Assembly: GCA_015956445.1 (NCBI GenBank)
Contig: WIUZ02000007.1
Coordinates: forward strand, 1,240,001 to 1,304,000
Length of the DNA stretch: 64,000 nt
Source of the DNA: Thelephora terrestris
Taxonomy: Eukaryota > Basidiomycota > Agaricomycetes > Thelephorales > Thelephoraceae
Reading direction: 5' to 3'
Shown here: piece after piece, positions 1 to 64,000 of the stretch
Position numbering within the stretch: position 1 is the stretch's first letter
Layout: the number at the start of each line of letters is the position of its first letter
Program-made: the position numbers and the translations under genes
Notes under the pieces: model-generated
Database searches by the model: none
Told to the model about the DNA's origin: nothing
The model's input: only the letters and a program-made list of their open reading frames with translations

Positions 1-996
1 GGTGGCAATGCTCGAAGTGCATAGTCGCCTCCCTTCTTGCACTGCCCGCTGGCAGTTATGGGGGTGAGGCGGGACAACCGTTTGTGTGCTTGCCGCAATC
101 AGTCCGTATCCCATCGACCCTCCCAAGTTCTGTACTTGACCCCTCAAGTCCTGGGTCCGTGTGTCGTTCTTACAGAACTGAGGAGATGGGCCACGCAGGG
201 GGGCAGCGAGCTGAAGGGGATAGGGCGCGATGGGGTTGGAAAGCAGTCTCCTCGCACGTGCGGGCTATGCTAGGGACCCTTCAATTCGTGCCCTTTGTCC
301 TGCTGTGAACGAACCCGACCTAGCACATCAAGTCCTTGACGGACGTGTCGTGAAAGGCAGACGGTGATCATAGCAACTCCATCACAGCCCAGGTCCCATC
401 GTTTATGGATTGGGACGTCCGACGTCCTGCGTGATGCCATATAGGAATCGGCTCAAGGAGAGAGTCTGAGGTCAGAAGGCATAGATGAGGGTACAGGGGA
501 CTCGACGACCCCACCAGATGAATCCACGTGAAGGGATGGACTTGATAGAATTCGCACCGCCCTTCCAGGCCCTTCCTCGGGCATGCACAGCGGTCATTAA
601 CCCCAGAAGCCAGCCACAGTCTGGAAATTATTCATGTTGAGCTGGACACTCCGATTCACACGGATAGCCTTTAAGTCACCCTACTGTAACATGTCGATTT
701 GATCGACGTCCTTTGTTCTTGCCTCGATGGGCAACGAGCTCGAGTTCTTGGCCGCCCAAGTTGCTCTCCCGAAGATGGACGTCTGGACAGCCACCTTCAT
801 TATTGTCGGCCCATTCAGGTCAGTGTGCACCGCAGTACGTAAGATGCTCGCCCAATATATCAATCCCAGCCTCCCCAGCCTTCCGATGTTCGCTTGTCGC
901 TGTCCCCCCACCCCTACGACTCTGCGTCTTGAATCCCCTTCTTCCTTGTAATCTGCCGAGAGCGCAGACCTCCTCCCTAGCCCTCCGGAACACACC
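1..996. other. no recognisable gene
   Basis: I see only short frames without family resemblance and no convincing exon chain. The last 100 bases carry a pyrimidine-rich stretch just before the start codon at 997, as expected for a fungal promoter or 5' leader. Confidence 0.5.
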
Positions 997-3939
997 ATGG
1001 AGGAACAAATCGCTAACCTTGATAAAGCGTGCGTCAAATTGACATCCCTTTTTTCAATCTTTCTGACCGCGTTTCTTGTTCTTCAGTGTGGAGGATGCCA
1101 TACTCAAGGCACTTAAAACTCACTTTGCGCCCCCCGTCGAAACGACCAACAATCCCCACGTTGAATTCTACAACAAGTTTCAACGTCAAGCCGACGCGCA
1201 CGATAGCGACTTTTTGAAAAAATATGGCGGAGACCTGGACATCACCTTGATCTTCGTGGGTTTTTTCTCTTTTTTACCCACCTGGGGTCCAAACTCACTT
1301 TTGAGGGGAATAGGCTGGTTTGTTCTCCGCCGTCGTAGCCGGTTTCATCGCAATGGTTCAAACCCAGATCCAACCCGACTACACACAACTGAGCCACGAT
1401 CTTCTTTGGATGATGGCCCAATCGATGAATCTGAACCCTCCAGCTAAGCCCAGCAACGATAACCCATGGAATGGCCCCGATCCCAACCTCGTCCGCGTTC
1501 AAACCATCCTTTTTTCCAGTTTGGCCGTCTCTCTCCTCGCTGCATTTGTTGCCATGCTGGGCAAGCAGTGGCTCAACCGATACTCGCAGGCCGACATGCA
1601 CGGGTCTCTCATTCATCGCGGTCGGGACCGACAGCGGAAGATCAACGGAATGACAACATGGCATTTCAATCTGGTCATGGAATTTCTCCCACTCATGCTC
1701 CAAATCGCTCTTCTCCTCCTCGGTTACGCCCTCTCCGACTACCTCCTGACTATCGACAATCTGATCGCTTGGGTCGTCGCCGGTTTCACCGCATCCGGTC
1801 TCTTCTTCTACACCTTCATCGTTCTTGCCGGCATTCTGTCCTACGACTGCCCATTCCAGACCCCATTTTCCCATTTCTTCCATTTCGTGGTTGATTTCGA
1901 CAACAAACACAGGAAGTTCCTCAAGAACTCTAGGAGACGGCTTCGCCACGCCTTATCTCAGCTCAAGAACCGACAGAAGCCAAAGTCAAGTCGATCACCT
2001 CGTTTGGGCGGTCCTGGCATGCCCGATGGGAACATCCAAAGAGATCATATCGAGTTGGCTATGGTCGGCCCACACGTTAACCTACCCACGCTTTTCGAGA
2101 AGGAGACCGATTGGGAAGGCTACGTGTTGGATTCGAACTGTATTGCCTGGATGTTCAAAATGTCCGTAGATGAAGACGTTATCCTGGAGATCATGAAGTT
2201 TATTCCTGAGATCGTTTGGTACAATGGTATTCGGACCACCCCATTACAAAACCTCTACGACACCGTCGTCGATTGCTTCGACCACTCATCCGGAAGCCCC
2301 GTTGTCACCCAGAAATTCAGAGACAAGGCCTACCACGCCGCCAAGGCCCTCGTTCACCTCGGTATCCAGCGCAAGTGCATCGGCAATGAACCCGATACAG
2401 CAGCGTTCAATTACATCGCACGCCGATACCAGCAGAATGTTGGATCCACGCATTACGAGCGGGACTCAGACCTGGAATATACCCTTGGTATGATAGACCG
2501 TGTCTTCGGAGTCCGTGATCCTGCGCCGATGCGCTGGGATAAATTTGCCTTCACTAGTTCTCACCACGCTTGGACGGCTTACATCCTCCTCTACCGCACA
2601 TGGTCCACCCTCAGGAACGGCGAAAACTTACCCGATGACATCAAGGAGTTTGTCCTTTACTCCCTTCGGCAAGTTCCTGCCGTTGCTGCACCAATCATAT
2701 CGGACTGTCTGTCCATCGTTGGACTGGTCCTTGGGATCCAAATGGACGCCGATCACCAGCAGGTTATCGACAAAAGGTCGGTTGATTTTGCGCGAGTCCC
2801 CTTCTCAGATGAGGCTCATTTGTCATAGTAAAAAAATCCAGGCTCAAATCCACAAGATCTACGTGAAGCTCTTTGAGACGTTTGAAAAGACCAGCCCTAC
2901 TGCCACTGAGGTCGACCGTGCCCTTGAAGCCATGAGACTTATCGCTCCACTTTCCACCGAAGACATTGCCAACAAGAGTAACAGTCTCTTCCGTTACCTC
3001 ATGCAGGCTCCCGTCTCTACTGCTTACACCCAGGAGAAGAAATGGGAGGCTTCTCGTCTCGCCTTACACGGGGCCTACAAGTGGGACGAGGTGTTGCCGC
3101 TAGTTGAGGACCCTAAGGACATCCTTGCTTTCTTGAGCCATCACTTCGAGTTGGCTGACAGTGGCGAAGATCAGGGAGAGCCGATCCAGAACGCTTTGCG
3201 CGCGCTGGCCTATGCCCTCGATCCCCAGACTATCGATACCTTCAAGAACTTTGACCCGACCCAGCCCTCTTTCATTCGCGGCATCTGCTTCGCGTTCCAG
3301 GCCGATCGACCTCGCGAACTTCGCAAGGCGGCCCTCTTCTTCCTACCTCTCGTTGCCGACAGATGGTTCAACACCTCCGTCCCAATCATGACAACCGACG
3401 AAATGAAGACTCTGTGCGAAGATTGGGCCTCCGCTGTCGACGAAATAGGACACTCCGCCCACCTCGTGCAGAAAGTAGCTCTCGCGGTTCTGTTGGATAT
3501 GATGAACTCCCCTCACTGGCGCCCTCACATCGTCCCAAAGGAATGGAAGCTCTTGGAACGCTTCACCTCGGCTGTTCCAGACGACTCTGAACCTTTGAAG
3601 AGGTGCCTGGATAACACCGAGTTGTTAGGGGCAATCTCGAACATGGGAAACCCAGACGCTATGACCCTTTGGTCATTGGTTCTGTGGCTGAGGTATAACG
3701 AGTTGAGGCCTGAGGTACAGGTGCAACTCAAGGAGGTCACGAAGGGCGTTCAGAAGTGGGACTTTGAAAGATATTTGGAAGCGATCGAAATGGAGGCGAG
3801 CAAGGCCGAGAATGAGTTGACGGAGTACAACACGTGGTCCACTGACCCGGAGGCTGACGTTCTCAGGACGAAGATTGACCACCTTAGAGAGGCGAAGGAG
3901 TCCTTGATGGCTCTTCAGAGGGGTGTGCGTCGACGTTGA
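997..3939 (+). CDS. DUF6535 multi-pass membrane protein, copy 1
   Basis: Four exons (997-1028, 1087-1255, 1314-2776, 2829-3939) with GT donors and AG acceptors give 924 residues. The N-terminal third is the DUF6535 domain common in Agaricomycetes: a hydrophobic segment near residue 68 (AGLFSAVVAGF), another at about 131-150 ending in GKQWLNRY, then two more at about 190-212 and 217-244 around DNLIAWVVAGF. The rest is a long soluble helical region with no enzyme motif that I recognise. The last intron is only 52 nt and its splice junction is conserved in copy 2. The start ATG is chosen because exon 1 splices in frame in the same place as in copies 2, 3 and 5. Function is unknown; a membrane location is inferred. 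It heads the first of two parallel units, each followed by two 6-16-like genes. Confidence 0.85.
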
Positions 3940-4424
3940 TCTTGGATTGACTGTGTTGATGTTTTGTACTGTATTACCCACCTCCTTCTTTGCATCCACG
4001 TTACTGTATCATCTTCTTTGTCTTTGCTGCTCTGCATCCACGTCTGTATTGTTTTTCTATACTTTCTGTTTCCTCCCACTCCTCGTCCCGCTCTTAGGGA
4101 TAGACTGATGGGGTTCTTCAGCAAGAATAAACAACTGTAAACAATCGTGATGTTGTCCATTACAGCATTTACTCACTCTGCGTCTCCCTATGGCTATGCG
4201 TCGTGGTCTGTATTGTTGGTCCAGAATGATTGCGACCACGCGGCCTCCGCCTGAATTGAAGGGGGTGAGGCCTCGAGGCTTCGAGCATGAGCTTGAGGCC
4301 TCGAAGCGGTCAAGCCCAAGGGTTACACTTCTCAGCGCTCTTTCTCTATCCTACTTCTCCCTTTACCCCCATCACCAACACCCCCGCTTACTATCGACAT
4401 CCTCGTAAAAACCCTCAGAGAATA

Positions 4425-4850
4425 ATGAGTGCGTGACCTTTACGACCCCTGCCCTCGTGATCGCTGACAATCAAAATTCCATCCAGTTCCTCTCCTCGCC
4501 GGTGCTGCTGTAAGTTAGGAATAGTCGGAGCGACGGTCTTCACCGTTCCCGTCCTGGGCATCCTCGGTTTCTCGGCTGTTGGTCCCGTCGCAGGTAAGGG
4601 ACGATCCACCCTTCTTCATACAGGGCATCACCGCCCTGTCAAACACCCGTTTCCTGACTTTTCTTCTTTCTTTTTTCGTTGTTTGATGTTAGGCACGCTC
4701 GCGGCTGGGATGCAAGCTACGATTGGGAACGTCGCGGTTGGCAGTTTGTTCGCGACCGCCCAGGCTACGGCCATGGGAGCTGGGGTCCCCGTCCTCGCTC
4801 AAGGTATAGGTGGAGTTCTGGGGGTGGCCGTCGGCCGTCTTTTCGGCTGA
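4425..4850 (+). pseudogene. IFI6/IFI27-like (6-16 family) small gene, damaged
   Basis: Three-exon layout matching the intact copy at 10095-10537: a four-base first exon (ATGA, 4425-4428), a second exon from 4487, and a last exon ending at TGA 4848-4850. The glycine/alanine-rich 6-16 core is clear (GILGFSAVGPVAG across the second intron, then ATAQATAMGAG). Compared with the intact copy, the start of exon 2 is scrambled between about 4495 and 4520 and one base shorter, which puts a stop early in the frame. An alternative start or splice could rescue it, but I see none that is convincing. Host gene relic of the first DUF6535/6-16 unit. Confidence 0.65.
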
Positions 4851-5216
4851 CGTCGAATCGGAGAGCATTCTTCTTTCTCCCGCTTTGTCTACAGGTCCCG
4901 TATCGGTGTTATCGAAAATTTTGACGCTTGGTTGTGATGGAAATTCTCGTCCCGGGGTTCTTTAGCAATAAGGAAAAAACGTAAACGAATGCGGTCGTGC
5001 TCATCACCACGTTGGCTCTTGGCTCCGCCACAGTTTTCTGTGTGGCTGGGTGTCGCTGTCAACCATCTAGCCGGTGTAAGAGGGTGAGGCCTTGGGTTTA
5101 AAAGTCGAGGGGGCCGTCCCTCTCAGCGCCCTAACTTTTTCCTTCGTTCCCACTTTCCCCACCATCGACATCCTCCACTCGCCTTTGACATTCTTGAAAA
5201 AAACTCTCAAAAAGTA

Positions 5217-5642
5217 ATGGGTGCGTGATACCTATACCTCCCTCCCTGCTCCCATGATCACTGACAATCTACCTTCCATCCAGTTGGATTCATCCCTCTC
5301 GGTGTTGGTGCAGTCGTCGGAGCGACAATCTTTGCACCCTACTTGATCGTCCCCGTCTTGAACGTTGTTGGTTTCTCAGCTGCAGGTCCCGTTGCAGGTA
5401 AGGAAAGATCTCTCCTCCTCACGTGGAAGTTCTACCTTGTCAACCCCTTTTTTCTGACATTGTTTTGAATGGTAGGCTCGTTTGCGGCTTTATGGCAGGC
5501 CTCGATAGGAACCGTCGCCGCCGGTAGTCTATTCGCGGCCGCCCAGGCTATGGCAATGGGAGGTTGAGTTCCGGTCCTTGCTCAAGACATAGGTGGAGTT
5601 GACACCGGAGTCGTGTGGATGACTGTCGCTGCCGTTGTTTGA
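5217..5642 (+). pseudogene. IFI6/IFI27-like small gene, C-terminally truncated
   Basis: Exons 5217-5220 (ATGG), 5284-5397 and from 5476. The frame reads MVGFIPLGVGAVVGATIF, then VGFSAAGPVAG, then the third-exon core (AAGSLFAAAQAMAMGG) before a TGA at 5565-5567, giving 69 aa. The intact paralogue at 10929-11363 has GGA (Gly) where this copy has TGA. Without the stop the frame runs on in register to TGA 5640-5642, which would give the full-length protein. Family proteins are short, hydrophobic and usually membrane-embedded. The truncation removes the final hydrophobic segment, so loss of function is likely but not proven. Confidence 0.65.
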
Positions 5643-6650
5643 ACCGAGGCCAAATCGGAGAGCCGTTTCCCCCCATCGTCTCCAGGTCTTGTTGTTGTAG
5701 ATGTCATTGAATGTTTGACGGTTTGTGTGTAAAATGTGATTATCGTGATCTTGTCATTGATTTTGACCTTGAAAGTTTGAACGACTTGGTGCTCGCCGAA
5801 GGATGCAAAGTGTGGCGGTTTATGGCGGCGGGTGGCGCGGCTATGGGCCATCAGGGAAACTGAACGTTGCTTTCCGTGCTTGTCATGCTTGTTCGGTGGG
5901 AAAGCAGGAAAAGCATTGTGTCAAAAAGCAACCGCCAAAATCGACAAGCAAGGTTCAAATCGTAGTGAAGCACCAAAGCACGGAAATGCAAGCAGATCAT
6001 CTGACCACTAACAATAAATGCATCCTCGGGATCATGCCTCTCTCGAAAGCACGTCCCCCACATACTTTTTCATACACGGCCACCAATCTTCTTCGACAAT
6101 ATCAGGTGCACTCGTTAGCGGGTAATCGGGACATGCCCCCCGGTTGGGATTGCAACTTTCCGGGTTTTTGGGTGATGATTTGCCCGAGTAGTGAGTACTG
6201 CAGCTTGCCCAATTGAACTGTCCCATTCTGAACAACTTGGAGGCACCATCACTTTCTAGCCAATCAAAGACGTCCGGCAAATTCAGTGGCCACCATCCTC
6301 CCTTTCCAATCTCTTCATCAACGTCCCAGACTTGACCTTCTCTATAAAGATTCTCAGAAGCTTATGGGCGCAGGGTCCTCCTATACAATCATGTGATCCT
6401 ATCCTTGGCTAGGCCTCCCTAGGCAGGCCCATTCCTATTCAACGCGGTGATAGTGAATGGGCAACAGCGACCGCCACCGTCCCCTGACAGTCGTCTTGCT
6501 CAGAGTTGGGCGCCTACACCCCCGATATATATTGTCCAAGATAAGGCGTCGTCCTTACATTCCCCCTTGCCTCCTTTACCTTGTTTTTTGTGTTTCGCCT
6601 GGTGCAAATTTTTATTCAACACCCCACCCCCTCGCTCTTTGGAGCACACA
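5643..6650. other. intergenic, promoter side of DUF6535 copy 2
   Basis: No gene is seen. The part from about 6180 to 6300 resembles about 18625-18790, upstream of DUF6535 copy 5. Copies 2 and 5 therefore share 5' flanking DNA as well as N-terminal coding sequence. Confidence 0.5.
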
Positions 6651-9612
6651 ATGGAGGCACCGATCACGAGCCAAGAAGCAGCTATAGACCCAAAAGCGTG
6701 CGTCATAACCATCCTGGCTTTTCACTCCGACCCTTTGTTGACCGCGCTTCTCGCTGCCAGTTTGGAACGTGCTGTGCAAAATGCACTGGAAAATTACTTT
6801 CCCCGCCTTGAATCAAATGACAATGCTCGCGCCGAGTTCTTCAAAAAGTTTAAATACGAAGCCGACAAGTACGACAATGACCTTTCGAAGAGATGCAGCT
6901 CAGACTTGGACACTGCCTCACTCTTTGTGCGTCTTCCTTCATCTCTCTCGTAGACTTTGGTTGTCACGCTGACCTGGTCCTTATGGGTAACAAGGCTGGT
7001 TTGTTCTCCGCAGTTACATCTGCGTTCATCGTCGCCGTTGAGACCAAGCTTGAGCCGGACTATACGCGACTGAGTTACAACGTTCTCACGGTTATTGCCG
7101 ACGCCAACCTTGGAACAATTCCACCTGGCCAACATCCCACTTTACCTCAATGGACTGGTCCCGATCCCACTCTCGTCCACGTCCAAAGCATTCTATTCTC
7201 GAGTTTGGCCGCTTCCCTCCTGTCTGCGTTTGTCGCCTTGTTGGGAAAGCAATGGCTCAACCGCTACTTCCACGTCGATATGCGGGGAGCTCCCATCGAT
7301 CGCAGTCGAGATCAACAGCGTAAGAGGGACGGAATGACTAACTGGAGGTTCAAACTCGTCACGGAGAGTCTGCCTGTGATGCTCCAAGCCTCTCTCCTCC
7401 TCCTTAGTTGGGCACTTTCCGAATACCTCTTCACTGTCAACAATCTGGTCGCCTGGGTTGTCGTTGGTTTCACCGCGGCCGGTTTCCTTTTCCACTCGAT
7501 CACCGTTGTCGCCGCCATCCTATCCTACGAATGCCCATTCCAGACCCCTCTTTCCCTCATCATTCGCTCCATGTTTTCTCTCGAGTACAGGAAGTATCTC
7601 GATAAATATAATCTCTGGCTTTACCGTATGTTCCCTCGAGAAAGAGGGGAGCGGAGGCAAGGACCCCGTCGTTTTACCATCCCTGACAGGCTCGACGGGA
7701 ACAATGGCACAGAACACTTCGAGTTGCCTACACACCCACCTCATCTCCCCCCTGTGCTGTTCGATCTGGGAACCGACCGGGATGGCTACGTGTTGGATTC
7801 CAAGTGTATCGCCTGGATGTTCGAGATGTCCATGGATTCAGACGTCATCCCATATATCATGAAGCTCATTCCCGAGATCATCTGGCATAACGGTATCCAG
7901 ACCACCCCGTTGGAAAAACTCTACGACGTCGTCCTCGAATGTTTCGATCATTCATCCGGATCACTCGTCGTGACTTCAAACCTCAGGGACAGGGCCTACT
8001 TCGGTGCTAAGGCTCTCGCCCACCTTGGTATCCAGCGCAAGTGCATCGGCAATGAATCCGACACGGCAGCGTTCGAATCTATCGCACGCCGACACCTGCG
8101 GTATGTCGGATCGACGCATTACTACGATGGGGACTCAGACCTGGAATATACTCTCGGCATGATAGATCGCGTCTTCGGAGACCATAACCATGATCCTGCG
8201 CCGATGCGGTGGCATCAATTTGCCTTCACTAGTTCTCACCACGCCTGGATGTCTCACATCCTCCTCTACCGCGCATGGTCCACTTTCCAGAACGGCGAAA
8301 ACTTACCCCATGACGTCAAGGAGTTTGTCCTTTACTCCCTTCGGCAGGTTCCTGCCGTTGCTGCACCAATCATCTCGGACTGCCTGTCCATCACTGGGCT
8401 GGTCCTCGGGATCCAATTGTACGGTGATCAAAAACTTGTTATCAACAAAAGGTCTGTTGATTTTACGCGAATCCCTTCTCAGATGAGGCTCATTTGTCCT
8501 GTCGTAGTAAAAAAATCCAGGCCCAAATCCACAAGATCTACGTGAAGCTCTTCAAGACATTCGAGAAGACCAGCCCTACTGCCGCTGAAGTCGACCGTGC
8601 CCTGGAAGCCATGAGACTTATCGCTCCGCTCTCCGAGGAAGACATTGCCATCAAGAGTTACAGCCTCTTCCGAATCCTCATGAAGGCTCCCGTCTCTCCC
8701 GCTTACACTCAGGAGAAGAAATGGGAGGCTTATCGTCTCGCCTTGCACGGGGCCTACAAGTGGGACAATTTCTTGCCGCTAGTCGAGGATCCTAGGGACA
8801 TCCTTACTTTCTTGAGCCATCACTTCGAGTTGGCTGACAGAGGCGAAGATCAGGGCGAGCCGATTCAGAACGCTTTGCGCGCGCTGGCCTATGCCCTCAA
8901 TCCCCAGACTATTGATACCTTCAAGAACTTTGACCCGACCCAGCCCTCTTTCATTCGCGGCATCTGCTTCGCGTTCCAGGCCGGTCAACCTCGCGAACTT
9001 CGCAAGGCGGCCCTCTTCTTCCTACCTCTCGTTGCCGACAGATTGTTCAACACCTCCGCCCCAATCATGACAACCGACGAAATGAAGACTCTGTGCGAAA
9101 ATTGGGCCTCCGCTGTCGACGAAATAGGACACTCCGCCTACCTCGTGCAGAAAGTAGCTCTCGCGGTTCTGTTGGATATGATGAACTCCCCTCACTGGCG
9201 CCCTCACATCGTCCCAAAGGAATGGAAGCTCTTGGAACGTTTCACCTCGGCTGTTCCAGACGACTCTGAACCTTTGAAGAGGTGCCTGGATAACACCGAG
9301 TTGTTAGGGGCAATCTCGAACATGGGAAACCCAGACGCCATGTCCCTTTGGTCGTTGGTTTTGTGGCTGAGGTATGCCGAGTTGAAGCCTGAGGTACAGG
9401 TGCAGCTCAAGGAGGTCACGAAGGGCGTTCAGAAGTGGGACTTTGAAAGATATCTGGAAGCGATCGAAATGGAGGCGAGCAAGGCCGAGAACGAGCTGAC
9501 GGAGTACAATCCGTGGACCACTGATCCGGGGGCTGGCGTGCTCAAGACGAAGATTGACAACCTTAGAGTGGCTAAGGAGTCGCTGATGGCTCTCAAGAGT
9601 GGTGGGCGTTGA
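6651..9612 (+). CDS. DUF6535 multi-pass membrane protein, copy 2
   Basis: Exons 6651-6697, 6761-6926, 6995-8451 and 8508-9612 give 924 aa, the same length as copy 1. Intron 1 (63 nt) is a multiple of three and open, so retention would only add 21 residues; splicing is preferred because the same junction is needed in copies 1 and 3. The domain motifs are present: AGLFSAVTSAFIVAV, LLGKQWLNRYF, NNLVAWVVVGF and SYECPFQTP. From about residue 560 onward the protein is nearly identical to copy 1, while the N-terminal third is much more diverged and close to copy 5. That uneven similarity suggests gene conversion between units. It is followed on the same strand by two intact 6-16-like genes. Function unknown. 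Confidence 0.85.
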
Positions 9613-10094
9613 CGTCGATTTTCAATGGGTTGACTGTCGATGGCTTGTACTGAATTACCCACCTCCTTCTTTGCATCCACGCTGTACCATCTTTCTCGTC
9701 TTTTTTACTTTGCTTCCACGTCGTTTATTGGTCCTCTACACTTTTTGTTTCCGCCTGAGGTCCTCCCACTCCTCGTCCTGCTCTTAGGAATATTTAGACT
9801 GATCGGGTTCTTCAGCAAGCTTGTCCATTACAACGTTAACGTACACTTACTCTGAGTCTCGCTATGCGTCGTGGTCTGTATTGTTGGTCCACAATGATCA
9901 CGGCCATGCGGCCTCCGCCTGGCTAGTGTACAATTGAAGGGGGTGAGGCTTCGAGCCTGAGCTAGAGGCCTCGAAGCGGTCAGGCCAAGGGTTGCACTTC
10001 TCAGCGCTCTTTCTCTATCCTACTTCCCCCTTTACCCTTATCACCAAAACCCCCCGCTTACCATCGACATCCTCGTAAAAACCCTCAGAAAATT
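9613..10094 (+). promoter_or_regulatory. spacer with motifs shared by the 6-16-like genes
   Basis: This spacer and 3940-4424 share a purine-rich GGTGAGGC element (about 9948), the string AGGCCTCGAAGCGGTCA and a CTCAGCGCTC element (about 9995) before a pyrimidine-rich leader. Weaker versions of GGTGAGGCCTTGGG and CTCAGCGC precede the second small gene in each unit (about 5085-5125 and 10790-10840). Repetition before four paralogues fits either a common promoter or simple shared descent; the sequence does not tell which. Confidence 0.35.
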
Positions 10095-10537
10095 ATGAGT
10101 GCGTGATCCCTACGCCCCCTGCCCCCATGATTGCTGACAATCGAAATTCCATCCAGTTCCTCTCCTCCCACTCGCCGGCATTGGTGTCGGAATCGTCGGA
10201 GCGACGGTCTTCACCGTTCCCGTCTTGGGCATCCTCGGTTTCTCGGCTGCTGGTCCCGTCGCAGGTGAGGGGAACGATCCACCTCCCTTCACATGGGGCA
10301 TCACCGCCTTGTCAAATACCCGTTTCCTGACTTTTTTTCCTTTTCTTTTTTCGTTGTTGAATTGTAGGCACGCTCGCGGCTGGGATGCAAGCTACGATTG
10401 GGAACGTCGCGGCTGGCAGCTTGTTTGCGACCGCCCAGGCTACGGCCATGGGAGCTGGGGTCCCCGTTCTCGCCCAAGCTATCGGTGGAACTGTCACCGG
10501 AGTTGTGGGACTGGCTGTCAGCAAATTCTTCGGCTGA
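10095..10537 (+). CDS. IFI6/IFI27-like (interferon-induced 6-16 family) protein
   Basis: Exons 10095-10098, 10157-10264 and 10368-10537 encode 93 aa. The first exon is just ATGA, followed by a GTGCGT donor. The protein is almost entirely glycine/alanine-rich and hydrophobic: LAGIGVGIVGATVF, LGILGFSAAGPVAG, TLAAGMQATIGNVAAGSLF, ATAQATAMGAG, and a final IGGTVTGVVGLAVSKFFG. The FSAAGPVAG ... AAGSLFATAQ pattern is the signature of the 6-16/ISG12 family. Animal members sit in mitochondrial or other internal membranes and affect cell death; no fungal role is established that I know of. Intact counterpart of the damaged gene at 4425. Confidence 0.8.
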
Positions 10538-10928
10538 CGTTGAATTGGAGAGCTTTGTAATTTCCCCTCTCTGTCTACAGGTCGCGTATCGGTTTCATCG
10601 AAAATTTTGATGTTTGTTTGTGATGGAACTTCTCGTCCCGGGGTTCTTTAGCAATAAGGAACAAACGTAAACGATGGCCGCGCCATTGCGGTGGTTCCCA
10701 TCACCACGTCGGCTATGGGTTTCCGCCACAGTTCTGCTGTGTGGGTCCAGAATGATTACGGCCTCGTGTCGACCATCTAGCCGGTGTGAAAGGGTGAGGC
10801 CTTGGGCCTTTAAAGTCCAGGGGGCCGTCCCTCTCAGCGCTCCTATCTCTGTCCTTCTTTCCCCCCTTCCCCACCATCGACATCCTCCACTCACCTTTGA
10901 CATTTTTGAAAAGAACTCTCAAAAAGCA

Positions 10929-11363
10929 ATGGGTGCGTGATACCTATACCTCCCTCCCTGCTCCCATGATCACTGACAATCTCCCTTCCACCCAGTTGGA
11001 ATCATTCCTCTCGGTGTTGGTGCAGGAATCGTCGGAGCGACAATCTTGGCACCCTTCTTGACCGTCCCCGTCTTGAACGTTGTTGGTTTCTCAGCTGCCG
11101 GTCCCGTTGCAGGTAAGAAACGATCCCCCCCCCCCCTCTCTCGCGTGAAATTACTACGTTGTGAACCACTTTTTTTCTGACGTTGTTGAATGGTAGGCTC
11201 ACTCGCGGCTGGATTGCAGGCCACGATAGGAAACGTCGCAGCCGGGAGTTTATTCGCGACCGCCCAAGCTACGGCAATGGGAGCTGGAGTTCCGGTCCTT
11301 GCTCAAGGCGTAGGTGGAGTTTTTACCGGAGTTGCGGCAATGGTTGTCGCTGTTGTTGTATGA
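10929..11363 (+). CDS. IFI6/IFI27-like (interferon-induced 6-16 family) protein
   Basis: Exons 10929-10932 (ATGG), 10996-11112 and 11197-11363 encode 95 aa. The order of segments is the same as in its neighbour 834 bp upstream: MVGIIPLGVGAGIVGATI, LNVVGFSAAGPVAG, SLAAGLQATIGNVAAGSLF, ATAQATAMGAGVPVLAQGVGG, and a valine-rich tail. All intron phases match the neighbour, so the pair arose by tandem duplication before the larger unit was duplicated. The ATG with a four-base exon is accepted because all four paralogues share it and it restores the frame of exon 2. Confidence 0.8.
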
Positions 11364-12533
11364 ACCAAGGCCAGATCGGAGAGCCGTTCCCCCCATCGCC
11401 GTTTCCAGGTTTTGTTGTTGTACATACACGTAATTGAATGTTTGATGGTTTGTGTGTAGAGTGTGATTGTCGTGATCTTGTCATTGATTTTGACCTTGAA
11501 CGTTCGAACCACCAAGTACTCGCCGAAAGATGGAAAGTGTGGCGGTGGGTAGCGCGCTATGACTTAAGTTGTTTGAGAAATACCACAATAAATGTGTATA
11601 TATTATAACATGGTACCAGGGCGTCCTGACACCCTTTTGGCCAAAGAGGGCAGTAACCTTGAGAAGCGAGCAATATCTGAGATATGGACCGGCCTGTAAC
11701 ACTGGTATAGGCACTCGTTGGGTAGGCTGACTCAGGGATCGGCCGTTCATCAACTCAAGTTGCCCACCGAGCCTTGTGCGCTCGCGTCGACCTCATGAAA
11801 TACAAAGTAGGAGAACAGCCACAAGTGGGTGGTGCATGGACACCGACACGGTTGAGTGGGTATCAAATCGCTATGGTTGGGCACTCGGACACCGGCTTGA
11901 CTCCGTTGTAGTTCGCTTTGCCTTCAATCCCTCAAAAATCTTTGTGAGGATCTGTTCATTCGTCTGTACGGCTCCTGTAAGCTTACACTGTCGTTGTCTA
12001 TATCCCCGTCAGTTCTACCTACCGTTGTTGCATCCGATTCCATCGAGTATATCGATGGTTCAGCACTGGTGCGGAAGCATTTTGGTCATAGGAGCCGAAG
12101 GATCGTTACAATCGTCTTGAAGGCGCAGAAAGTGTACTGGACAAAGGCTCCCTCATTAACCGCTCGTGGACCGAGCGGGCGTAACGAATGTGAACTCGAA
12201 GCATTCTGAGGACCTAGACGAGTTCGCGGCTTACAAGTACACCACTGGGATTTGCGCACTCAACGGATGGTGGAATGATCCCACTTATGAATTGTGGTCA
12301 GATATATGGGGGAGGGTGATCCGGGTCTATCGAGGTCTATCGCTGCTCGCCTGGAGATCAGTCAATGAACGGCGGCCTCACGTGACACGTGATGGCCATT
12401 CCATGTGGCTGGAGGCAGTCCACCATCCTGATGTGTGGCGTTGGTTCTACCTTCTCCCAATCCCCTCACCGCCTCCACGTTGTTCCTTGTAGTCCACCAA
12501 GTCCCCGCTTTTCTTCACTCATCGTAGCACACG
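11364..12533. other. intergenic, no gene recognised
   Basis: Short open frames on both strands show no family resemblance and no exon chain. The first 150 bases match the 3' region of the damaged copy (about 5643-5790), so they are 3' flank shared by the duplicated units. Confidence 0.5.
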
Positions 12534-15494
12534 ATGGATGGTGGGACCATCGATAGAAAAACACGCGCGGAAGCAACCGCTAACCCATCAACGTCAACGT
12601 GCGTCCAAGCCAAATCCATGCTTTCGACCCTATCCATTTTTTGACTCTCTCATCGCCAGTTTTGAGGATGCCTTAAAAAATGCATTGAAAAATATATTTC
12701 CCGCCGTTGAGTCAACGAACGACGCCCGCACCGAATTCTACAACAAATTCACACACGAAGCCGAGGGTTACGATAAGGAATTTCGGGATAAATATGGCGG
12801 AGACTTGGACATAACCTTGATCTTCGTGGGTCTTTTATCCGCTTCGGTCGCTATGTTGAACTGACGTTTGGGAAATAGGCTGCTTTGTTCTCCGCGGTCG
12901 TATCCGCCTTCATCATCCCCATCCAGGCCCAGCTTCAACCCGATTACACCCAATTGAGCTACGATCTCCTTTGGATGACGGCCAACGCCACCGGCATGAA
13001 CCCTCCGCCTAAGCCCAGCAGTGATTCTCCATGGACAGGCCCTGACCCTAAGCTTGCCCACATCCAAGCCATCCTCTATTCGAGTTTGGCTGCTTCCCTC
13101 CTCGCAGCGTTCGTCGCCATGCTGGGCAAGCAGTGGCTCAACCGTTACTTTCAAGTCGATATGCGTGGATCTCTCATCGATCGCAGTCGCGATCGACAGC
13201 GCAAGGCAGACGGGATGGCTACTTGGAGGTTCAAGTTCGTCATGGAGAGTTTGCCTTTGATGCTCCAAGCCTCTCTCCTCCTCCTTGGTTGCGCCCTTTC
13301 CAAATACCTCTTCACTATCGACAATTTGATTGCCTGGGTTGTCGTTGGATTCACCGCGGCCGGTTTCCTCTTCTACTTGATCATCATTTTCGCTGCCACC
13401 CTATCCTACGACTGCCCATTCCAGACCCCTCCCTCCCTCATAATTCGCTTCATAATCTGCCTCTACCAAGACCGCAGGAAGTATCTCGATAAAACTAGCA
13501 TATGGCTCCACCACATGTTACATCGAAAAAGAGGGCAGGGGAGGCGAGGACCCCGTCGTGTTACCGGCCCTGACGGGCCCGACGGGAACAACGGTATGGA
13601 ACACCACGAGCTGCCTGCCGCTCCACCTCCTATCCCGCCTGTGCTCTTCGATCTGGGAACCGATCGTAATGGCTACGTGTTGGATGCCAAGTGTATCGCC
13701 TGGATGTTCGAGATGTCCATGGACCCAGAAGTCATCCTAGATATCACGAAGTTCATCCCCGAGATCATCTGGCACAACGGTATTCAGACCACCCCGCTGG
13801 AAAAACTGTATGACATCCTCCTCGAATGTTTTGATCATTCATCCGGGAAACCCGTTGTGGCTTCAAAGTTCAGGGACAGGGCCTACTTCAGTGCCAAGGC
13901 CCTCCTCCATCTCGCTGTTCAACGCAAGTGCATGGCCGATGAATCCGACGCGAGCGTATTCGCTTATATCTCAGAACGGCACCAGAAGAACATCGGATCC
14001 CGGCATTTCAAAGGAGACCCAGACCTGGATTCTACTCTGGGTATAATAGATCGCGTCTTCGTAGACGCTGATTTCAAAGCGATGGACTGGCATCAATTAT
14101 CCCTGACTGATTACCATCGTACCTGGATGAGCCGCGTCCTCCTCTCCCTCGCCTGGGACGCCATCGGGAAAGGCCAACCTTTGCCTACGGATGTCCGGAC
14201 GTTTGTTCATCACTCTCTTGGAATCGTGCCTCCCCCACCTGCACAGATTGTAAGGGACTGTCTGTATGTCGTGGAGCTAATCCTCAAAACCAATTTGGCA
14301 GGCGATGAGCCCCATGTCATCGATATCGGGTCAGTTAACTTCGCACAAGTATTTTTTCCGGGATGGAGCTAAATCGTCCTGCTGCCCCCCATATTCAGCC
14401 CTCAAATTGAAAGGATCTATCAAAACCTTGTTGGAACGTTCCAGAAAACCGACCCCACCCCCACTGAGATTGACCGCGCCTTGGAAGCCATGAGCCTCAT
14501 CTCTCCGCTCTCTAGGAAGGAAGTCGCCGCGAAGAGTTTCGAACTCTTCTACGTTATCATGCGGGCTCCCGTCCCTTCCGCCTTCTCCGGCGCGTGGGAG
14601 GTGAAGAAGTGGGAGGCTTCACGTCTCGCTTTGCACGGCGCATACAAGTGGGACGAGGCCTTGCCGAAGGTCGAGGATCCTCAAACCATCCTTGATTTCT
14701 TATGCCATCACTTCGAGTTGGCGTTGGTCGAACCCGGCGAATTCCAAGACGAGCCGATTCAGGATGCTTTGCGTGCACTGGCGTATGCCTCCACTCCCAA
14801 GGCCATCGAGACCATCAAGGAATTCGACCCGACCCGACCGTCTTTTGTCCACGGTATCTGCTTCGCGTTCCAGGACAACCGGTCCAGCGAACTCCACAGG
14901 GATGTTCTCTTCTTCCTTCGTCTTATCGCCAAGAATTGGTTCAGCGCTCCTGGCACGATCATGACGCCCGAGATCACGAAGAGTTTGTGCGTAGATTGGG
15001 CCTCCGCCGTCGACGAATTCCACTCCGACCCCCACGTTCAGGATGTGGCTCTTGAGGTCCTCTTGGATATGATGAACTCCTCTCCCTGGTGTCTTCACAT
15101 CGTCCCGAAGAAATGGAAATTGTTGGAACGCTTCATCCCGGCGGTGCCGAGCGGCGTTGAGCCTTTGGAGAGGTGCCTGGGTAACGCGGGGTTGATAGGG
15201 GAAATCTCGAAAATGAAAAATCCAGAAGCGATGACCCTTTGGTCAACGATTTTATGGCTGAAGTATGCCGAGTTGGAGCGTGAGGTTCAGAGGAAGTTGG
15301 AGTCGGTCACAAGCGCCCCCGACGAGTATCTGCTGGTGGTAGAGTCGGAGTATGCGAAAGCCGAGGAGGAGTCGTTGAGGTACAATACGTGGTCCAAAGA
15401 ACCGGCAGCTGTCGCCCTCAAGAAAAAGATGGACAAACTTCGGGAAGCGAGCGATCGTTTAGAATATCTTAAGGGGAGTTCCTCCAGACGATGA
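12534..15494 (+). CDS. DUF6535 multi-pass membrane protein, copy 3
   Basis: Exons 12534-12598, 12660-12825, 12879-14329 and 14399-15494 give 925 aa. The start at 12534 makes exon 1 splice in the same phase as in the other copies; the in-frame ATG at 12538 would need intron retention. The DUF6535 core is intact (AALFSAVVSAFII, AMLGKQWLNRYF, DNLIAWVVVGFTAAGFLF, SYDCPFQTP). The C-terminal half differs clearly from copies 1 and 2: its last intron is 69 nt with a different acceptor, joining GG to a C and reading PQIERIYQNL. It belongs to a second subfamily shared with the 3' half of copy 5. Function unknown. Confidence 0.85.
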
Positions 15495-16394
15495 CTTGTC
15501 GTGTTGCTTTTCGTCTGCGGTCTCTATTTTTCTGTAGTTTATGTTTTTGTTGACGCCCTCGTTCCAAGAAACTCCTCGAATGACCTTTTGAGGGGTAGGG
15601 TGCGCTTGTTTGTACACTGGGAATTTTTAATGGAAGCCACTCCGCGATGCGGCGTTCCCTAGTATCTCCAGAAATGGGTTATCTGCGAAGGGTGCTTCCA
15701 AGCTTTTCTGCCCTTCCGTTCTTGACTTTGTAACGACCAACCAGTGGCCCGCGATAGGAACAGGGGTTGTCTGTCTCAGGCATGGGTTCAAGATGTCGCT
15801 GCACACCGTGGGTAGATGGAGAGAAAAGTTTCTAATGCGGCCACAATTCTGGTGCGGACGGTACTTTGCGAGGAGTTTTTGCGAACAACGAACTTCAGAG
15901 GAGGAACGATCGTGGGAATTAGCCCAAATTACACTTTGCATTCTGCACACCGCTGATGATCTCCCGCTGCTGAAAATTTTGAGTCTTGTGCCCTCGAGCC
16001 CTCGCGCTGATCTTATGGAGCTTAGGGATTCGACACATGGCATGCATGGGCAATGGCACAGATACGGGAGGGCGAAAATCAAATCGCTCTGGTTGAGCAC
16101 TCGGCACCAAGTCGGTACGGCGGCTTCAGCCTGGCTCCGCTGGAGTTCACGTCAACCTTCAGCCATCTCATCTTCGTGTTCCTTATTGCTGGCTTGCTCA
16201 GGCTGGCTTCAAGTGTGCAGCGCCGTACGTGATTGGTGGCCCAAGAAAATCGACAGAACAAGAACGTCGGATTGAGCGCGACTAGGCAAAGGGTGGACTT
16301 CGCGAGGGGGGACGTCCGTGCGTCTTGACCCCCTTCGCTTCTCGCGATCTAGTGAGAGCCCACTTTTCTTTTTCGATTTTCCCCTCAGCTTTCT
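15495..16394. other. intergenic, no gene recognised
   Basis: The first 100 bases (TTCTGTAGTTTATGTTTTTG and the CCAAGAAACT stretch) resemble the 3' flank of copy 5 at about 22085-22150. No coding exon chain is seen in the rest. Confidence 0.45.
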
Positions 16395-18625
16395 GTAGTG
16401 CACCACTGAGGAACTGACCGTTGATTACAAAGCGTGCGTCCAACTTCTGACCTTTTCTGACCGCGTTTTTTGTTTCTCGTCGAGGGATGCTGTACTCAAA
16501 GCACTTTCACTTTTCGCCCCTCTTTGAAACGGCCACAAAAGTCCGGTGTTGAATTCTACCCCAAGTTTCGACATGAAGATGATGAGCGTGACCGCGACAT
16601 TGTGGCAGAGACCCGTACATCGTCTTACCCTCGAGATTTTTCTCTCCTTTTCTTTTGCTCACTTCGCGTTGTGGCCTATCACTGACTTCTTTGGGAGACC
16701 AGCGCCGCGCTTGGAAAAAGTGCACCTGACCAAGGTAGCGCTTCTCTTCGATGGACCGGCGCCCTTCCGATCCAATCCTCGTGCGCGCCCTAGCCATCAT
16801 CTTCTCAAGGTTGGCTTCTCTCCTCGCTACATACATCGCCGCTCTGGTCAAGCAGTGGCCCAAGCGATACTACCGGTCGATGTGCTGGGGTCCCCCATTC
16901 ATCGCAGTCAAGACCGACAACGCGAGATAAATGAGACGACGACATGGAATTTCTGCCACTCATGCTCCTGATCACTCGGCTCCTCCTTGGTTGTGCCCTC
17001 TCTGATTACCTCTTGACCATCGACGATCCAGCCGCCTGGGTTGTCGCCGGTTTCATCGCAGTCAATGTCTGCTTCCACACGTTCATCGTTCTTGTCGACG
17101 ACTTATTCCACAGTTGCCTATTCCAGAACCCTCTCCCCGTTTTCGTTTTTTTCATGATTCATTCCTACAGGAAGTACCTTAAGAACCCCAGGAAATGGAT
17201 TTGATGCGCGTTCTTTCGGTCTTTCGGCCTAAGAAGCAACGGATGTCAAGATTTGCTGGACCATAGCGATTCCGACATTTCCGATGGGAACAGCCCAAGA
17301 GACGGGACCGAGTTGGCTATGGCCGATGACCCATGCGGTAACTCACCCATGTTTTCAGGAAGGAGACCGATATGAAGAGTGGCGTGTTCGATTCGAACTG
17401 CATTGCCCGGGTGTTTTCAAGACGTCTATAGACCAGGACGTAACCTATATATCACAAGGCTCATCTGCGAGACCATTTACCGTGGTGGCATCCAAACCGT
17501 TCCGTTGGAAAAACTCTACGAACCCGTCTTCGAATGCTTCGAATGTTCGCGCGAACATCCCGCCACGATCTCCAAGCTCAAGAGTCAGACAAGCCGCAGC
17601 GCAAGTGCACTGTCGATGACTCCGGCGCCGCTGTGTTCGATTCTAGATCTCGCGGCCATTTCCTCACGCGATCATCATGTCTAGGCATTACGAGAGGGGC
17701 TCAGCCCTCGAATGTATTCTCCGCGTGATAGATTGCGTCTTCTGGGAGAGAACCCTACGCTAACACGCTGAGATGAGTTCTCCTTCGCTTGCTCTCGCTA
17801 TGCTTGGATGGGCGACACCCTCCTCTACCGTGCCCAGTACGTCCTTCAAGTTGGCAAAGGCGGTAATTTACTCGATGATATCAGCGAACTCCTTCATCTC
17901 CCTTCTGCAGCATCGTCTTCCCATTGCGCCAGTCGCTTCGGACTGTCTGATGTTCGTCATGAGTCCTCGGGATAGAATTTGACGTTGATGACAAATACGC
18001 CATTGTCAGCAGGTTAGAATTAATCCTACGCGAGTGTGAGGCTCATTTTCCCCGCCGTAGTCCAAAACTCCGGTTCCAGACGCACCAAATTTCAAAACGT
18101 TGAAGAACGTCAACTCTACTGCCATTGGACTTGACCGTGCCTTCGAAGTCATAGAGCTCATCGCTCCATTCCCCAAGGACGACACCGCCATGAAGAGTTA
18201 CTCGTTGTCATGCGACTCCTGCATCGTCTCGCACAGCCCCTACGTGGGCCAAAGTAACCAAAAGCGCCCTCCCTCTCTTGGGCCATCCCTTCGAATTGGC
18301 TGACGGGAGTGGAGGCATAAGCCAACGCACGCAACGCGTTCTGAATCGGCCCGCCCTGGCTTATTCCACCCACTAAGACCATTGAGGCCTTCCAGGACTT
18401 TGAACTAACCCAACCTTCTTTCGTTCGTGGAATCTGGGTCAACCAGCCGCTCGACCCTTCAAGGCTGCTTTTTTCTTACCCCTCGTCCCTGACAAATGGT
18501 CCAAGACCCCTGACCAATCGTGACGCCCACCGAAATGAAGAATTTGTGCGTGGCTTGGGTCTTCGCCGTCAACGAAATCTGAAACTTCGCCCACCCCGTC
18601 CAGAAGATAGCATCCTCACGGTAAC
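16395..18625 (+). pseudogene. DUF6535 copy 4, strongly decayed
   Basis: Homology to copies 1-3 runs the full length but no long frame survives. At the start, ATGGAGGAAC of copy 1 has become CTGAGGAAC. Recognisable stretches occur in changing frames: LEKVHLTKVALLF then the GQAVAQAIL relic of the GKQWLNRY region, MEFLPLMLLITRLLLGCALSDYLLT cut into a short frame near 16944-17060, AAWVVAGF near 17030, and a KLYEPVFECFE relic near 17500. Several deletions shorten it to about 2.2 kb. The intron acceptor region near 18050 and the EVIELIAPF relic near 18150 are still visible. Many small indels and stops make it an old dead copy. Confidence 0.75.
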
Positions 18626-18790
18626 ACTTGCCCGAGTACTGAGTACTGCCCGCCCAATTTTCTCATTCTCAGAATTCTGAATAACTTGGATGCATCGTCG
18701 CTTTCCAGCCAATCAGAGTCATCTGGCTAATCAGAGTCGTCTGGCCAATTCAGTAGCCACCCTCCCGGCCCCTTTCCAATTCATTCCTTC
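18625..18790. repeat. diverged copy of the promoter-side segment at about 6180-6300
   Basis: Both segments contain GTGAGTACTG or CTGAGTACTG, then AACTTGGA, CCAATCA and AATTCAGT.GCCACC in the same order. They precede DUF6535 copies 5 and 2. This copy carries a small internal duplication of the GTC.TCTGGC.AAT unit. Confidence 0.5.
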
Positions 18791-19093
18791 ACTATTGACA
18801 TCGCCGACTAGACATCCTTGGACGAATTCTCGGAAAATCATGGGCGCGCGGTGCACACATATGTACAACCATATGACCCTACTATCCACTAGTGCACTGA
18901 GGTTCACTAGGCCGCTCTAGGCAGTCCTAGTCCTATTAAATGCGGTGATGGTGGATGGGCAACACGCCCATCCTTATAGGTAGTCCGAGATAAGGTGTCA
19001 TTCCCCCAATCCCCTTGCTTCCTTACCTTTTTCTTGCATCCCACTGGGTGCACACTTTTCTTCAACACCCCTTCTCGCTTTTTGTAGCACACA

Positions 19094-22029
19094 ATGGAGG
19101 AACCGGCCATGAACCAAAAAGCAACTATAGACCCAAAAGCGTGTGTCCTAACCAACCTAGCTTCCCGCTCCAACCCTTTGTTGACCGCGCTTTTCGCTGC
19201 CAGTTTGGAACGTGCTGTGCAAAATGTGCTGGATAACTACTTTCCCCGCCTCGAATCGAACGACGATGCCCGCGCCGAGTTCTACAAAAAGTTCAAATGC
19301 GAAGCCGAAAAGTACGACAAGGACCTTTCGGAGAGATGCAGCTCAGACTTGGACACTGCCTCACTCTTCGTGTGTCTTCTTTCGTCTCGTGGGCTTTGGT
19401 GGTAATGCTGACCTGGTCCTTATGGGCAACAAGGCTGGTTTGTTCTCCGCAGTTACATCTGCGTTCATCGTCGCCGTGGAGACCAAGCTCGAACCGGACT
19501 ATACGCAATTGAGTTATAAGGTTCTTACGGTTATTGCCGACGCCAACCTTGGAACAATTACACCTGGCCAACATCCCACTTTACCCCAATGGACTGGTCC
19601 CGATCCCACTCTCGTCCGCGTCCAAAGCATCCTTTTCTCAAGTTTGGCCGCTTCCCTCCTCTCTGCATTTGTCGCCTTGCTGGGAAAGCAGTGGCTCAAT
19701 CGCTACTTCCAGGTCGATATGCGGGGAGCCCCCATCGATCGCAATCGAGCTCAACGGCGCAAGAGGGAAGGGATGACTACCTGGAGGTTCAAACTCGTCA
19801 CGGAGAGTCTGCCTCTAATGCTCCAAGCCTCTCTCCTCCTTCTTAGCTGGGCCCTTTCCGTATACCTCTTCACTGTCAACAGCCTGGTCGCCTGAGTTGT
19901 CGTCGGTTTCACCGGGGCCGGTTTCGTTTTCCACTTGATCACCGCTTTCGCCGCCACCGTATTCTACGACTGTCCATTCCAGACACCTCTCTCCTCCATA
20001 ATTCGCTCCATAATTATTCTCTACCCAATGCGCAGGGTGTACCTCGATAAATCTAGCAGATGGCTCAACCGCATGTTGCGTCGAAAACGAGGGCAGAGGA
20101 GGCGAGGACCCCGTCGTGTTGCAGGCCCTGACAGGCCCGACAGGAACAACGAGATTGACCACTTCGAGCTGTACACCGATCCGCCTCATCTCCCGCCTGT
20201 GCTGTTCGATCTGGGAACCGATCGGTATAGCCATGTGTTGGATGCCAAGTGTATTGTCTGGACGTTCGAAACGTTCACGGATTCAGATATCATCCCGTGT
20301 ATCACGAAGTTCATCCCCGAGATCATCTGGCACAACGGCATCCAGACCACCCCGCTGGAAAGACTTTACGACACCGTCGTCGAATGTTTCGATCATTCAT
20401 CCGGAAAACCCGTTGTGGCTTCGAAGCTCAGGGACAAGGCCTACTCCAGTGCCAAGGCTCTCCCCCACATCGCTGTTCAACGCAAGTGCATGGCCGATGA
20501 ATCTGACGCGGGCGTATTCGCTTACATCTCATACCGGCACGCGGAGAACATCGGATCCACGTATTTCAAGGGAGACCCAGACCTGGATTCTACTCTCGGT
20601 ATGATAGATCGCGTCTTCCTAGACCGTATCGAGTTCGAAGCGATGGACTGGCAACAATTATCTCTGACTGATTCCCATCGTACCTGGATGAGTCGCGTCC
20701 TCCTCTCCCTCGCCTGGGACGCCATCGGGAAAGGCCAACCTTTGCCTACAGATGTCCAGGCGTTTGTGCGTCACTCTCTTGGACTCGTGCCTCCCCCACC
20801 TGCACAGACTGTAAGGGACTGCCTATACGTCGTGGAGCTGATCCTCAAAACCAGTTTGGAAGACGATAAGCCCCATGCCATCGATATCGGGTCAGTTGAA
20901 TTTGCACGAGTATTTTCCGGGATGAAGCTAAATCTTCCTGCTGTCCCCCATATTCAGCCCTCAAATCGTAAGGATCTATCAGAATCTTCTTGGAACGTTC
21001 CAGAAAAACAACCCTACCCCCACTGAGATTGACCGCGCCTTGGAAGCCATGAGCCTCATCTCTCCGCTCTCTAACCAGGAAGTCGCTGCGAAGAGTTTCG
21101 AACTCTTCTACGTTATCATGCGGGCTCCCGTCCCTTCCGCCTACTCCGGCAATGCGTGGGAGGTGAAGAAGTGGGAGGCTTCACGTCTCGCTTTGCACGG
21201 CGCATACAAGTGGGATGGGGCCTTGCCGGAGGTCGAGGATCCTCAAGCCATCCTTAACTTCTTATGCCATCACTTCGAGTTGGCGTTGGTCAAAAACGGA
21301 AAACCCCAAGATGAGCCGATTCAGGATGCTTTGCATGCACTGGCGTATGCCTCCACTTCCAAGGCCATCGAGACCATCGAGGAATTCGACCCGACCCGAC
21401 CCTCTTTTGTCCACGGTATCTGCTTCGCGTTCCAGGACAAGCGGTCCAGCAAACTCCACAGGGCTGCTCTCTTCTTCCTTCGTCTTATCGCCAAGAATTG
21501 GTTCAGCGCTCCTGGCGCGATCATGACGCCCGAGATCACCAAGAGTTTGTGCGTAGATTGGGCCTCCGCCGTCGACGAATTCCACTCCGACTCCCACGTT
21601 CAAAATGTGGCTCTCGAGGTCCTCTTGGATATGATGAACTCCTCTCACTGGTGTCCTCACATCGTCCCGAAGAAATGGAGATTGTTGGAACGCTTCATCC
21701 CGGCGGTGCCGAGCGGCGTTGAGCCTTTGGAGAGGTGCCTGGGTAACGTGGGGTTGATAGGGGAAATCTCGAAAATGAAAAACACAGAAGCGATGACCCT
21801 TTGGTCAACGATTTTATGGCTGAAGTATGCCGAGTTGGAGCGTGAGGTTCAGGAGAAGTTGGAGTCGGTCACGAAGGTCGTCGACAAGTATCTGCCCACA
21901 GTGGAGTCGGCGTATGAGGAGGCCAAGCGGAGGAATGGTACATGTCCCAATGACACGACGTTCGAGAAAACGATGGAAAACCTTGAAGCAGCGAGGAAGC
22001 GCTTGAATTGTCTCAAGGGGGGTCACTGA
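19094..22029 (+). pseudogene. DUF6535 copy 5, mosaic, with one in-frame stop
   Basis: Exons 19094-19140, 19204-19369, 19434-20890 and 20958-22029 join in the same phases as the other copies (914 codons including the final stop), but codon 19893-19895 is TGA where the other intact copies have TGG in the NLVAWVVVGF segment. Everything else is open, so the stop is recent, or the gene makes a short 227-residue membrane fragment. The first part (METHIONINE through the second membrane segment) follows copy 2; from roughly 19930 onward it follows copy 3 (AVQRKCMADESDA, PQIVRIYQNL, DRALEAMSLISPLS). This pattern fits recombination or gene conversion. An assembly error at the stop cannot be excluded. 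Confidence 0.75.
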
Positions 22030-22694
22030 TGTATGACGTGTGCTTTCCTAGTTATCATTGTGTATGTTTAAATCATGTTACTTTGTGTCTGTGGTCTCCA
22101 TTTTCTGTAGTTTTTGTTTTCGCTAGTGCCCTCCGTTCCAAGAAACCTTTGGTCACCACCCGAATAAACTTTTGGGGGTACCGCAAGTTTCCAATAATTT
22201 AGTCGGGTCTTTATGTGCAACGTTTCCTTAGGGGTACCTGAGTCCCTGGTGTAGCAATGTCAAAGAACAGAGAGCGATATCAGTGATACTGGAAGTCTGA
22301 CTATGTTGATGGGTCCCAGTCCATTGGGAGATCTTCATCTTCTGGGTGTGCAAAAGCCGCCGCCCATCGCATTTGGATCGACGAAAGCAAAGTTCTAAGA
22401 TATGGTGTGGGTTGGATTTGAGCTTCTCACTACAGAGGACGAGGAGTACGATGTAGTACCAATGGCCAATCATCGAGGTCCGCAGGCAACATGCCACCGG
22501 GTCGACCCGAGCCACTCGGGGCATCTGCATCAGCGCTCCAGCTGTTCAGTCAAAGCCTTGATCAGAACCGACGAACAACGCAACTTGAAGGTGCAGCAGA
22601 ATGATGTGGTCAATTTATCAGATTGCTTCCGTGCGCTCACACGAGGTATTCGATAATACACTCCTCTCCTTCGCGAATTCTAGGCAGACTCGGT
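22030..22694. other. intergenic; 5' flank of the NRPS-like gene
   Basis: No gene is recognised. The last 40 bases (from about 22655) match the DNA just before the second NRPS-like 5' tip at 37.65 kb, so they are probably that gene's leader, now cut off from it by the CACTA insertion. Confidence 0.45.
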
Positions 22695-22701
22695 CATGAT
22701 G

Positions 22702-22733
22702 CCCAGTGAGAAATCGGTCGAGTGGGAACGAAC
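22702..22733 (+). repeat. left terminal inverted repeat of the CACTA-like element
   Basis: Begins CCCAGTGAGAAATCGGTCGA and ends GGAACGAAC. Pairs with 29409-29440, 28 of 32 bases. Confidence 0.85.
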
Positions 22734-22940
22734 TTAAACGAAACCGATCACGGGTGGACCGGGATAGAGTGATATCGATCCGGTTCGCGACCACTGGACT
22801 TATTTGCGTTTAGGTCTGCTGATTTCCAACTTCATCAGCGTTTCTACTCTCTCCTATGTATCAGTAGATTGCCGTAGATCTCAATATAATTTTTTCCCTC
22901 ACTAAGATCGAACGTGAGCGAGTGTGATCTATTCAGATCT

Positions 22941-23126
22941 AACTGGGGTCGACGCCTGTCGGTTCTGTTCTAACGGGGCTCGACGCCCATCTATTTTGTT
23001 CTAATGGGGTTCGACGCCAATCTATTTTGGTCTGATGGGGCTCGACGCCCGTCGATTCAGTTCTAATGGGGCTCGACGCCCATCTATTCGGTTCTAATAC
23101 AGTTCGACGGACATCTATACTATTCT
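22941..23126. repeat. 31-bp minisatellite, six units, subterminal in the CACTA-like element
   Basis: Six units start at 22941, 22972, 23003, 23034, 23065 and 23096, exactly 31 bp apart. Each carries TGGGGYTCGACGCC followed by a pyrimidine-rich half (ATCTATTTTGTTCTAA in the best units). The last unit is degenerate. The position, 240-425 bp inside the left terminus, fits the subterminal binding repeats known from CACTA elements; that role is inferred. Confidence 0.85.
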
Positions 23127-23318
23127 ACCTACCCGCCCACACCTCCTCCTAGAATATACACTCGGACGACTTTATTGTTTCCTTAATTCGGTCTGTAGAA
23201 GCACGACATCAGATCAATGACATAATTTTAACCGAAGCGACGAAGACATACCAGTTCTTTTGCGCGGGTTTCGTACACCTCAATGAGATCAAACGGCGGC
23301 TGTCAGATAAGATAAGAT

Positions 23319-25566
23319 TCAAAGGAGACGTACGACATCTACCTTCTTTTGTTCCGGGGTGCGGGCTCTCCAGTGGGCTTCAAATCCCTTGGCCGCCGCC
23401 CCGTGTTCCTTTTCCCATTCTTCGAGGCACAATGATCTGGTGGGGATATACCCGTGAGAGTAGTGTAAATAGAAATAAAATAAAACTCACTTTGCAGTAA
23501 TTTTTTTCGCCCGAGGCTTGGGAGTTTTCTTGGCCGAGGACTTTTTCGAGGACTTCTTGGTATTGTTCGAGGCCGAGCCAGTTTCTTGGGCGTCCACAGA
23601 GTCGTCGCAGTCGCCTGGATTGGCGCCAGGAGAAGAGGGAACACTGACAGGCGCCGGAGCCGCAACAGCAGGGTAGGCGTCGTTTCCAGGAGGCCCAGGA
23701 GCTAGCGCAAGAGATGGAACTGTTTTCTTGATGACAGGAGTGTCCAAGGCGTCGTCTTGAAGAGAGAGAGGGGAAATGGGGTCAAGAGCAAGATCTTGGG
23801 CCGGCGAAATAGGAGCAACAGTGGCAGGGGAGACAGCAGGTCCAGAAGAAACAGCTGAGGAAGTTACAGACGCAAGCGCAGGGACGACAGCAAGATCAGA
23901 AACAGGGGGAGAAGACCCAGCAGCCATAGAAGGAGTCGCAGAACTGAGTGATCCAGGAGGGAGTCCAGACGAGTTAGAAGGGCCGGCGACAGGAGGAGGC
24001 GTCTTGCTTCTGGAAGTGGTCGGGACAGGCTGTAGAATAGGAATATTAAACAATACATCCAGACGACCAAGAAAAAAACTTACCTCGGTGGAGGGAATCA
24101 TTGCAACGGCCGGGATAATTTTGAGGCTCCCGCTGATGGGAGGATGTCAGTGATCTATTTAACTCACGCATACAGTCAAGTATTCGTACAATAAACCCTA
24201 TAAGACGTCGTTAGAGACACATTTAGCCTAAGTCAAATAAAATACACACCTTTTGACGTTGTGAAGAAACCGGAGTTGGGAGGGGGCGAGGGGTGGGGAG
24301 GGAATCGATCTTCTCCACGCGAGGGCGTTTGGAAGCCCTTGCGCTGATATCCTCTGGATGAGGTCGTTTTGACGACCCACCCTCGTCGCTATCGTCGATG
24401 TCGATGACGTCGACGTTAGCCTCGACCTTGACCTTCACTGCTGTAGCGACGTCACGACCAACAGCCCTCTTATACCACTGAGAGTAGCTGTTGGTGGCGA
24501 CCATATCCGCCTTCCAATGGTTCGCGCAGAGCCGGAGGAAGGGAAACTCCTTTTCCAATCTGAAGATAAGTTCAGTCTGCGCGTTGAGAGGCGCGGCTCC
24601 CCAAGTTGCAGGGGCTATATTCGTGTGGAGGAGGAGCTGGAAGAGGGCTCTGGCCTTCTTGCGAACGGCACTCTTAGTCGAATCGGGCACCTCATTACCG
24701 TTCTCGTCCTCCATGTAGGACGAAAGGATGGATCCCTTCGGCCTTTTTTCGGGCTCGTCTTCGCCGCCTCTCCTTCCACCTTTGCGGTGTCCCAGGTACT
24801 CTTGGTTCTCCCACATCGTGACCGCCAGGTAATCCGCGCGGTCAAGCTGTGGGAGCAACTCCCGAGTTTGCATGGGAGTGGGCGTAGATGCGAGGGGAGC
24901 GACGGAGGGCAACGGCGCGTCCAATGTTTCGACTTTGAGGGTGGTAAGAGATCCCCCAGACTGGGCGGGGAAGCTCCTGGACCCACGAGTGTCTGAGGCG
25001 ACGAGATCGGCCATTTGCTGAGAGAGGGCGTCGTAAGATGACCTAGACACAGTTTTTATAGCATTAGTAACACGTATAATTAAAAATTGGACGCATATAA
25101 CCATATATTTGACGCATATAATAGCATATATGCGTCAAATATAATTTATATAAAAAACTTACCTCAACCCAAAGTAGTGGCTGCGCCATTGGTCGCGTTC
25201 GCGTTGCATGGCCAGGAGCGCGTTGGCCGAACCGATCTTGTAGTTATTTTGGTACCGGGCCATCGGAGGAGAAGAGGGCCATTGAGACTTACAAAATATT
25301 TTCAGCGACAAGGGAGCTAACCAGAGAGAATAAGCACGTACAGGATCGCTGGCGAACCCAGATATTTCTTGAGGACCCGAGAGTGACCCACGCGCGATAT
25401 GAGGCTCGTGAAATCCACGAACGCCTGCTTGAGACGACAAGCCGACGTCCGAGCTCGGCATGAAACTAGGAACCCGAGCGGAAGAGATGCGGGAAGAGCT
25501 CGGAAGTCCATCTGAGCTGCTGAACATCTCGAAATCGTCGGAAAAGTCGAAGGGAGACGAGGTCAT
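23319..25566 (-). CDS. accessory protein of the CACTA-like element
   Basis: A multi-exon gene read right to left. Exons that I can place are 25342-25566, 25163-25287, 24250-25042, one ending near 24085, 23488-24047, and a last exon ending at TGA 23319-23321; the short exon near 24.1 kb is not fully resolved. The product opens with a serine-rich region, then a 34-residue segment ending RDQWRSHYFGLR, a helical middle with LFQLLLHTNIAP and CANHWKADMVATNSYSQWY, an acidic/basic stretch (DIDDSDEGG then KRPHPEDI), a proline/alanine-rich linker, a lysine-rich KKSSKKSSAKKTPKPRAKK, and a tail LCLEEWEKEHGAAAKGF. I do not recognise a named domain. Position downstream of the transposase in the same element suggests a second transposition protein or DNA-binding accessory. 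Confidence 0.6.
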
Positions 25567-26113
25567 GTTGCCAGGATGTTGTGGTAGGGAGAGAAGATGG
25601 GAAAAGAGAAAAGAGATAATAATAAAATTGCGGAGGACACTGGTCCGATCGGGCCTATCTAATCTACCCGGAACGAAGCATATCGACTCCGATCAAATTA
25701 TATGGATTCCCTGTGCTGCACGATATCTCCACATTTTTATTTACACGTATCTACTCTTGCATTACTCTAAAATAACACCTGTATCCACTACGCCCAAAGC
25801 AAATTTTTCTACTAAAAAAAATTGTACTGCGTGTCCCTGAACTTGTCCTCTGAATGGGACCATCGTTACAACCGAGGCTACGGCCGTCGCTTTAAGAACA
25901 ATAAAAGCTTCCTCACCCTTGTACTCAAACACGTTGAGAGCACCGTGTGTCATACGGTTGAGGTTCTCGTTGGCGGGAGAGTAAAGGGAACAGAGGACAA
26001 GGGTCTCTCTTGTTCCACCAACGTTCACGCGGAAGTAGAATCTTGCTTCTGCTATGCGGACGGCACCTTGATGAAGAACCTTCGGGGTGACATTAATAAA
26101 AGTCAAACGTACA

Positions 26114-29100
26114 CTACGCGAGTTCGTGTACCTTAAGATTCCGATCGGTACGCGCTGTTCTAGATGAACGCGTCACCTCCTTCCAGTGGGAACGGGCAAC
26201 TTGCTCGGTGGGAATTCGAAGGCGTCCCCACCGGTAAATAGATTTTGGTGGGACGTAGCTGGGACCTGCAAGACTTGAGCAAAAAATTTGAAGTGCCTTG
26301 TATTCGATATCGGAAAGGTCATAGGGTTGTGTATCCTTCGGCCCGAGTAGGAGATATCCTGCGCCGATGTCAATGGAACCATGCGGATCTTTTTTTGGGC
26401 GTTCGAGTTCCGGCCAAATAGACGTGATGGCGTTGACTTCTGCAACTTTCTTGGCTTGTTCGGTAAGGTTCGCAAACGGGTTGGAGGGTTGGTTGATCAG
26501 TGAGCCGAAAATTCCAATCATGCGTTCCATCGTCCACTGGGCTGAGAGTGAGGGTGGTCCTATCCGGTCGGTTTCAGGGCCAAGGTGGGTGAGGGAATGC
26601 ACGCATTGTCGAACGAAGTGGAGGCGTTCGATTTTCCGTTGATAATAGAGTAGTTCGAATTCCAGGACCCACTCGAGAAGCATCTTGTGGGCGAGTTCGA
26701 GCTGTGGGCGTGCGATCCGGCGCTGGTAGATAATCCGGATGCCAACGACTAGTTTGCAATAGTGTAGGTAATACTTTTCCGGTAGGACGCCGTAGAACAG
26801 ACCAGGCCCAAGACCATAGAAATAGAGCAAAAACTCCCAAGCCTTGTAGCCACTCGAGATTTTTTCGGCCGGATTACGGGGCGTACGGTCGAAGGAGCGA
26901 GGGAAATATGAGGCTGCATCTGCAACAGCCTTGCCGTGGGTCTTCCAGACGTCCCCTCTTAGCACAGCCCAGTCCCAGTAGCTCGTGGGGTCAGCTTTGC
27001 GACAGCCCTCTCGACCACACCACAAGTCGAACATCAAACCTGTAAGGTTGATGACAGGCTGGTGCATGATGTCGCCAGGAAAACAGGTGGGCGGCTCAAG
27101 AACCCGAGGGAGACAATCAAAGAGACTGGCCTTCCTGATTCCATTCTCCAGACAGTGCTTCTGGTACTGGGCGTTGTTCACGGAAGTCACCACGGTCTTG
27201 AGGGCGTTCCGATATTTCAAGGGATTGGGAGGGGGGAGGTTTGCGATATCAATATCCGGGTGGTTGCAAGCTGCGTCATGCGTACCAAGAGGCCGGAGTA
27301 GGGCAGGATAATAATGAGGTCCCTGTGGCTTGTTTCGTCCGATAAGCTCGCAGAGCAGCCTGCACCCTTTCCTACCATGATGGCCAACAGAGCCACTAAG
27401 TTCGGCCATAGCAATACAATCTGCGAGAGCGAGAAGGACGAAGACCCAGGAAGTGACGACCTTGTGATGATAAGAGTCGTACAGACGAAGGCCTTCCCTC
27501 TGAATCGCAGAGACGTGCGCAAGACCTGGGAAGAGGAAGGAATCCAGGTTTTTCGGATGTCCTGGGCCAGGAATAACACCCCCCGGAAGAATGTTGCGAA
27601 CCTTATAGCGTTGATTAGGAGCCAGATCCAAAAGTACCCATATGTAAATCCAACAATCGGACTTCTTGTTGCGAAAGAGCTGTGCGCCATCGATGGAAAG
27701 CATGACGACCATATCTTTGTCCTTGATTTCGCCCTCCCTAACGGCTTTAAGATAAGCCGAACCACAGAATACGTCGTCGTAGACGTAGTCGTCCGAGTCC
27801 CTGTCACGAAGTAACTCCTCCTGAGTTTTACGCCGCTGATAGAGCATCCTCTCGGCCGTCTGAGGATTCTTCCACTCAGCCTGGAGTTGCGGACCGAGGG
27901 CAAACGTGGTAAAGACCTTTCGAGGTACCTTGTCCTTCCCATTAGACTTCGCCAGTTTATCTTGGTCGTAGCGAGGCTCCCTGCAACGAGGGTAGGGACA
28001 CTCCAGTAGGTCTGCGAAGGGTCCAGTGAAGCCGACACAAGAATTAACACACATATGGTGTTTCCAGGTGACAAGTCCCGAGAGGTCAGAGGCTCGTCGC
28101 TTCACCTGGTCATAGGAAAGCATTTTGGACTCGGGAAAACGTTCCTGGACATCCAAACGAGCCTCAGAGTATGCCTTCTGAGACTGGTGGTGGTCCAGAG
28201 ACGAGATGTAGAACCGGAGCGAGAGGTGGAGATCTGGGTCATCCGAGGGGGACGACTGCATTTCCTGAGGATCCTGGAACGCTCGAAGTTCTGCAGGAGT
28301 GAACTGAGACTCCAAGGTGGACTCCTTGGCCATCTCGATGAACTGTGAGTCGAGTTTCATCTTCCTCAAAGTAATGTGAGCTTCGGCCTCATCGGAATCA
28401 GGAGGAGGAGGATTTGGTGGTGGTGGTGGTGGCGGCGGCGGCAGATTTTCGTCTTCAGGAGGGAGGGGTTCTTCATCTGACTCAGAATCAGGAAGAGGGC
28501 CATCGTCAGGATCAGGATCAGGATCAGGATCAGGAGGGCCGGGGGGACCTTCGTTAGAACCAGGGCCAAGAGGAGGATCCATTTGATCATTTAGAAGGTC
28601 GTCTAGGTCGTTAAGATCGTGTGCTATAGGACCCAGGGGAGGGGGAAGAGATTCGAGGTCGGCATCCTCCATTTCACGATCTGAGAGAGGAGGAGGGGGG
28701 ATCGCGGGCTCGGACTCGAGAGAACCCGTAGGACGAGCAGACTGGAGGATTTCTGGGGACGTCTCAGTGATATCTATACGTCTATGAACACGCTAGATAT
28801 TTTTTTCGTGAGTATCTCTAGTTTGAGGTGCATATATTCATTATCTTATCTCATACGTACAGTGCTCGATTCCGCGGCTCGGTTAGATTCCGCGGCTCGG
28901 TTAGCTAAACGCGTTCGGAGGACTTTGAATTCTGCTCGGAAGCTCTTTTTACGTCTCTTGGAGAACTTAGGGGCAGGTAAACTGAGCATATAGTCGACCT
29001 CTGCCAGGGAGAGATTCGGGCGCCTGGCCTTTTTGCCTCCCGGATTGTGATTAAACCACGTCGACCTGGCCAGAAGCTTGCCACCTTTGCGTGCACACTC

Positions 29101-29157
29101 CACACAACTGCAAAGAATTTTGTTGCGGTTGCCGGGCTCATCTGGAGGGGATTCCAT
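26114..29157 (-). CDS. Tnp2-type (CACTA superfamily) transposase
   Basis: Two exons, 28861-29157 and 26114-28792, joined by a 68-nt intron with a GTACGT donor, give about 991 aa. Exon 1 encodes a basic N-terminus with a CSCVEC pair and FNHNPGG, a likely small zinc-binding motif. Exon 2 starts with a long acidic, proline-rich linker containing DPDPDPDPD, then the Tnp2 core: a C-rich C..C..SCVGFTGPF....CPYPRC segment, MLSIDGAQLF (first catalytic Asp in the family), LPGGVIPGPGHPKNLDSFLFP, and further on GDIMHQPVINLTGLMFDLW. The end may be extended by a spliced exon, because a GTACAC donor-like site lies just before the stop. No stop or frameshift is seen in the core. It cuts and joins element ends in the nucleus; autonomy is plausible. 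Confidence 0.8.
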
Positions 29158-29408
29158 CCGGGGACGCGGTTTGTCGGATGCTCCGGGAAGATATGGGACG
29201 GGGGAGAGACTTAGTAAAAAAAAAATCTAACTCAAATTCACGCCACCCATTGCGACACAACAGAGACTGTATTTCAGTGTACAAGATAACATTGAACTTA
29301 ATACAAATAGCGCGTCTTAATTAAGACGACGCGACTTCGGTTAGACCCGAGTCGATACGTTAGATCCAGGCCGACCCGCGTCGCGCCGTTCCGTCCCATT
29401 TAGTTCCG

Positions 29409-29440
29409 GTTCGTTCCTCTTCGACCGATTTTTCACTGGG
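29409..29440 (-). repeat. right terminal inverted repeat of the CACTA-like element
   Basis: Ends ...ACCGATTTTTCACTGGG, followed at once by CATGATG, the same seven bases that precede the left end. Confidence 0.85.
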
Positions 29441-29448
29441 CATGATGC

Positions 29449-32400
29449 ATGACACACACTACGAGCAGAACCATGCCAGAGAGAATCCCTCCTCCTCCCA
29501 CTCAGGCTCTCACCAGCACTACCTTCGTCCCACCTCCCCACGATCTGAGCCTGACTATACCAGAAATAATCGACTTCCATCGCGTTCACAGTCCAAAACA
29601 CGTCGTGTATGTCTACGAAGAGGCTCCTGGAGTATGCAAGCAGGTCACCTTCTCCGCATGGATCCGTCCAATCCACCGAGCTGGGCGCTAAATTCGCAAG
29701 CTATTCCGACTTTCAGAGCCACAAGCCAGCGGCTTGAAGCCCGTCACGGCGTCATTGCTCTGTTAGTCCTTCCCATGCTCTCCCGTTGCACCAAATTGAC
29801 TTCCAGTGCCTCGAAACCTAGACACGATCACTTACGGCACCACCAAACTCGGTGTCATCCGCGCAGAATGTGTCGCCTTCTCAGTTTCGCCTAGGAATTC
29901 TGCGGCCACTTTGGCGACACCGCACCGGACCTCAAGCCACTCATAGATGCGACGATTGTCATTATGAAAGAACAAGGGTCTGAGATTCCTGTCGTCCAAC
30001 CGATGCCAGCCTTTGCCGAGGTGTTCCCGGACGACGACTCGGGGGATTTGAGTACCTTCTCCAACCTCAAACCAACAGTGCAGACGATCTAGTTTTTATC
30101 TTGCATTCCGCTGGTGCGCTCAGCCATTCCAGATCTGTGTTCGGTTTCCATGACCACTGCCTTCTTAGGCTCGGTTGCGTTCTCAAAGCCGGTCACTTTT
30201 ACGAGTCGCAACTGGCTCAGTCTCCCACGCTTGCCATGGCACGGAGATCGCGACTTGTGAAGTGTTGTTATCAGCGGTGCCGGTGTTCCATGGTACGGGC
30301 TCACCCTTCTGGTATACATGCTTTGTCTGTTTCGCGTATCGCCCTCCGAATGTGGACAGATGTATTTCTTTAACTAGACTGGAATCGGAATCACATCTTT
30401 TGTGTTCAGGCCCGCCGTTCCACCAACCGTTCCGACTCCGGATCTCGTCTACGCGGGGTCCGTTGCTACAAAGAGGTGAGGCGAGCACTGCCAATTCTCC
30501 GTAGTGACATCCAACGACAGCGATCTCATATTCTGCGTTCTTATGTTCGTCGAACTTTGGGCAAAGGACCCAGTGAAGGTGGAATACTTCAAAACGATTC
30601 ATGGTTTGGTATGTCTCGTTGTAGTGGTGACCGGATCGCGCAACTTTCTCACAATGAAAAAAAAATCAGTGGTATGCTGGGGTACCGTTGAAAAAGTCAG
30701 TGGGAGATTTCGTTGTCTCCCAGGGAGTTAACGTATTCCGGTTTTTATGGAAGGTAATGCATCGCTCTAGGTTCGACAACTAGGTTTTATCCGGGACTGA
30801 CGTTCTCAGAACCGAGATGGGCACTGTGACCGAGACCTTGCCAAAGGAAATGAACGGGGAGTGGGAGTGGTTCAGCTTCAGTTCACTGATTAAACCTCAC
30901 TTAATTCCTGACGGGCATGGTGCCTACGAGGTGGTGGTCGAGGTACAACAATCTTTTACACGCCCTGTGCCCTCATGCCTCCATCTTTTTGACTTCTGTA
31001 CACCCAGTCCACACCAACTTACCGGGCTTGCGTTCACAGCACCAAGATAGGAGACGCCGATTTATACTCCCGGACGAGTGACCTCGTCATTCCGCATCCC
31101 ACCCTCCCAGGTTACCGGAAAATACTCGGTCGTGCAGACGACCAGCTTATGCATAGAACGGGAAAAAAGGTTCATTCAGTGCCATTAGGCAGCGAGGCCG
31201 CACTGTGATCTCCATTTTGATACTAGCACTGACCTCCAGAGGATGTCCTCAACGGGGATCCACCTGTCAAATCAGCGGTGATGTTTGGGCGGGGCCGGTT
31301 CAATCCGGGGGTCATTATCGACCCAAAGCTTGAGTTTGCATTTGATCTGGAGGATCAGGAGAAGCTGGCGGATTTTAGGAATAAGGTTTGGTGAGTTTGG
31401 TCGCGATCGTAACATGTCCCGGTGATATGTTGTTTGATCGAGGACCCGTCGCTGACGATGGTTCCAAAAGGCTAACTATCGAAGGAATGAACGAAATTGC
31501 GCCGTAACATTCCAGGTTATTCAAAGAGGTGTGCTCTTCCTTTGCGACGGGTTGTTTGTCAGTGATAGGGCACTGATCACGACCCAAACTTTCGGCACAG
31601 ATGGTCTTGGTCTCATCTCCTAAAAAGCCGTTCATTCTCACAGCAAAATTGACCGCCCGACGACAGGCTGTCATCGCGGAGTACGAACCTGAGATCGACG
31701 CTCTGTACGATGCGGTGGATGAGTCCGCCCAGGCCGTCAAGTATTTCCCCAGAACATGGACTGAGGAGAACTCTTTAGGGTCATGATCTCGGAATCTCAT
31801 CAGCAACGTGCTCAACGTTCCTGTGGAGGAGGATGACGACAATTTCCAACACAGCTGTGACAGGTCTGATCCACCCGTTCTCTACTCCGATACGAGCCAC
31901 TGACCAACCCACTCATACGTACTTAGCCGACAAGCAACGTGGATTCGCGAATCTGTTCTGAACGCTCTAAGGAACACCACAAAACTCAATACCAGAGGGA
32001 TTTCTGCGAAATCAGTTTACCAGAATCCTACAGTCTCCGTGCTTTGGAGAATCATCCTTGATCTCACATTGAACGGCGTCTCGCGGGCAATTGGACAACA
32101 CGGTGAAAGAGACGTTGGATCTTGTGGGAAAATATACCCAGGACTTCCCTGCTCACAGGCCAGACTGTGGAGTGGTGCCCAAGGATGCGGCGTCTTGATC
32201 ACTGGCACGACCGGTGCTATAGGGTCCAACACTTTGGCAAAACTCTACGAGGCTCCTGATGTCCTTGGGGTCATTGTAATTTCCAGGAAGTCCACCACGC
32301 CAATTGCATTGGAAGATCGCGGTCTTGATTCAAAGATCTTTGGTTCCCCAAAAATCGTTCTGCTCGAGGGAGACCCGGCGTACCGTCCCTCGGCTTGGGG

Positions 32401-33265
32401 AATGATATATTTTTGGAGCTCAAGTCAACCGTCACTCACGTTTTGCATGTCGGTATGTGAGAACGAACGTGTGTGGTGCCCTCAATCTAACGTCCGAGCC
32501 ATCGTATTGGGCTGGAGCGTGGACTTTAACTTGGGACTTTCGTCATTCGAACCAAACGTCGCGAGCGTTCGGAACTTGATTAATGTCTGCGACCATCAAT
32601 GGATACAGCCAATCAAATGGGTATCCGAGAGGATACTTGAGATCGCCGCTGAAAAAACATCCCTTCGACTGATAATTGTCAGGGTTGGACAGATCAGCGG
32701 CGGCGTGAGCGGCTGCTGGATTCTATTCGAATTGATTCCTGGTATCGTGCGGTACCCGCCTCTGACCAAGTCCTTGACGTCCTTGGCAAGGGTCATCTCC
32801 TTGCTTCCTTTGGAGACAACCGCCCGAGCGCTTGTGCAAATACTTGGTGCTGGAACGACACGTCCGGCTGTCCACCTTCACCTCGTGAACCCGACGCCCT
32901 GTTTGTGGGACGACGTGTTCGGTTACATTGCAAAGGAATTGAACGTCCCCCTCGGGCCTCACCACGTATGGATCTCGAAATTAAAAGGGGTATCTGGAAC
33001 TGTCAAGAACGTGCAGGAACATCCAACCCTGCGCTTGTTGGGATTCTACGAGGCTATCGATGAGGGGAATGGATCGGAGGCTGGTGGATTGGCGTCGTGT
33101 GGTACGGAGGTCGCCAGGAGTGTGTGCCCTGTTCTCGATGGGGAGGACCTGAGGAGTGTCAAGACGGAGGAGATCCAGAGGTGGCTTGGGTATTGGAAGT
33201 CGCTTGGTCTCCTGAAGTTGTCAAGGGCCCGGAGTTCTACACCTGACCTTCGGGAACACCGCTAG
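29449..33265 (+). pseudogene. NRPS-like A-T-R reductase gene, decayed
   Basis: The order is adenylation, thiolation, reductase. Adenylation relics run from the start (MTHTTSRTMPERIP, IPEIIDFHRVHSP) through TKLGVIRAECVAFSVSPRNS (about 29850), LWAKDPVKVEYFKTIHG (about 30555), EWEWFSFSSLIKPHLIPDG, LPGYRKILGRADDQLMHRTG (about 31110), FGRGRFNPGVIIDPKLEF and LTARRQAVIAEYEPEIDALY (about 31640). The thiolation relic is CDSRQATWIRESVL, near 31930, with SVYQNPTVSVL. The reductase (about 32040-33265) keeps the NAD(P) loop LITGTTGAIGSNTLAKLY, but the usual YxxSK active site is cut down to WIQPIKWVSERIL, with no Tyr. Some breaks between pieces are introns; others are not explained by splicing. Family members load an aryl or other acid and release it as an aldehyde or alcohol. 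The CACTA-like element lies immediately upstream of its ATG. Confidence 0.7.
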
Positions 33266-34487
33266 ATTGTAGAAGAGGACTTGACTTAAGGGCAGTTGGG
33301 ATTTTCTATCTTTTGCCGGTGTATACTCCCGCATCAGTTGCCCTTTAAGTTCCTGGATATAACCAATCGTACATTCAATCCGTAACTTATTACAACGTAC
33401 ATCGGACATAATGCTGGACAACCACAGAAAAAAGGAATCGACATGTTTGCTGATGCCCCGACCTGACATACGTCCGGGGAAGAAATCTGTTTGGACACGG
33501 TCAAAGCTGTTGTTAGTTGGTTAGTTGTTAGAGCAGTTTTTCACTGCACGTTTACCTCCGTCGACCTAGTTCGAGTGAATCAAAACCCCCTTACCGTTCA
33601 CTTTCAGTCATGGGATTAAAAAAAAAAGAAGAAAAAAAAAAGAAAAAAAAAACCGCTCGAACCCCAGGTAGGCTTCATCCAAACATACCTCGGACCGGGC
33701 TTGCGCCGGCCCTGGGGGTTCGAGCGCGAGGGTTTACGACGATCGCCCTCAAATTTTCTTTTTTTTTTGGTTGAGGGGGTAAACTGGAAACTTTGCGATC
33801 AATGAGTATCGGTGTCACTGGTGGGAGCAGTGGAGTCTATCTACCTCGATTCGTGTCATTACCGTTCCGCCAACTTCAACAGGGACCAACTCGTCACACG
33901 CGATGCAACCACTGTAGTCTCCCTGCAAGGCGGAATCCGCTGGGAGGTACGATTCATCTTCCAGAAGGAACTGCGCCGAACCTAGGTTCACGAGGGGGCC
34001 GGCACCCGGCCACTCAGCGTGCTCCCTTTGTGGTGAAGGTGGTGCCTGTAGAAGCGAATTCTGTCGTTAGTCAACAGATTTAAGATACGACGATACCCGT
34101 GTGGGGTTGCTCACCACGTCCTCTGACGGTGATAGTATCAAGCTGATCATGCTGGAATGTTGCAAGGAGGTTTGGAAATCAAGTCTCCCGCGGTGGCTGT
34201 CGATAGTGAAGCCAGGTAGAGCTGGCTGCTTGTCGGATTGGGCTATGCATGGGTTCCACGAGAATATCATTTCAGTGACATGGAGTCGCAACAAAAAAAT
34301 TCAACTCCAATAATCACCTGAGAAGATTTCCTGGAGGAAGGCTAGATGATCGTCCTGGAAGGGTCGGGGCACACCGCTCCGACTTGGACCGGGGGGCTTT
34401 GCCTGCATCTGGAGTTCTTGGACAAGATTCACTCTAGACAGTAGAGTCTTTGATTCAGAGGGATAAGGAAGTGTATCTTCTTCCACG
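33266..34487. other. intergenic with a purine tract and a hairpin
   Basis: No gene is seen. It holds an A/G-only tract (33617-33652) directly beside a 15-bp inverted repeat (33654-33726), then a run of T at about 33760. Confidence 0.5.
33654..33726. repeat. inverted repeat / hairpin
   Basis: CGCTCGAACCCCAGG (33654-33668) pairs with CCTGGGGGTTCGAGCG (33711-33726), apart from one bulged G, around a 42-nt loop. The GGTTCGAG core resembles a Pol III box B, but no tRNA fold or box A could be drawn. Confidence 0.6.
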
Positions 34488-35665
34488 CTACGCCAGGCCC
34501 TGCAACACAGTTTTCTCCGCAGCGCATTGCCTCGGATCGAATCGGCGACTCGAAGCTCCTGGGGTTTTCACATGAGCGTTTGCAACAACAAATTCAGTTG
34601 TATGAACACCTACCTCATAAACGATCCTACTGAGCGGTTGACGACCGGAGATCGTTTGTCGATTGCCTTCTTCCGAATCCGCTAGCGCAAACTTTCCTGG
34701 ATACGGAAGCTCAGGGCTCATCCAACGGGGTGTACCCCCCGTAAATTGAGCCAGGGAGTCAGTTGAGAGGGAGCTCCCAGAGGAGCTACGTTTCGCGGCG
34801 CTAGTGTTCACGGAAAGGCCGAAGTCAGCGATGTGGGCCCGCTTCTCCTTGTTGGGGAGGACATTTCCCTTCGTAGATAAGCGAGAGGGGTATGGGTTTG
34901 GGTGGTGAAGAAAGGGTCGACTCCGGAGGCCACGGGGAGAATATTCCGAGCCCTTCGCAATGTTAGTCAACTCCTTGTAGAGATCGCAGGGATAACACAC
35001 ATGGCGGTTGTCGTCTTGGTCCTCCTCAATCAATTCGCTGTTTTTTCTATCCAGAGTCAGATACCCGGGACGCTGCCTGTCAGCAAACCGCCGGCTGAAT
35101 TCCTGCAACGCATTCATTAATACGAGTGCGACGGCCCAAGCGAAACACTCACTATAGAGGGGCATTCTAGAGCATCGGGGTAGGTGCTACCTTTCCGCAC
35201 AAGGGCAGGAACTCCATATGCAACTTTCACAGAGCCTTTGGAGCGACCTGTGGTTGGCTTCGGGATCACGCGGTGCCGGCTGCATGTTTCATCAGGCTCG
35301 TTGAGAAACCGCTGCGACTCTCGATCTGAAAGAATGCGATTCCCTGGACCCCGCGATTCTTTTCGGTGTTGGAAAACAGGATTTGCGAAAGGGTCGACAG
35401 TGCCAGTTTCGTTGCACGACCATTGCAACTCCCGATCTGGAAGGATGGAATTCCGTGGACGCGGCAATTTGTTTTGGTGTTGGAAAACGGGGTGTGTGAA
35501 AGAGTCAATGTTGCAAATTTCGTTGATGAGGTTCTCAGCTTCAGGTTCCGGGTCCTGCAGGCCCCGCGGGGGAGAGGTGGCAGTTGGGTGGATTATTCCG
35601 CGCCGTGTTACGGTGATGCCATCATGTGATGTTCCTGCTGAAAGGCCTGTCTGGGGCGCGATCAT
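34488..35665 (-). pseudogene. protein kinase relic with an internal repeat region
   Basis: Two overlapping frames are suggestive. The one ending at 34488 contains HIADFGLSVNTSAAKR and GGTPRWMSPELPYPGKFAL, which are the DFG loop and the APE-type motif of a kinase activation segment. The following helices are scrambled (YALGMVIYE-type sequence reduced to SRIVYEVG) and no HRD loop or VAIK lysine was found nearby. The upstream frame (35117-35665) carries two copies of a block with NPVFQH and LSDRE/LPDRE, about 38 residues apart. I read this as a broken relative of the 43.7-46.8 kb kinase family, not as a working gene. The N-terminal repeat block is of unknown nature. Confidence 0.45.
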
Positions 35666-36002
35666 TCCAACTAACTAGAGTGTAAGCACCTGGGCGAGCG
35701 ACCTGCCTATAATGGGAACAAACCTCCGTTTTCATCCACTGTGATCTGTGGGCGCCTCTCAAACAGTTGCGCAGGCAAGTCTGCACTGCCTCCAAGCTGC
35801 GAAAACAGTTGAGCATGCGACATGTCTTGTGACCGCCTTGCTCACCTCGCGCAGCAGTGCGACATCCTGATGATGTAGAAGTACAGAATTGGCATCGGAA
35901 TTCTAAGATTGGAGAATTAGAGATGCCTTGATATTTCTAGCTTCATCTGCAACTTACATGGAAAATGTAATCCGCGATTACATCAAAATCATCCCTCCCG
36001 TC

Positions 36003-37298
36003 CTAGGACGGAAGGGGGACGATCAGAATGGACAAGAATGGGCACATGGCACAAAGATAACGCACCACAGTGGTGTTGTGCATTACAACGTCAGATTCGG
36101 TGTCATCACTAAGGATCGAACACCCGTCGTCGTCGCTATCATTGTCAAATATACTCGACGCAGTGTCCGATTCTGAGTCCGAGTCCGAGTCTTGCTCTGA
36201 GTCATAGTGCGCCTCAAGCGACGGCCCATCACCGTCGTACCCTCCTCTACCGAGTTCGTGCGGACCCGCGGCGGCTTTTATGATCCTGGGGATTCCTAAC
36301 CTCTTGCGCACGGTATAATACCGGATGAAGACGCATTGGTTGTACTCATCTGCAACGGTCCTTGCATTGCCGTCATTGGAGGATGCCAGTTCCGTGGCTT
36401 GTACAGAGGAGGGAGGGCATCGCAGTTGGGGGCCGTGATTGGTATAAACCAATCCCGTTTTTTGCCACGTCCCCCAATCAGTGGCCCCAGGAGCAGAAGT
36501 TGTGAACTGACATTCGAGGTCGTCGTCGCCATTCGAATAACACATCATCGCGAAATCCCTGGTCCTGTCTACACCAGTGATAAGAACTGGATTGACGTCA
36601 CCGTGTCCTGTCTCGCGGGCGAACGTTACCCAGGAGTCGTAATGTTCTTTTGCGTATTTCTCGAAGGTGCCCGTTCGTTGTATGTCCTCTCTATACGTCG
36701 AGTATTTGGTCAGGAGGGCAGCACCTTGTCCCCCCGTGAGCCGGAAGGAAGTAACGGAAGTGGATCCCATCCTGAAGGTCATGTTTGATGTTCCGAAGGC
36801 TACAAGCACAATGGAACGAACTTACTGAGGAGATGGCGGGGGTGAGGACGCGGGGGTTGAAGAAACTTCTGAGGGCGTAGAATGCACTCGAGTTTCTCGG
36901 ACGTCTTTCGTGCAAAGAGCGCCAGCCGCTAAGGGTGCGCCTTTGACAATTTTCCCAACATCTAGCCGCTTGAAGGTTCGAGGGACATCGGAGCCTAGCC
37001 TTCTTTCGCCCAGCGGGAGGCCAGCAGAAAACAGTAAGTGGAAACAACCTGTACGGATATAGCCCACATCTCCTGGCTCAATACGTTCAGAGTCTGCTAC
37101 CGGGGAGGGATCCCTGGCGATTACACACACTCGAGTCAGTTAGGGCGCAATACGAAGGAAAGCTGGGCGACGAACCACAAGGCATGCCCAGAGTTGAATT
37201 CGGACAATTCGCTATGGAAGGTTAACCACGAGTCTGAGGAGGACCACTACTAGAACTTACTGGTTATACAGGTCCCAGTGCGGTCGTTTGGAGGCCAT
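36003..37298 (-). CDS. uncharacterised Agaricomycete protein with GDVG-type N-terminal module
   Basis: Exons 37261-37298, 36826-37113 and 36003-36771 join in phase to 364 aa (MASKRPHWDLYNQ at the start). Exon 2 holds ERIEPGDVGYIRTGCFHLLF and SAGLPLGERRLGSDVP, a module I recall from many mushroom proteins of unknown function. Exon 3 continues with LTGGQGAALLTKYSTYREDI and TGHGDVNPVLITGVDRTRDF. Near the C-terminus is an acidic serine-aspartate run (DSEQDSDSDSESD). The 147-nt gap between exons 1 and 2 might hide a further small exon (a NSGHALWF stretch is readable there), but its phase does not fit. No catalytic motif is seen. It lies among kinase-related genes; a signalling or recognition role would be a guess. 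Confidence 0.6.
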
Positions 37299-37507
37299 AT
37301 GGTGACGGTCGGTGGGAAGGGTGTGAGACCCGCATCAGGAAACTGCGCGTCGCTTTTATTGCCTTTCGTGATTGATTTGTCAGAAAGCAGAATAAGCCGC
37401 ACATAAACAGGCAGCCGTCTCGATGGCAAGCAGATTACAAAACAAAAAGCATACGGAGCACAAGTATGCAGAAGCATCAAAAAGCAGTGGAGTGACAGAA
37501 AACACTA

Positions 37508-37648
37508 CAGCTGTTTCGTGTTTGCGTTTCGAGAGGCCTATTCCTACAAGGTTAGGCCCCGCTTTTTTGTTTATGTTTTGATACTGGGGCTCGGCACTCC
37601 GGCATGACGCAGAGAATCATAATGGGCCTCTCGAAGCGCAAACAGCTG
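37508..37648. mobile_element. MITE, 141 bp, TA target site
   Basis: The ends are CAGCTGTTT(CGTGT)TTGCG.TTCGAGAGGCC and its inverse GGCCTCTCGAAGCGCAAACAGCTG; the left arm has a 5-bp insertion. TA stands on both sides (37506-37507 and 37649-37650). It has no coding capacity. TA duplication points to a Tc1/mariner or related transposase acting in trans. The equivalent DNA at 22655 begins with a single TA followed by the same ATACACTC, without the element. Confidence 0.75.
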
Positions 37649-37760
37649 TAATACACTCTTCTCCTCCGCGAACTCTGGGCAGACTAAGCCATGTCATACA
37701 CTACGAGCAGAACCACGCCAGGGAGAATCCCCTTTTCTCCTCCCACTCAGGCTCTCACCA
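37649..37760 (+). pseudogene. 5' tip of a second NRPS-like gene copy
   Basis: Matches the leader at 22655-22694 and the coding start at 29449-29530 (MSYTTSRTTPGRIP against MTHTTSRTMPERIP, then PPTQALT). Homology stops at about 37760 and the following DNA has nothing of the adenylation domain. A fragment of about 25 codons plus leader. It shows the site before the CACTA-like insertion. Confidence 0.7.
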
Positions 37761-39282
37761 AGTCCAGGGACCGTTCATTCTCAATCTTCATGAAATCCTC
37801 CAGTCGCATGATTCCTCTCAAACACGCATTGCATACGAACTCTTGCGGTACATTGCGTCGGTCAGGATGCCAAGTTCCCGCCCCTTTCGTTCCCGGAAAG
37901 ATCCCGAGAACTCGAGTATCTCCAACGTTATCACTTAGCCCCACGCACTCGGGCGGTGAGAGTTCTCACCGATCCTAGCAACCTTCACACGCCGAACTCT
38001 GCAAGGACTTGCCCAGGCGGATTACAACGTTGTGCACGCTCCTTGGTGATGATGATTCGTCTCGAAACAGATGTCGGAGATCTCCGTAGAACAACCCCCC
38101 CCCCCCCCCCCCCCCCGGTCCTCGTCCACAGCATTCTTCAAGATGAGTCCAAAGGAAACACATCATTTCAAATCCTTTCCCAATACTTCTTCGGTCACAT
38201 CCGTCCTCAGCCAATAGTCCACTTCTATCAGCTGCCTGAAGCGTTGACCAGTGCACCAATGGCGCTGGAAGAACGGGATTCAGAGTTTCTAAAGCTGGTA
38301 ACTTACATCTTGTCGATTCGCCGCGAGCCGAGGGACGTCGGCGACGCGGGCCTCATTTGCGTCCTCAGCCAACAACAACGACCGCACCAAACCACTGAAG
38401 CTGGACCTCGCCGGTATGACGAGAGATTAAGTAATCGCCAAAGATCTGGATTCAGATGGGCCCGTCATGATCACCAAATCAAAGAATTCAAAGTACACTG
38501 AGGGAACACGAACCTGTACACAACGCCGGAGGGGGCCTCGGGGAACGGCCGTACAGAAGTTGGCGCGCACTGACCGTACTTGGCGGTCCGGGTGCCGAAG
38601 TCCCCGCAAGGGCGTGACGTGTGACATACAGCAAGTGCCAGTGATGCTCGAGCGTCGAGACGTCCAAGCACAACACGTGTTGCAAACGGTCAAACCTAAA
38701 AAACATGCTGCTTGTTTGGGCGGTACTTTTGACAGTTTGGAGGATAATCATCAAAAATCAGATCCGGATTGCGCAACAAACATGGGATGACTACGCCGTT
38801 CCAAGTCACCAGCGCCAACGGGTCACTCGCCTGGTAGCCGGTAGAGGTCGCAAACGGCCAAAATGTCGTATTCCCCTCAAATATCCGGAGGGGGGTGGGG
38901 CCACGAAACTAGCCGCCTCTCGGAGCCTCCTTTAACGAAAGAAGGGGGGAAGAGTGTAATCTTTTGGAGGTCCTGTAACGAGAGCTCCTGGTCCTTAGCA
39001 TAGTGCAGTGGTCGCTGTAAGTTTCCGGCTCCAAGGCTTTTGGGCTCCGAATTGTGCCACGTATTACTGTTTTTAGGAATCCAAATTCCCGAGCGCCATT
39101 CGATGCGTAATAAGTAGTGGGATCAACACATGCGGTCAACGAGGAAACCTCCAAGGCACGCCTCTTCTTAGGGCGTTATGTTATGACAGTTTGGAGGATG
39201 ATCCAAGTAAAGAATTGCATTCGGGTTTGTACAAGAAATACATGAGGGGTTGACTGACACGATGGTACACGTACGTCGGCAG
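37761..39282. other. no recognisable gene
   Basis: Only short unsupported frames. It includes a homopolymer of 22 C at 38095-38116. Confidence 0.45.
38095..38116 (+). repeat. poly-C homopolymer, 22 bases
   Basis: Unbroken run of C. It is likely to be length-variable or miscounted in the assembly. Confidence 0.9.
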
Positions 39283-40313
39283 TTACTCAGTTTGGGCCGA
39301 TATTCTTACACAGTGGTCGATCACAAAGAGTTGGGGCTGAAACGACCCTCGGGAGACCGATTCGAGCCTCGCCAGGTACATGTTTTCGAGCAGCATGAAC
39401 CCCTCTCCGATTTCCCAACGTCCGTCGGTAGACGCGTCCATGATGTGCGAATTCTGCGGTTCGGTTTTAGCCAACGCCCGAGTTCGATTTCCGAACCGCG
39501 ACCCTAACTTACTCTCATGGAGTCCAAGTATTGTTTGAGCTTCTTTGCGACGCGGTGCGCGAGCTTGGAGCGGGTTATCGGGGAACGTTCCTTGTTCCAG
39601 TACGTAGTAAATATCTCCCGTGACAATCAACGCATGCCTAGCAAGGTGGTATGATCATCCTTACCTGTGGTGACTTGTTTCGAGGATAACCGTGGAACTT
39701 GGAGCAGATTTGTCGGTTCGTTCACGACGTAGAGCGAAGTTAACGTACCAGGAAACGGCAACAGATAGCCATTCTAGCATCTTGCAATACCAAGTCATCC
39801 CTTCCCTCGAGACCCGCGAATTGGTTGTGATAAGCGTCACCCATGTTCACTCCTGGAGAATCGGGCACCTGGAACATGATGGGTTCCGACGGAGTAAAAT
39901 CCCACTGCTTGAGTCCACAAGTGTAAGGCCTCTGTGGTATCTCGTACAACTTAGGAGGGGCGTCGAATGTCAAGGGTTGAGGGGAAGGTAGGGGCGGCGG
40001 CGATGAAGAAATGGATAAGGGGTAAGCGGTGCAGATTCTTTCCCAATCCTCGGCGTTGGTGGATAGCACGCCTAGCTGAGTTTCCGTGGGGAGTGGTTCG
40101 CCCATGTAGGGGAGGTCGAGTGCAGTGGAGAAAGGAGCCGAATCAAGGGTGTCGAAGGAAAGGGCCATCTCCTCGGGGGAAATATCGAACAACATGCAGA
40201 AATACTGCGCTCTGAGGACGGAAGGCAAGTGAATAAATGGTTAGGACACTCACCATAAGCCATTCGAAGAGAGTGTAGTTGTCAGTGCTTTCAGAGGCTT
40301 GTCCGGAGTCCAT
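39283..40313 (-). CDS. uncharacterised 265-aa protein sharing the kinase gene's C-terminal module
   Basis: Five exons (40254-40313, 39749-40204, 39665-39697, 39513-39590, 39283-39453), all introns in phase 0, give 265 aa with consensus-like splice sites (GTGAGT, GTACGT, GTAAGG, GTAAGT). Order: MDSGQASESTDNYTLFEWLM, a proline/serine linker, VNMGDAYHNQFAGLEGRDD, a tiny exon FHGYPRNKSPQ, ERSPITRSKLAHRVAKKLKQ, then YLARLESVSRGSFQPQLF. The same order (RDDPMF, short exon, GPITRQRLGHDVAKIIKRHL, YLVRLHQVSPASWQPELW) closes the kinase gene at 43705-46838. I recall this module from mushroom genomes but cannot name it. The R/K-rich amphipathic helix and the SWQPE-type motif suggest a binding module; no catalytic residues are seen. 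Confidence 0.7.
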
Positions 40314-41830
40314 CGTTGTACGTTCGACTTTGCGGTTGCGATACCAGTGTCCATCCGAATGGTGAATTTATATCTGTCAAATCCCGCACTCTGCCGCCCT
40401 TCGCTTTATGCTTGTTGGGCTTTCAAACAAGCCGCAACCTCCTTGAGAACCCTAATAGAACTCATGGTCCAGAAACCGACGCAAAGCGCGCGGTTCGATT
40501 AGGTGAGCGTCGGCAGACCCAACCAGCCGTCGAACCATGCAATTGATCAGAGAACTGGGTGTCTGGGGGTATGAGGCACGTCCTCGGTAAAGACCAGGCC
40601 TCAGATCCGCTGCGCCTCCGAGGCTCCCACGATCCCGGGTGATCCGGAGAGTTCGGGAACGTCCGAGTGACGAAATATGGCGGACAGGGGCAACTGGGGC
40701 TGCACACAGCGAACGCTTGGCAGCGGACGGTCCGCACTCAATCCCGGCATCTCGTAATCCTAGCATCTCATACCCTGGCTTTGAGAGTGCTGGGAGCCGG
40801 GCCAGATTTTTCGAAGCAGAGTGGAACTCAAAATGCAAGCGTTGGTCGATACATTAAACCACGCTTGGGTGCACGACATTTTTTGAGTTTGAGGCAAGAG
40901 AGAGAGACAGTTTAGAGAGGTGAAGATCTACCCGCAGATGAACTAGTGGCAGAGGTGGTCGGCCGCCAGGTCCCTGGACCACGGAACAGGGGGAGGGCTC
41001 AGGACAGGAGCTAGAAGGGGGCGATGGAGGAAAGGCAAAAGGGAGAGATAACCGACTTTTACGCTCCCGCTATTTATGCATTCTATAAAAACCCTACATT
41101 CTGTGACACTGTCGGAGATCAATATCTCGTGCGAGTAAAGGAAAAAAATCAGATGATTGTAAAATGGAACGTGGGCGCCAGCTTCGCAGAAACACCATAT
41201 TTGCGTGACATCTACACAACGAAAATGGGTTGCCTGAATGTAGTGTAATTTTTCCCTGGATACTGGGCGAGGTCCCCAGCCTGGCCCCAGTGTATCTCAA
41301 GGCGTCCAGTATTTACATCACTCCCCTCGGGGTAAGATCATACAGTTTGGATCGTGAACCCTTCATTAAGCAGAACCATTCATCACGTGCAACCGGTGCG
41401 ATATGCCCCAAGGATACGCCCCATCACACCCCACTTCATACCGGGAATCTGCCAGCGGCATCGAAAGCACAGTAGACGTTGTAGCCTGGCTACCGGATAT
41501 TAGTTGAGACTGGAAGTCGAAGGACCTAATGGAAAGTCTTGGAAAAAATACCGAGGGAGAGGGTTAGTCGATGCAAACAATGCATACATGTCCGCCTCCC
41601 AGCACGGACGTGGCGCAGCGCTTTCGTAGCAACGTCCATAAGTCGTCAATAGCGCCACATCGATAACTAGATCCCGCGGAAACACCCAAGGGGAGGAAGG
41701 CAATACGGATGAGTTAACAGTGTGACACCCGTGAATCGTGACAACTTGCCATTTTCCGCTGGAGAGATGCGCTCCGATTTATCTTTTGGCGTTGGGTTCA
41801 CCCCATCAGGTGCGGATCCTCCTCGCGGGC
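40314..41830. other. no recognisable gene
   Basis: Overlapping short frames on both strands without family resemblance or a splice chain. I find no repeats here beyond low-level similarity. Confidence 0.4.
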
Positions 41831-41920
41831 CGAGAACCCGCCGATACCGAATCTCCGGTTGCCAAGAGGCCTTGGAGACACGAACGAACCAGGCCGATAC
41901 TTTGTTCTCGTGGTGCATGT
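41831..41920 (-). pseudogene. fragment of the SWQPE-type C-terminal module
   Basis: A - strand stretch reads AWFVRVSKASWQPEIRYR, matching the last motif of the kinase gene (VRLHQVSPASWQPELW) and of the 265-aa protein. Nothing upstream or downstream extends it convincingly, so it is treated as an isolated fragment. Confidence 0.45.
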
Positions 41921-42039
41921 CGACCTATCGCGGCGTCTCAGTGAGGGAGGCCCTCAACCGCTCGTTCTCCGTACCTTCAACACTTCGATATAACACTTCA
42001 TACGCTTTGCAACCTCAAGTGCAAGCTTGCTAGTTCTTG

Positions 42040-43976
42040 GGTTATAGTCCTTGTGGTCTGTTGCAACTGTCTTGTCTAAGAGTTTCAGACTACTAAACCA
42101 AATAAAGGAGGAATATCTCGCACCTGATACGGATTGAAGAGGTGGGCAATCGGAGAGTTGAGAAATGAAACCAGAACCTCATAAGACTTGCATGCATTTA
42201 TCCCGATCCGGTTTCCTTCAAACGGGAGAGATGTGGTTGAAGTCCGATGCACTGCGTATAACGCGTACCCAGTTTGGCCGTAGCGGAGGTGTAAATATCT
42301 CACCCGTTTTTTCCCCTCTGCATAGCGCGGACTCGCCCCGATCGCTGCCGCCATCGAGAGAGAGAGAGCGTCCCGTCATCTTTCCCATTTAGCCCTGTAT
42401 GTTCCCCTGTGAGTTGACGAGGGAGATCCTGGGGGTTTTGTTTGTAAAAAGCGATAAATTCTCTGTGGGTGAAATCTCCCGGAGTCCCGAGGTTTGAGCT
42501 TCCTGTGGGCTTATAAGCGAGTCAACTCATTTGCCTACAGACGTGAAAGAAATTAAACTGGTAGGGCTGATGGCAGACCTATGGCTCACCGGAGGTTGAT
42601 AACAATGGGATAGGGCGCACGCGGGGGATGGGGTCCAGAGGGACACCCGGAGCGGGCATGCGTACCAAAATTTCTCTCTTGGCATTATCGGTGGCCGTAA
42701 GATATGGGGGAAATTTTTCTGGAGGCCTTCGAAGTTTGAAACAAAGCCAGTATGGGTGACGGTGGACGGGGGTGAGTGAACAAGATTTTACAGAGGCTTG
42801 CCGCTTGCGGAGGCGGGACGATTACGCGGGAACGCGCATCTGGAATTGCCTGGAGTCTTAAAAAGCTCTCATAATTCGCATTGGTCGCTCGAGACCGCCA
42901 TAGCTGAGACGCCAGGTTCGCGTTCATGTGGGGGTCGCAAAAGCGGCGCTGGATTAACGAGGGTTTGGGTGAAGCGAGTCTCGGCTGTTGCCGCGATAGG
43001 CTCAACTTGAACACCACGAAGAGATGCAACATATCGAAAGAGTGAATCGGGTGTCCGATGCATCATCTAACACTTCCGTGACCTCGAGTAGTCGATACGA
43101 CAAGAACCGCGGGGGTCACTCTCGGAATTGGTAGTTCACATGTTGACGAAACCACCGAATCACATCCCTTTCTCACGTTCACCAATCCACAGAGCGCTGG
43201 GCGGAGAGCAACACAGGATCGCCCCAGGACGTTCCGCGATATTGTTTCGCCTGACCTTGCCAGAACCCCTCCCGGAACAGTCGTTCTTGTTCGTACGGCT
43301 CTCTTCTAATGTACTTTTCCTTATCACGGACGCTTCTGACGGAATACCAGGGCAATTGCGGTAAACGTTTCCCAAAAATCGGACCTGTGCTCTTGATCTG
43401 TTCGTTTTTTGTTCCTTGTTCGTGGAGAAACTTTTTGAAGGCCGGGAACGCCCGGGTCACGAATGCTCTGACGGTGCCACATGTTCCGTGCGCAAAATCT
43501 GGTCGAAATGACCCTATACGATCGAAACACGAACGTGAGAGTGATCAACATAGTATGACATGGAGTATCATGGCTGTAGTACGTGGGCTGGAATCTTTAC
43601 TTGAACAGTGCCTCCGGAAGTCTATAAATGCATAGAGTACGAAAGAAAGCTTTTCATTCCATACTATGAACGAAAATGAACCCTCGGAACCTAGGGACTA
43701 CTCTCTAAATGATTGTGGAAGCCTTGCGCCAGAGCTCCGGTTGCCAGGACGCGGGGGAGACCTGGTGAAGTCTTACAAGATACATATCTGTATAGGAAAC
43801 ATGGAACGGATCCCCCTTCCGAACACCGAGTCAGCCGAAGACGCATTTTAGTGACCTCGGTATTATCGTACCTCGAGATGTCGCTTGATGATCTTAGCGA
43901 CGTCGTGTCCCAATCTTTGCCTCGTGATTGGGCCCCGATTTTTCTTGTGGGTCATGGTCGGGATCTAATCCAGTGT
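42040..43976. repeat. segmental duplication, copy 1 (about 1.9 kb, direct)
   Basis: Aligns in the same orientation with about 61000-62924, roughly 90 percent identical by eye with small indels. The right part contains the last two exons of the kinase gene (43705-43964); the left part is its 3' flank. Both copies keep a matching - strand frame (RAFPAFKKFLHEQGTKNEQ here, at about 43390-43460), which may be an unrecognised exon. The 3' flank is otherwise without a recognised gene. Confidence 0.75.
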
Positions 43977-46838
43977 TCAACACACAATCGGAATACGGAG
44001 AACGTCAGAACAACAGCACCTGTCTTGCCTTCGCCTTTTCGAGACCTGGTTTGTGTCCCGCAATCTGATATAACGGAAGGACTGAGCACCAACGTGAGCC
44101 GATTCGATAGATGTACGTACGTCGATCCTTAATGACACAGAAGCCCCGGCGCCCCCCTCCACGAACATTGGGTCGTCGCGGTCATCTAGGTGACTGTAGT
44201 TCATATTCATGGCGTCGGTAAGCCTAATCCCCTCAATTCCTTGTACAGTGAAATTGATGGGAGGCAGGGGCTTCCTGTTTCTCTGTTCGCTTTCGCAATA
44301 GTACTTGGTTTGATACACCGCCTCGAAGTCGGGGCGTCCCGAGGGTTTCAAAGAGTTCGCCTAGAATCCCGTGATCACCATTTACTACGGACGGGCGACA
44401 GTACCTTTTGGGGTGCCTACCGGAATGAATTCCAGGGTTTCGGGGTCCTGGGGTTTTTTCTCCCGCTTGGGTCTCTTCATGCCTCCCAGTCCTATCTCGT
44501 ATGGGGTTGGCAACTGCTCCCGCTTGTTTCCGTCTACGCCGGCTGAATGGGAAGGTGAATTGTCCGAGAGCCCCTCTTCATCGACCCCACGAAACCTCAT
44601 CGGCAATACCCAGCCCTGGTTGAAGGGCATTTGGGGTTCCGTTGAAGACCATTGCTCCCCAGGTTCATAATCCATCGGGGAGTCCAGCCTCTGGGGCGGG
44701 TGCTGATATTCAAAGTGGGACTTATCCGTTATGGTGCCATCCTGTGCTTGGTGAATGTAACTGATGAATTGTACCGGAGAAGGCTGCGGAATATCCGTTT
44801 GGGGGTACATCGCCTCGAAGTCGGGGCGTCCCAAGGGTTCGGAAGAGTCCGCCTAAAACTCCGTGGTCACCATTTACGAACAAGCGACGGTACCTTTTGG
44901 GGTGCCTACCGGAATGTATCCCGGGGTTTCAGGCTCGTCAAGATCCATCGGTGTTGCCTGAGTATGGTCGAAGCGCGCCTGGGGTACCGTGATAAGATGA
45001 GGGGATTGGGACGTTCCTTCGAAGCTTGAGAACCATCCCCATCGATCCTCCCCATCGTCGTAGTTCAGCCCCTGGGGCGGGTGCTGATATTCGAAGTGGG
45101 ACTTATCCGTTATGGTGCCATCCTGTGCTTGGTGAATGTAAGTGGTGAATTGTGCTGGCGAAGGCTGCGGAATATCCGTTTGGGGGTACAGGTGTAGTTT
45201 TGAATGTGAAACGGGATGATAAGGAGGCGGATTTGCGACGTCATCTAAAATCAGTCCTCGGGCCTCTATCTCTGGATCCCGGCCAGGAGGGGGATAAGAT
45301 GCGCCGACCGCTTGATCTTCCAACATGTCGCCCAGGGTCCCGGTGGTTGTGAGATGCTGAGAATCTGGGATAGCTGGAGGGTACTATAGGATGGCACGGT
45401 TAGTGTATGAGGAATGAATGGAAGGTGAACTCACACTTACGGGGACGGGGCAACTCTTCCACACGATGTCCATCCCAGGAGAAGATGGCACCGATAAATT
45501 TGAATAAGTATCCAAACACCGCAAAACGTCTCCAACACCCGGACGCTCGCCCGCTCGAGGTGTCCAACATCGTTCCAATATCGTCCACAAACCATCGGTG
45601 AACTCCACGCCGCGATCAGGAAGTTCACCGTTCAACACCTTAAGCATAACTGCCCAGTCCAGCTGGTCTTTATGGAAAGGGGGTTTTCCACTGATAGTTT
45701 CGTATATGACCATTCCGAGAGCATAACAGTCCGAAGGTACCGTTGGGCTGCTGGCATCCAATCCAAACTGTTGCGGATTGAGGAGCTCCGGACTCATCCA
45801 TCGGACTGTGCCACCCTGCGCATGTGAACTTGAATGAAATAGGCTTGCAGTGTTTGAGATGATCGTAAGAAAACCGAAGTCTGCCAGGAGGGCATTGCCA
45901 GTTTGGTCGATCAGTATGTTAGCCTGCACGGATGGCTAAGTAAGATGGGAAAACAGCTCTCTACATTGAAAACGTACCCCCTTTAAATCCCCATGAATCA
46001 TCCTCTGCTTATGAACGTAGATCAATCCCTTAGCAACGCCTCCAAGCTAGCCATCCGATTGTCAAAAAACTAAAAGTGAAGAGGGAGAGTGGAATTCAGA
46101 GCGAGACGCGTACCAGCTTTAGCCGATTTTTATCTGGGTTTTCTTTCACAAACTCGTTGATGTTACCGTTATTCATCCATTCCGATACCATGACAAAATG
46201 AGCCCCAGACGTGTTTACTCCTATCAGCGGCAGAACATGGGGGTGCTGGAGGGTCTTCCATGTTACGAACTCCTTGCAGAACATCTACACAGGGAGCTGT
46301 CAGCACTCATACACGCGGAAGCAGAGCACAGTAAATCACTCACAGCGAATACCTTCCTTAAATCACTCTTTGAGCAGGTCCTTATGACCTTCACAGCAAT
46401 CTCCTTCCCGCAGTGTTGTCTCTTATAAACGTCCGCATACCCACCTGAATATTCCGGGCCGCCGTCTCGGTCGTAGCAAATGAAAACCTCCAAAGATCTT
46501 GGAATAAGTTTGTGGTGGCCGCACGTTTTGTAAAGCTGTCTGAGACAATTCGCACGGGTCCTCGATGGGAGATCGAACCGACCTAATGTCTGGCTCATCG
46601 ATTGTGTTGATATGTACTCCGGTGGACACATCGATGACAATGTAGAACGTACCTCGTCTGCTGCATCGATAAAGGCTTGCGCGTCGTCCTTGCTGAGGCA
46701 ACGAATCGTGTCAGTCAAATCGCTACGCTCGAAGATTGTCTCAATCAATAGCGGGAGTCCATCAGGGGAACACTCGGATTTGATGAAACGGCGTAAGGCT
46801 GGAAGGCAAAATTTAGAGAGGAGTGATGAGTACCTCAT
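43705..46838 (-). CDS. TKL-like protein kinase with a duplicated C-terminal exon
   Basis: Eleven exons: 46653-46838, 46344-46589, 46114-46284, 45978-46046, 45441-45923, 44910-45383, 44421-44852, 44121-44360, 44020-44064, 43872-43964 and 43705-43815. All ten introns are phase 0; the sum is 849 aa. Kinase motifs in order: glycine loop YSGGYADVYKR, lysine EIAVKVIR, helix-C KEFVTWKTLQHPHVLPLIGV, hinge MVSEWMNNGNINEF, catalytic loop MIHGDLKGANILID (G in place of R in HRD), LADFGF, GGTVRWMSPELL, SDCYALGMVIYETISGKPPF, ERCWTPRAGERP. Two similar exons follow (both with YPQTDIPQPSP and FEYQHPPQ), then RDDPMF, GPITRQRLGHDVAKIIKRHL and SWQPELW. HGDLKG is usual for this mushroom kinase family. A further 5' exon may exist: the ATG at 46838 is the first in frame, but an upstream frame (to 47010) could not be joined in phase. 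Confidence 0.8.
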
Positions 46839-47476
46839 AAGATAGTTGGCAACGAAGGATCCTACCGATCTCGGATACGGGGTTCATGGCGGCGTCGCGG
46901 GAGTCAACGGGCGGGGATTCAGAGGGAGGTTGGCCCACGCCCTTGTTTCCGTTGCTGGGTGAGCTCAGGGCGTTAAGGGTGCCGAGCATCTTTGAGCCTC
47001 TGGCTTGCAACTCGTACTTTTGAGCTGGCAGCCACGCCTCGACCTCGAGTTTGATTTGAATGTGAGCTGGGCGATATCGATGATCGCAACTTAAGTTACC
47101 CGGAATTTTGCGCTAGGACTTGCCTCCGTATTGATTAAGGGAATCACTGGTCGCATGTTGCGAGTGCTCTTTTGGTTGCCGTATTCCTACTTATAAGTTA
47201 GAACCGTTCCAAACCACCGACGCTGGCACTCGCTCACATTAATGCTCCCAAACAGAGCACTGAGGGTCGTGCTACGCGACAGACCGTGCAGTCGCTCGAT
47301 TCTCACCTTTTTGGGGCTGAAGCTGGGCTGAACCTCTGAAACCGACGACACGGTTCCCGAGACCGGCCGGCCGCCGAGAAACATCACCAAACACAAAACG
47401 GAGGCCGTAGGCCATGCAGCTTGACGCTTATGTAAGATATCAAACGATCACCGACAGTCAACCGGAACCATTCAAA
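46839..47476. other. upstream region of the kinase gene
   Basis: A - strand frame at 46813-47010 (MQARGSKMLGTLNAL) could be a 5' exon but does not splice in phase. The rest shows no gene and ends at the TA that borders the palindromic element. Confidence 0.4.
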
Positions 47477-47478
47477 TA

Positions 47479-50400
47479 CTGTAGGCGCACGACCACTCCG
47501 GCGGTCAACGGTCAACACCGGGCCTGCCGCTGCCGTCCCGCGTCTCGGTCAACAGTCAACACCGAGACTGCCGATATTACAAAGCGGCGGTCAACAGTCA
47601 TCATGGGGGTGGGCGCCAATCCTGATTTTCGGCGCTTAACGATTTTTTTTCGATTTTTTTTTTCCCTCTCTGTTGTACAATAACATGGTAACCTACTGCC
47701 TATTGTCAGACTTGTTGCCAACAGGGCAGAACCATGTATATATAATATTTTTGGAGCTTGGTTTGAATTTGGTTCAAGCAAGACTCAGTAATGTGAAGAC
47801 TGGGCCATCATGTGGAGCATGGTTCTTCGGTTCAATTGAGGGCATATCAGAGAAAATGGAAATAGTGGGGTGGGTACAGGAGGCTATCTAATGGATACTA
47901 GATTAGGGATACTGTATGAGCACAGTCACTTAGGCAGTCATCTGCCATCACCAGACTACCAATGCTGCTGAGTGGTGGGGTTTGTAAGGTGAAGAGGAGA
48001 TATCACAGCAGGGTACAGAGTGTGAGGGTCATGAGGCACAAAGATGAGTTGTATGGCAACAGAGATCATAACACTAGAAGCACGAGAGGACATGAGAGGG
48101 ATAAACTGGGTGGTGAGGTACAAGGGGAGAATGGGAAGAGCATGTGGAGACTACTACAAAAAAGAAGTTGTATCTTACACACAACATTTGACCTATAATT
48201 ACAGGTTCATTCATAATTCCATTCCATCCACATCTTAGTGGCGTCCTTGATCAAGAAGTCTTTTCTTATGTATATGTCCAGATTGAATCCTGAGCCCCTG
48301 TCTTCAGTGTCTGATGCATCTGAATCATCCTTTTTGTCTGCATAGAGATCAGCAAGGGAATCTGCTGGGACTCTCTCAACAACATCTTGAACTGCTTCGT
48401 TGATCGTCTTGGATGAATCAATCTCATCATAGTAGACCCCTCCCCCATTCCCATCAGTATCCCCCTGATCTGTTTCTTCATCCCCACCGTCTGCCCTTTT
48501 GAGGCTCTTGTAGAACTCTGGATCTGTGCTGATCCGTTCAAAGAGAAGCCTTCGTGCTTCTCTACTAGTCAAACTCTCAAAGGAGAGGTTGAAGTTGCCC
48601 TGTCCAGTAGAACAAAGCTGGAAGGCCTATGGGTTTTATTAGATAAGTGTGATAAACTTGGAATACATTTAAATATCACCTTTTGAACAAGATCAGGGTT
48701 GTCAATTGCCTTATACCCATTCACCAGCCACTTGACAGACCGATTTCGAACTAGGGGAAGCCCTTTCTCAAATGTCACCATGCTTGGTTCAGTTCCCTGA
48801 GCCAGCTGTTCCATGGTGTTGTTGATAATGTCCTGAAGGGCAGAACGCCTGATTGCAAGCTTGAGAACTCGCTGAATCCCAACGTCACATGGCTGGAAAA
48901 GTCCTGTACAATTTGCTGGGACATAGTGAATTCTGATCCATGGGTAGGTGGTGTACATCCAGTGACGGAATTCCTCTGACCGATGGACAGACCAACAATC
49001 AATCTGCCAAATACAAGTCTGTCTGTGGTCTTCCCTATGGAGTTCAAAGTAGGGGACAAGGATGTGTTGGACATAGCTCTGCATGGTAGACAGTGTTGAC
49101 CAATGGTTGGCTCCTCCAGACTCAAAGCGGAATTTCAATGTCTTGGTGGCCTCCTGATAGTCAGGGGCATCAGGTGTTGGCAATGAACGAGAAGTGGTCC
49201 CAGCATAGACAGCCTGGAATGGTAGAACATCTCCACCCATTGAAATCCCCACAACAACTGTGAATCCCCGCTTCTCATCCTTTCCAACGACCTCAACTTG
49301 TTTTGACCCTATGGGAGCATATGTTTCCGAGGCACCAGCAGCATATATGACTAGTGTCTGGTCAGTGTTGACGGTGAGTTTGATGGAAACACCATCTTCA
49401 GAGATCGTGTGGACAAGGCGGAGGAAGGCGCTGGTAAGAATGTATGTGACACCATCTGGGACTTTCTTTCCAGGACGGGTAGATCGCCGAAGTGACCACT
49501 TCATTTCTTTATGAAGAAATTTTCGCACAAAAGATTCTCTACAATGGAAATGATCCCAAATGTAGCGATTGCGAACCTTGCAGACAACTGATGCCTCGAA
49601 GATCTGAGGGGCCCTTGCAGTGATGATGCCGATCATAACACCACAAATTGATGTAAGGCCAAGCCGGACAGAGGTTGCACGAAGTGAAGTGAGGGTGATT
49701 TTGATCTCAGAGAGCAAATCAGGATGATTGTTCTAATCTGCATCAGTAATATTTCTATACATCATGGGTGGAAGACTCACAAATACATTGAACCGTGTTT
49801 GATCACCGCCTGGAAGAAATCCCTTCTGAACCTCCAAAAGTGTTTTTTCTGACTAAACAATTTTGTTCTTCTGTGACTTGTCACGCCAATCACTAAGCCT
49901 CTGATGTGTGAGAAACCTGAACCATCTGTCCCGACCTTGAAGGGTTCGAATGAGTTCAGTGAGGTTTGGTTTCCCAATCTGTTCCTTGGCTGCTTGGTCA
50001 ATCATTGGCCAGAATGTTGGTGTCTTCCAGTTGATGTTCTGATTTTCTGCAGTATCATGTTTTGAAGGTTTGTATGGCTGACCAGCTTTTTCCTTGTCCT
50101 TACGCTTGAGTGCTGAGACAATGGCTTGCTTTGGACGTGAGGAAGTGGCAACTTCCAACCGAGTTGGGGCATCAATATCAGGTGTAGATGCTTTCTAAAG
50201 AGATATGAGTTTGAGACCAACATTATTCAACACAAGGGACTTACAGAGGGAACTGGTTTTTCTGCCCTGAGCCTACTCCTCCGCTTGCTCTGAGAAACTC
50301 TGTATTGTTCACGCCTACGGGCTTTTTTGTGAAGCTGTTCTGCATCTTCCTTCTTTTTCTGTTTCTCATATTCTTCTCTATCCTTCTCTGCATCCTCTCG

Positions 50401-52944
50401 CTTTCTCTTCCGCCACCTTGCATGGAATTCATCAGATGGGATTTTTGAGAAGAAATCAAGTAGGCTGGGTTGTTTTGCTGCCTTAGTAGAAGAGGGAAGG
50501 AGGACTTCAGATTCCGAAGCCCATGCAGAGCTGGATTCTGATGGAAAAGCAGATGTGGGAGGCTCATCAACAGGTGAGTCATAGGGGTTGGGACTGGCAG
50601 AAGAATTGTTGGAATTGTTGAGTGAGTTCTCAGCAAACCAACTGGAGATGGGTGAGGGGTGACTTGGAGAGTGTGTATCTTCACTAGTAGAGAGCTCATG
50701 GGGAGTGGACTCCTCAAGCTGAGGGTAGTAGAATGAGATCTGGGAAGGGGGGTCAACCACCACTTCCTGTGATGGAGGAACCAGAGGAGTGTTTGGTAGT
50801 GGTTGGATAAAGACAGGAGGGGAGATAGTGGAGAGGCTGAATGGGGTTGTTGTATTATTGCTTGCAGTCTGCCACATTCAGTTAGCTATATTTATATAGA
50901 GATATTTCGAATGAGGATATACTCACAGCACCTGCTTGAAGAAGTTCCAATGCAATTTCCAACCGATAATGTGCCAGGGAGGGAGGATCAGGTTGCAGAA
51001 GAGGGATGTCTTGTGGAAGGGAGTAGTGTCCAACGGCATTGAGTGCAAAGAGACCACATGAGTTAGGGTCTGCTTGAATCATTGTTTCCAATGGATATAT
51101 GGAAATATCTGACTCTGGGATCATCTGTCCAGACCGACTAAGCATGTGACGTATCCACCACCGGAAACGAAGAGCCTTGTCAGATGGTATAGGATTTCCA
51201 AGAGAATCCCCATAGAGGATTCTTGGTGGACGGAAATTGACAACCAGCGATGTCCAATGGTTGGGAAGGTGTAGACACCCTGCAACACTATCAACAAGGC
51301 CATTGATGATATTGTTCTCAACCTTGAGAAACTGTTTCCGCTTATCTTTTGTATTTCCACTGGGCACACTCCCATTGTATGCCTTGATGATAGAATCAAT
51401 GTCTGTAACAGGAAGAAATACATGGCGGCCAGAAGCCTCGGTCCCATTGCGATCACGGTAGTTGTTGGAGATTTTCATGAGGCCATAGTCAATATGAAAA
51501 TCGCTAAGCCATGAGTCTGTGAGAATGGACACCATGTCGTGAACTGTACACCGTCTCCCGTTCCATGGAAAGAGTGTTAAGCCTGCCACCACTTGGTCAC
51601 TGATCCCAGCCAGTAACTCTGACTGTGAGTTTTCCCTCAGCCACACCAGCGCCCTCTTCCAATCATGGCGATAGATTACTGCACGACCAATCTCTCTCCA
51701 ATAGTCTAGCACCCAGGTGGGGAACCTGACTTGGTTGCCAGATGGATTAACCAGGGTGAAGGAATGGATGGGGGGTGAGGCAGCCTTGATGGCAGCCTTG
51801 TAGTGGTCAATGAGTTGCCGTGATGGAGGGCCAAGCTGGAGGAGGATCTCTGGGTCAAAATCCATAACTCCTTCTCTGTGCAAAAGGTGGCCAAGGTTGG
51901 CATAGGTGTAATAGAGCATGGGTGGCGGTGGGTATCTTGTAAACTGGAAGAGGTGGGGGACAGACAATCCATCTGGCAGTATCCAACTTCGTTTGATATC
52001 CTCTGGTAAGAAGACATCCACAGTGAGATCAATGATCTCAGATGACATATTGGAGGCAGGGTGTGGGGGGTAAGGATGTGTGGGGGGGTATGGGTGTGTG
52101 ATGGTAAGGATATGGGTGGTTTGGACAGTGCAGAATGCTGGGGGGTGAGATGTGCTGCACTAAAGGAAGATTAGCTGATATTCTGCTCGTATTTGTCAAT
52201 GGATGGGGCCATACAATGTCTCCAAGGCTGCACAAGGGTTGGTAGGAGGGCCAGGAAGCACCAGACTACACAAGGTGTGTGGGTTTTGACTGGATGAGCA
52301 GAGATCACAGTTGTCAAGCAGAAGAAGAGCAACAGTGATGTCAAGCAGAGTTGAAGGGCTCAGTTCCAGCCAATAGATGTGGGTTTTGAGCTTAGGACCA
52401 GAAAAGATAAGACAGAACAACACTGCAGGCTGGCAGTGTACAAGAGAGGAGCAGATTGTACGAGTTTTGAGCAGAAACTCGAGTTCTGGGTGATTTCTGC
52501 AATCGTTGTACCAGTTTTGAGTGGAGGACAAGTGATTTCTTCAAGGAGGTTGTCAGAGGAGGGCAAGAGGATGATGTTTCGCTCGAAAGTTGTGCGGCGA
52601 TAAGCGATCAACATCGGCGGTTGAGCAATCAGCAAGTGCTCGAATTTCGTGCAGTGTCCCTTGTATCATTTTAATTATTATTAATTATCTTAGCTAACAA
52701 TTAATTTAACACCCCCAGGGCTGCCAAATGCCCCTGCCTCTGCCAGCAAGCCACTTGAACATCGCCAGTGACGAGGAACCACCCAAGGAGGCCGCGTCAT
52801 CACGGTCGGGTCTGCCACCAGGGCCGCGTCATCGCCTCGAAACCTGCCAGCTAAACCGGCAGGTCAACAGTCAACACCAGGGTTGCCGGCGCCTGTCAAC
52901 ACCCTCGGCAACTTCCGGTCGCCGGAGTGGTCGTGCGGTTACAG
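47479..52944 (-). mobile_element. Ulp1/DDE DNA transposon, left copy
   Basis: The outer end starts CTGTAGGCGCACGACCACTC; the inner end, reversed, starts CTGTAACCGCACGACCACTC. That is a 25-bp terminal inverted repeat with two mismatches. TA stands outside both ends (47477-47478 and 52945-52946). GGTCAACRGTCAACACC repeats lie just inside both ends (about 47507, 47547, 47590, 52860), probably transposase-binding sites. One gene, on the - strand. Confidence 0.8.
48207..52048 (-). CDS. fused Ulp1-type protease / DDE transposase, left copy
   Basis: Mirror image of the gene at 55137-58978, with exons 50927-52048, 50245-50868, 49781-50194, 48680-49732 and 48207-48626. The products differ at one residue that I can see: Pro here, Thr in the right copy, in the basic region RAEK(P/T)VPS. 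The same in-frame TAG (49853-49855, - strand) interrupts the third exon in both copies. Domain description is under the right copy. Confidence 0.7.
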
Positions 52945-54240
52945 TATTTTTTCGATTGCTCTTTTATTTTTTTGCGCTGGCCTTGCTCGGCCTCCAGCAG
53001 GTCAACCACCCAACGTGTCCGCTCGATTTTTATGGCGTTGTAATGGGGCTGCCGAGTACTTTTAGGTGACGATGAGGTCTTCATCAGCAACATGGAATTT
53101 TACTTATTTCAGACTTGTTTCAGCCTTTTCCGACTTTTTTTGCCTTTTCCGTAACCTTTAGACTTATTTTCTAACTTCTATAAGTTTATGTCCTAAGCGC
53201 CCTGCCATTTATACCACAAAATCTGTCAGATTTGGCTGGTGGGAAAAATAAGTTGATTTCCCTTTTGCTGATGTTTTTAAAATTCGAAGTTTTAAATTTC
53301 ACAATTGTCCGACTTATTCTGCGTTCATCTCCTCAACACTTTTGTTTTTCCGCTTCGGGTTTTTTTCAGCGGTATCTGGGAGGTTCACACCATCTTTCTA
53401 CGTTGAGGTTTTGAGAAACTCTCGTCTTCCATCTGACAGCCGCAAGGCTGTTGCAATGTTGATCAAAAGGGTGGGGATATCATGTATTCCCATGGATTGA
53501 AGGGGGTAAAACATCGTGTATAAGGGAATCATGAATTATCCTGCATTCACCTGTAAGATATCTCATTTGGTTTCAGCGGTGGGATTTGTCGTGAGTAATT
53601 GCGATTAGCGCCAACTACGGATAACGTGACCTGCTGGGTTTCGCGGATCAATGTCACATCACTGTCACTGTCAGGCCGCAGAGCCCAGGCCCGCAGCCTG
53701 CCGGGTCACGTGACCTAGAACCAGTGCCGGCCACCTGCCTCCCACGATAGCCTCGTTACACCTTGAAAATTAAAAACCTCAACGTAGAAAGATGGTGTGA
53801 ACCTCCCAGATACCGCTGAAAAAAACCCGAAGCGGAAAAACAAAAGTGTTGAGGAGATGAACGCAGAATAAGTCGGACAATTGTGAAATTTAAAACTTCG
53901 AATTTTAAAAACATCAGCAAAAGGGAAATCAACTTATTTTTCCCACCAGCCAAATCTGACAGATTTTGTGGTATAAATGGCAGGGCGCTTAGGACATAAA
54001 CTTATAGAAGTTAGAAAATAAGTCTAAAGGTTACGGAAAAGGCAAAAAAAGTCGGAAAAGGCTGAAACAAGTCTGAAATAAGTAAAATTCCATGTTGCTG
54101 ATGAAGACCTCATCGTCACCTAAAAGTACTCGGCAGCCCCATTACAACGCCATAAAAATCGAGCGGACACGTTGGGTGGTTGACCTGCTGGAGGCCGAGC
54201 AAGGCCAGCGCAAAAAAATAAAAGAGCAATCGAAAAAATA
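52945..54240. other. centre of the palindrome: two 468-bp flanks and a 360-bp spacer
   Basis: 52945-53412 and 53773-54240 are inverted copies of non-transposon DNA, AT-rich, with repeated ACTTATTT / GACTTATT strings and a run TTTTTAAAATTCGAAGTTTTAAA near the inner edge (a small palindrome around TTCGAA). The spacer 53413-53772 contains no gene; it has GGTCACGTGACC-like sequence (CGGGTCACGTGACCTAG, about 53702). ACTTATTT strings also occur near 62960-63040, beside the Plavaka-type gene, so the flank may come from another transposon. Confidence 0.6.
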
Positions 54241-57200
54241 CTGTAACCGCACGACCACTCCGGCGACCGGAAGTTGCCGAGGGTGTTGACAGGCGCCGGC
54301 AACCCTGGTGTTGACTGTTGACCTGCCGGTTTAGCTGGCAGGTTTCGAGGCGATGACGCGGCCCTGGTGGCAGACCCGACCGTGATGACGCGGCCTCCTT
54401 GGGTGGTTCCTCGTCACTGGCGATGTTCAAGTGGCTTGCTGGCAGAGGCAGGGGCATTTGGCAGCCCTGGGGGTGTTAAATTAATTGTTAGCTAAGATAA
54501 TTAATAATAATTAAAATGATACAAGGGACACTGCACGAAATTCGAGCACTTGCTGATTGCTCAACCGCCGATGTTGATCGCTTATCGCCGCACAACTTTC
54601 GAGCGAAACATCATCCTCTTGCCCTCCTCTGACAACCTCCTTGAAGAAATCACTTGTCCTCCACTCAAAACTGGTACAACGATTGCAGAAATCACCCAGA
54701 ACTCGAGTTTCTGCTCAAAACTCGTACAATCTGCTCCTCTCTTGTACACTGCCAGCCTGCAGTGTTGTTCTGTCTTATCTTTTCTGGTCCTAAGCTCAAA
54801 ACCCACATCTATTGGCTGGAACTGAGCCCTTCAACTCTGCTTGACATCACTGTTGCTCTTCTTCTGCTTGACAACTGTGATCTCTGCTCATCCAGTCAAA
54901 ACCCACACACCTTGTGTAGTCTGGTGCTTCCTGGCCCTCCTACCAACCCTTGTGCAGCCTTGGAGACATTGTATGGCCCCATCCATTGACAAATACGAGC
55001 AGAATATCAGCTAATCTTCCTTTAGTGCAGCACATCTCACCCCCCAGCATTCTGCACTGTCCAAACCACCCATATCCTTACCATCACACACCCATACCCC
55101 CCCACACATCCTTACCCCCCACACCCTGCCTCCAATATGTCATCTGAGATCATTGATCTCACTGTGGATGTCTTCTTACCAGAGGATATCAAACGAAGTT
55201 GGATACTGCCAGATGGATTGTCTGTCCCCCACCTCTTCCAGTTTACAAGATACCCACCGCCACCCATGCTCTATTACACCTATGCCAACCTTGGCCACCT
55301 TTTGCACAGAGAAGGAGTTATGGATTTTGACCCAGAGATCCTCCTCCAGCTTGGCCCTCCATCACGGCAACTCATTGACCACTACAAGGCTGCCATCAAG
55401 GCTGCCTCACCCCCCATCCATTCCTTCACCCTGGTTAATCCATCTGGCAACCAAGTCAGGTTCCCCACCTGGGTGCTAGACTATTGGAGAGAGATTGGTC
55501 GTGCAGTAATCTATCGCCATGATTGGAAGAGGGCGCTGGTGTGGCTGAGGGAAAACTCACAGTCAGAGTTACTGGCTGGGATCAGTGACCAAGTGGTGGC
55601 AGGCTTAACACTCTTTCCATGGAACGGGAGACGGTGTACAGTTCACGACATGGTGTCCATTCTCACAGACTCATGGCTTAGCGATTTTCATATTGACTAT
55701 GGCCTCATGAAAATCTCCAACAACTACCGTGATCGCAATGGGACCGAGGCTTCTGGCCGCCATGTATTTCTTCCTGTTACAGACATTGATTCTATCATCA
55801 AGGCATACAATGGGAGTGTGCCCAGTGGAAATACAAAAGATAAGCGGAAACAGTTTCTCAAGGTTGAGAACAATATCATCAATGGCCTTGTTGATAGTGT
55901 TGCAGGGTGTCTACACCTTCCCAACCATTGGACATCGCTGGTTGTCAATTTCCGTCCACCAAGAATCCTCTATGGGGATTCTCTTGGAAATCCTATACCA
56001 TCTGACAAGGCTCTTCGTTTCCGGTGGTGGATACGTCACATGCTTAGTCGGTCTGGACAGATGATCCCAGAGTCAGATATTTCCATATATCCATTGGAAA
56101 CAATGATTCAAGCAGACCCTAACTCATGTGGTCTCTTTGCACTCAATGCCGTTGGACACTACTCCCTTCCACAAGACATCCCTCTTCTGCAACCTGATCC
56201 TCCCTCCCTGGCACATTATCGGTTGGAAATTGCATTGGAACTTCTTCAAGCAGGTGCTGTGAGTATATCCTCATTCGAAATATCTCTATATAAATATAGC
56301 TAACTGAATGTGGCAGACTGCAAGCAATAATACAACAACCCCATTCAGCCTCTCCACTATCTCCCCTCCTGTCTTTATCCAACCACTACCAAACACTCCT
56401 CTGGTTCCTCCATCACAGGAAGTGGTGGTTGACCCCCCTTCCCAGATCTCATTCTACTACCCTCAGCTTGAGGAGTCCACTCCCCATGAGCTCTCTACTA
56501 GTGAAGATACACACTCTCCAAGTCACCCCTCACCCATCTCCAGTTGGTTTGCTGAGAACTCACTCAACAATTCCAACAATTCTTCTGCCAGTCCCAACCC
56601 CTATGACTCACCTGTTGATGAGCCTCCCACATCTGCTTTTCCATCAGAATCCAGCTCTGCATGGGCTTCGGAATCTGAAGTCCTCCTTCCCTCTTCTACT
56701 AAGGCAGCAAAACAACCCAGCCTACTTGATTTCTTCTCAAAAATCCCATCTGATGAATTCCATGCAAGGTGGCGGAAGAGAAAGCGAGAGGATGCAGAGA
56801 AGGATAGAGAAGAATATGAGAAACAGAAAAAGAAGGAAGATGCAGAACAGCTTCACAAAAAAGCCCGTAGGCGTGAACAATACAGAGTTTCTCAGAGCAA
56901 GCGGAGGAGTAGGCTCAGGGCAGAAAAAACAGTTCCCTCTGTAAGTCCCTTGTGTTGAATAATGTTGGTCTCAAACTCATATCTCTTTAGAAAGCATCTA
57001 CACCTGATATTGATGCCCCAACTCGGTTGGAAGTTGCCACTTCCTCACGTCCAAAGCAAGCCATTGTCTCAGCACTCAAGCGTAAGGACAAGGAAAAAGC
57101 TGGTCAGCCATACAAACCTTCAAAACATGATACTGCAGAAAATCAGAACATCAACTGGAAGACACCAACATTCTGGCCAATGATTGACCAAGCAGCCAAG

Positions 57201-59706
57201 GAACAGATTGGGAAACCAAACCTCACTGAACTCATTCGAACCCTTCAAGGTCGGGACAGATGGTTCAGGTTTCTCACACATCAGAGGCTTAGTGATTGGC
57301 GTGACAAGTCACAGAAGAACAAAATTGTTTAGTCAGAAAAAACACTTTTGGAGGTTCAGAAGGGATTTCTTCCAGGCGGTGATCAAACACGGTTCAATGT
57401 ATTTGTGAGTCTTCCACCCATGATGTATAGAAATATTACTGATGCAGATTAGAACAATCATCCTGATTTGCTCTCTGAGATCAAAATCACCCTCACTTCA
57501 CTTCGTGCAACCTCTGTCCGGCTTGGCCTTACATCAATTTGTGGTGTTATGATCGGCATCATCACTGCAAGGGCCCCTCAGATCTTCGAGGCATCAGTTG
57601 TCTGCAAGGTTCGCAATCGCTACATTTGGGATCATTTCCATTGTAGAGAATCTTTTGTGCGAAAATTTCTTCATAAAGAAATGAAGTGGTCACTTCGGCG
57701 ATCTACCCGTCCTGGAAAGAAAGTCCCAGATGGTGTCACATACATTCTTACCAGCGCCTTCCTCCGCCTTGTCCACACGATCTCTGAAGATGGTGTTTCC
57801 ATCAAACTCACCGTCAACACTGACCAGACACTAGTCATATATGCTGCTGGTGCCTCGGAAACATATGCTCCCATAGGGTCAAAACAAGTTGAGGTCGTTG
57901 GAAAGGATGAGAAGCGGGGATTCACAGTTGTTGTGGGGATTTCAATGGGTGGAGATGTTCTACCATTCCAGGCTGTCTATGCTGGGACCACTTCTCGTTC
58001 ATTGCCAACACCTGATGCCCCTGACTATCAGGAGGCCACCAAGACATTGAAATTCCGCTTTGAGTCTGGAGGAGCCAACCATTGGTCAACACTGTCTACC
58101 ATGCAGAGCTATGTCCAACACATCCTTGTCCCCTACTTTGAACTCCATAGGGAAGACCACAGACAGACTTGTATTTGGCAGATTGATTGTTGGTCTGTCC
58201 ATCGGTCAGAGGAATTCCGTCACTGGATGTACACCACCTACCCATGGATCAGAATTCACTATGTCCCAGCAAATTGTACAGGACTTTTCCAGCCATGTGA
58301 CGTTGGGATTCAGCGAGTTCTCAAGCTTGCAATCAGGCGTTCTGCCCTTCAGGACATTATCAACAACACCATGGAACAGCTGGCTCAGGGAACTGAACCA
58401 AGCATGGTGACATTTGAGAAAGGGCTTCCCCTAGTTCGAAATCGGTCTGTCAAGTGGCTGGTGAATGGGTATAAGGCAATTGACAACCCTGATCTTGTTC
58501 AAAAGGTGATATTTAAATGTATTCCAAGTTTATCACACTTATCTAATAAAACCCATAGGCCTTCCAGCTTTGTTCTACTGGACAGGGCAACTTCAACCTC
58601 TCCTTTGAGAGTTTGACTAGTAGAGAAGCACGAAGGCTTCTCTTTGAACGGATCAGCACAGATCCAGAGTTCTACAAGAGCCTCAAAAGGGCAGACGGTG
58701 GGGATGAAGAAACAGATCAGGGGGATACTGATGGGAATGGGGGAGGGGTCTACTATGATGAGATTGATTCATCCAAGACGATCAACGAAGCAGTTCAAGA
58801 TGTTGTTGAGAGAGTCCCAGCAGATTCCCTTGCTGATCTCTATGCAGACAAAAAGGATGATTCAGATGCATCAGACACTGAAGACAGGGGCTCAGGATTC
58901 AATCTGGACATATACATAAGAAAAGACTTCTTGATCAAGGACGCCACTAAGATGTGGATGGAATGGAATTATGAATGAACCTGTAATTATAGGTCAAATG
59001 TTGTGTGTAAGATACAACTTCTTTTTTGTAGTAGTCTCCACATGCTCTTCCCATTCTCCCCTTGTACCTCACCACCCAGTTTATCCCTCTCATGTCCTCT
59101 CGTGCTTCTAGTGTTATGATCTCTGTTGCCATACAACTCATCTTTGTGCCTCATGACCCTCACACTCTGTACCCTGCTGTGATATCTCCTCTTCACCTTA
59201 CAAACCCCACCACTCAGCAGCATTGGTAGTCTGGTGATGGCAGATGACTGCCTAAGTGACTGTGCTCATACAGTATCCCTAATCTAGTATCCATTAGATA
59301 GCCTCCTGTACCCACCCCACTATTTCCATTTTCTCTGATATGCCCTCAATTGAACCGAAGAACCATGCTCCACATGATGGCCCAGTCTTCACATTACTGA
59401 GTCTTGCTTGAACCAAATTCAAACCAAGCTCCAAAAATATTATATATACATGGTTCTGCCCTGTTGGCAACAAGTCTGACAATAGGCAGTAGGTTACCAT
59501 GTTATTGTACAACAGAGAGGGAAAAAAAAAATCGAAAAAAAATCGTTAAGCGCCGAAAATCAGGATTGGCGCCCACCCCCATGATGACTGTTGACCGCCG
59601 CTTTGTAATATCGGCAGTCTCGGTGTTGACTGTTGACCGAGACGCGGGACGGCAGCGGCAGGCCCGGTGTTGACCGTTGACCGCCGGAGTGGTCGTGCGC
59701 CTACAG
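54241..59706 (+). mobile_element. Ulp1/DDE DNA transposon, right copy
   Basis: Same element as 47479-52944, inverted. The inner end begins CTGTAACCGCACGACCACTC after TA (54239-54240); the outer end closes GTGGTCGTGCGCCTACAG before TA (59707-59708). Confidence 0.8.
55137..58978 (+). CDS. fused Ulp1-type protease / DDE transposase, right copy
   Basis: Five exons (55137-56258, 56317-56940, 56991-57404, 57453-58505, 58559-58978), all in phase 0, total 1,211 codons with one in-frame TAG at 57330-57332. Residues 1-374 are a Ulp1/C48 cysteine protease with the full set: His264 (PNHWTSLVV), Asp281 (YGDSLG), Gln325 and Cys331 (DPNSCGLFALNAVGHY). A serine-rich linker and a lysine/arginine-rich coiled segment (EEYEKQKKKEDAEQLHKKA) follow, then a presumed helix-turn-helix region (FWPMIDQAAKEQIGKPNLTE), then a DDE_1-like nuclease: NTDQT (57822), QIDCWSVH (58185) and LFQPCDVGIQR (58299), with 37 residues between the second and third Asp. 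The C-terminus is acidic. The TAG stands where W would fit, so the transposase half may be dead unless read through or spliced around. The fusion may instead be two genes. Confidence 0.7.
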
Positions 59707-59708
59707 TA

Positions 59709-60999
59709 TGAGTGATCGGGCTGGGTATACTTTGTTTAACTTCTGGGAATCCGTCCTCGTAAAAAAGTTTTCACTTGAAGTGGTGCATTGCATGCTAGTA
59801 TCCCACATATATATACTCGTTAGACAATGTTCGGTCGTTATTCCATTTCCACCCTACTCACATAAACAACACTACTCTCATGAATCCTGATAAAGTGAGA
59901 AACCCTGGTCCACAGCGGCGCGACCATAGCAGGCCCTCCTCCAGTCCCTATAACCACCGCCTAGAGACCCATTCTGGGGCAACACGCGCAACGACCACTC
60001 GCTCTAGGTCGATTCAAGGCTAGCTCGGGCAAACCTTTCTCCACGCCCACCCAATTACCTCCAGGTCTGCCATTAACTCTTCAATGACGATACGCTGATT
60101 GTCCCCATTGTAGGCAAACGCAACAGACCACACACCTCTGCCCCGAGGATCGCTTCGACAAGTACCTTATGTCCCCGTCAGAAAACAAGGAGATTTCACA
60201 CCCGCGGAACCTGTCTCGTTCTCCATAAATGGGACTCCCGGAATCTCTGTTGCTCGGGCCATAGCGGAGGAGTTCACGGGGTTGGATGACAGAGACGAGG
60301 GCATTCCTGCTTTCGAGGGCAGCAAGATTCTCTGTCGGGCCCAGGCGGGCACCACAACGTTTCAGACAAGGATTTCTGGCAAACGTCATCTTTAGCTCAC
60401 TGGGCATGGTTTCTATACATCCAAGGCACGGGGCTTTTCACTAGGTTCTGCATTCTTTCGATTGATACGCCTGGCAGGTAAACACACGACGCCACGTTGC
60501 CAGGTGGACACCGATATCCCGTTGCAAACTCGCCAAGGAGATCGGGAAGAGGATGCGGGAATATACCGAGGCGAGCGTGTTCTCAAAGGGGTCTGGCTTA
60601 ACGGCCCCTTACTGTAGCAATTCTACCGGGAGCGAGGATTGGGTGGGAGTCTGGACTTGGAGGGGATATATTTGACCCGCTTGATGCTTACACGTTTCGA
60701 AGAGGTCCTGGCAGCCAGAATTGTTTTACGAAGATTCTATTTCCCCGGAATTCGCTGCATAGAATTTTGGTCGCCGCTTGATAATGTGGCGGTTTCTTGA
60801 ATGTTTTCAGTATGCGAATTGGTAGATCGACAAAGCAGATTGCTCAGCGCCGAAGAAAACTAGAAAACACCGTTCTTCGGGTTCAAAATTCCCACGATAC
60901 GCGCGTTGTATAACGATGAACGTTTTGACGGTACGTTTTCATGTTCGCCCTCCTGCGGATATCGCTGTTTCCTCGTTGTGGTAGTTCAAACGCATTCAT
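59709..60999. other. no recognisable gene
   Basis: Right flank of the palindrome. Only short unsupported frames, the longest on the - strand at 60081-60407 without family resemblance. Confidence 0.4.
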
Positions 61000-62924
61000 C
61001 GATTATGGTTCTTGTGATCGGTTGCAACTGTCTTTTCCAAGAGTTGTCAGACTACTAAACCAAATAAAGGAGGAATATCTCGCACCTGGTAAGGTCGAAG
61101 AGGTGGGCAATCGGAGAGTCGAGAAAATGGAACCAGAACCTCATAAGACTTGCATGCATTTATTCCGTTCTGGTTTCCTTCAAACGTCAGAGATGTGGTG
61201 GAAGTCCGGTATGCACTGCGTATTAACGCGTACCCGGTTTCGCTGTAGCGGAGGTGAAAATATTTCATCCGATTCTTCCCCTCTGCATATCGCGGACTCG
61301 CCCCAATCTCTACCGCTGTCGGGAGAGAGCGTCCCGTCATCTCTCCCATTTAGCCCTATATGTTCCCCGTGAGTTGACGAGCGAAATCCTGGGGTTTTAT
61401 TTGTGAAAAGCGAATAAATTATCTGTGGGTGAGATCTCCTGGAGTCCCGAGGTCTGAGCAACATGTGGGCTTATAAGCGGGTTAACTCATTTGCCTACAG
61501 ATGTGAAAGAAATTAGACTGGTAGGACTGGTGGCAGACCTATGGCTTACCGGGGGTTGATAACAATGGGATAGGGCGCACGCGGGGGATAGGGTTCCGAG
61601 GGACACCCGGAGCGGGCATACGTACACAGATTTCTCTCTTGGCGCTATCGGGGGCCGAAAGGCGTGAGGGAGGATTTGCTGGAGCCCTTCGAAGTTTGGT
61701 ACGAGGCCAGTATGGGCGACGGTGGACGGTGGTGTACGAGCAGGATTTTACAGAGGCTTGCAGAGGGGGACTATTACGCGGGAACGCGCATTTGGAGTTC
61801 CCTAGAGTCTTAAGAAGCTGTCATAATTCGCATTAGTTGCTCGAGACCGCCATAGCTGAGATACCGGGTCCGCGTCCATGGGGGGTCGCAAAAGCGGCGC
61901 TGGATTGACGAGGGTTTGGGTGAAGTGAGTCTCGGCTGTTGCCGCAATAGGCTCAACTTGAACACCACGAAGAGATGCACCATATCGAATGAGTGGATTG
62001 GGGTGTCCGATACATCGTCCAACACTTCCATGACCTCGAGTAGCCGATACGACAAGAACCGCGGAGGCCACTCTCGGAATGGGTAGTTCACATGTTTGCG
62101 AAACCCACCGATCACGCCCCTTTCTTACGTTCACCAATCCACATGTACAGACTCACAGAGCGCTGGGCAGAGAGCAACACGGGATCGCCCCAGGACGCTC
62201 CGCGATATTGTTTCGCCTGACCTTGCCAGAACCCCTCCCGGAACAGTCATTCCTGTTCGGACGGCTCTCTTCTAATGTACTTTTCCTTATCACGGACGCT
62301 TCTGACGGAATACCAGGGCAATTGCAGTAAACGTTTCCCATGGCCAAAAATCGGACCTGTGCTCTTGATCTGTTCGTTTTTTGTGCTTTGTTCGTGGAGA
62401 AACTCCTTGAAGGCCGGGAACGCCCGGGTCACGGATACTGAGGTGTTCCGTACGTATAACAAGCCCTATAACATCGAAGAATAAATGTGAAAGTGAAAAC
62501 AAAGCATCACATATAGCATCATGGCTGTACGTGGGCTGGAATCTTTACATGAATGGTTCCTCCAGAGGTTTATAAATGCATACTGACGTATCAGTAATCG
62601 AGGATACAAACGAACGAAAATTAATGCTCGGAACATAGGGACCACTTTAAGAAGTTGTGGAATTCGAAGCCTCGCACCACAGCTCCGGTTGCCAGGAGGC
62701 GTTGGAGACGTGGTGAAGCCTTACGAGGTACACACTTTCAAAGGGTACTTCGATCGGGCTCCCCTTTTGAACGCCGAGTCAGTTGAGGAGGCATTTTAGT
62801 GACCTCGGTATTATCGTACCTCGAGATGTCGCTTGATGATCTTAGCGACGTCGTGTCCCAATTTTTGCCTCGTGATTGGGCCCCGATTTTTCTTGTGGTT
62901 CATGGTCGGGATCTAATGCAGTGT
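61000..62924. repeat. segmental duplication, copy 2 (about 1.9 kb, direct)
   Basis: Aligns with 42040-43976 in the same orientation. It ends abruptly at CAGTGT (62919-62924), where the AT-rich DNA next to the Plavaka-type gene begins. In copy 1 the kinase gene continues at that point. The duplicated frame RAFPAFKEFLHEQSTKNEQ is at about 62360-62425 on the - strand. Confidence 0.75.
62650..62924 (-). pseudogene. last two exons of a second kinase gene copy
   Basis: THKKNRG-type helix sequence (GPITRQKLGHDVAKIIKRHLE) at about 62820-62910 and LVRLHHVSNASWQPELW at about 62680-62735 match exons 10 and 11 of the kinase gene. The kinase domain itself is absent. The duplication, or the insertion of the neighbouring transposon, removed the upstream exons. 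Confidence 0.6.
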
Positions 62925-63077
62925 CATCAGTAACAACGCATTGAACTTATCTTGACTTTTTTTTGTTTCTCGACTTATTTGTACTTTATTTGTACTTTAT
63001 TCACAAGCGAGGAACCAGACTTATTTCGAACTTATATATTGTCGCATTGATGGAACGGGTAACGAGAAGGGGATACA

Positions 63078-64000
63078 TCAAAAGGCTATTTCGAACGCGT
63101 GATGATCAATGTGTTTGTTGACATAGAAGGAAGTGAAGAGGTCTAGAACGTTCATGTAATTAAGCTCCCGGTAGACAGGCACATCCGACAAGAACTTCGG
63201 GAGTAGGTGCGCCCCGCGAAAGATGGTGTCAACATGGATAACGCTCATGTGGCGTGCTCCACGACGGGTGGTCTCTGGCCGAGCAACCCAGAGGCCAGTG
63301 CTGTCGTCTGGTTCGTCGCTGGTGAGATACCACTGGACGAGGGCGCAAGGGTAGTTGATGTTGTTGTGCGAAAATCTAAAGAAAAGGTAAACCCGAGCAA
63401 CGAGGAGTGCTTTCATCCCAACAGCCTCGGAGTCACCCATGTCAACAAAGACACAGTCCCGACGTGGTCCGGGGATGTCGCCCCTGGTCCAGCGAGGTGT
63501 GGAGCGGATGACCTCACGGTACATTCCTCCGGGGCCAGACGGATTGCTCGGCGCACGAAATGTCGCTGTGGCGGAATGGTAGACAGACACCTTTGGCTCC
63601 CATAGCATTGGGCATGCTGCGAGGGCCAGTTGGTCGGGGTCAACTGTCGATGCGGGGTTGAGCTGGTAGAAGAGAAAACGGCGGGTGAGATCGAGGAGGT
63701 TGTGTTGACCTATCTTCAGACCGAGCGCGGTGAGTGATCTTGGATATTCCCGTGTTGACGCTGTGAACAATGGTGAGCTTTTGTGAGTTCAGACAGAAGG
63801 CTCTCAACTTACCTTTCCTGGCTACAAGCCGCACCTCGTTCATCAGAGGGCCTGATTCAACCGGTCCGCAGTCGTTGTCTTCGGCGTCGTCAGGAGGTGC
63901 TGCCAAGGGTTGCTGGGAGGTATCGTCGTCTAGGCCTGGAACGTGCTCATCGGTGTCACCGATTGACTCTTCGTTGGTGTTGTCGGGGGCGTCATCGAGG
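63078..64000 (-). CDS. C-terminal part of a probable Plavaka-type transposase, cut by the window edge
   Basis: The last exon (63078 to about 63760) encodes LGLKIGQHNLLDLTRRFLF, a YHSATATFRAPSNPSGPGGM motif with REVIRSTPRW, RRDCVFVDMGDSEAVGM, YPCALVQWYLTS, ARHMSVIHVDTIFRGAHLLP, and ends FYVNKHIDHHAFEIAF. I recall this order from the C-terminal region of mushroom Plavaka (CACTA-related) transposases; the family name is from memory. An upstream exon is readable up to the window end (acidic, then GPLMNEVRLVARKG), joined by an intron of about 65 nt with a GTAAGT donor. The catalytic part lies outside the window. The AT-rich 3' side (62925-63077) may hold the element's terminus. Confidence 0.55.

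Follow-up and report, generated by a model that had tools for sequence, protein, structure and literature searches.

A near-perfect 12.2-kb palindrome with like transposon ends at both borders, a candidate composite insertion in Thelephora terrestris

Two inverted copies of a transposon, here called T, lie in the arms of a near-perfect 12.2-kb palindrome in Thelephora terrestris (Table 1). The best reading of this palindrome, as yet unproved, is a composite insertion, and there is about an even chance that it arose by alternative transposition through two like ends of T. The window analysed is the whole 64-kb stretch C58:1240001-1304000, within an assembly of 40.6 Mb and 60 contigs.

Table 1. 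Features of the palindrome and its right flank (positions in the window; T, transposon)
Feature	Position	Strand	Basis or remark
Whole near-perfect palindrome, outer TA to outer TA	47477-59708	.	Comparison with own reverse complement
Left copy of T, TA to TA	47477-52946	-	Terminal repeats 26/30 identical
121-aa ORF downstream of transposase, left arm	48207-48572	-	ORF list
DDE_1 transposase ORF, left arm	48569-49717	-	Pfam PF03184, E=2.8e-10
216-aa ORF with basic stretch, left arm	50227-50877	-	ORF list
Ulp1-type cysteine protease ORF, 388 aa, left arm	50882-52048	-	Pfam PF02902, E=2.9e-5
Former flank of T, left arm	52947-53412	.	466 bp
PlavakaB-like MITE, CATCAGCAA...TTGCTGATG, in left-arm flank	53082-53273	.	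Genome copies, ends, duplications, terminus type
Spacer, 360 bp, single copy as far as searched	53413-53772	.	Repeat finder and arm comparison
Inverted copy of former T flank, right arm	53773-54238	.	Arm comparison
Same MITE, right arm	53912-54103	.	Exact reverse complement of 53082-53273
Right copy of T	54239-59708	+	Reverse-complement match to left arm and terminal repeats
Ulp1-type protease ORF, right arm	55137-56303	+	ORF list
216-aa ORF, right arm	56308-56958	+	ORF list and arm comparison
DDE_1 transposase ORF, right arm	57468-58616	+	ORF list
121-aa ORF, right arm	58613-58978	+	ORF list
Right flank segment R	59707-61001	.	Paralogue C56:37599-38908, 85%

The segments 47477-53412 and 53773-59708 are reverse complements of each other with a single mismatch and no indels. 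Pairing runs from 47476/59709 in to 53412/53773, that is, over 5,937 positions with the same mismatch and without an indel; the outermost paired base (A/T beyond the TA) could be due to chance. With exact seeds of 20 bases and a minimum length of 60, the repeat finder returned a single inverted pair for the whole 64 kb, formed by the two arms. A match of 5.9 kb with a single mismatch needs no chance expectation. The original prediction of a near-perfect palindrome, with one mismatch, no indel and a 360-bp spacer, is borne out in the assembly sequence. The sole difference (G at 50256, A at 56929) falls in the 216-aa ORF and alters a codon, giving P208 in the left arm and the residue T in the right arm. 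Such near-identity of the arms reflects either a recent origin or gene conversion that keeps them alike.

Artefactual palindromes exist, and this one could stem from a library or assembly error, through a read that folded back or an incorrect join via the repeated element. The structure described is that of the assembly sequence, and arms of 5.9 kb demand long reads to link both flanks. However, a fold-back read would also mirror the outer flank, and here two different flanks start at the terminal repeats. The left and right outer flanks show no match to each other at the borders, in keeping with the difference described before, and none to the arms. The arms also carry their one codon-changing difference, and a wrong join would have had to borrow from a further near-identical copy of T, flank or spacer, of which none was found. 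We therefore regard an artefact as very unlikely.

Each arm consists of a TA-flanked transposon of 5.47 kb, which encodes a DDE_1 transposase and a Ulp1-type protease, followed by former flanking DNA. The ORFs of the left T point to the left flank, with the gene-distal end facing out, and those of the right T point to the right flank. The outward-facing terminus is identical in the two copies, the TACTGTAGGCGC end in each case. This outer terminus, TACTGTAGGCGCACGACCACTCCGGCGGTC, and the inner terminus are alike at 26 of 30 positions, and TA adjoins all four T ends. Each arm does contain the complete TA-flanked transposon that had been described. In the DDE_1 ORF, 37 residues separate the second and third of the aspartates D119, D240 and D278, which we take to be the catalytic residues. 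Compared by sequence with solved structures, this ORF gave no match at E up to 1. In the Pfam scan, in which ORFs were read without introns, the 216-aa ORF had nothing beyond a weak CCDC47 match (E=0.076), and the 101-, 111- and 121-aa ORFs had no match. The helix-turn-helix or CENP-B domain that marks the N-terminus of pogo transposases was found in none of the ORFs scanned. A relative on C27 also has the 121-aa ORF, interrupted there by a stop.

A solo relative within a tandem array (C23:2005355-2013738) shows that the T family duplicates TA. With this duplication, and with a predicted DDD/E catalytic domain (PF03184) that has the 37-residue spacing, T shares features of IS630-Tc1-mariner and pogo-like elements as given in the available part of PMC7325037. 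In contrast to the elements described there, T is ~5.5 kb rather than the ~1.2-1.3 kb of Tc1 and mariner, and it carries the Ulp1-type protease ORF (PMC7325037). No named element uniting DDE_1 and Ulp1 was found in the open-licence PMC literature searched. T inserts at TA and is probably a fungal element. Note that every T terminus has TA, so a TA at each border is no proof that the 12.2 kb transposed as a single unit; the family does duplicate TA, but the borders are weaker evidence for a composite unit than had been implied.

For the Ulp1-type protease ORF, relatives at C27, C23 and C12 lie close to DDE matches. When the genome was searched for the T terminus pattern with at most 3 mismatches, 15 matches came out: four in the palindrome, two in an inverted pair on C23, and nine elsewhere, which were examined in part. 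The C23 pair (C23:2606878-2607655) is small and older, with T-type ends, 54-57 bp of mirrored flank, a 293-bp spacer, and arms of ~245 bp that are 91% identical. It was considered as a second composite, its architecture being similar, and was rejected: since its likeness to T covers only ~27 bp of the terminus, it is a hint and not a second case.

The stretch between the inner TA (52945-52946) and the spacer measures 466 bp, or 468 bp counting the TA, in agreement with the unrelated DNA predicted at the inner edge of each arm. The MITE in this DNA has TT at either side, and 14 other long copies are found elsewhere in the genome, 10 of them 97-99% identical. These TT dinucleotides belong to the MITE itself, so the 466-bp flank was native chromosomal DNA. 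The MITE aside, a search of this assembly found no further copy of the flank or of the spacer. The assembly was also searched for the donor locus, expected to have this flank beside a solo transposon, first using flank plus spacer as the query and, in a second search at E up to 10, the sequence past the MITE. The donor was not found; besides the palindrome itself, these searches returned copies of the MITE and a single terminus match, on C2.

This search bears on a two-step origin, in which fork fold-back or template switch (as in ODIRA, or through breakage and fusion) would have made the inverted duplication at the donor, and the palindrome would then have moved as a macrotransposon by its outer ends. 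The resulting end structure would be identical. Inverted duplications around a short unique centre are known to arise when a fork closes or folds back at short interrupted inverted repeats, and the yeast ODIRA product, an inverted repeat born of a fork error, is like the palindrome in this respect (PMC4689423). The same source, however, describes ODIRA without transposon ends, with junctions at short interrupted inverted repeats and not at terminal repeats (PMC4689423). Two rare events would be required, and the assembly holds no trace of the donor, although one may exist in other strains. A two-step origin is thus unlikely.

For the right flank a single paralogue was found, and it starts precisely at the border TA, apart from one further base that matches by chance. 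Beyond the TA, its C56 contig resembles neither the left flank nor the inner flank, and 2,496 bp of this upstream DNA match only themselves in the genome. Tried as a donor, the upstream DNA found no support, its alignment score falling among those of 200 shuffles. Homology in the right-flank segment breaks a second time at ~61000, at the start of the 42034-43976 duplication. A paralogue of the left flank (C58:1310374-1312289, 85%) stops ~55 bp short of the border. In these genome searches 40 of 47 left-flank candidates and all three right-flank candidates were scored, and absence of a match is not proof of rarity. An empty TA site was looked for as well. The joined flanks were compared by script with C56:35000-44900, C58:1304001-1314000, C58:1314001-1322000 and C58:1232001-1240000; in none of these four loci are left and right flank joined, and no empty site was found in this genome. 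Since the C56 paralogue breaks at the border TA without continuing into the left flank, the two flanks may not have been neighbours.

They would never have been so if the rearrangement happened in place, T already standing beside one flank and the second T end becoming joined to the opposite flank through an inverted duplication, an adjacent deletion or a one-ended event. The abrupt start of the right-flank paralogue, its unlike upstream DNA and the second homology break fit such an event, and TA would be present at every T end regardless. But the 15% divergence of the paralogue is far older than the near-identical arms, unless gene conversion has acted; its upstream DNA is unlike the inner flank too, and transposases normally cut two ends. 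On these grounds a rearrangement in place is quite unlikely.

The composite insertion remains our best reading. As a composite transposon, as the palindrome had been called, it has a TA-flanked T in each arm, a mirror that ends at the termini, the family's TA and a native flank; transposition as a unit is a putative step, with one copy of the whole 12.2 kb found in the assembly and none at a second site. When maize elements transpose during replication, the resulting insertions have transposon ends on the outside and former flanks fused within (PMC4270019). The Composite Insertions made there by reversed Ac ends transposition and re-replication are like the palindrome in having outer transposon ends at a duplicated target, an interior of former flanking DNA at a new joint, and the form of a macrotransposon (PMC4270019). 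In the palindrome these are the T termini beside TA at both borders and the 466-bp flank mirrored around the spacer. While the maize cases have an Ac 5' end and a fAc 3' end, join two different flanks and duplicate 8 bp, the palindrome has the same end twice outside, halves made of the same DNA, and the TA of the T family (PMC4270019). The likeness to plant composite insertions is therefore apt except in the ends used. A further comparison is with VANDAL21 of Arabidopsis, which is Mutator-like and belongs to another transposon group than T. Its head-to-head pair has close inverted copies and a unique spacer of ~200 bp, like the palindrome, and its rearrangements are ascribed to alternative transposition (PMC12312487). 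Unlike the palindrome, these are somatic events, and the available part of the source describes no mirrored former flank (PMC12312487).

Like-end alternative transposition would have started from a donor with T beside the 466-bp flank and the spacer. In S phase, with the fork just past T and ~0.5-0.8 kb further, the transposase would pair the gene-distal end of T on both sister copies, cut there, and insert both cut ends into a single TA. The inner arms, still joined by the fork or broken there, would be closed onto each other, and unequal arm lengths beyond T (466 and 826 bp) would leave the 360-bp spacer. The sister origin, S phase, the single target TA and the mode of closure are steps that we infer. 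The mirror ends at the outer terminal repeats beside TA, as predicted (arm self-comparison, plus the one chance base), and its break inside the palindrome coincides with no element border. Outer joints made by transposase and an inner joint made by repair would leave such a pattern. The use of two like ends by this transposase is an assumption; with termini alike at most positions, pairing between two copies of the same end is plausible. Against the like-end reading are the lack of a donor or empty site in the assembly, the lack of a second copy, flanks that perhaps were never neighbours, and the use of two different ends by the composite insertions of maize. The wider proposal, that a TA-inserting DDE_1 transposase pairs the same element end on two sister chromatids at a live fork and so makes, in one step, a palindromic macrotransposon carrying donor DNA, is put forward tentatively.

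Alternative transposition is best documented in maize Ac/Ds and is also mentioned for snapdragon, Drosophila P elements and VANDAL21, in the sources as far as available. No palindromic composite insertion was found among the papers listed from the open-licence PMC literature, and four of the fungal papers that use the term make, in the parts available, general remarks with no described case (PMC6679389, PMC4905642, PMC11540331, PMC9370660). A palindromic case with like ends from a TA-inserting element such as T would extend alternative transposition to another superfamily, and like-end transposition would explain some large palindromes adjoining transposons. If the proposal is true, the element is a natural palindrome maker whose spacer records uneven fork progress. 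If confirmed, it would give transposons a new route to large palindromes.

The palindrome at 47477-59708 is identical to its own reverse complement save for one arm base pair (50256/56929) and the centre. Its arms pair over 5,937 positions (47476-53412 with 53773-59709) with one mismatch and no indels, which bears out the original prediction of equal-length arms with a single substitution around a 360-bp spacer. The mirror stops at the outer terminal repeats, as had been claimed; one further base pairs (47476/59709) and may be a chance match. No other inverted repeat in the 64-kb window was reported by the repeat finder at the settings used (20-base seeds, minimum length 60 bp). Elsewhere in it, a repeat search gave up to four diverged tandem copies of a ~5.7-6.6-kb unit (1466-21453), probably a gene family, and 6.5 copies of a 31-bp tandem repeat with the core GGGCTCGACGCCC (22927-23127).

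Features of the inner flank, the centre and the left outer flank
Feature	Position	Strand	Description
Spacer (centre)	53413-53772		360 bp; self-comparison with reverse complement
192-bp repeat in inner flank	53082-53273		starts CATCAGCAA, finishes TTGCTGATG, TT on either side
Nearest left ORF	46263-46838	minus	no Pfam domain
Next left ORF (>=100 aa)	45384-45929	minus	protein-kinase domain

A complete TA-flanked transposon, T, does occupy the outer edge of each arm. Its outer terminus is TACTGTAGGCGCACGACCACTCCGGCGGTC, and an inner terminus matching this at 26 of 30 positions lies 5.47 kb further inward. In order from its inner end outward, T has ORFs for an Ulp1-type protease, a 216-aa protein, a DDE_1 transposase, and a 121-aa protein. 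The protease ORF (PF02902, E=2.9e-5) has H264, D281, and C331, which we take to be a Ulp1-like triad arrangement. The transposase ORF (PF03184, E=2.8e-10) has D at 119, 240, and 278, with 37 residues separating the last two; judging from the family motif, these are presumably the catalytic residues.

Protease and DDE genes are also close together in related elements of the same genome (contig C27, C23:2006-2013 kb, and C12:3227-3230 kb). The C27 relative shares 56-67% (protease pieces) and 75-77% (DDE pieces) amino-acid identity with T. It looks inactive, since the counterparts of the 216-aa and 121-aa ORFs contain stops and N replaces the third D of the transposase. C23:2005355-2013738 is a degenerate 8.4-kb relative that keeps both termini and is inserted inside a tandem array; the array sequence is ...aataacaTA to its left and TAtttggaaaa... 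to its right. The uninterrupted unit is aacaTAtttgg, with TA only once; the T family therefore duplicates its TA target. Also on C23, 2606878-2607655 (L050/L051) is an inverted repeat with ~245-bp arms, 91% identical, and a 293-bp spacer. Each arm holds an inward-facing T-type terminus (24/25) 54-57 bp from the spacer, and the locus may be an earlier palindrome of the family, surviving as a relic.

In each arm, 466 bp lie between the inner TA and the spacer, in agreement with the predicted 468 bp at each arm's inner edge, which counts the TA, and include the 192-bp repeat. This repeat has 14 other long copies among the genome-search matches listed, ten of them at 97-99% identity, plus shorter pieces. 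A 2-3-bp duplication is seen in five of the six copies whose ends were read; in the sixth (L011) the match begins 2 bases inside the terminus and no duplication was seen. PlavakaB transposons, as described in PMC12730594, end in CATCA..TGATG and make duplications of 2 or 3 bp, and for this reason we call the repeat a PlavakaB-like MITE. The ten near-identical copies suggest that it was probably active not long ago. The presence of this MITE shows that the inner flank had been normal genomic DNA of this or a closely related species before the palindrome arose. Judging by the elements and the genome size, the host is probably a basidiomycete. The genome search found no second copy of the spacer or of the inner flank outside the MITE, and the donor locus expected through this flank was not found in this assembly.

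For the right outer flank (59707-61001), the genome search gave a single paralogue, C56:37599-38908, with 85% identity (88% across the first 593 bases). Homology starts exactly at the border TA, plus one chance base, which counts against presuming that the left and right flanks were once neighbours. Rearrangement in place is possible, at a low probability. A genome search with 2,496 bp upstream of the paralogue returned only the self-match. The last 150 upstream bases, aligned with 200 shuffles each, scored -19.5 against the left flank (shuffles: mean -29.6, highest -15.0) and -25.0 against the inner flank (mean -28.6, highest -11.0); neither is above the shuffles, and the left-flank score is in the upper part of their range. 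The right-flank segment breaks off near 61000, at the start of a duplication (60995-62924 versus 42034-43976). On the left, the nearest ORF of at least 100 aa begins 638 bp from the border, and a paralogue (C58:1310374-1312289, same contig, 85%) stops ~55 bp short of it.

The outer joints, at terminal repeats, look like the work of transposase, and the centre, at no element border, looks like a repair or fork error. We give about an even chance to a reading in which the T transposase would join like ends of two sister copies at a replication fork; one such event would account for both outer joints, the centre, and the shortness of the mirrored flank. The main rival, itself unlikely, is an inverted fold-back at the donor, the palindrome being transposed afterwards. 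Every T-family terminus adjoins TA, and therefore any joint that T transposase makes should have it; both outer borders would carry TA whether one event or two produced them. TA, which had been taken as a sign of a composite transposon, is indeed present at both borders and agrees with the family's duplication, but is compatible with either history.

Among the papers listed by searches of the open-licence literature there was no palindromic like-end composite insertion, and in the portions of fungal papers examined 'alternative transposition' occurs in general remarks only. The insertion is one unreplicated event known from the assembly alone, and an artefact is possible, though the least probable explanation. 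In maize, according to the parts of PMC4270019 consulted, Composite Insertions follow S-phase transposition, with former flanks fused internally, and are bordered by one 5' and one 3' end, whereas the T palindrome has the same end twice. The composite-transposon reading is thus partly supported: we say that the palindrome works like a Composite Insertion, yet do not class it as one, because both of its borders are copies of one end.
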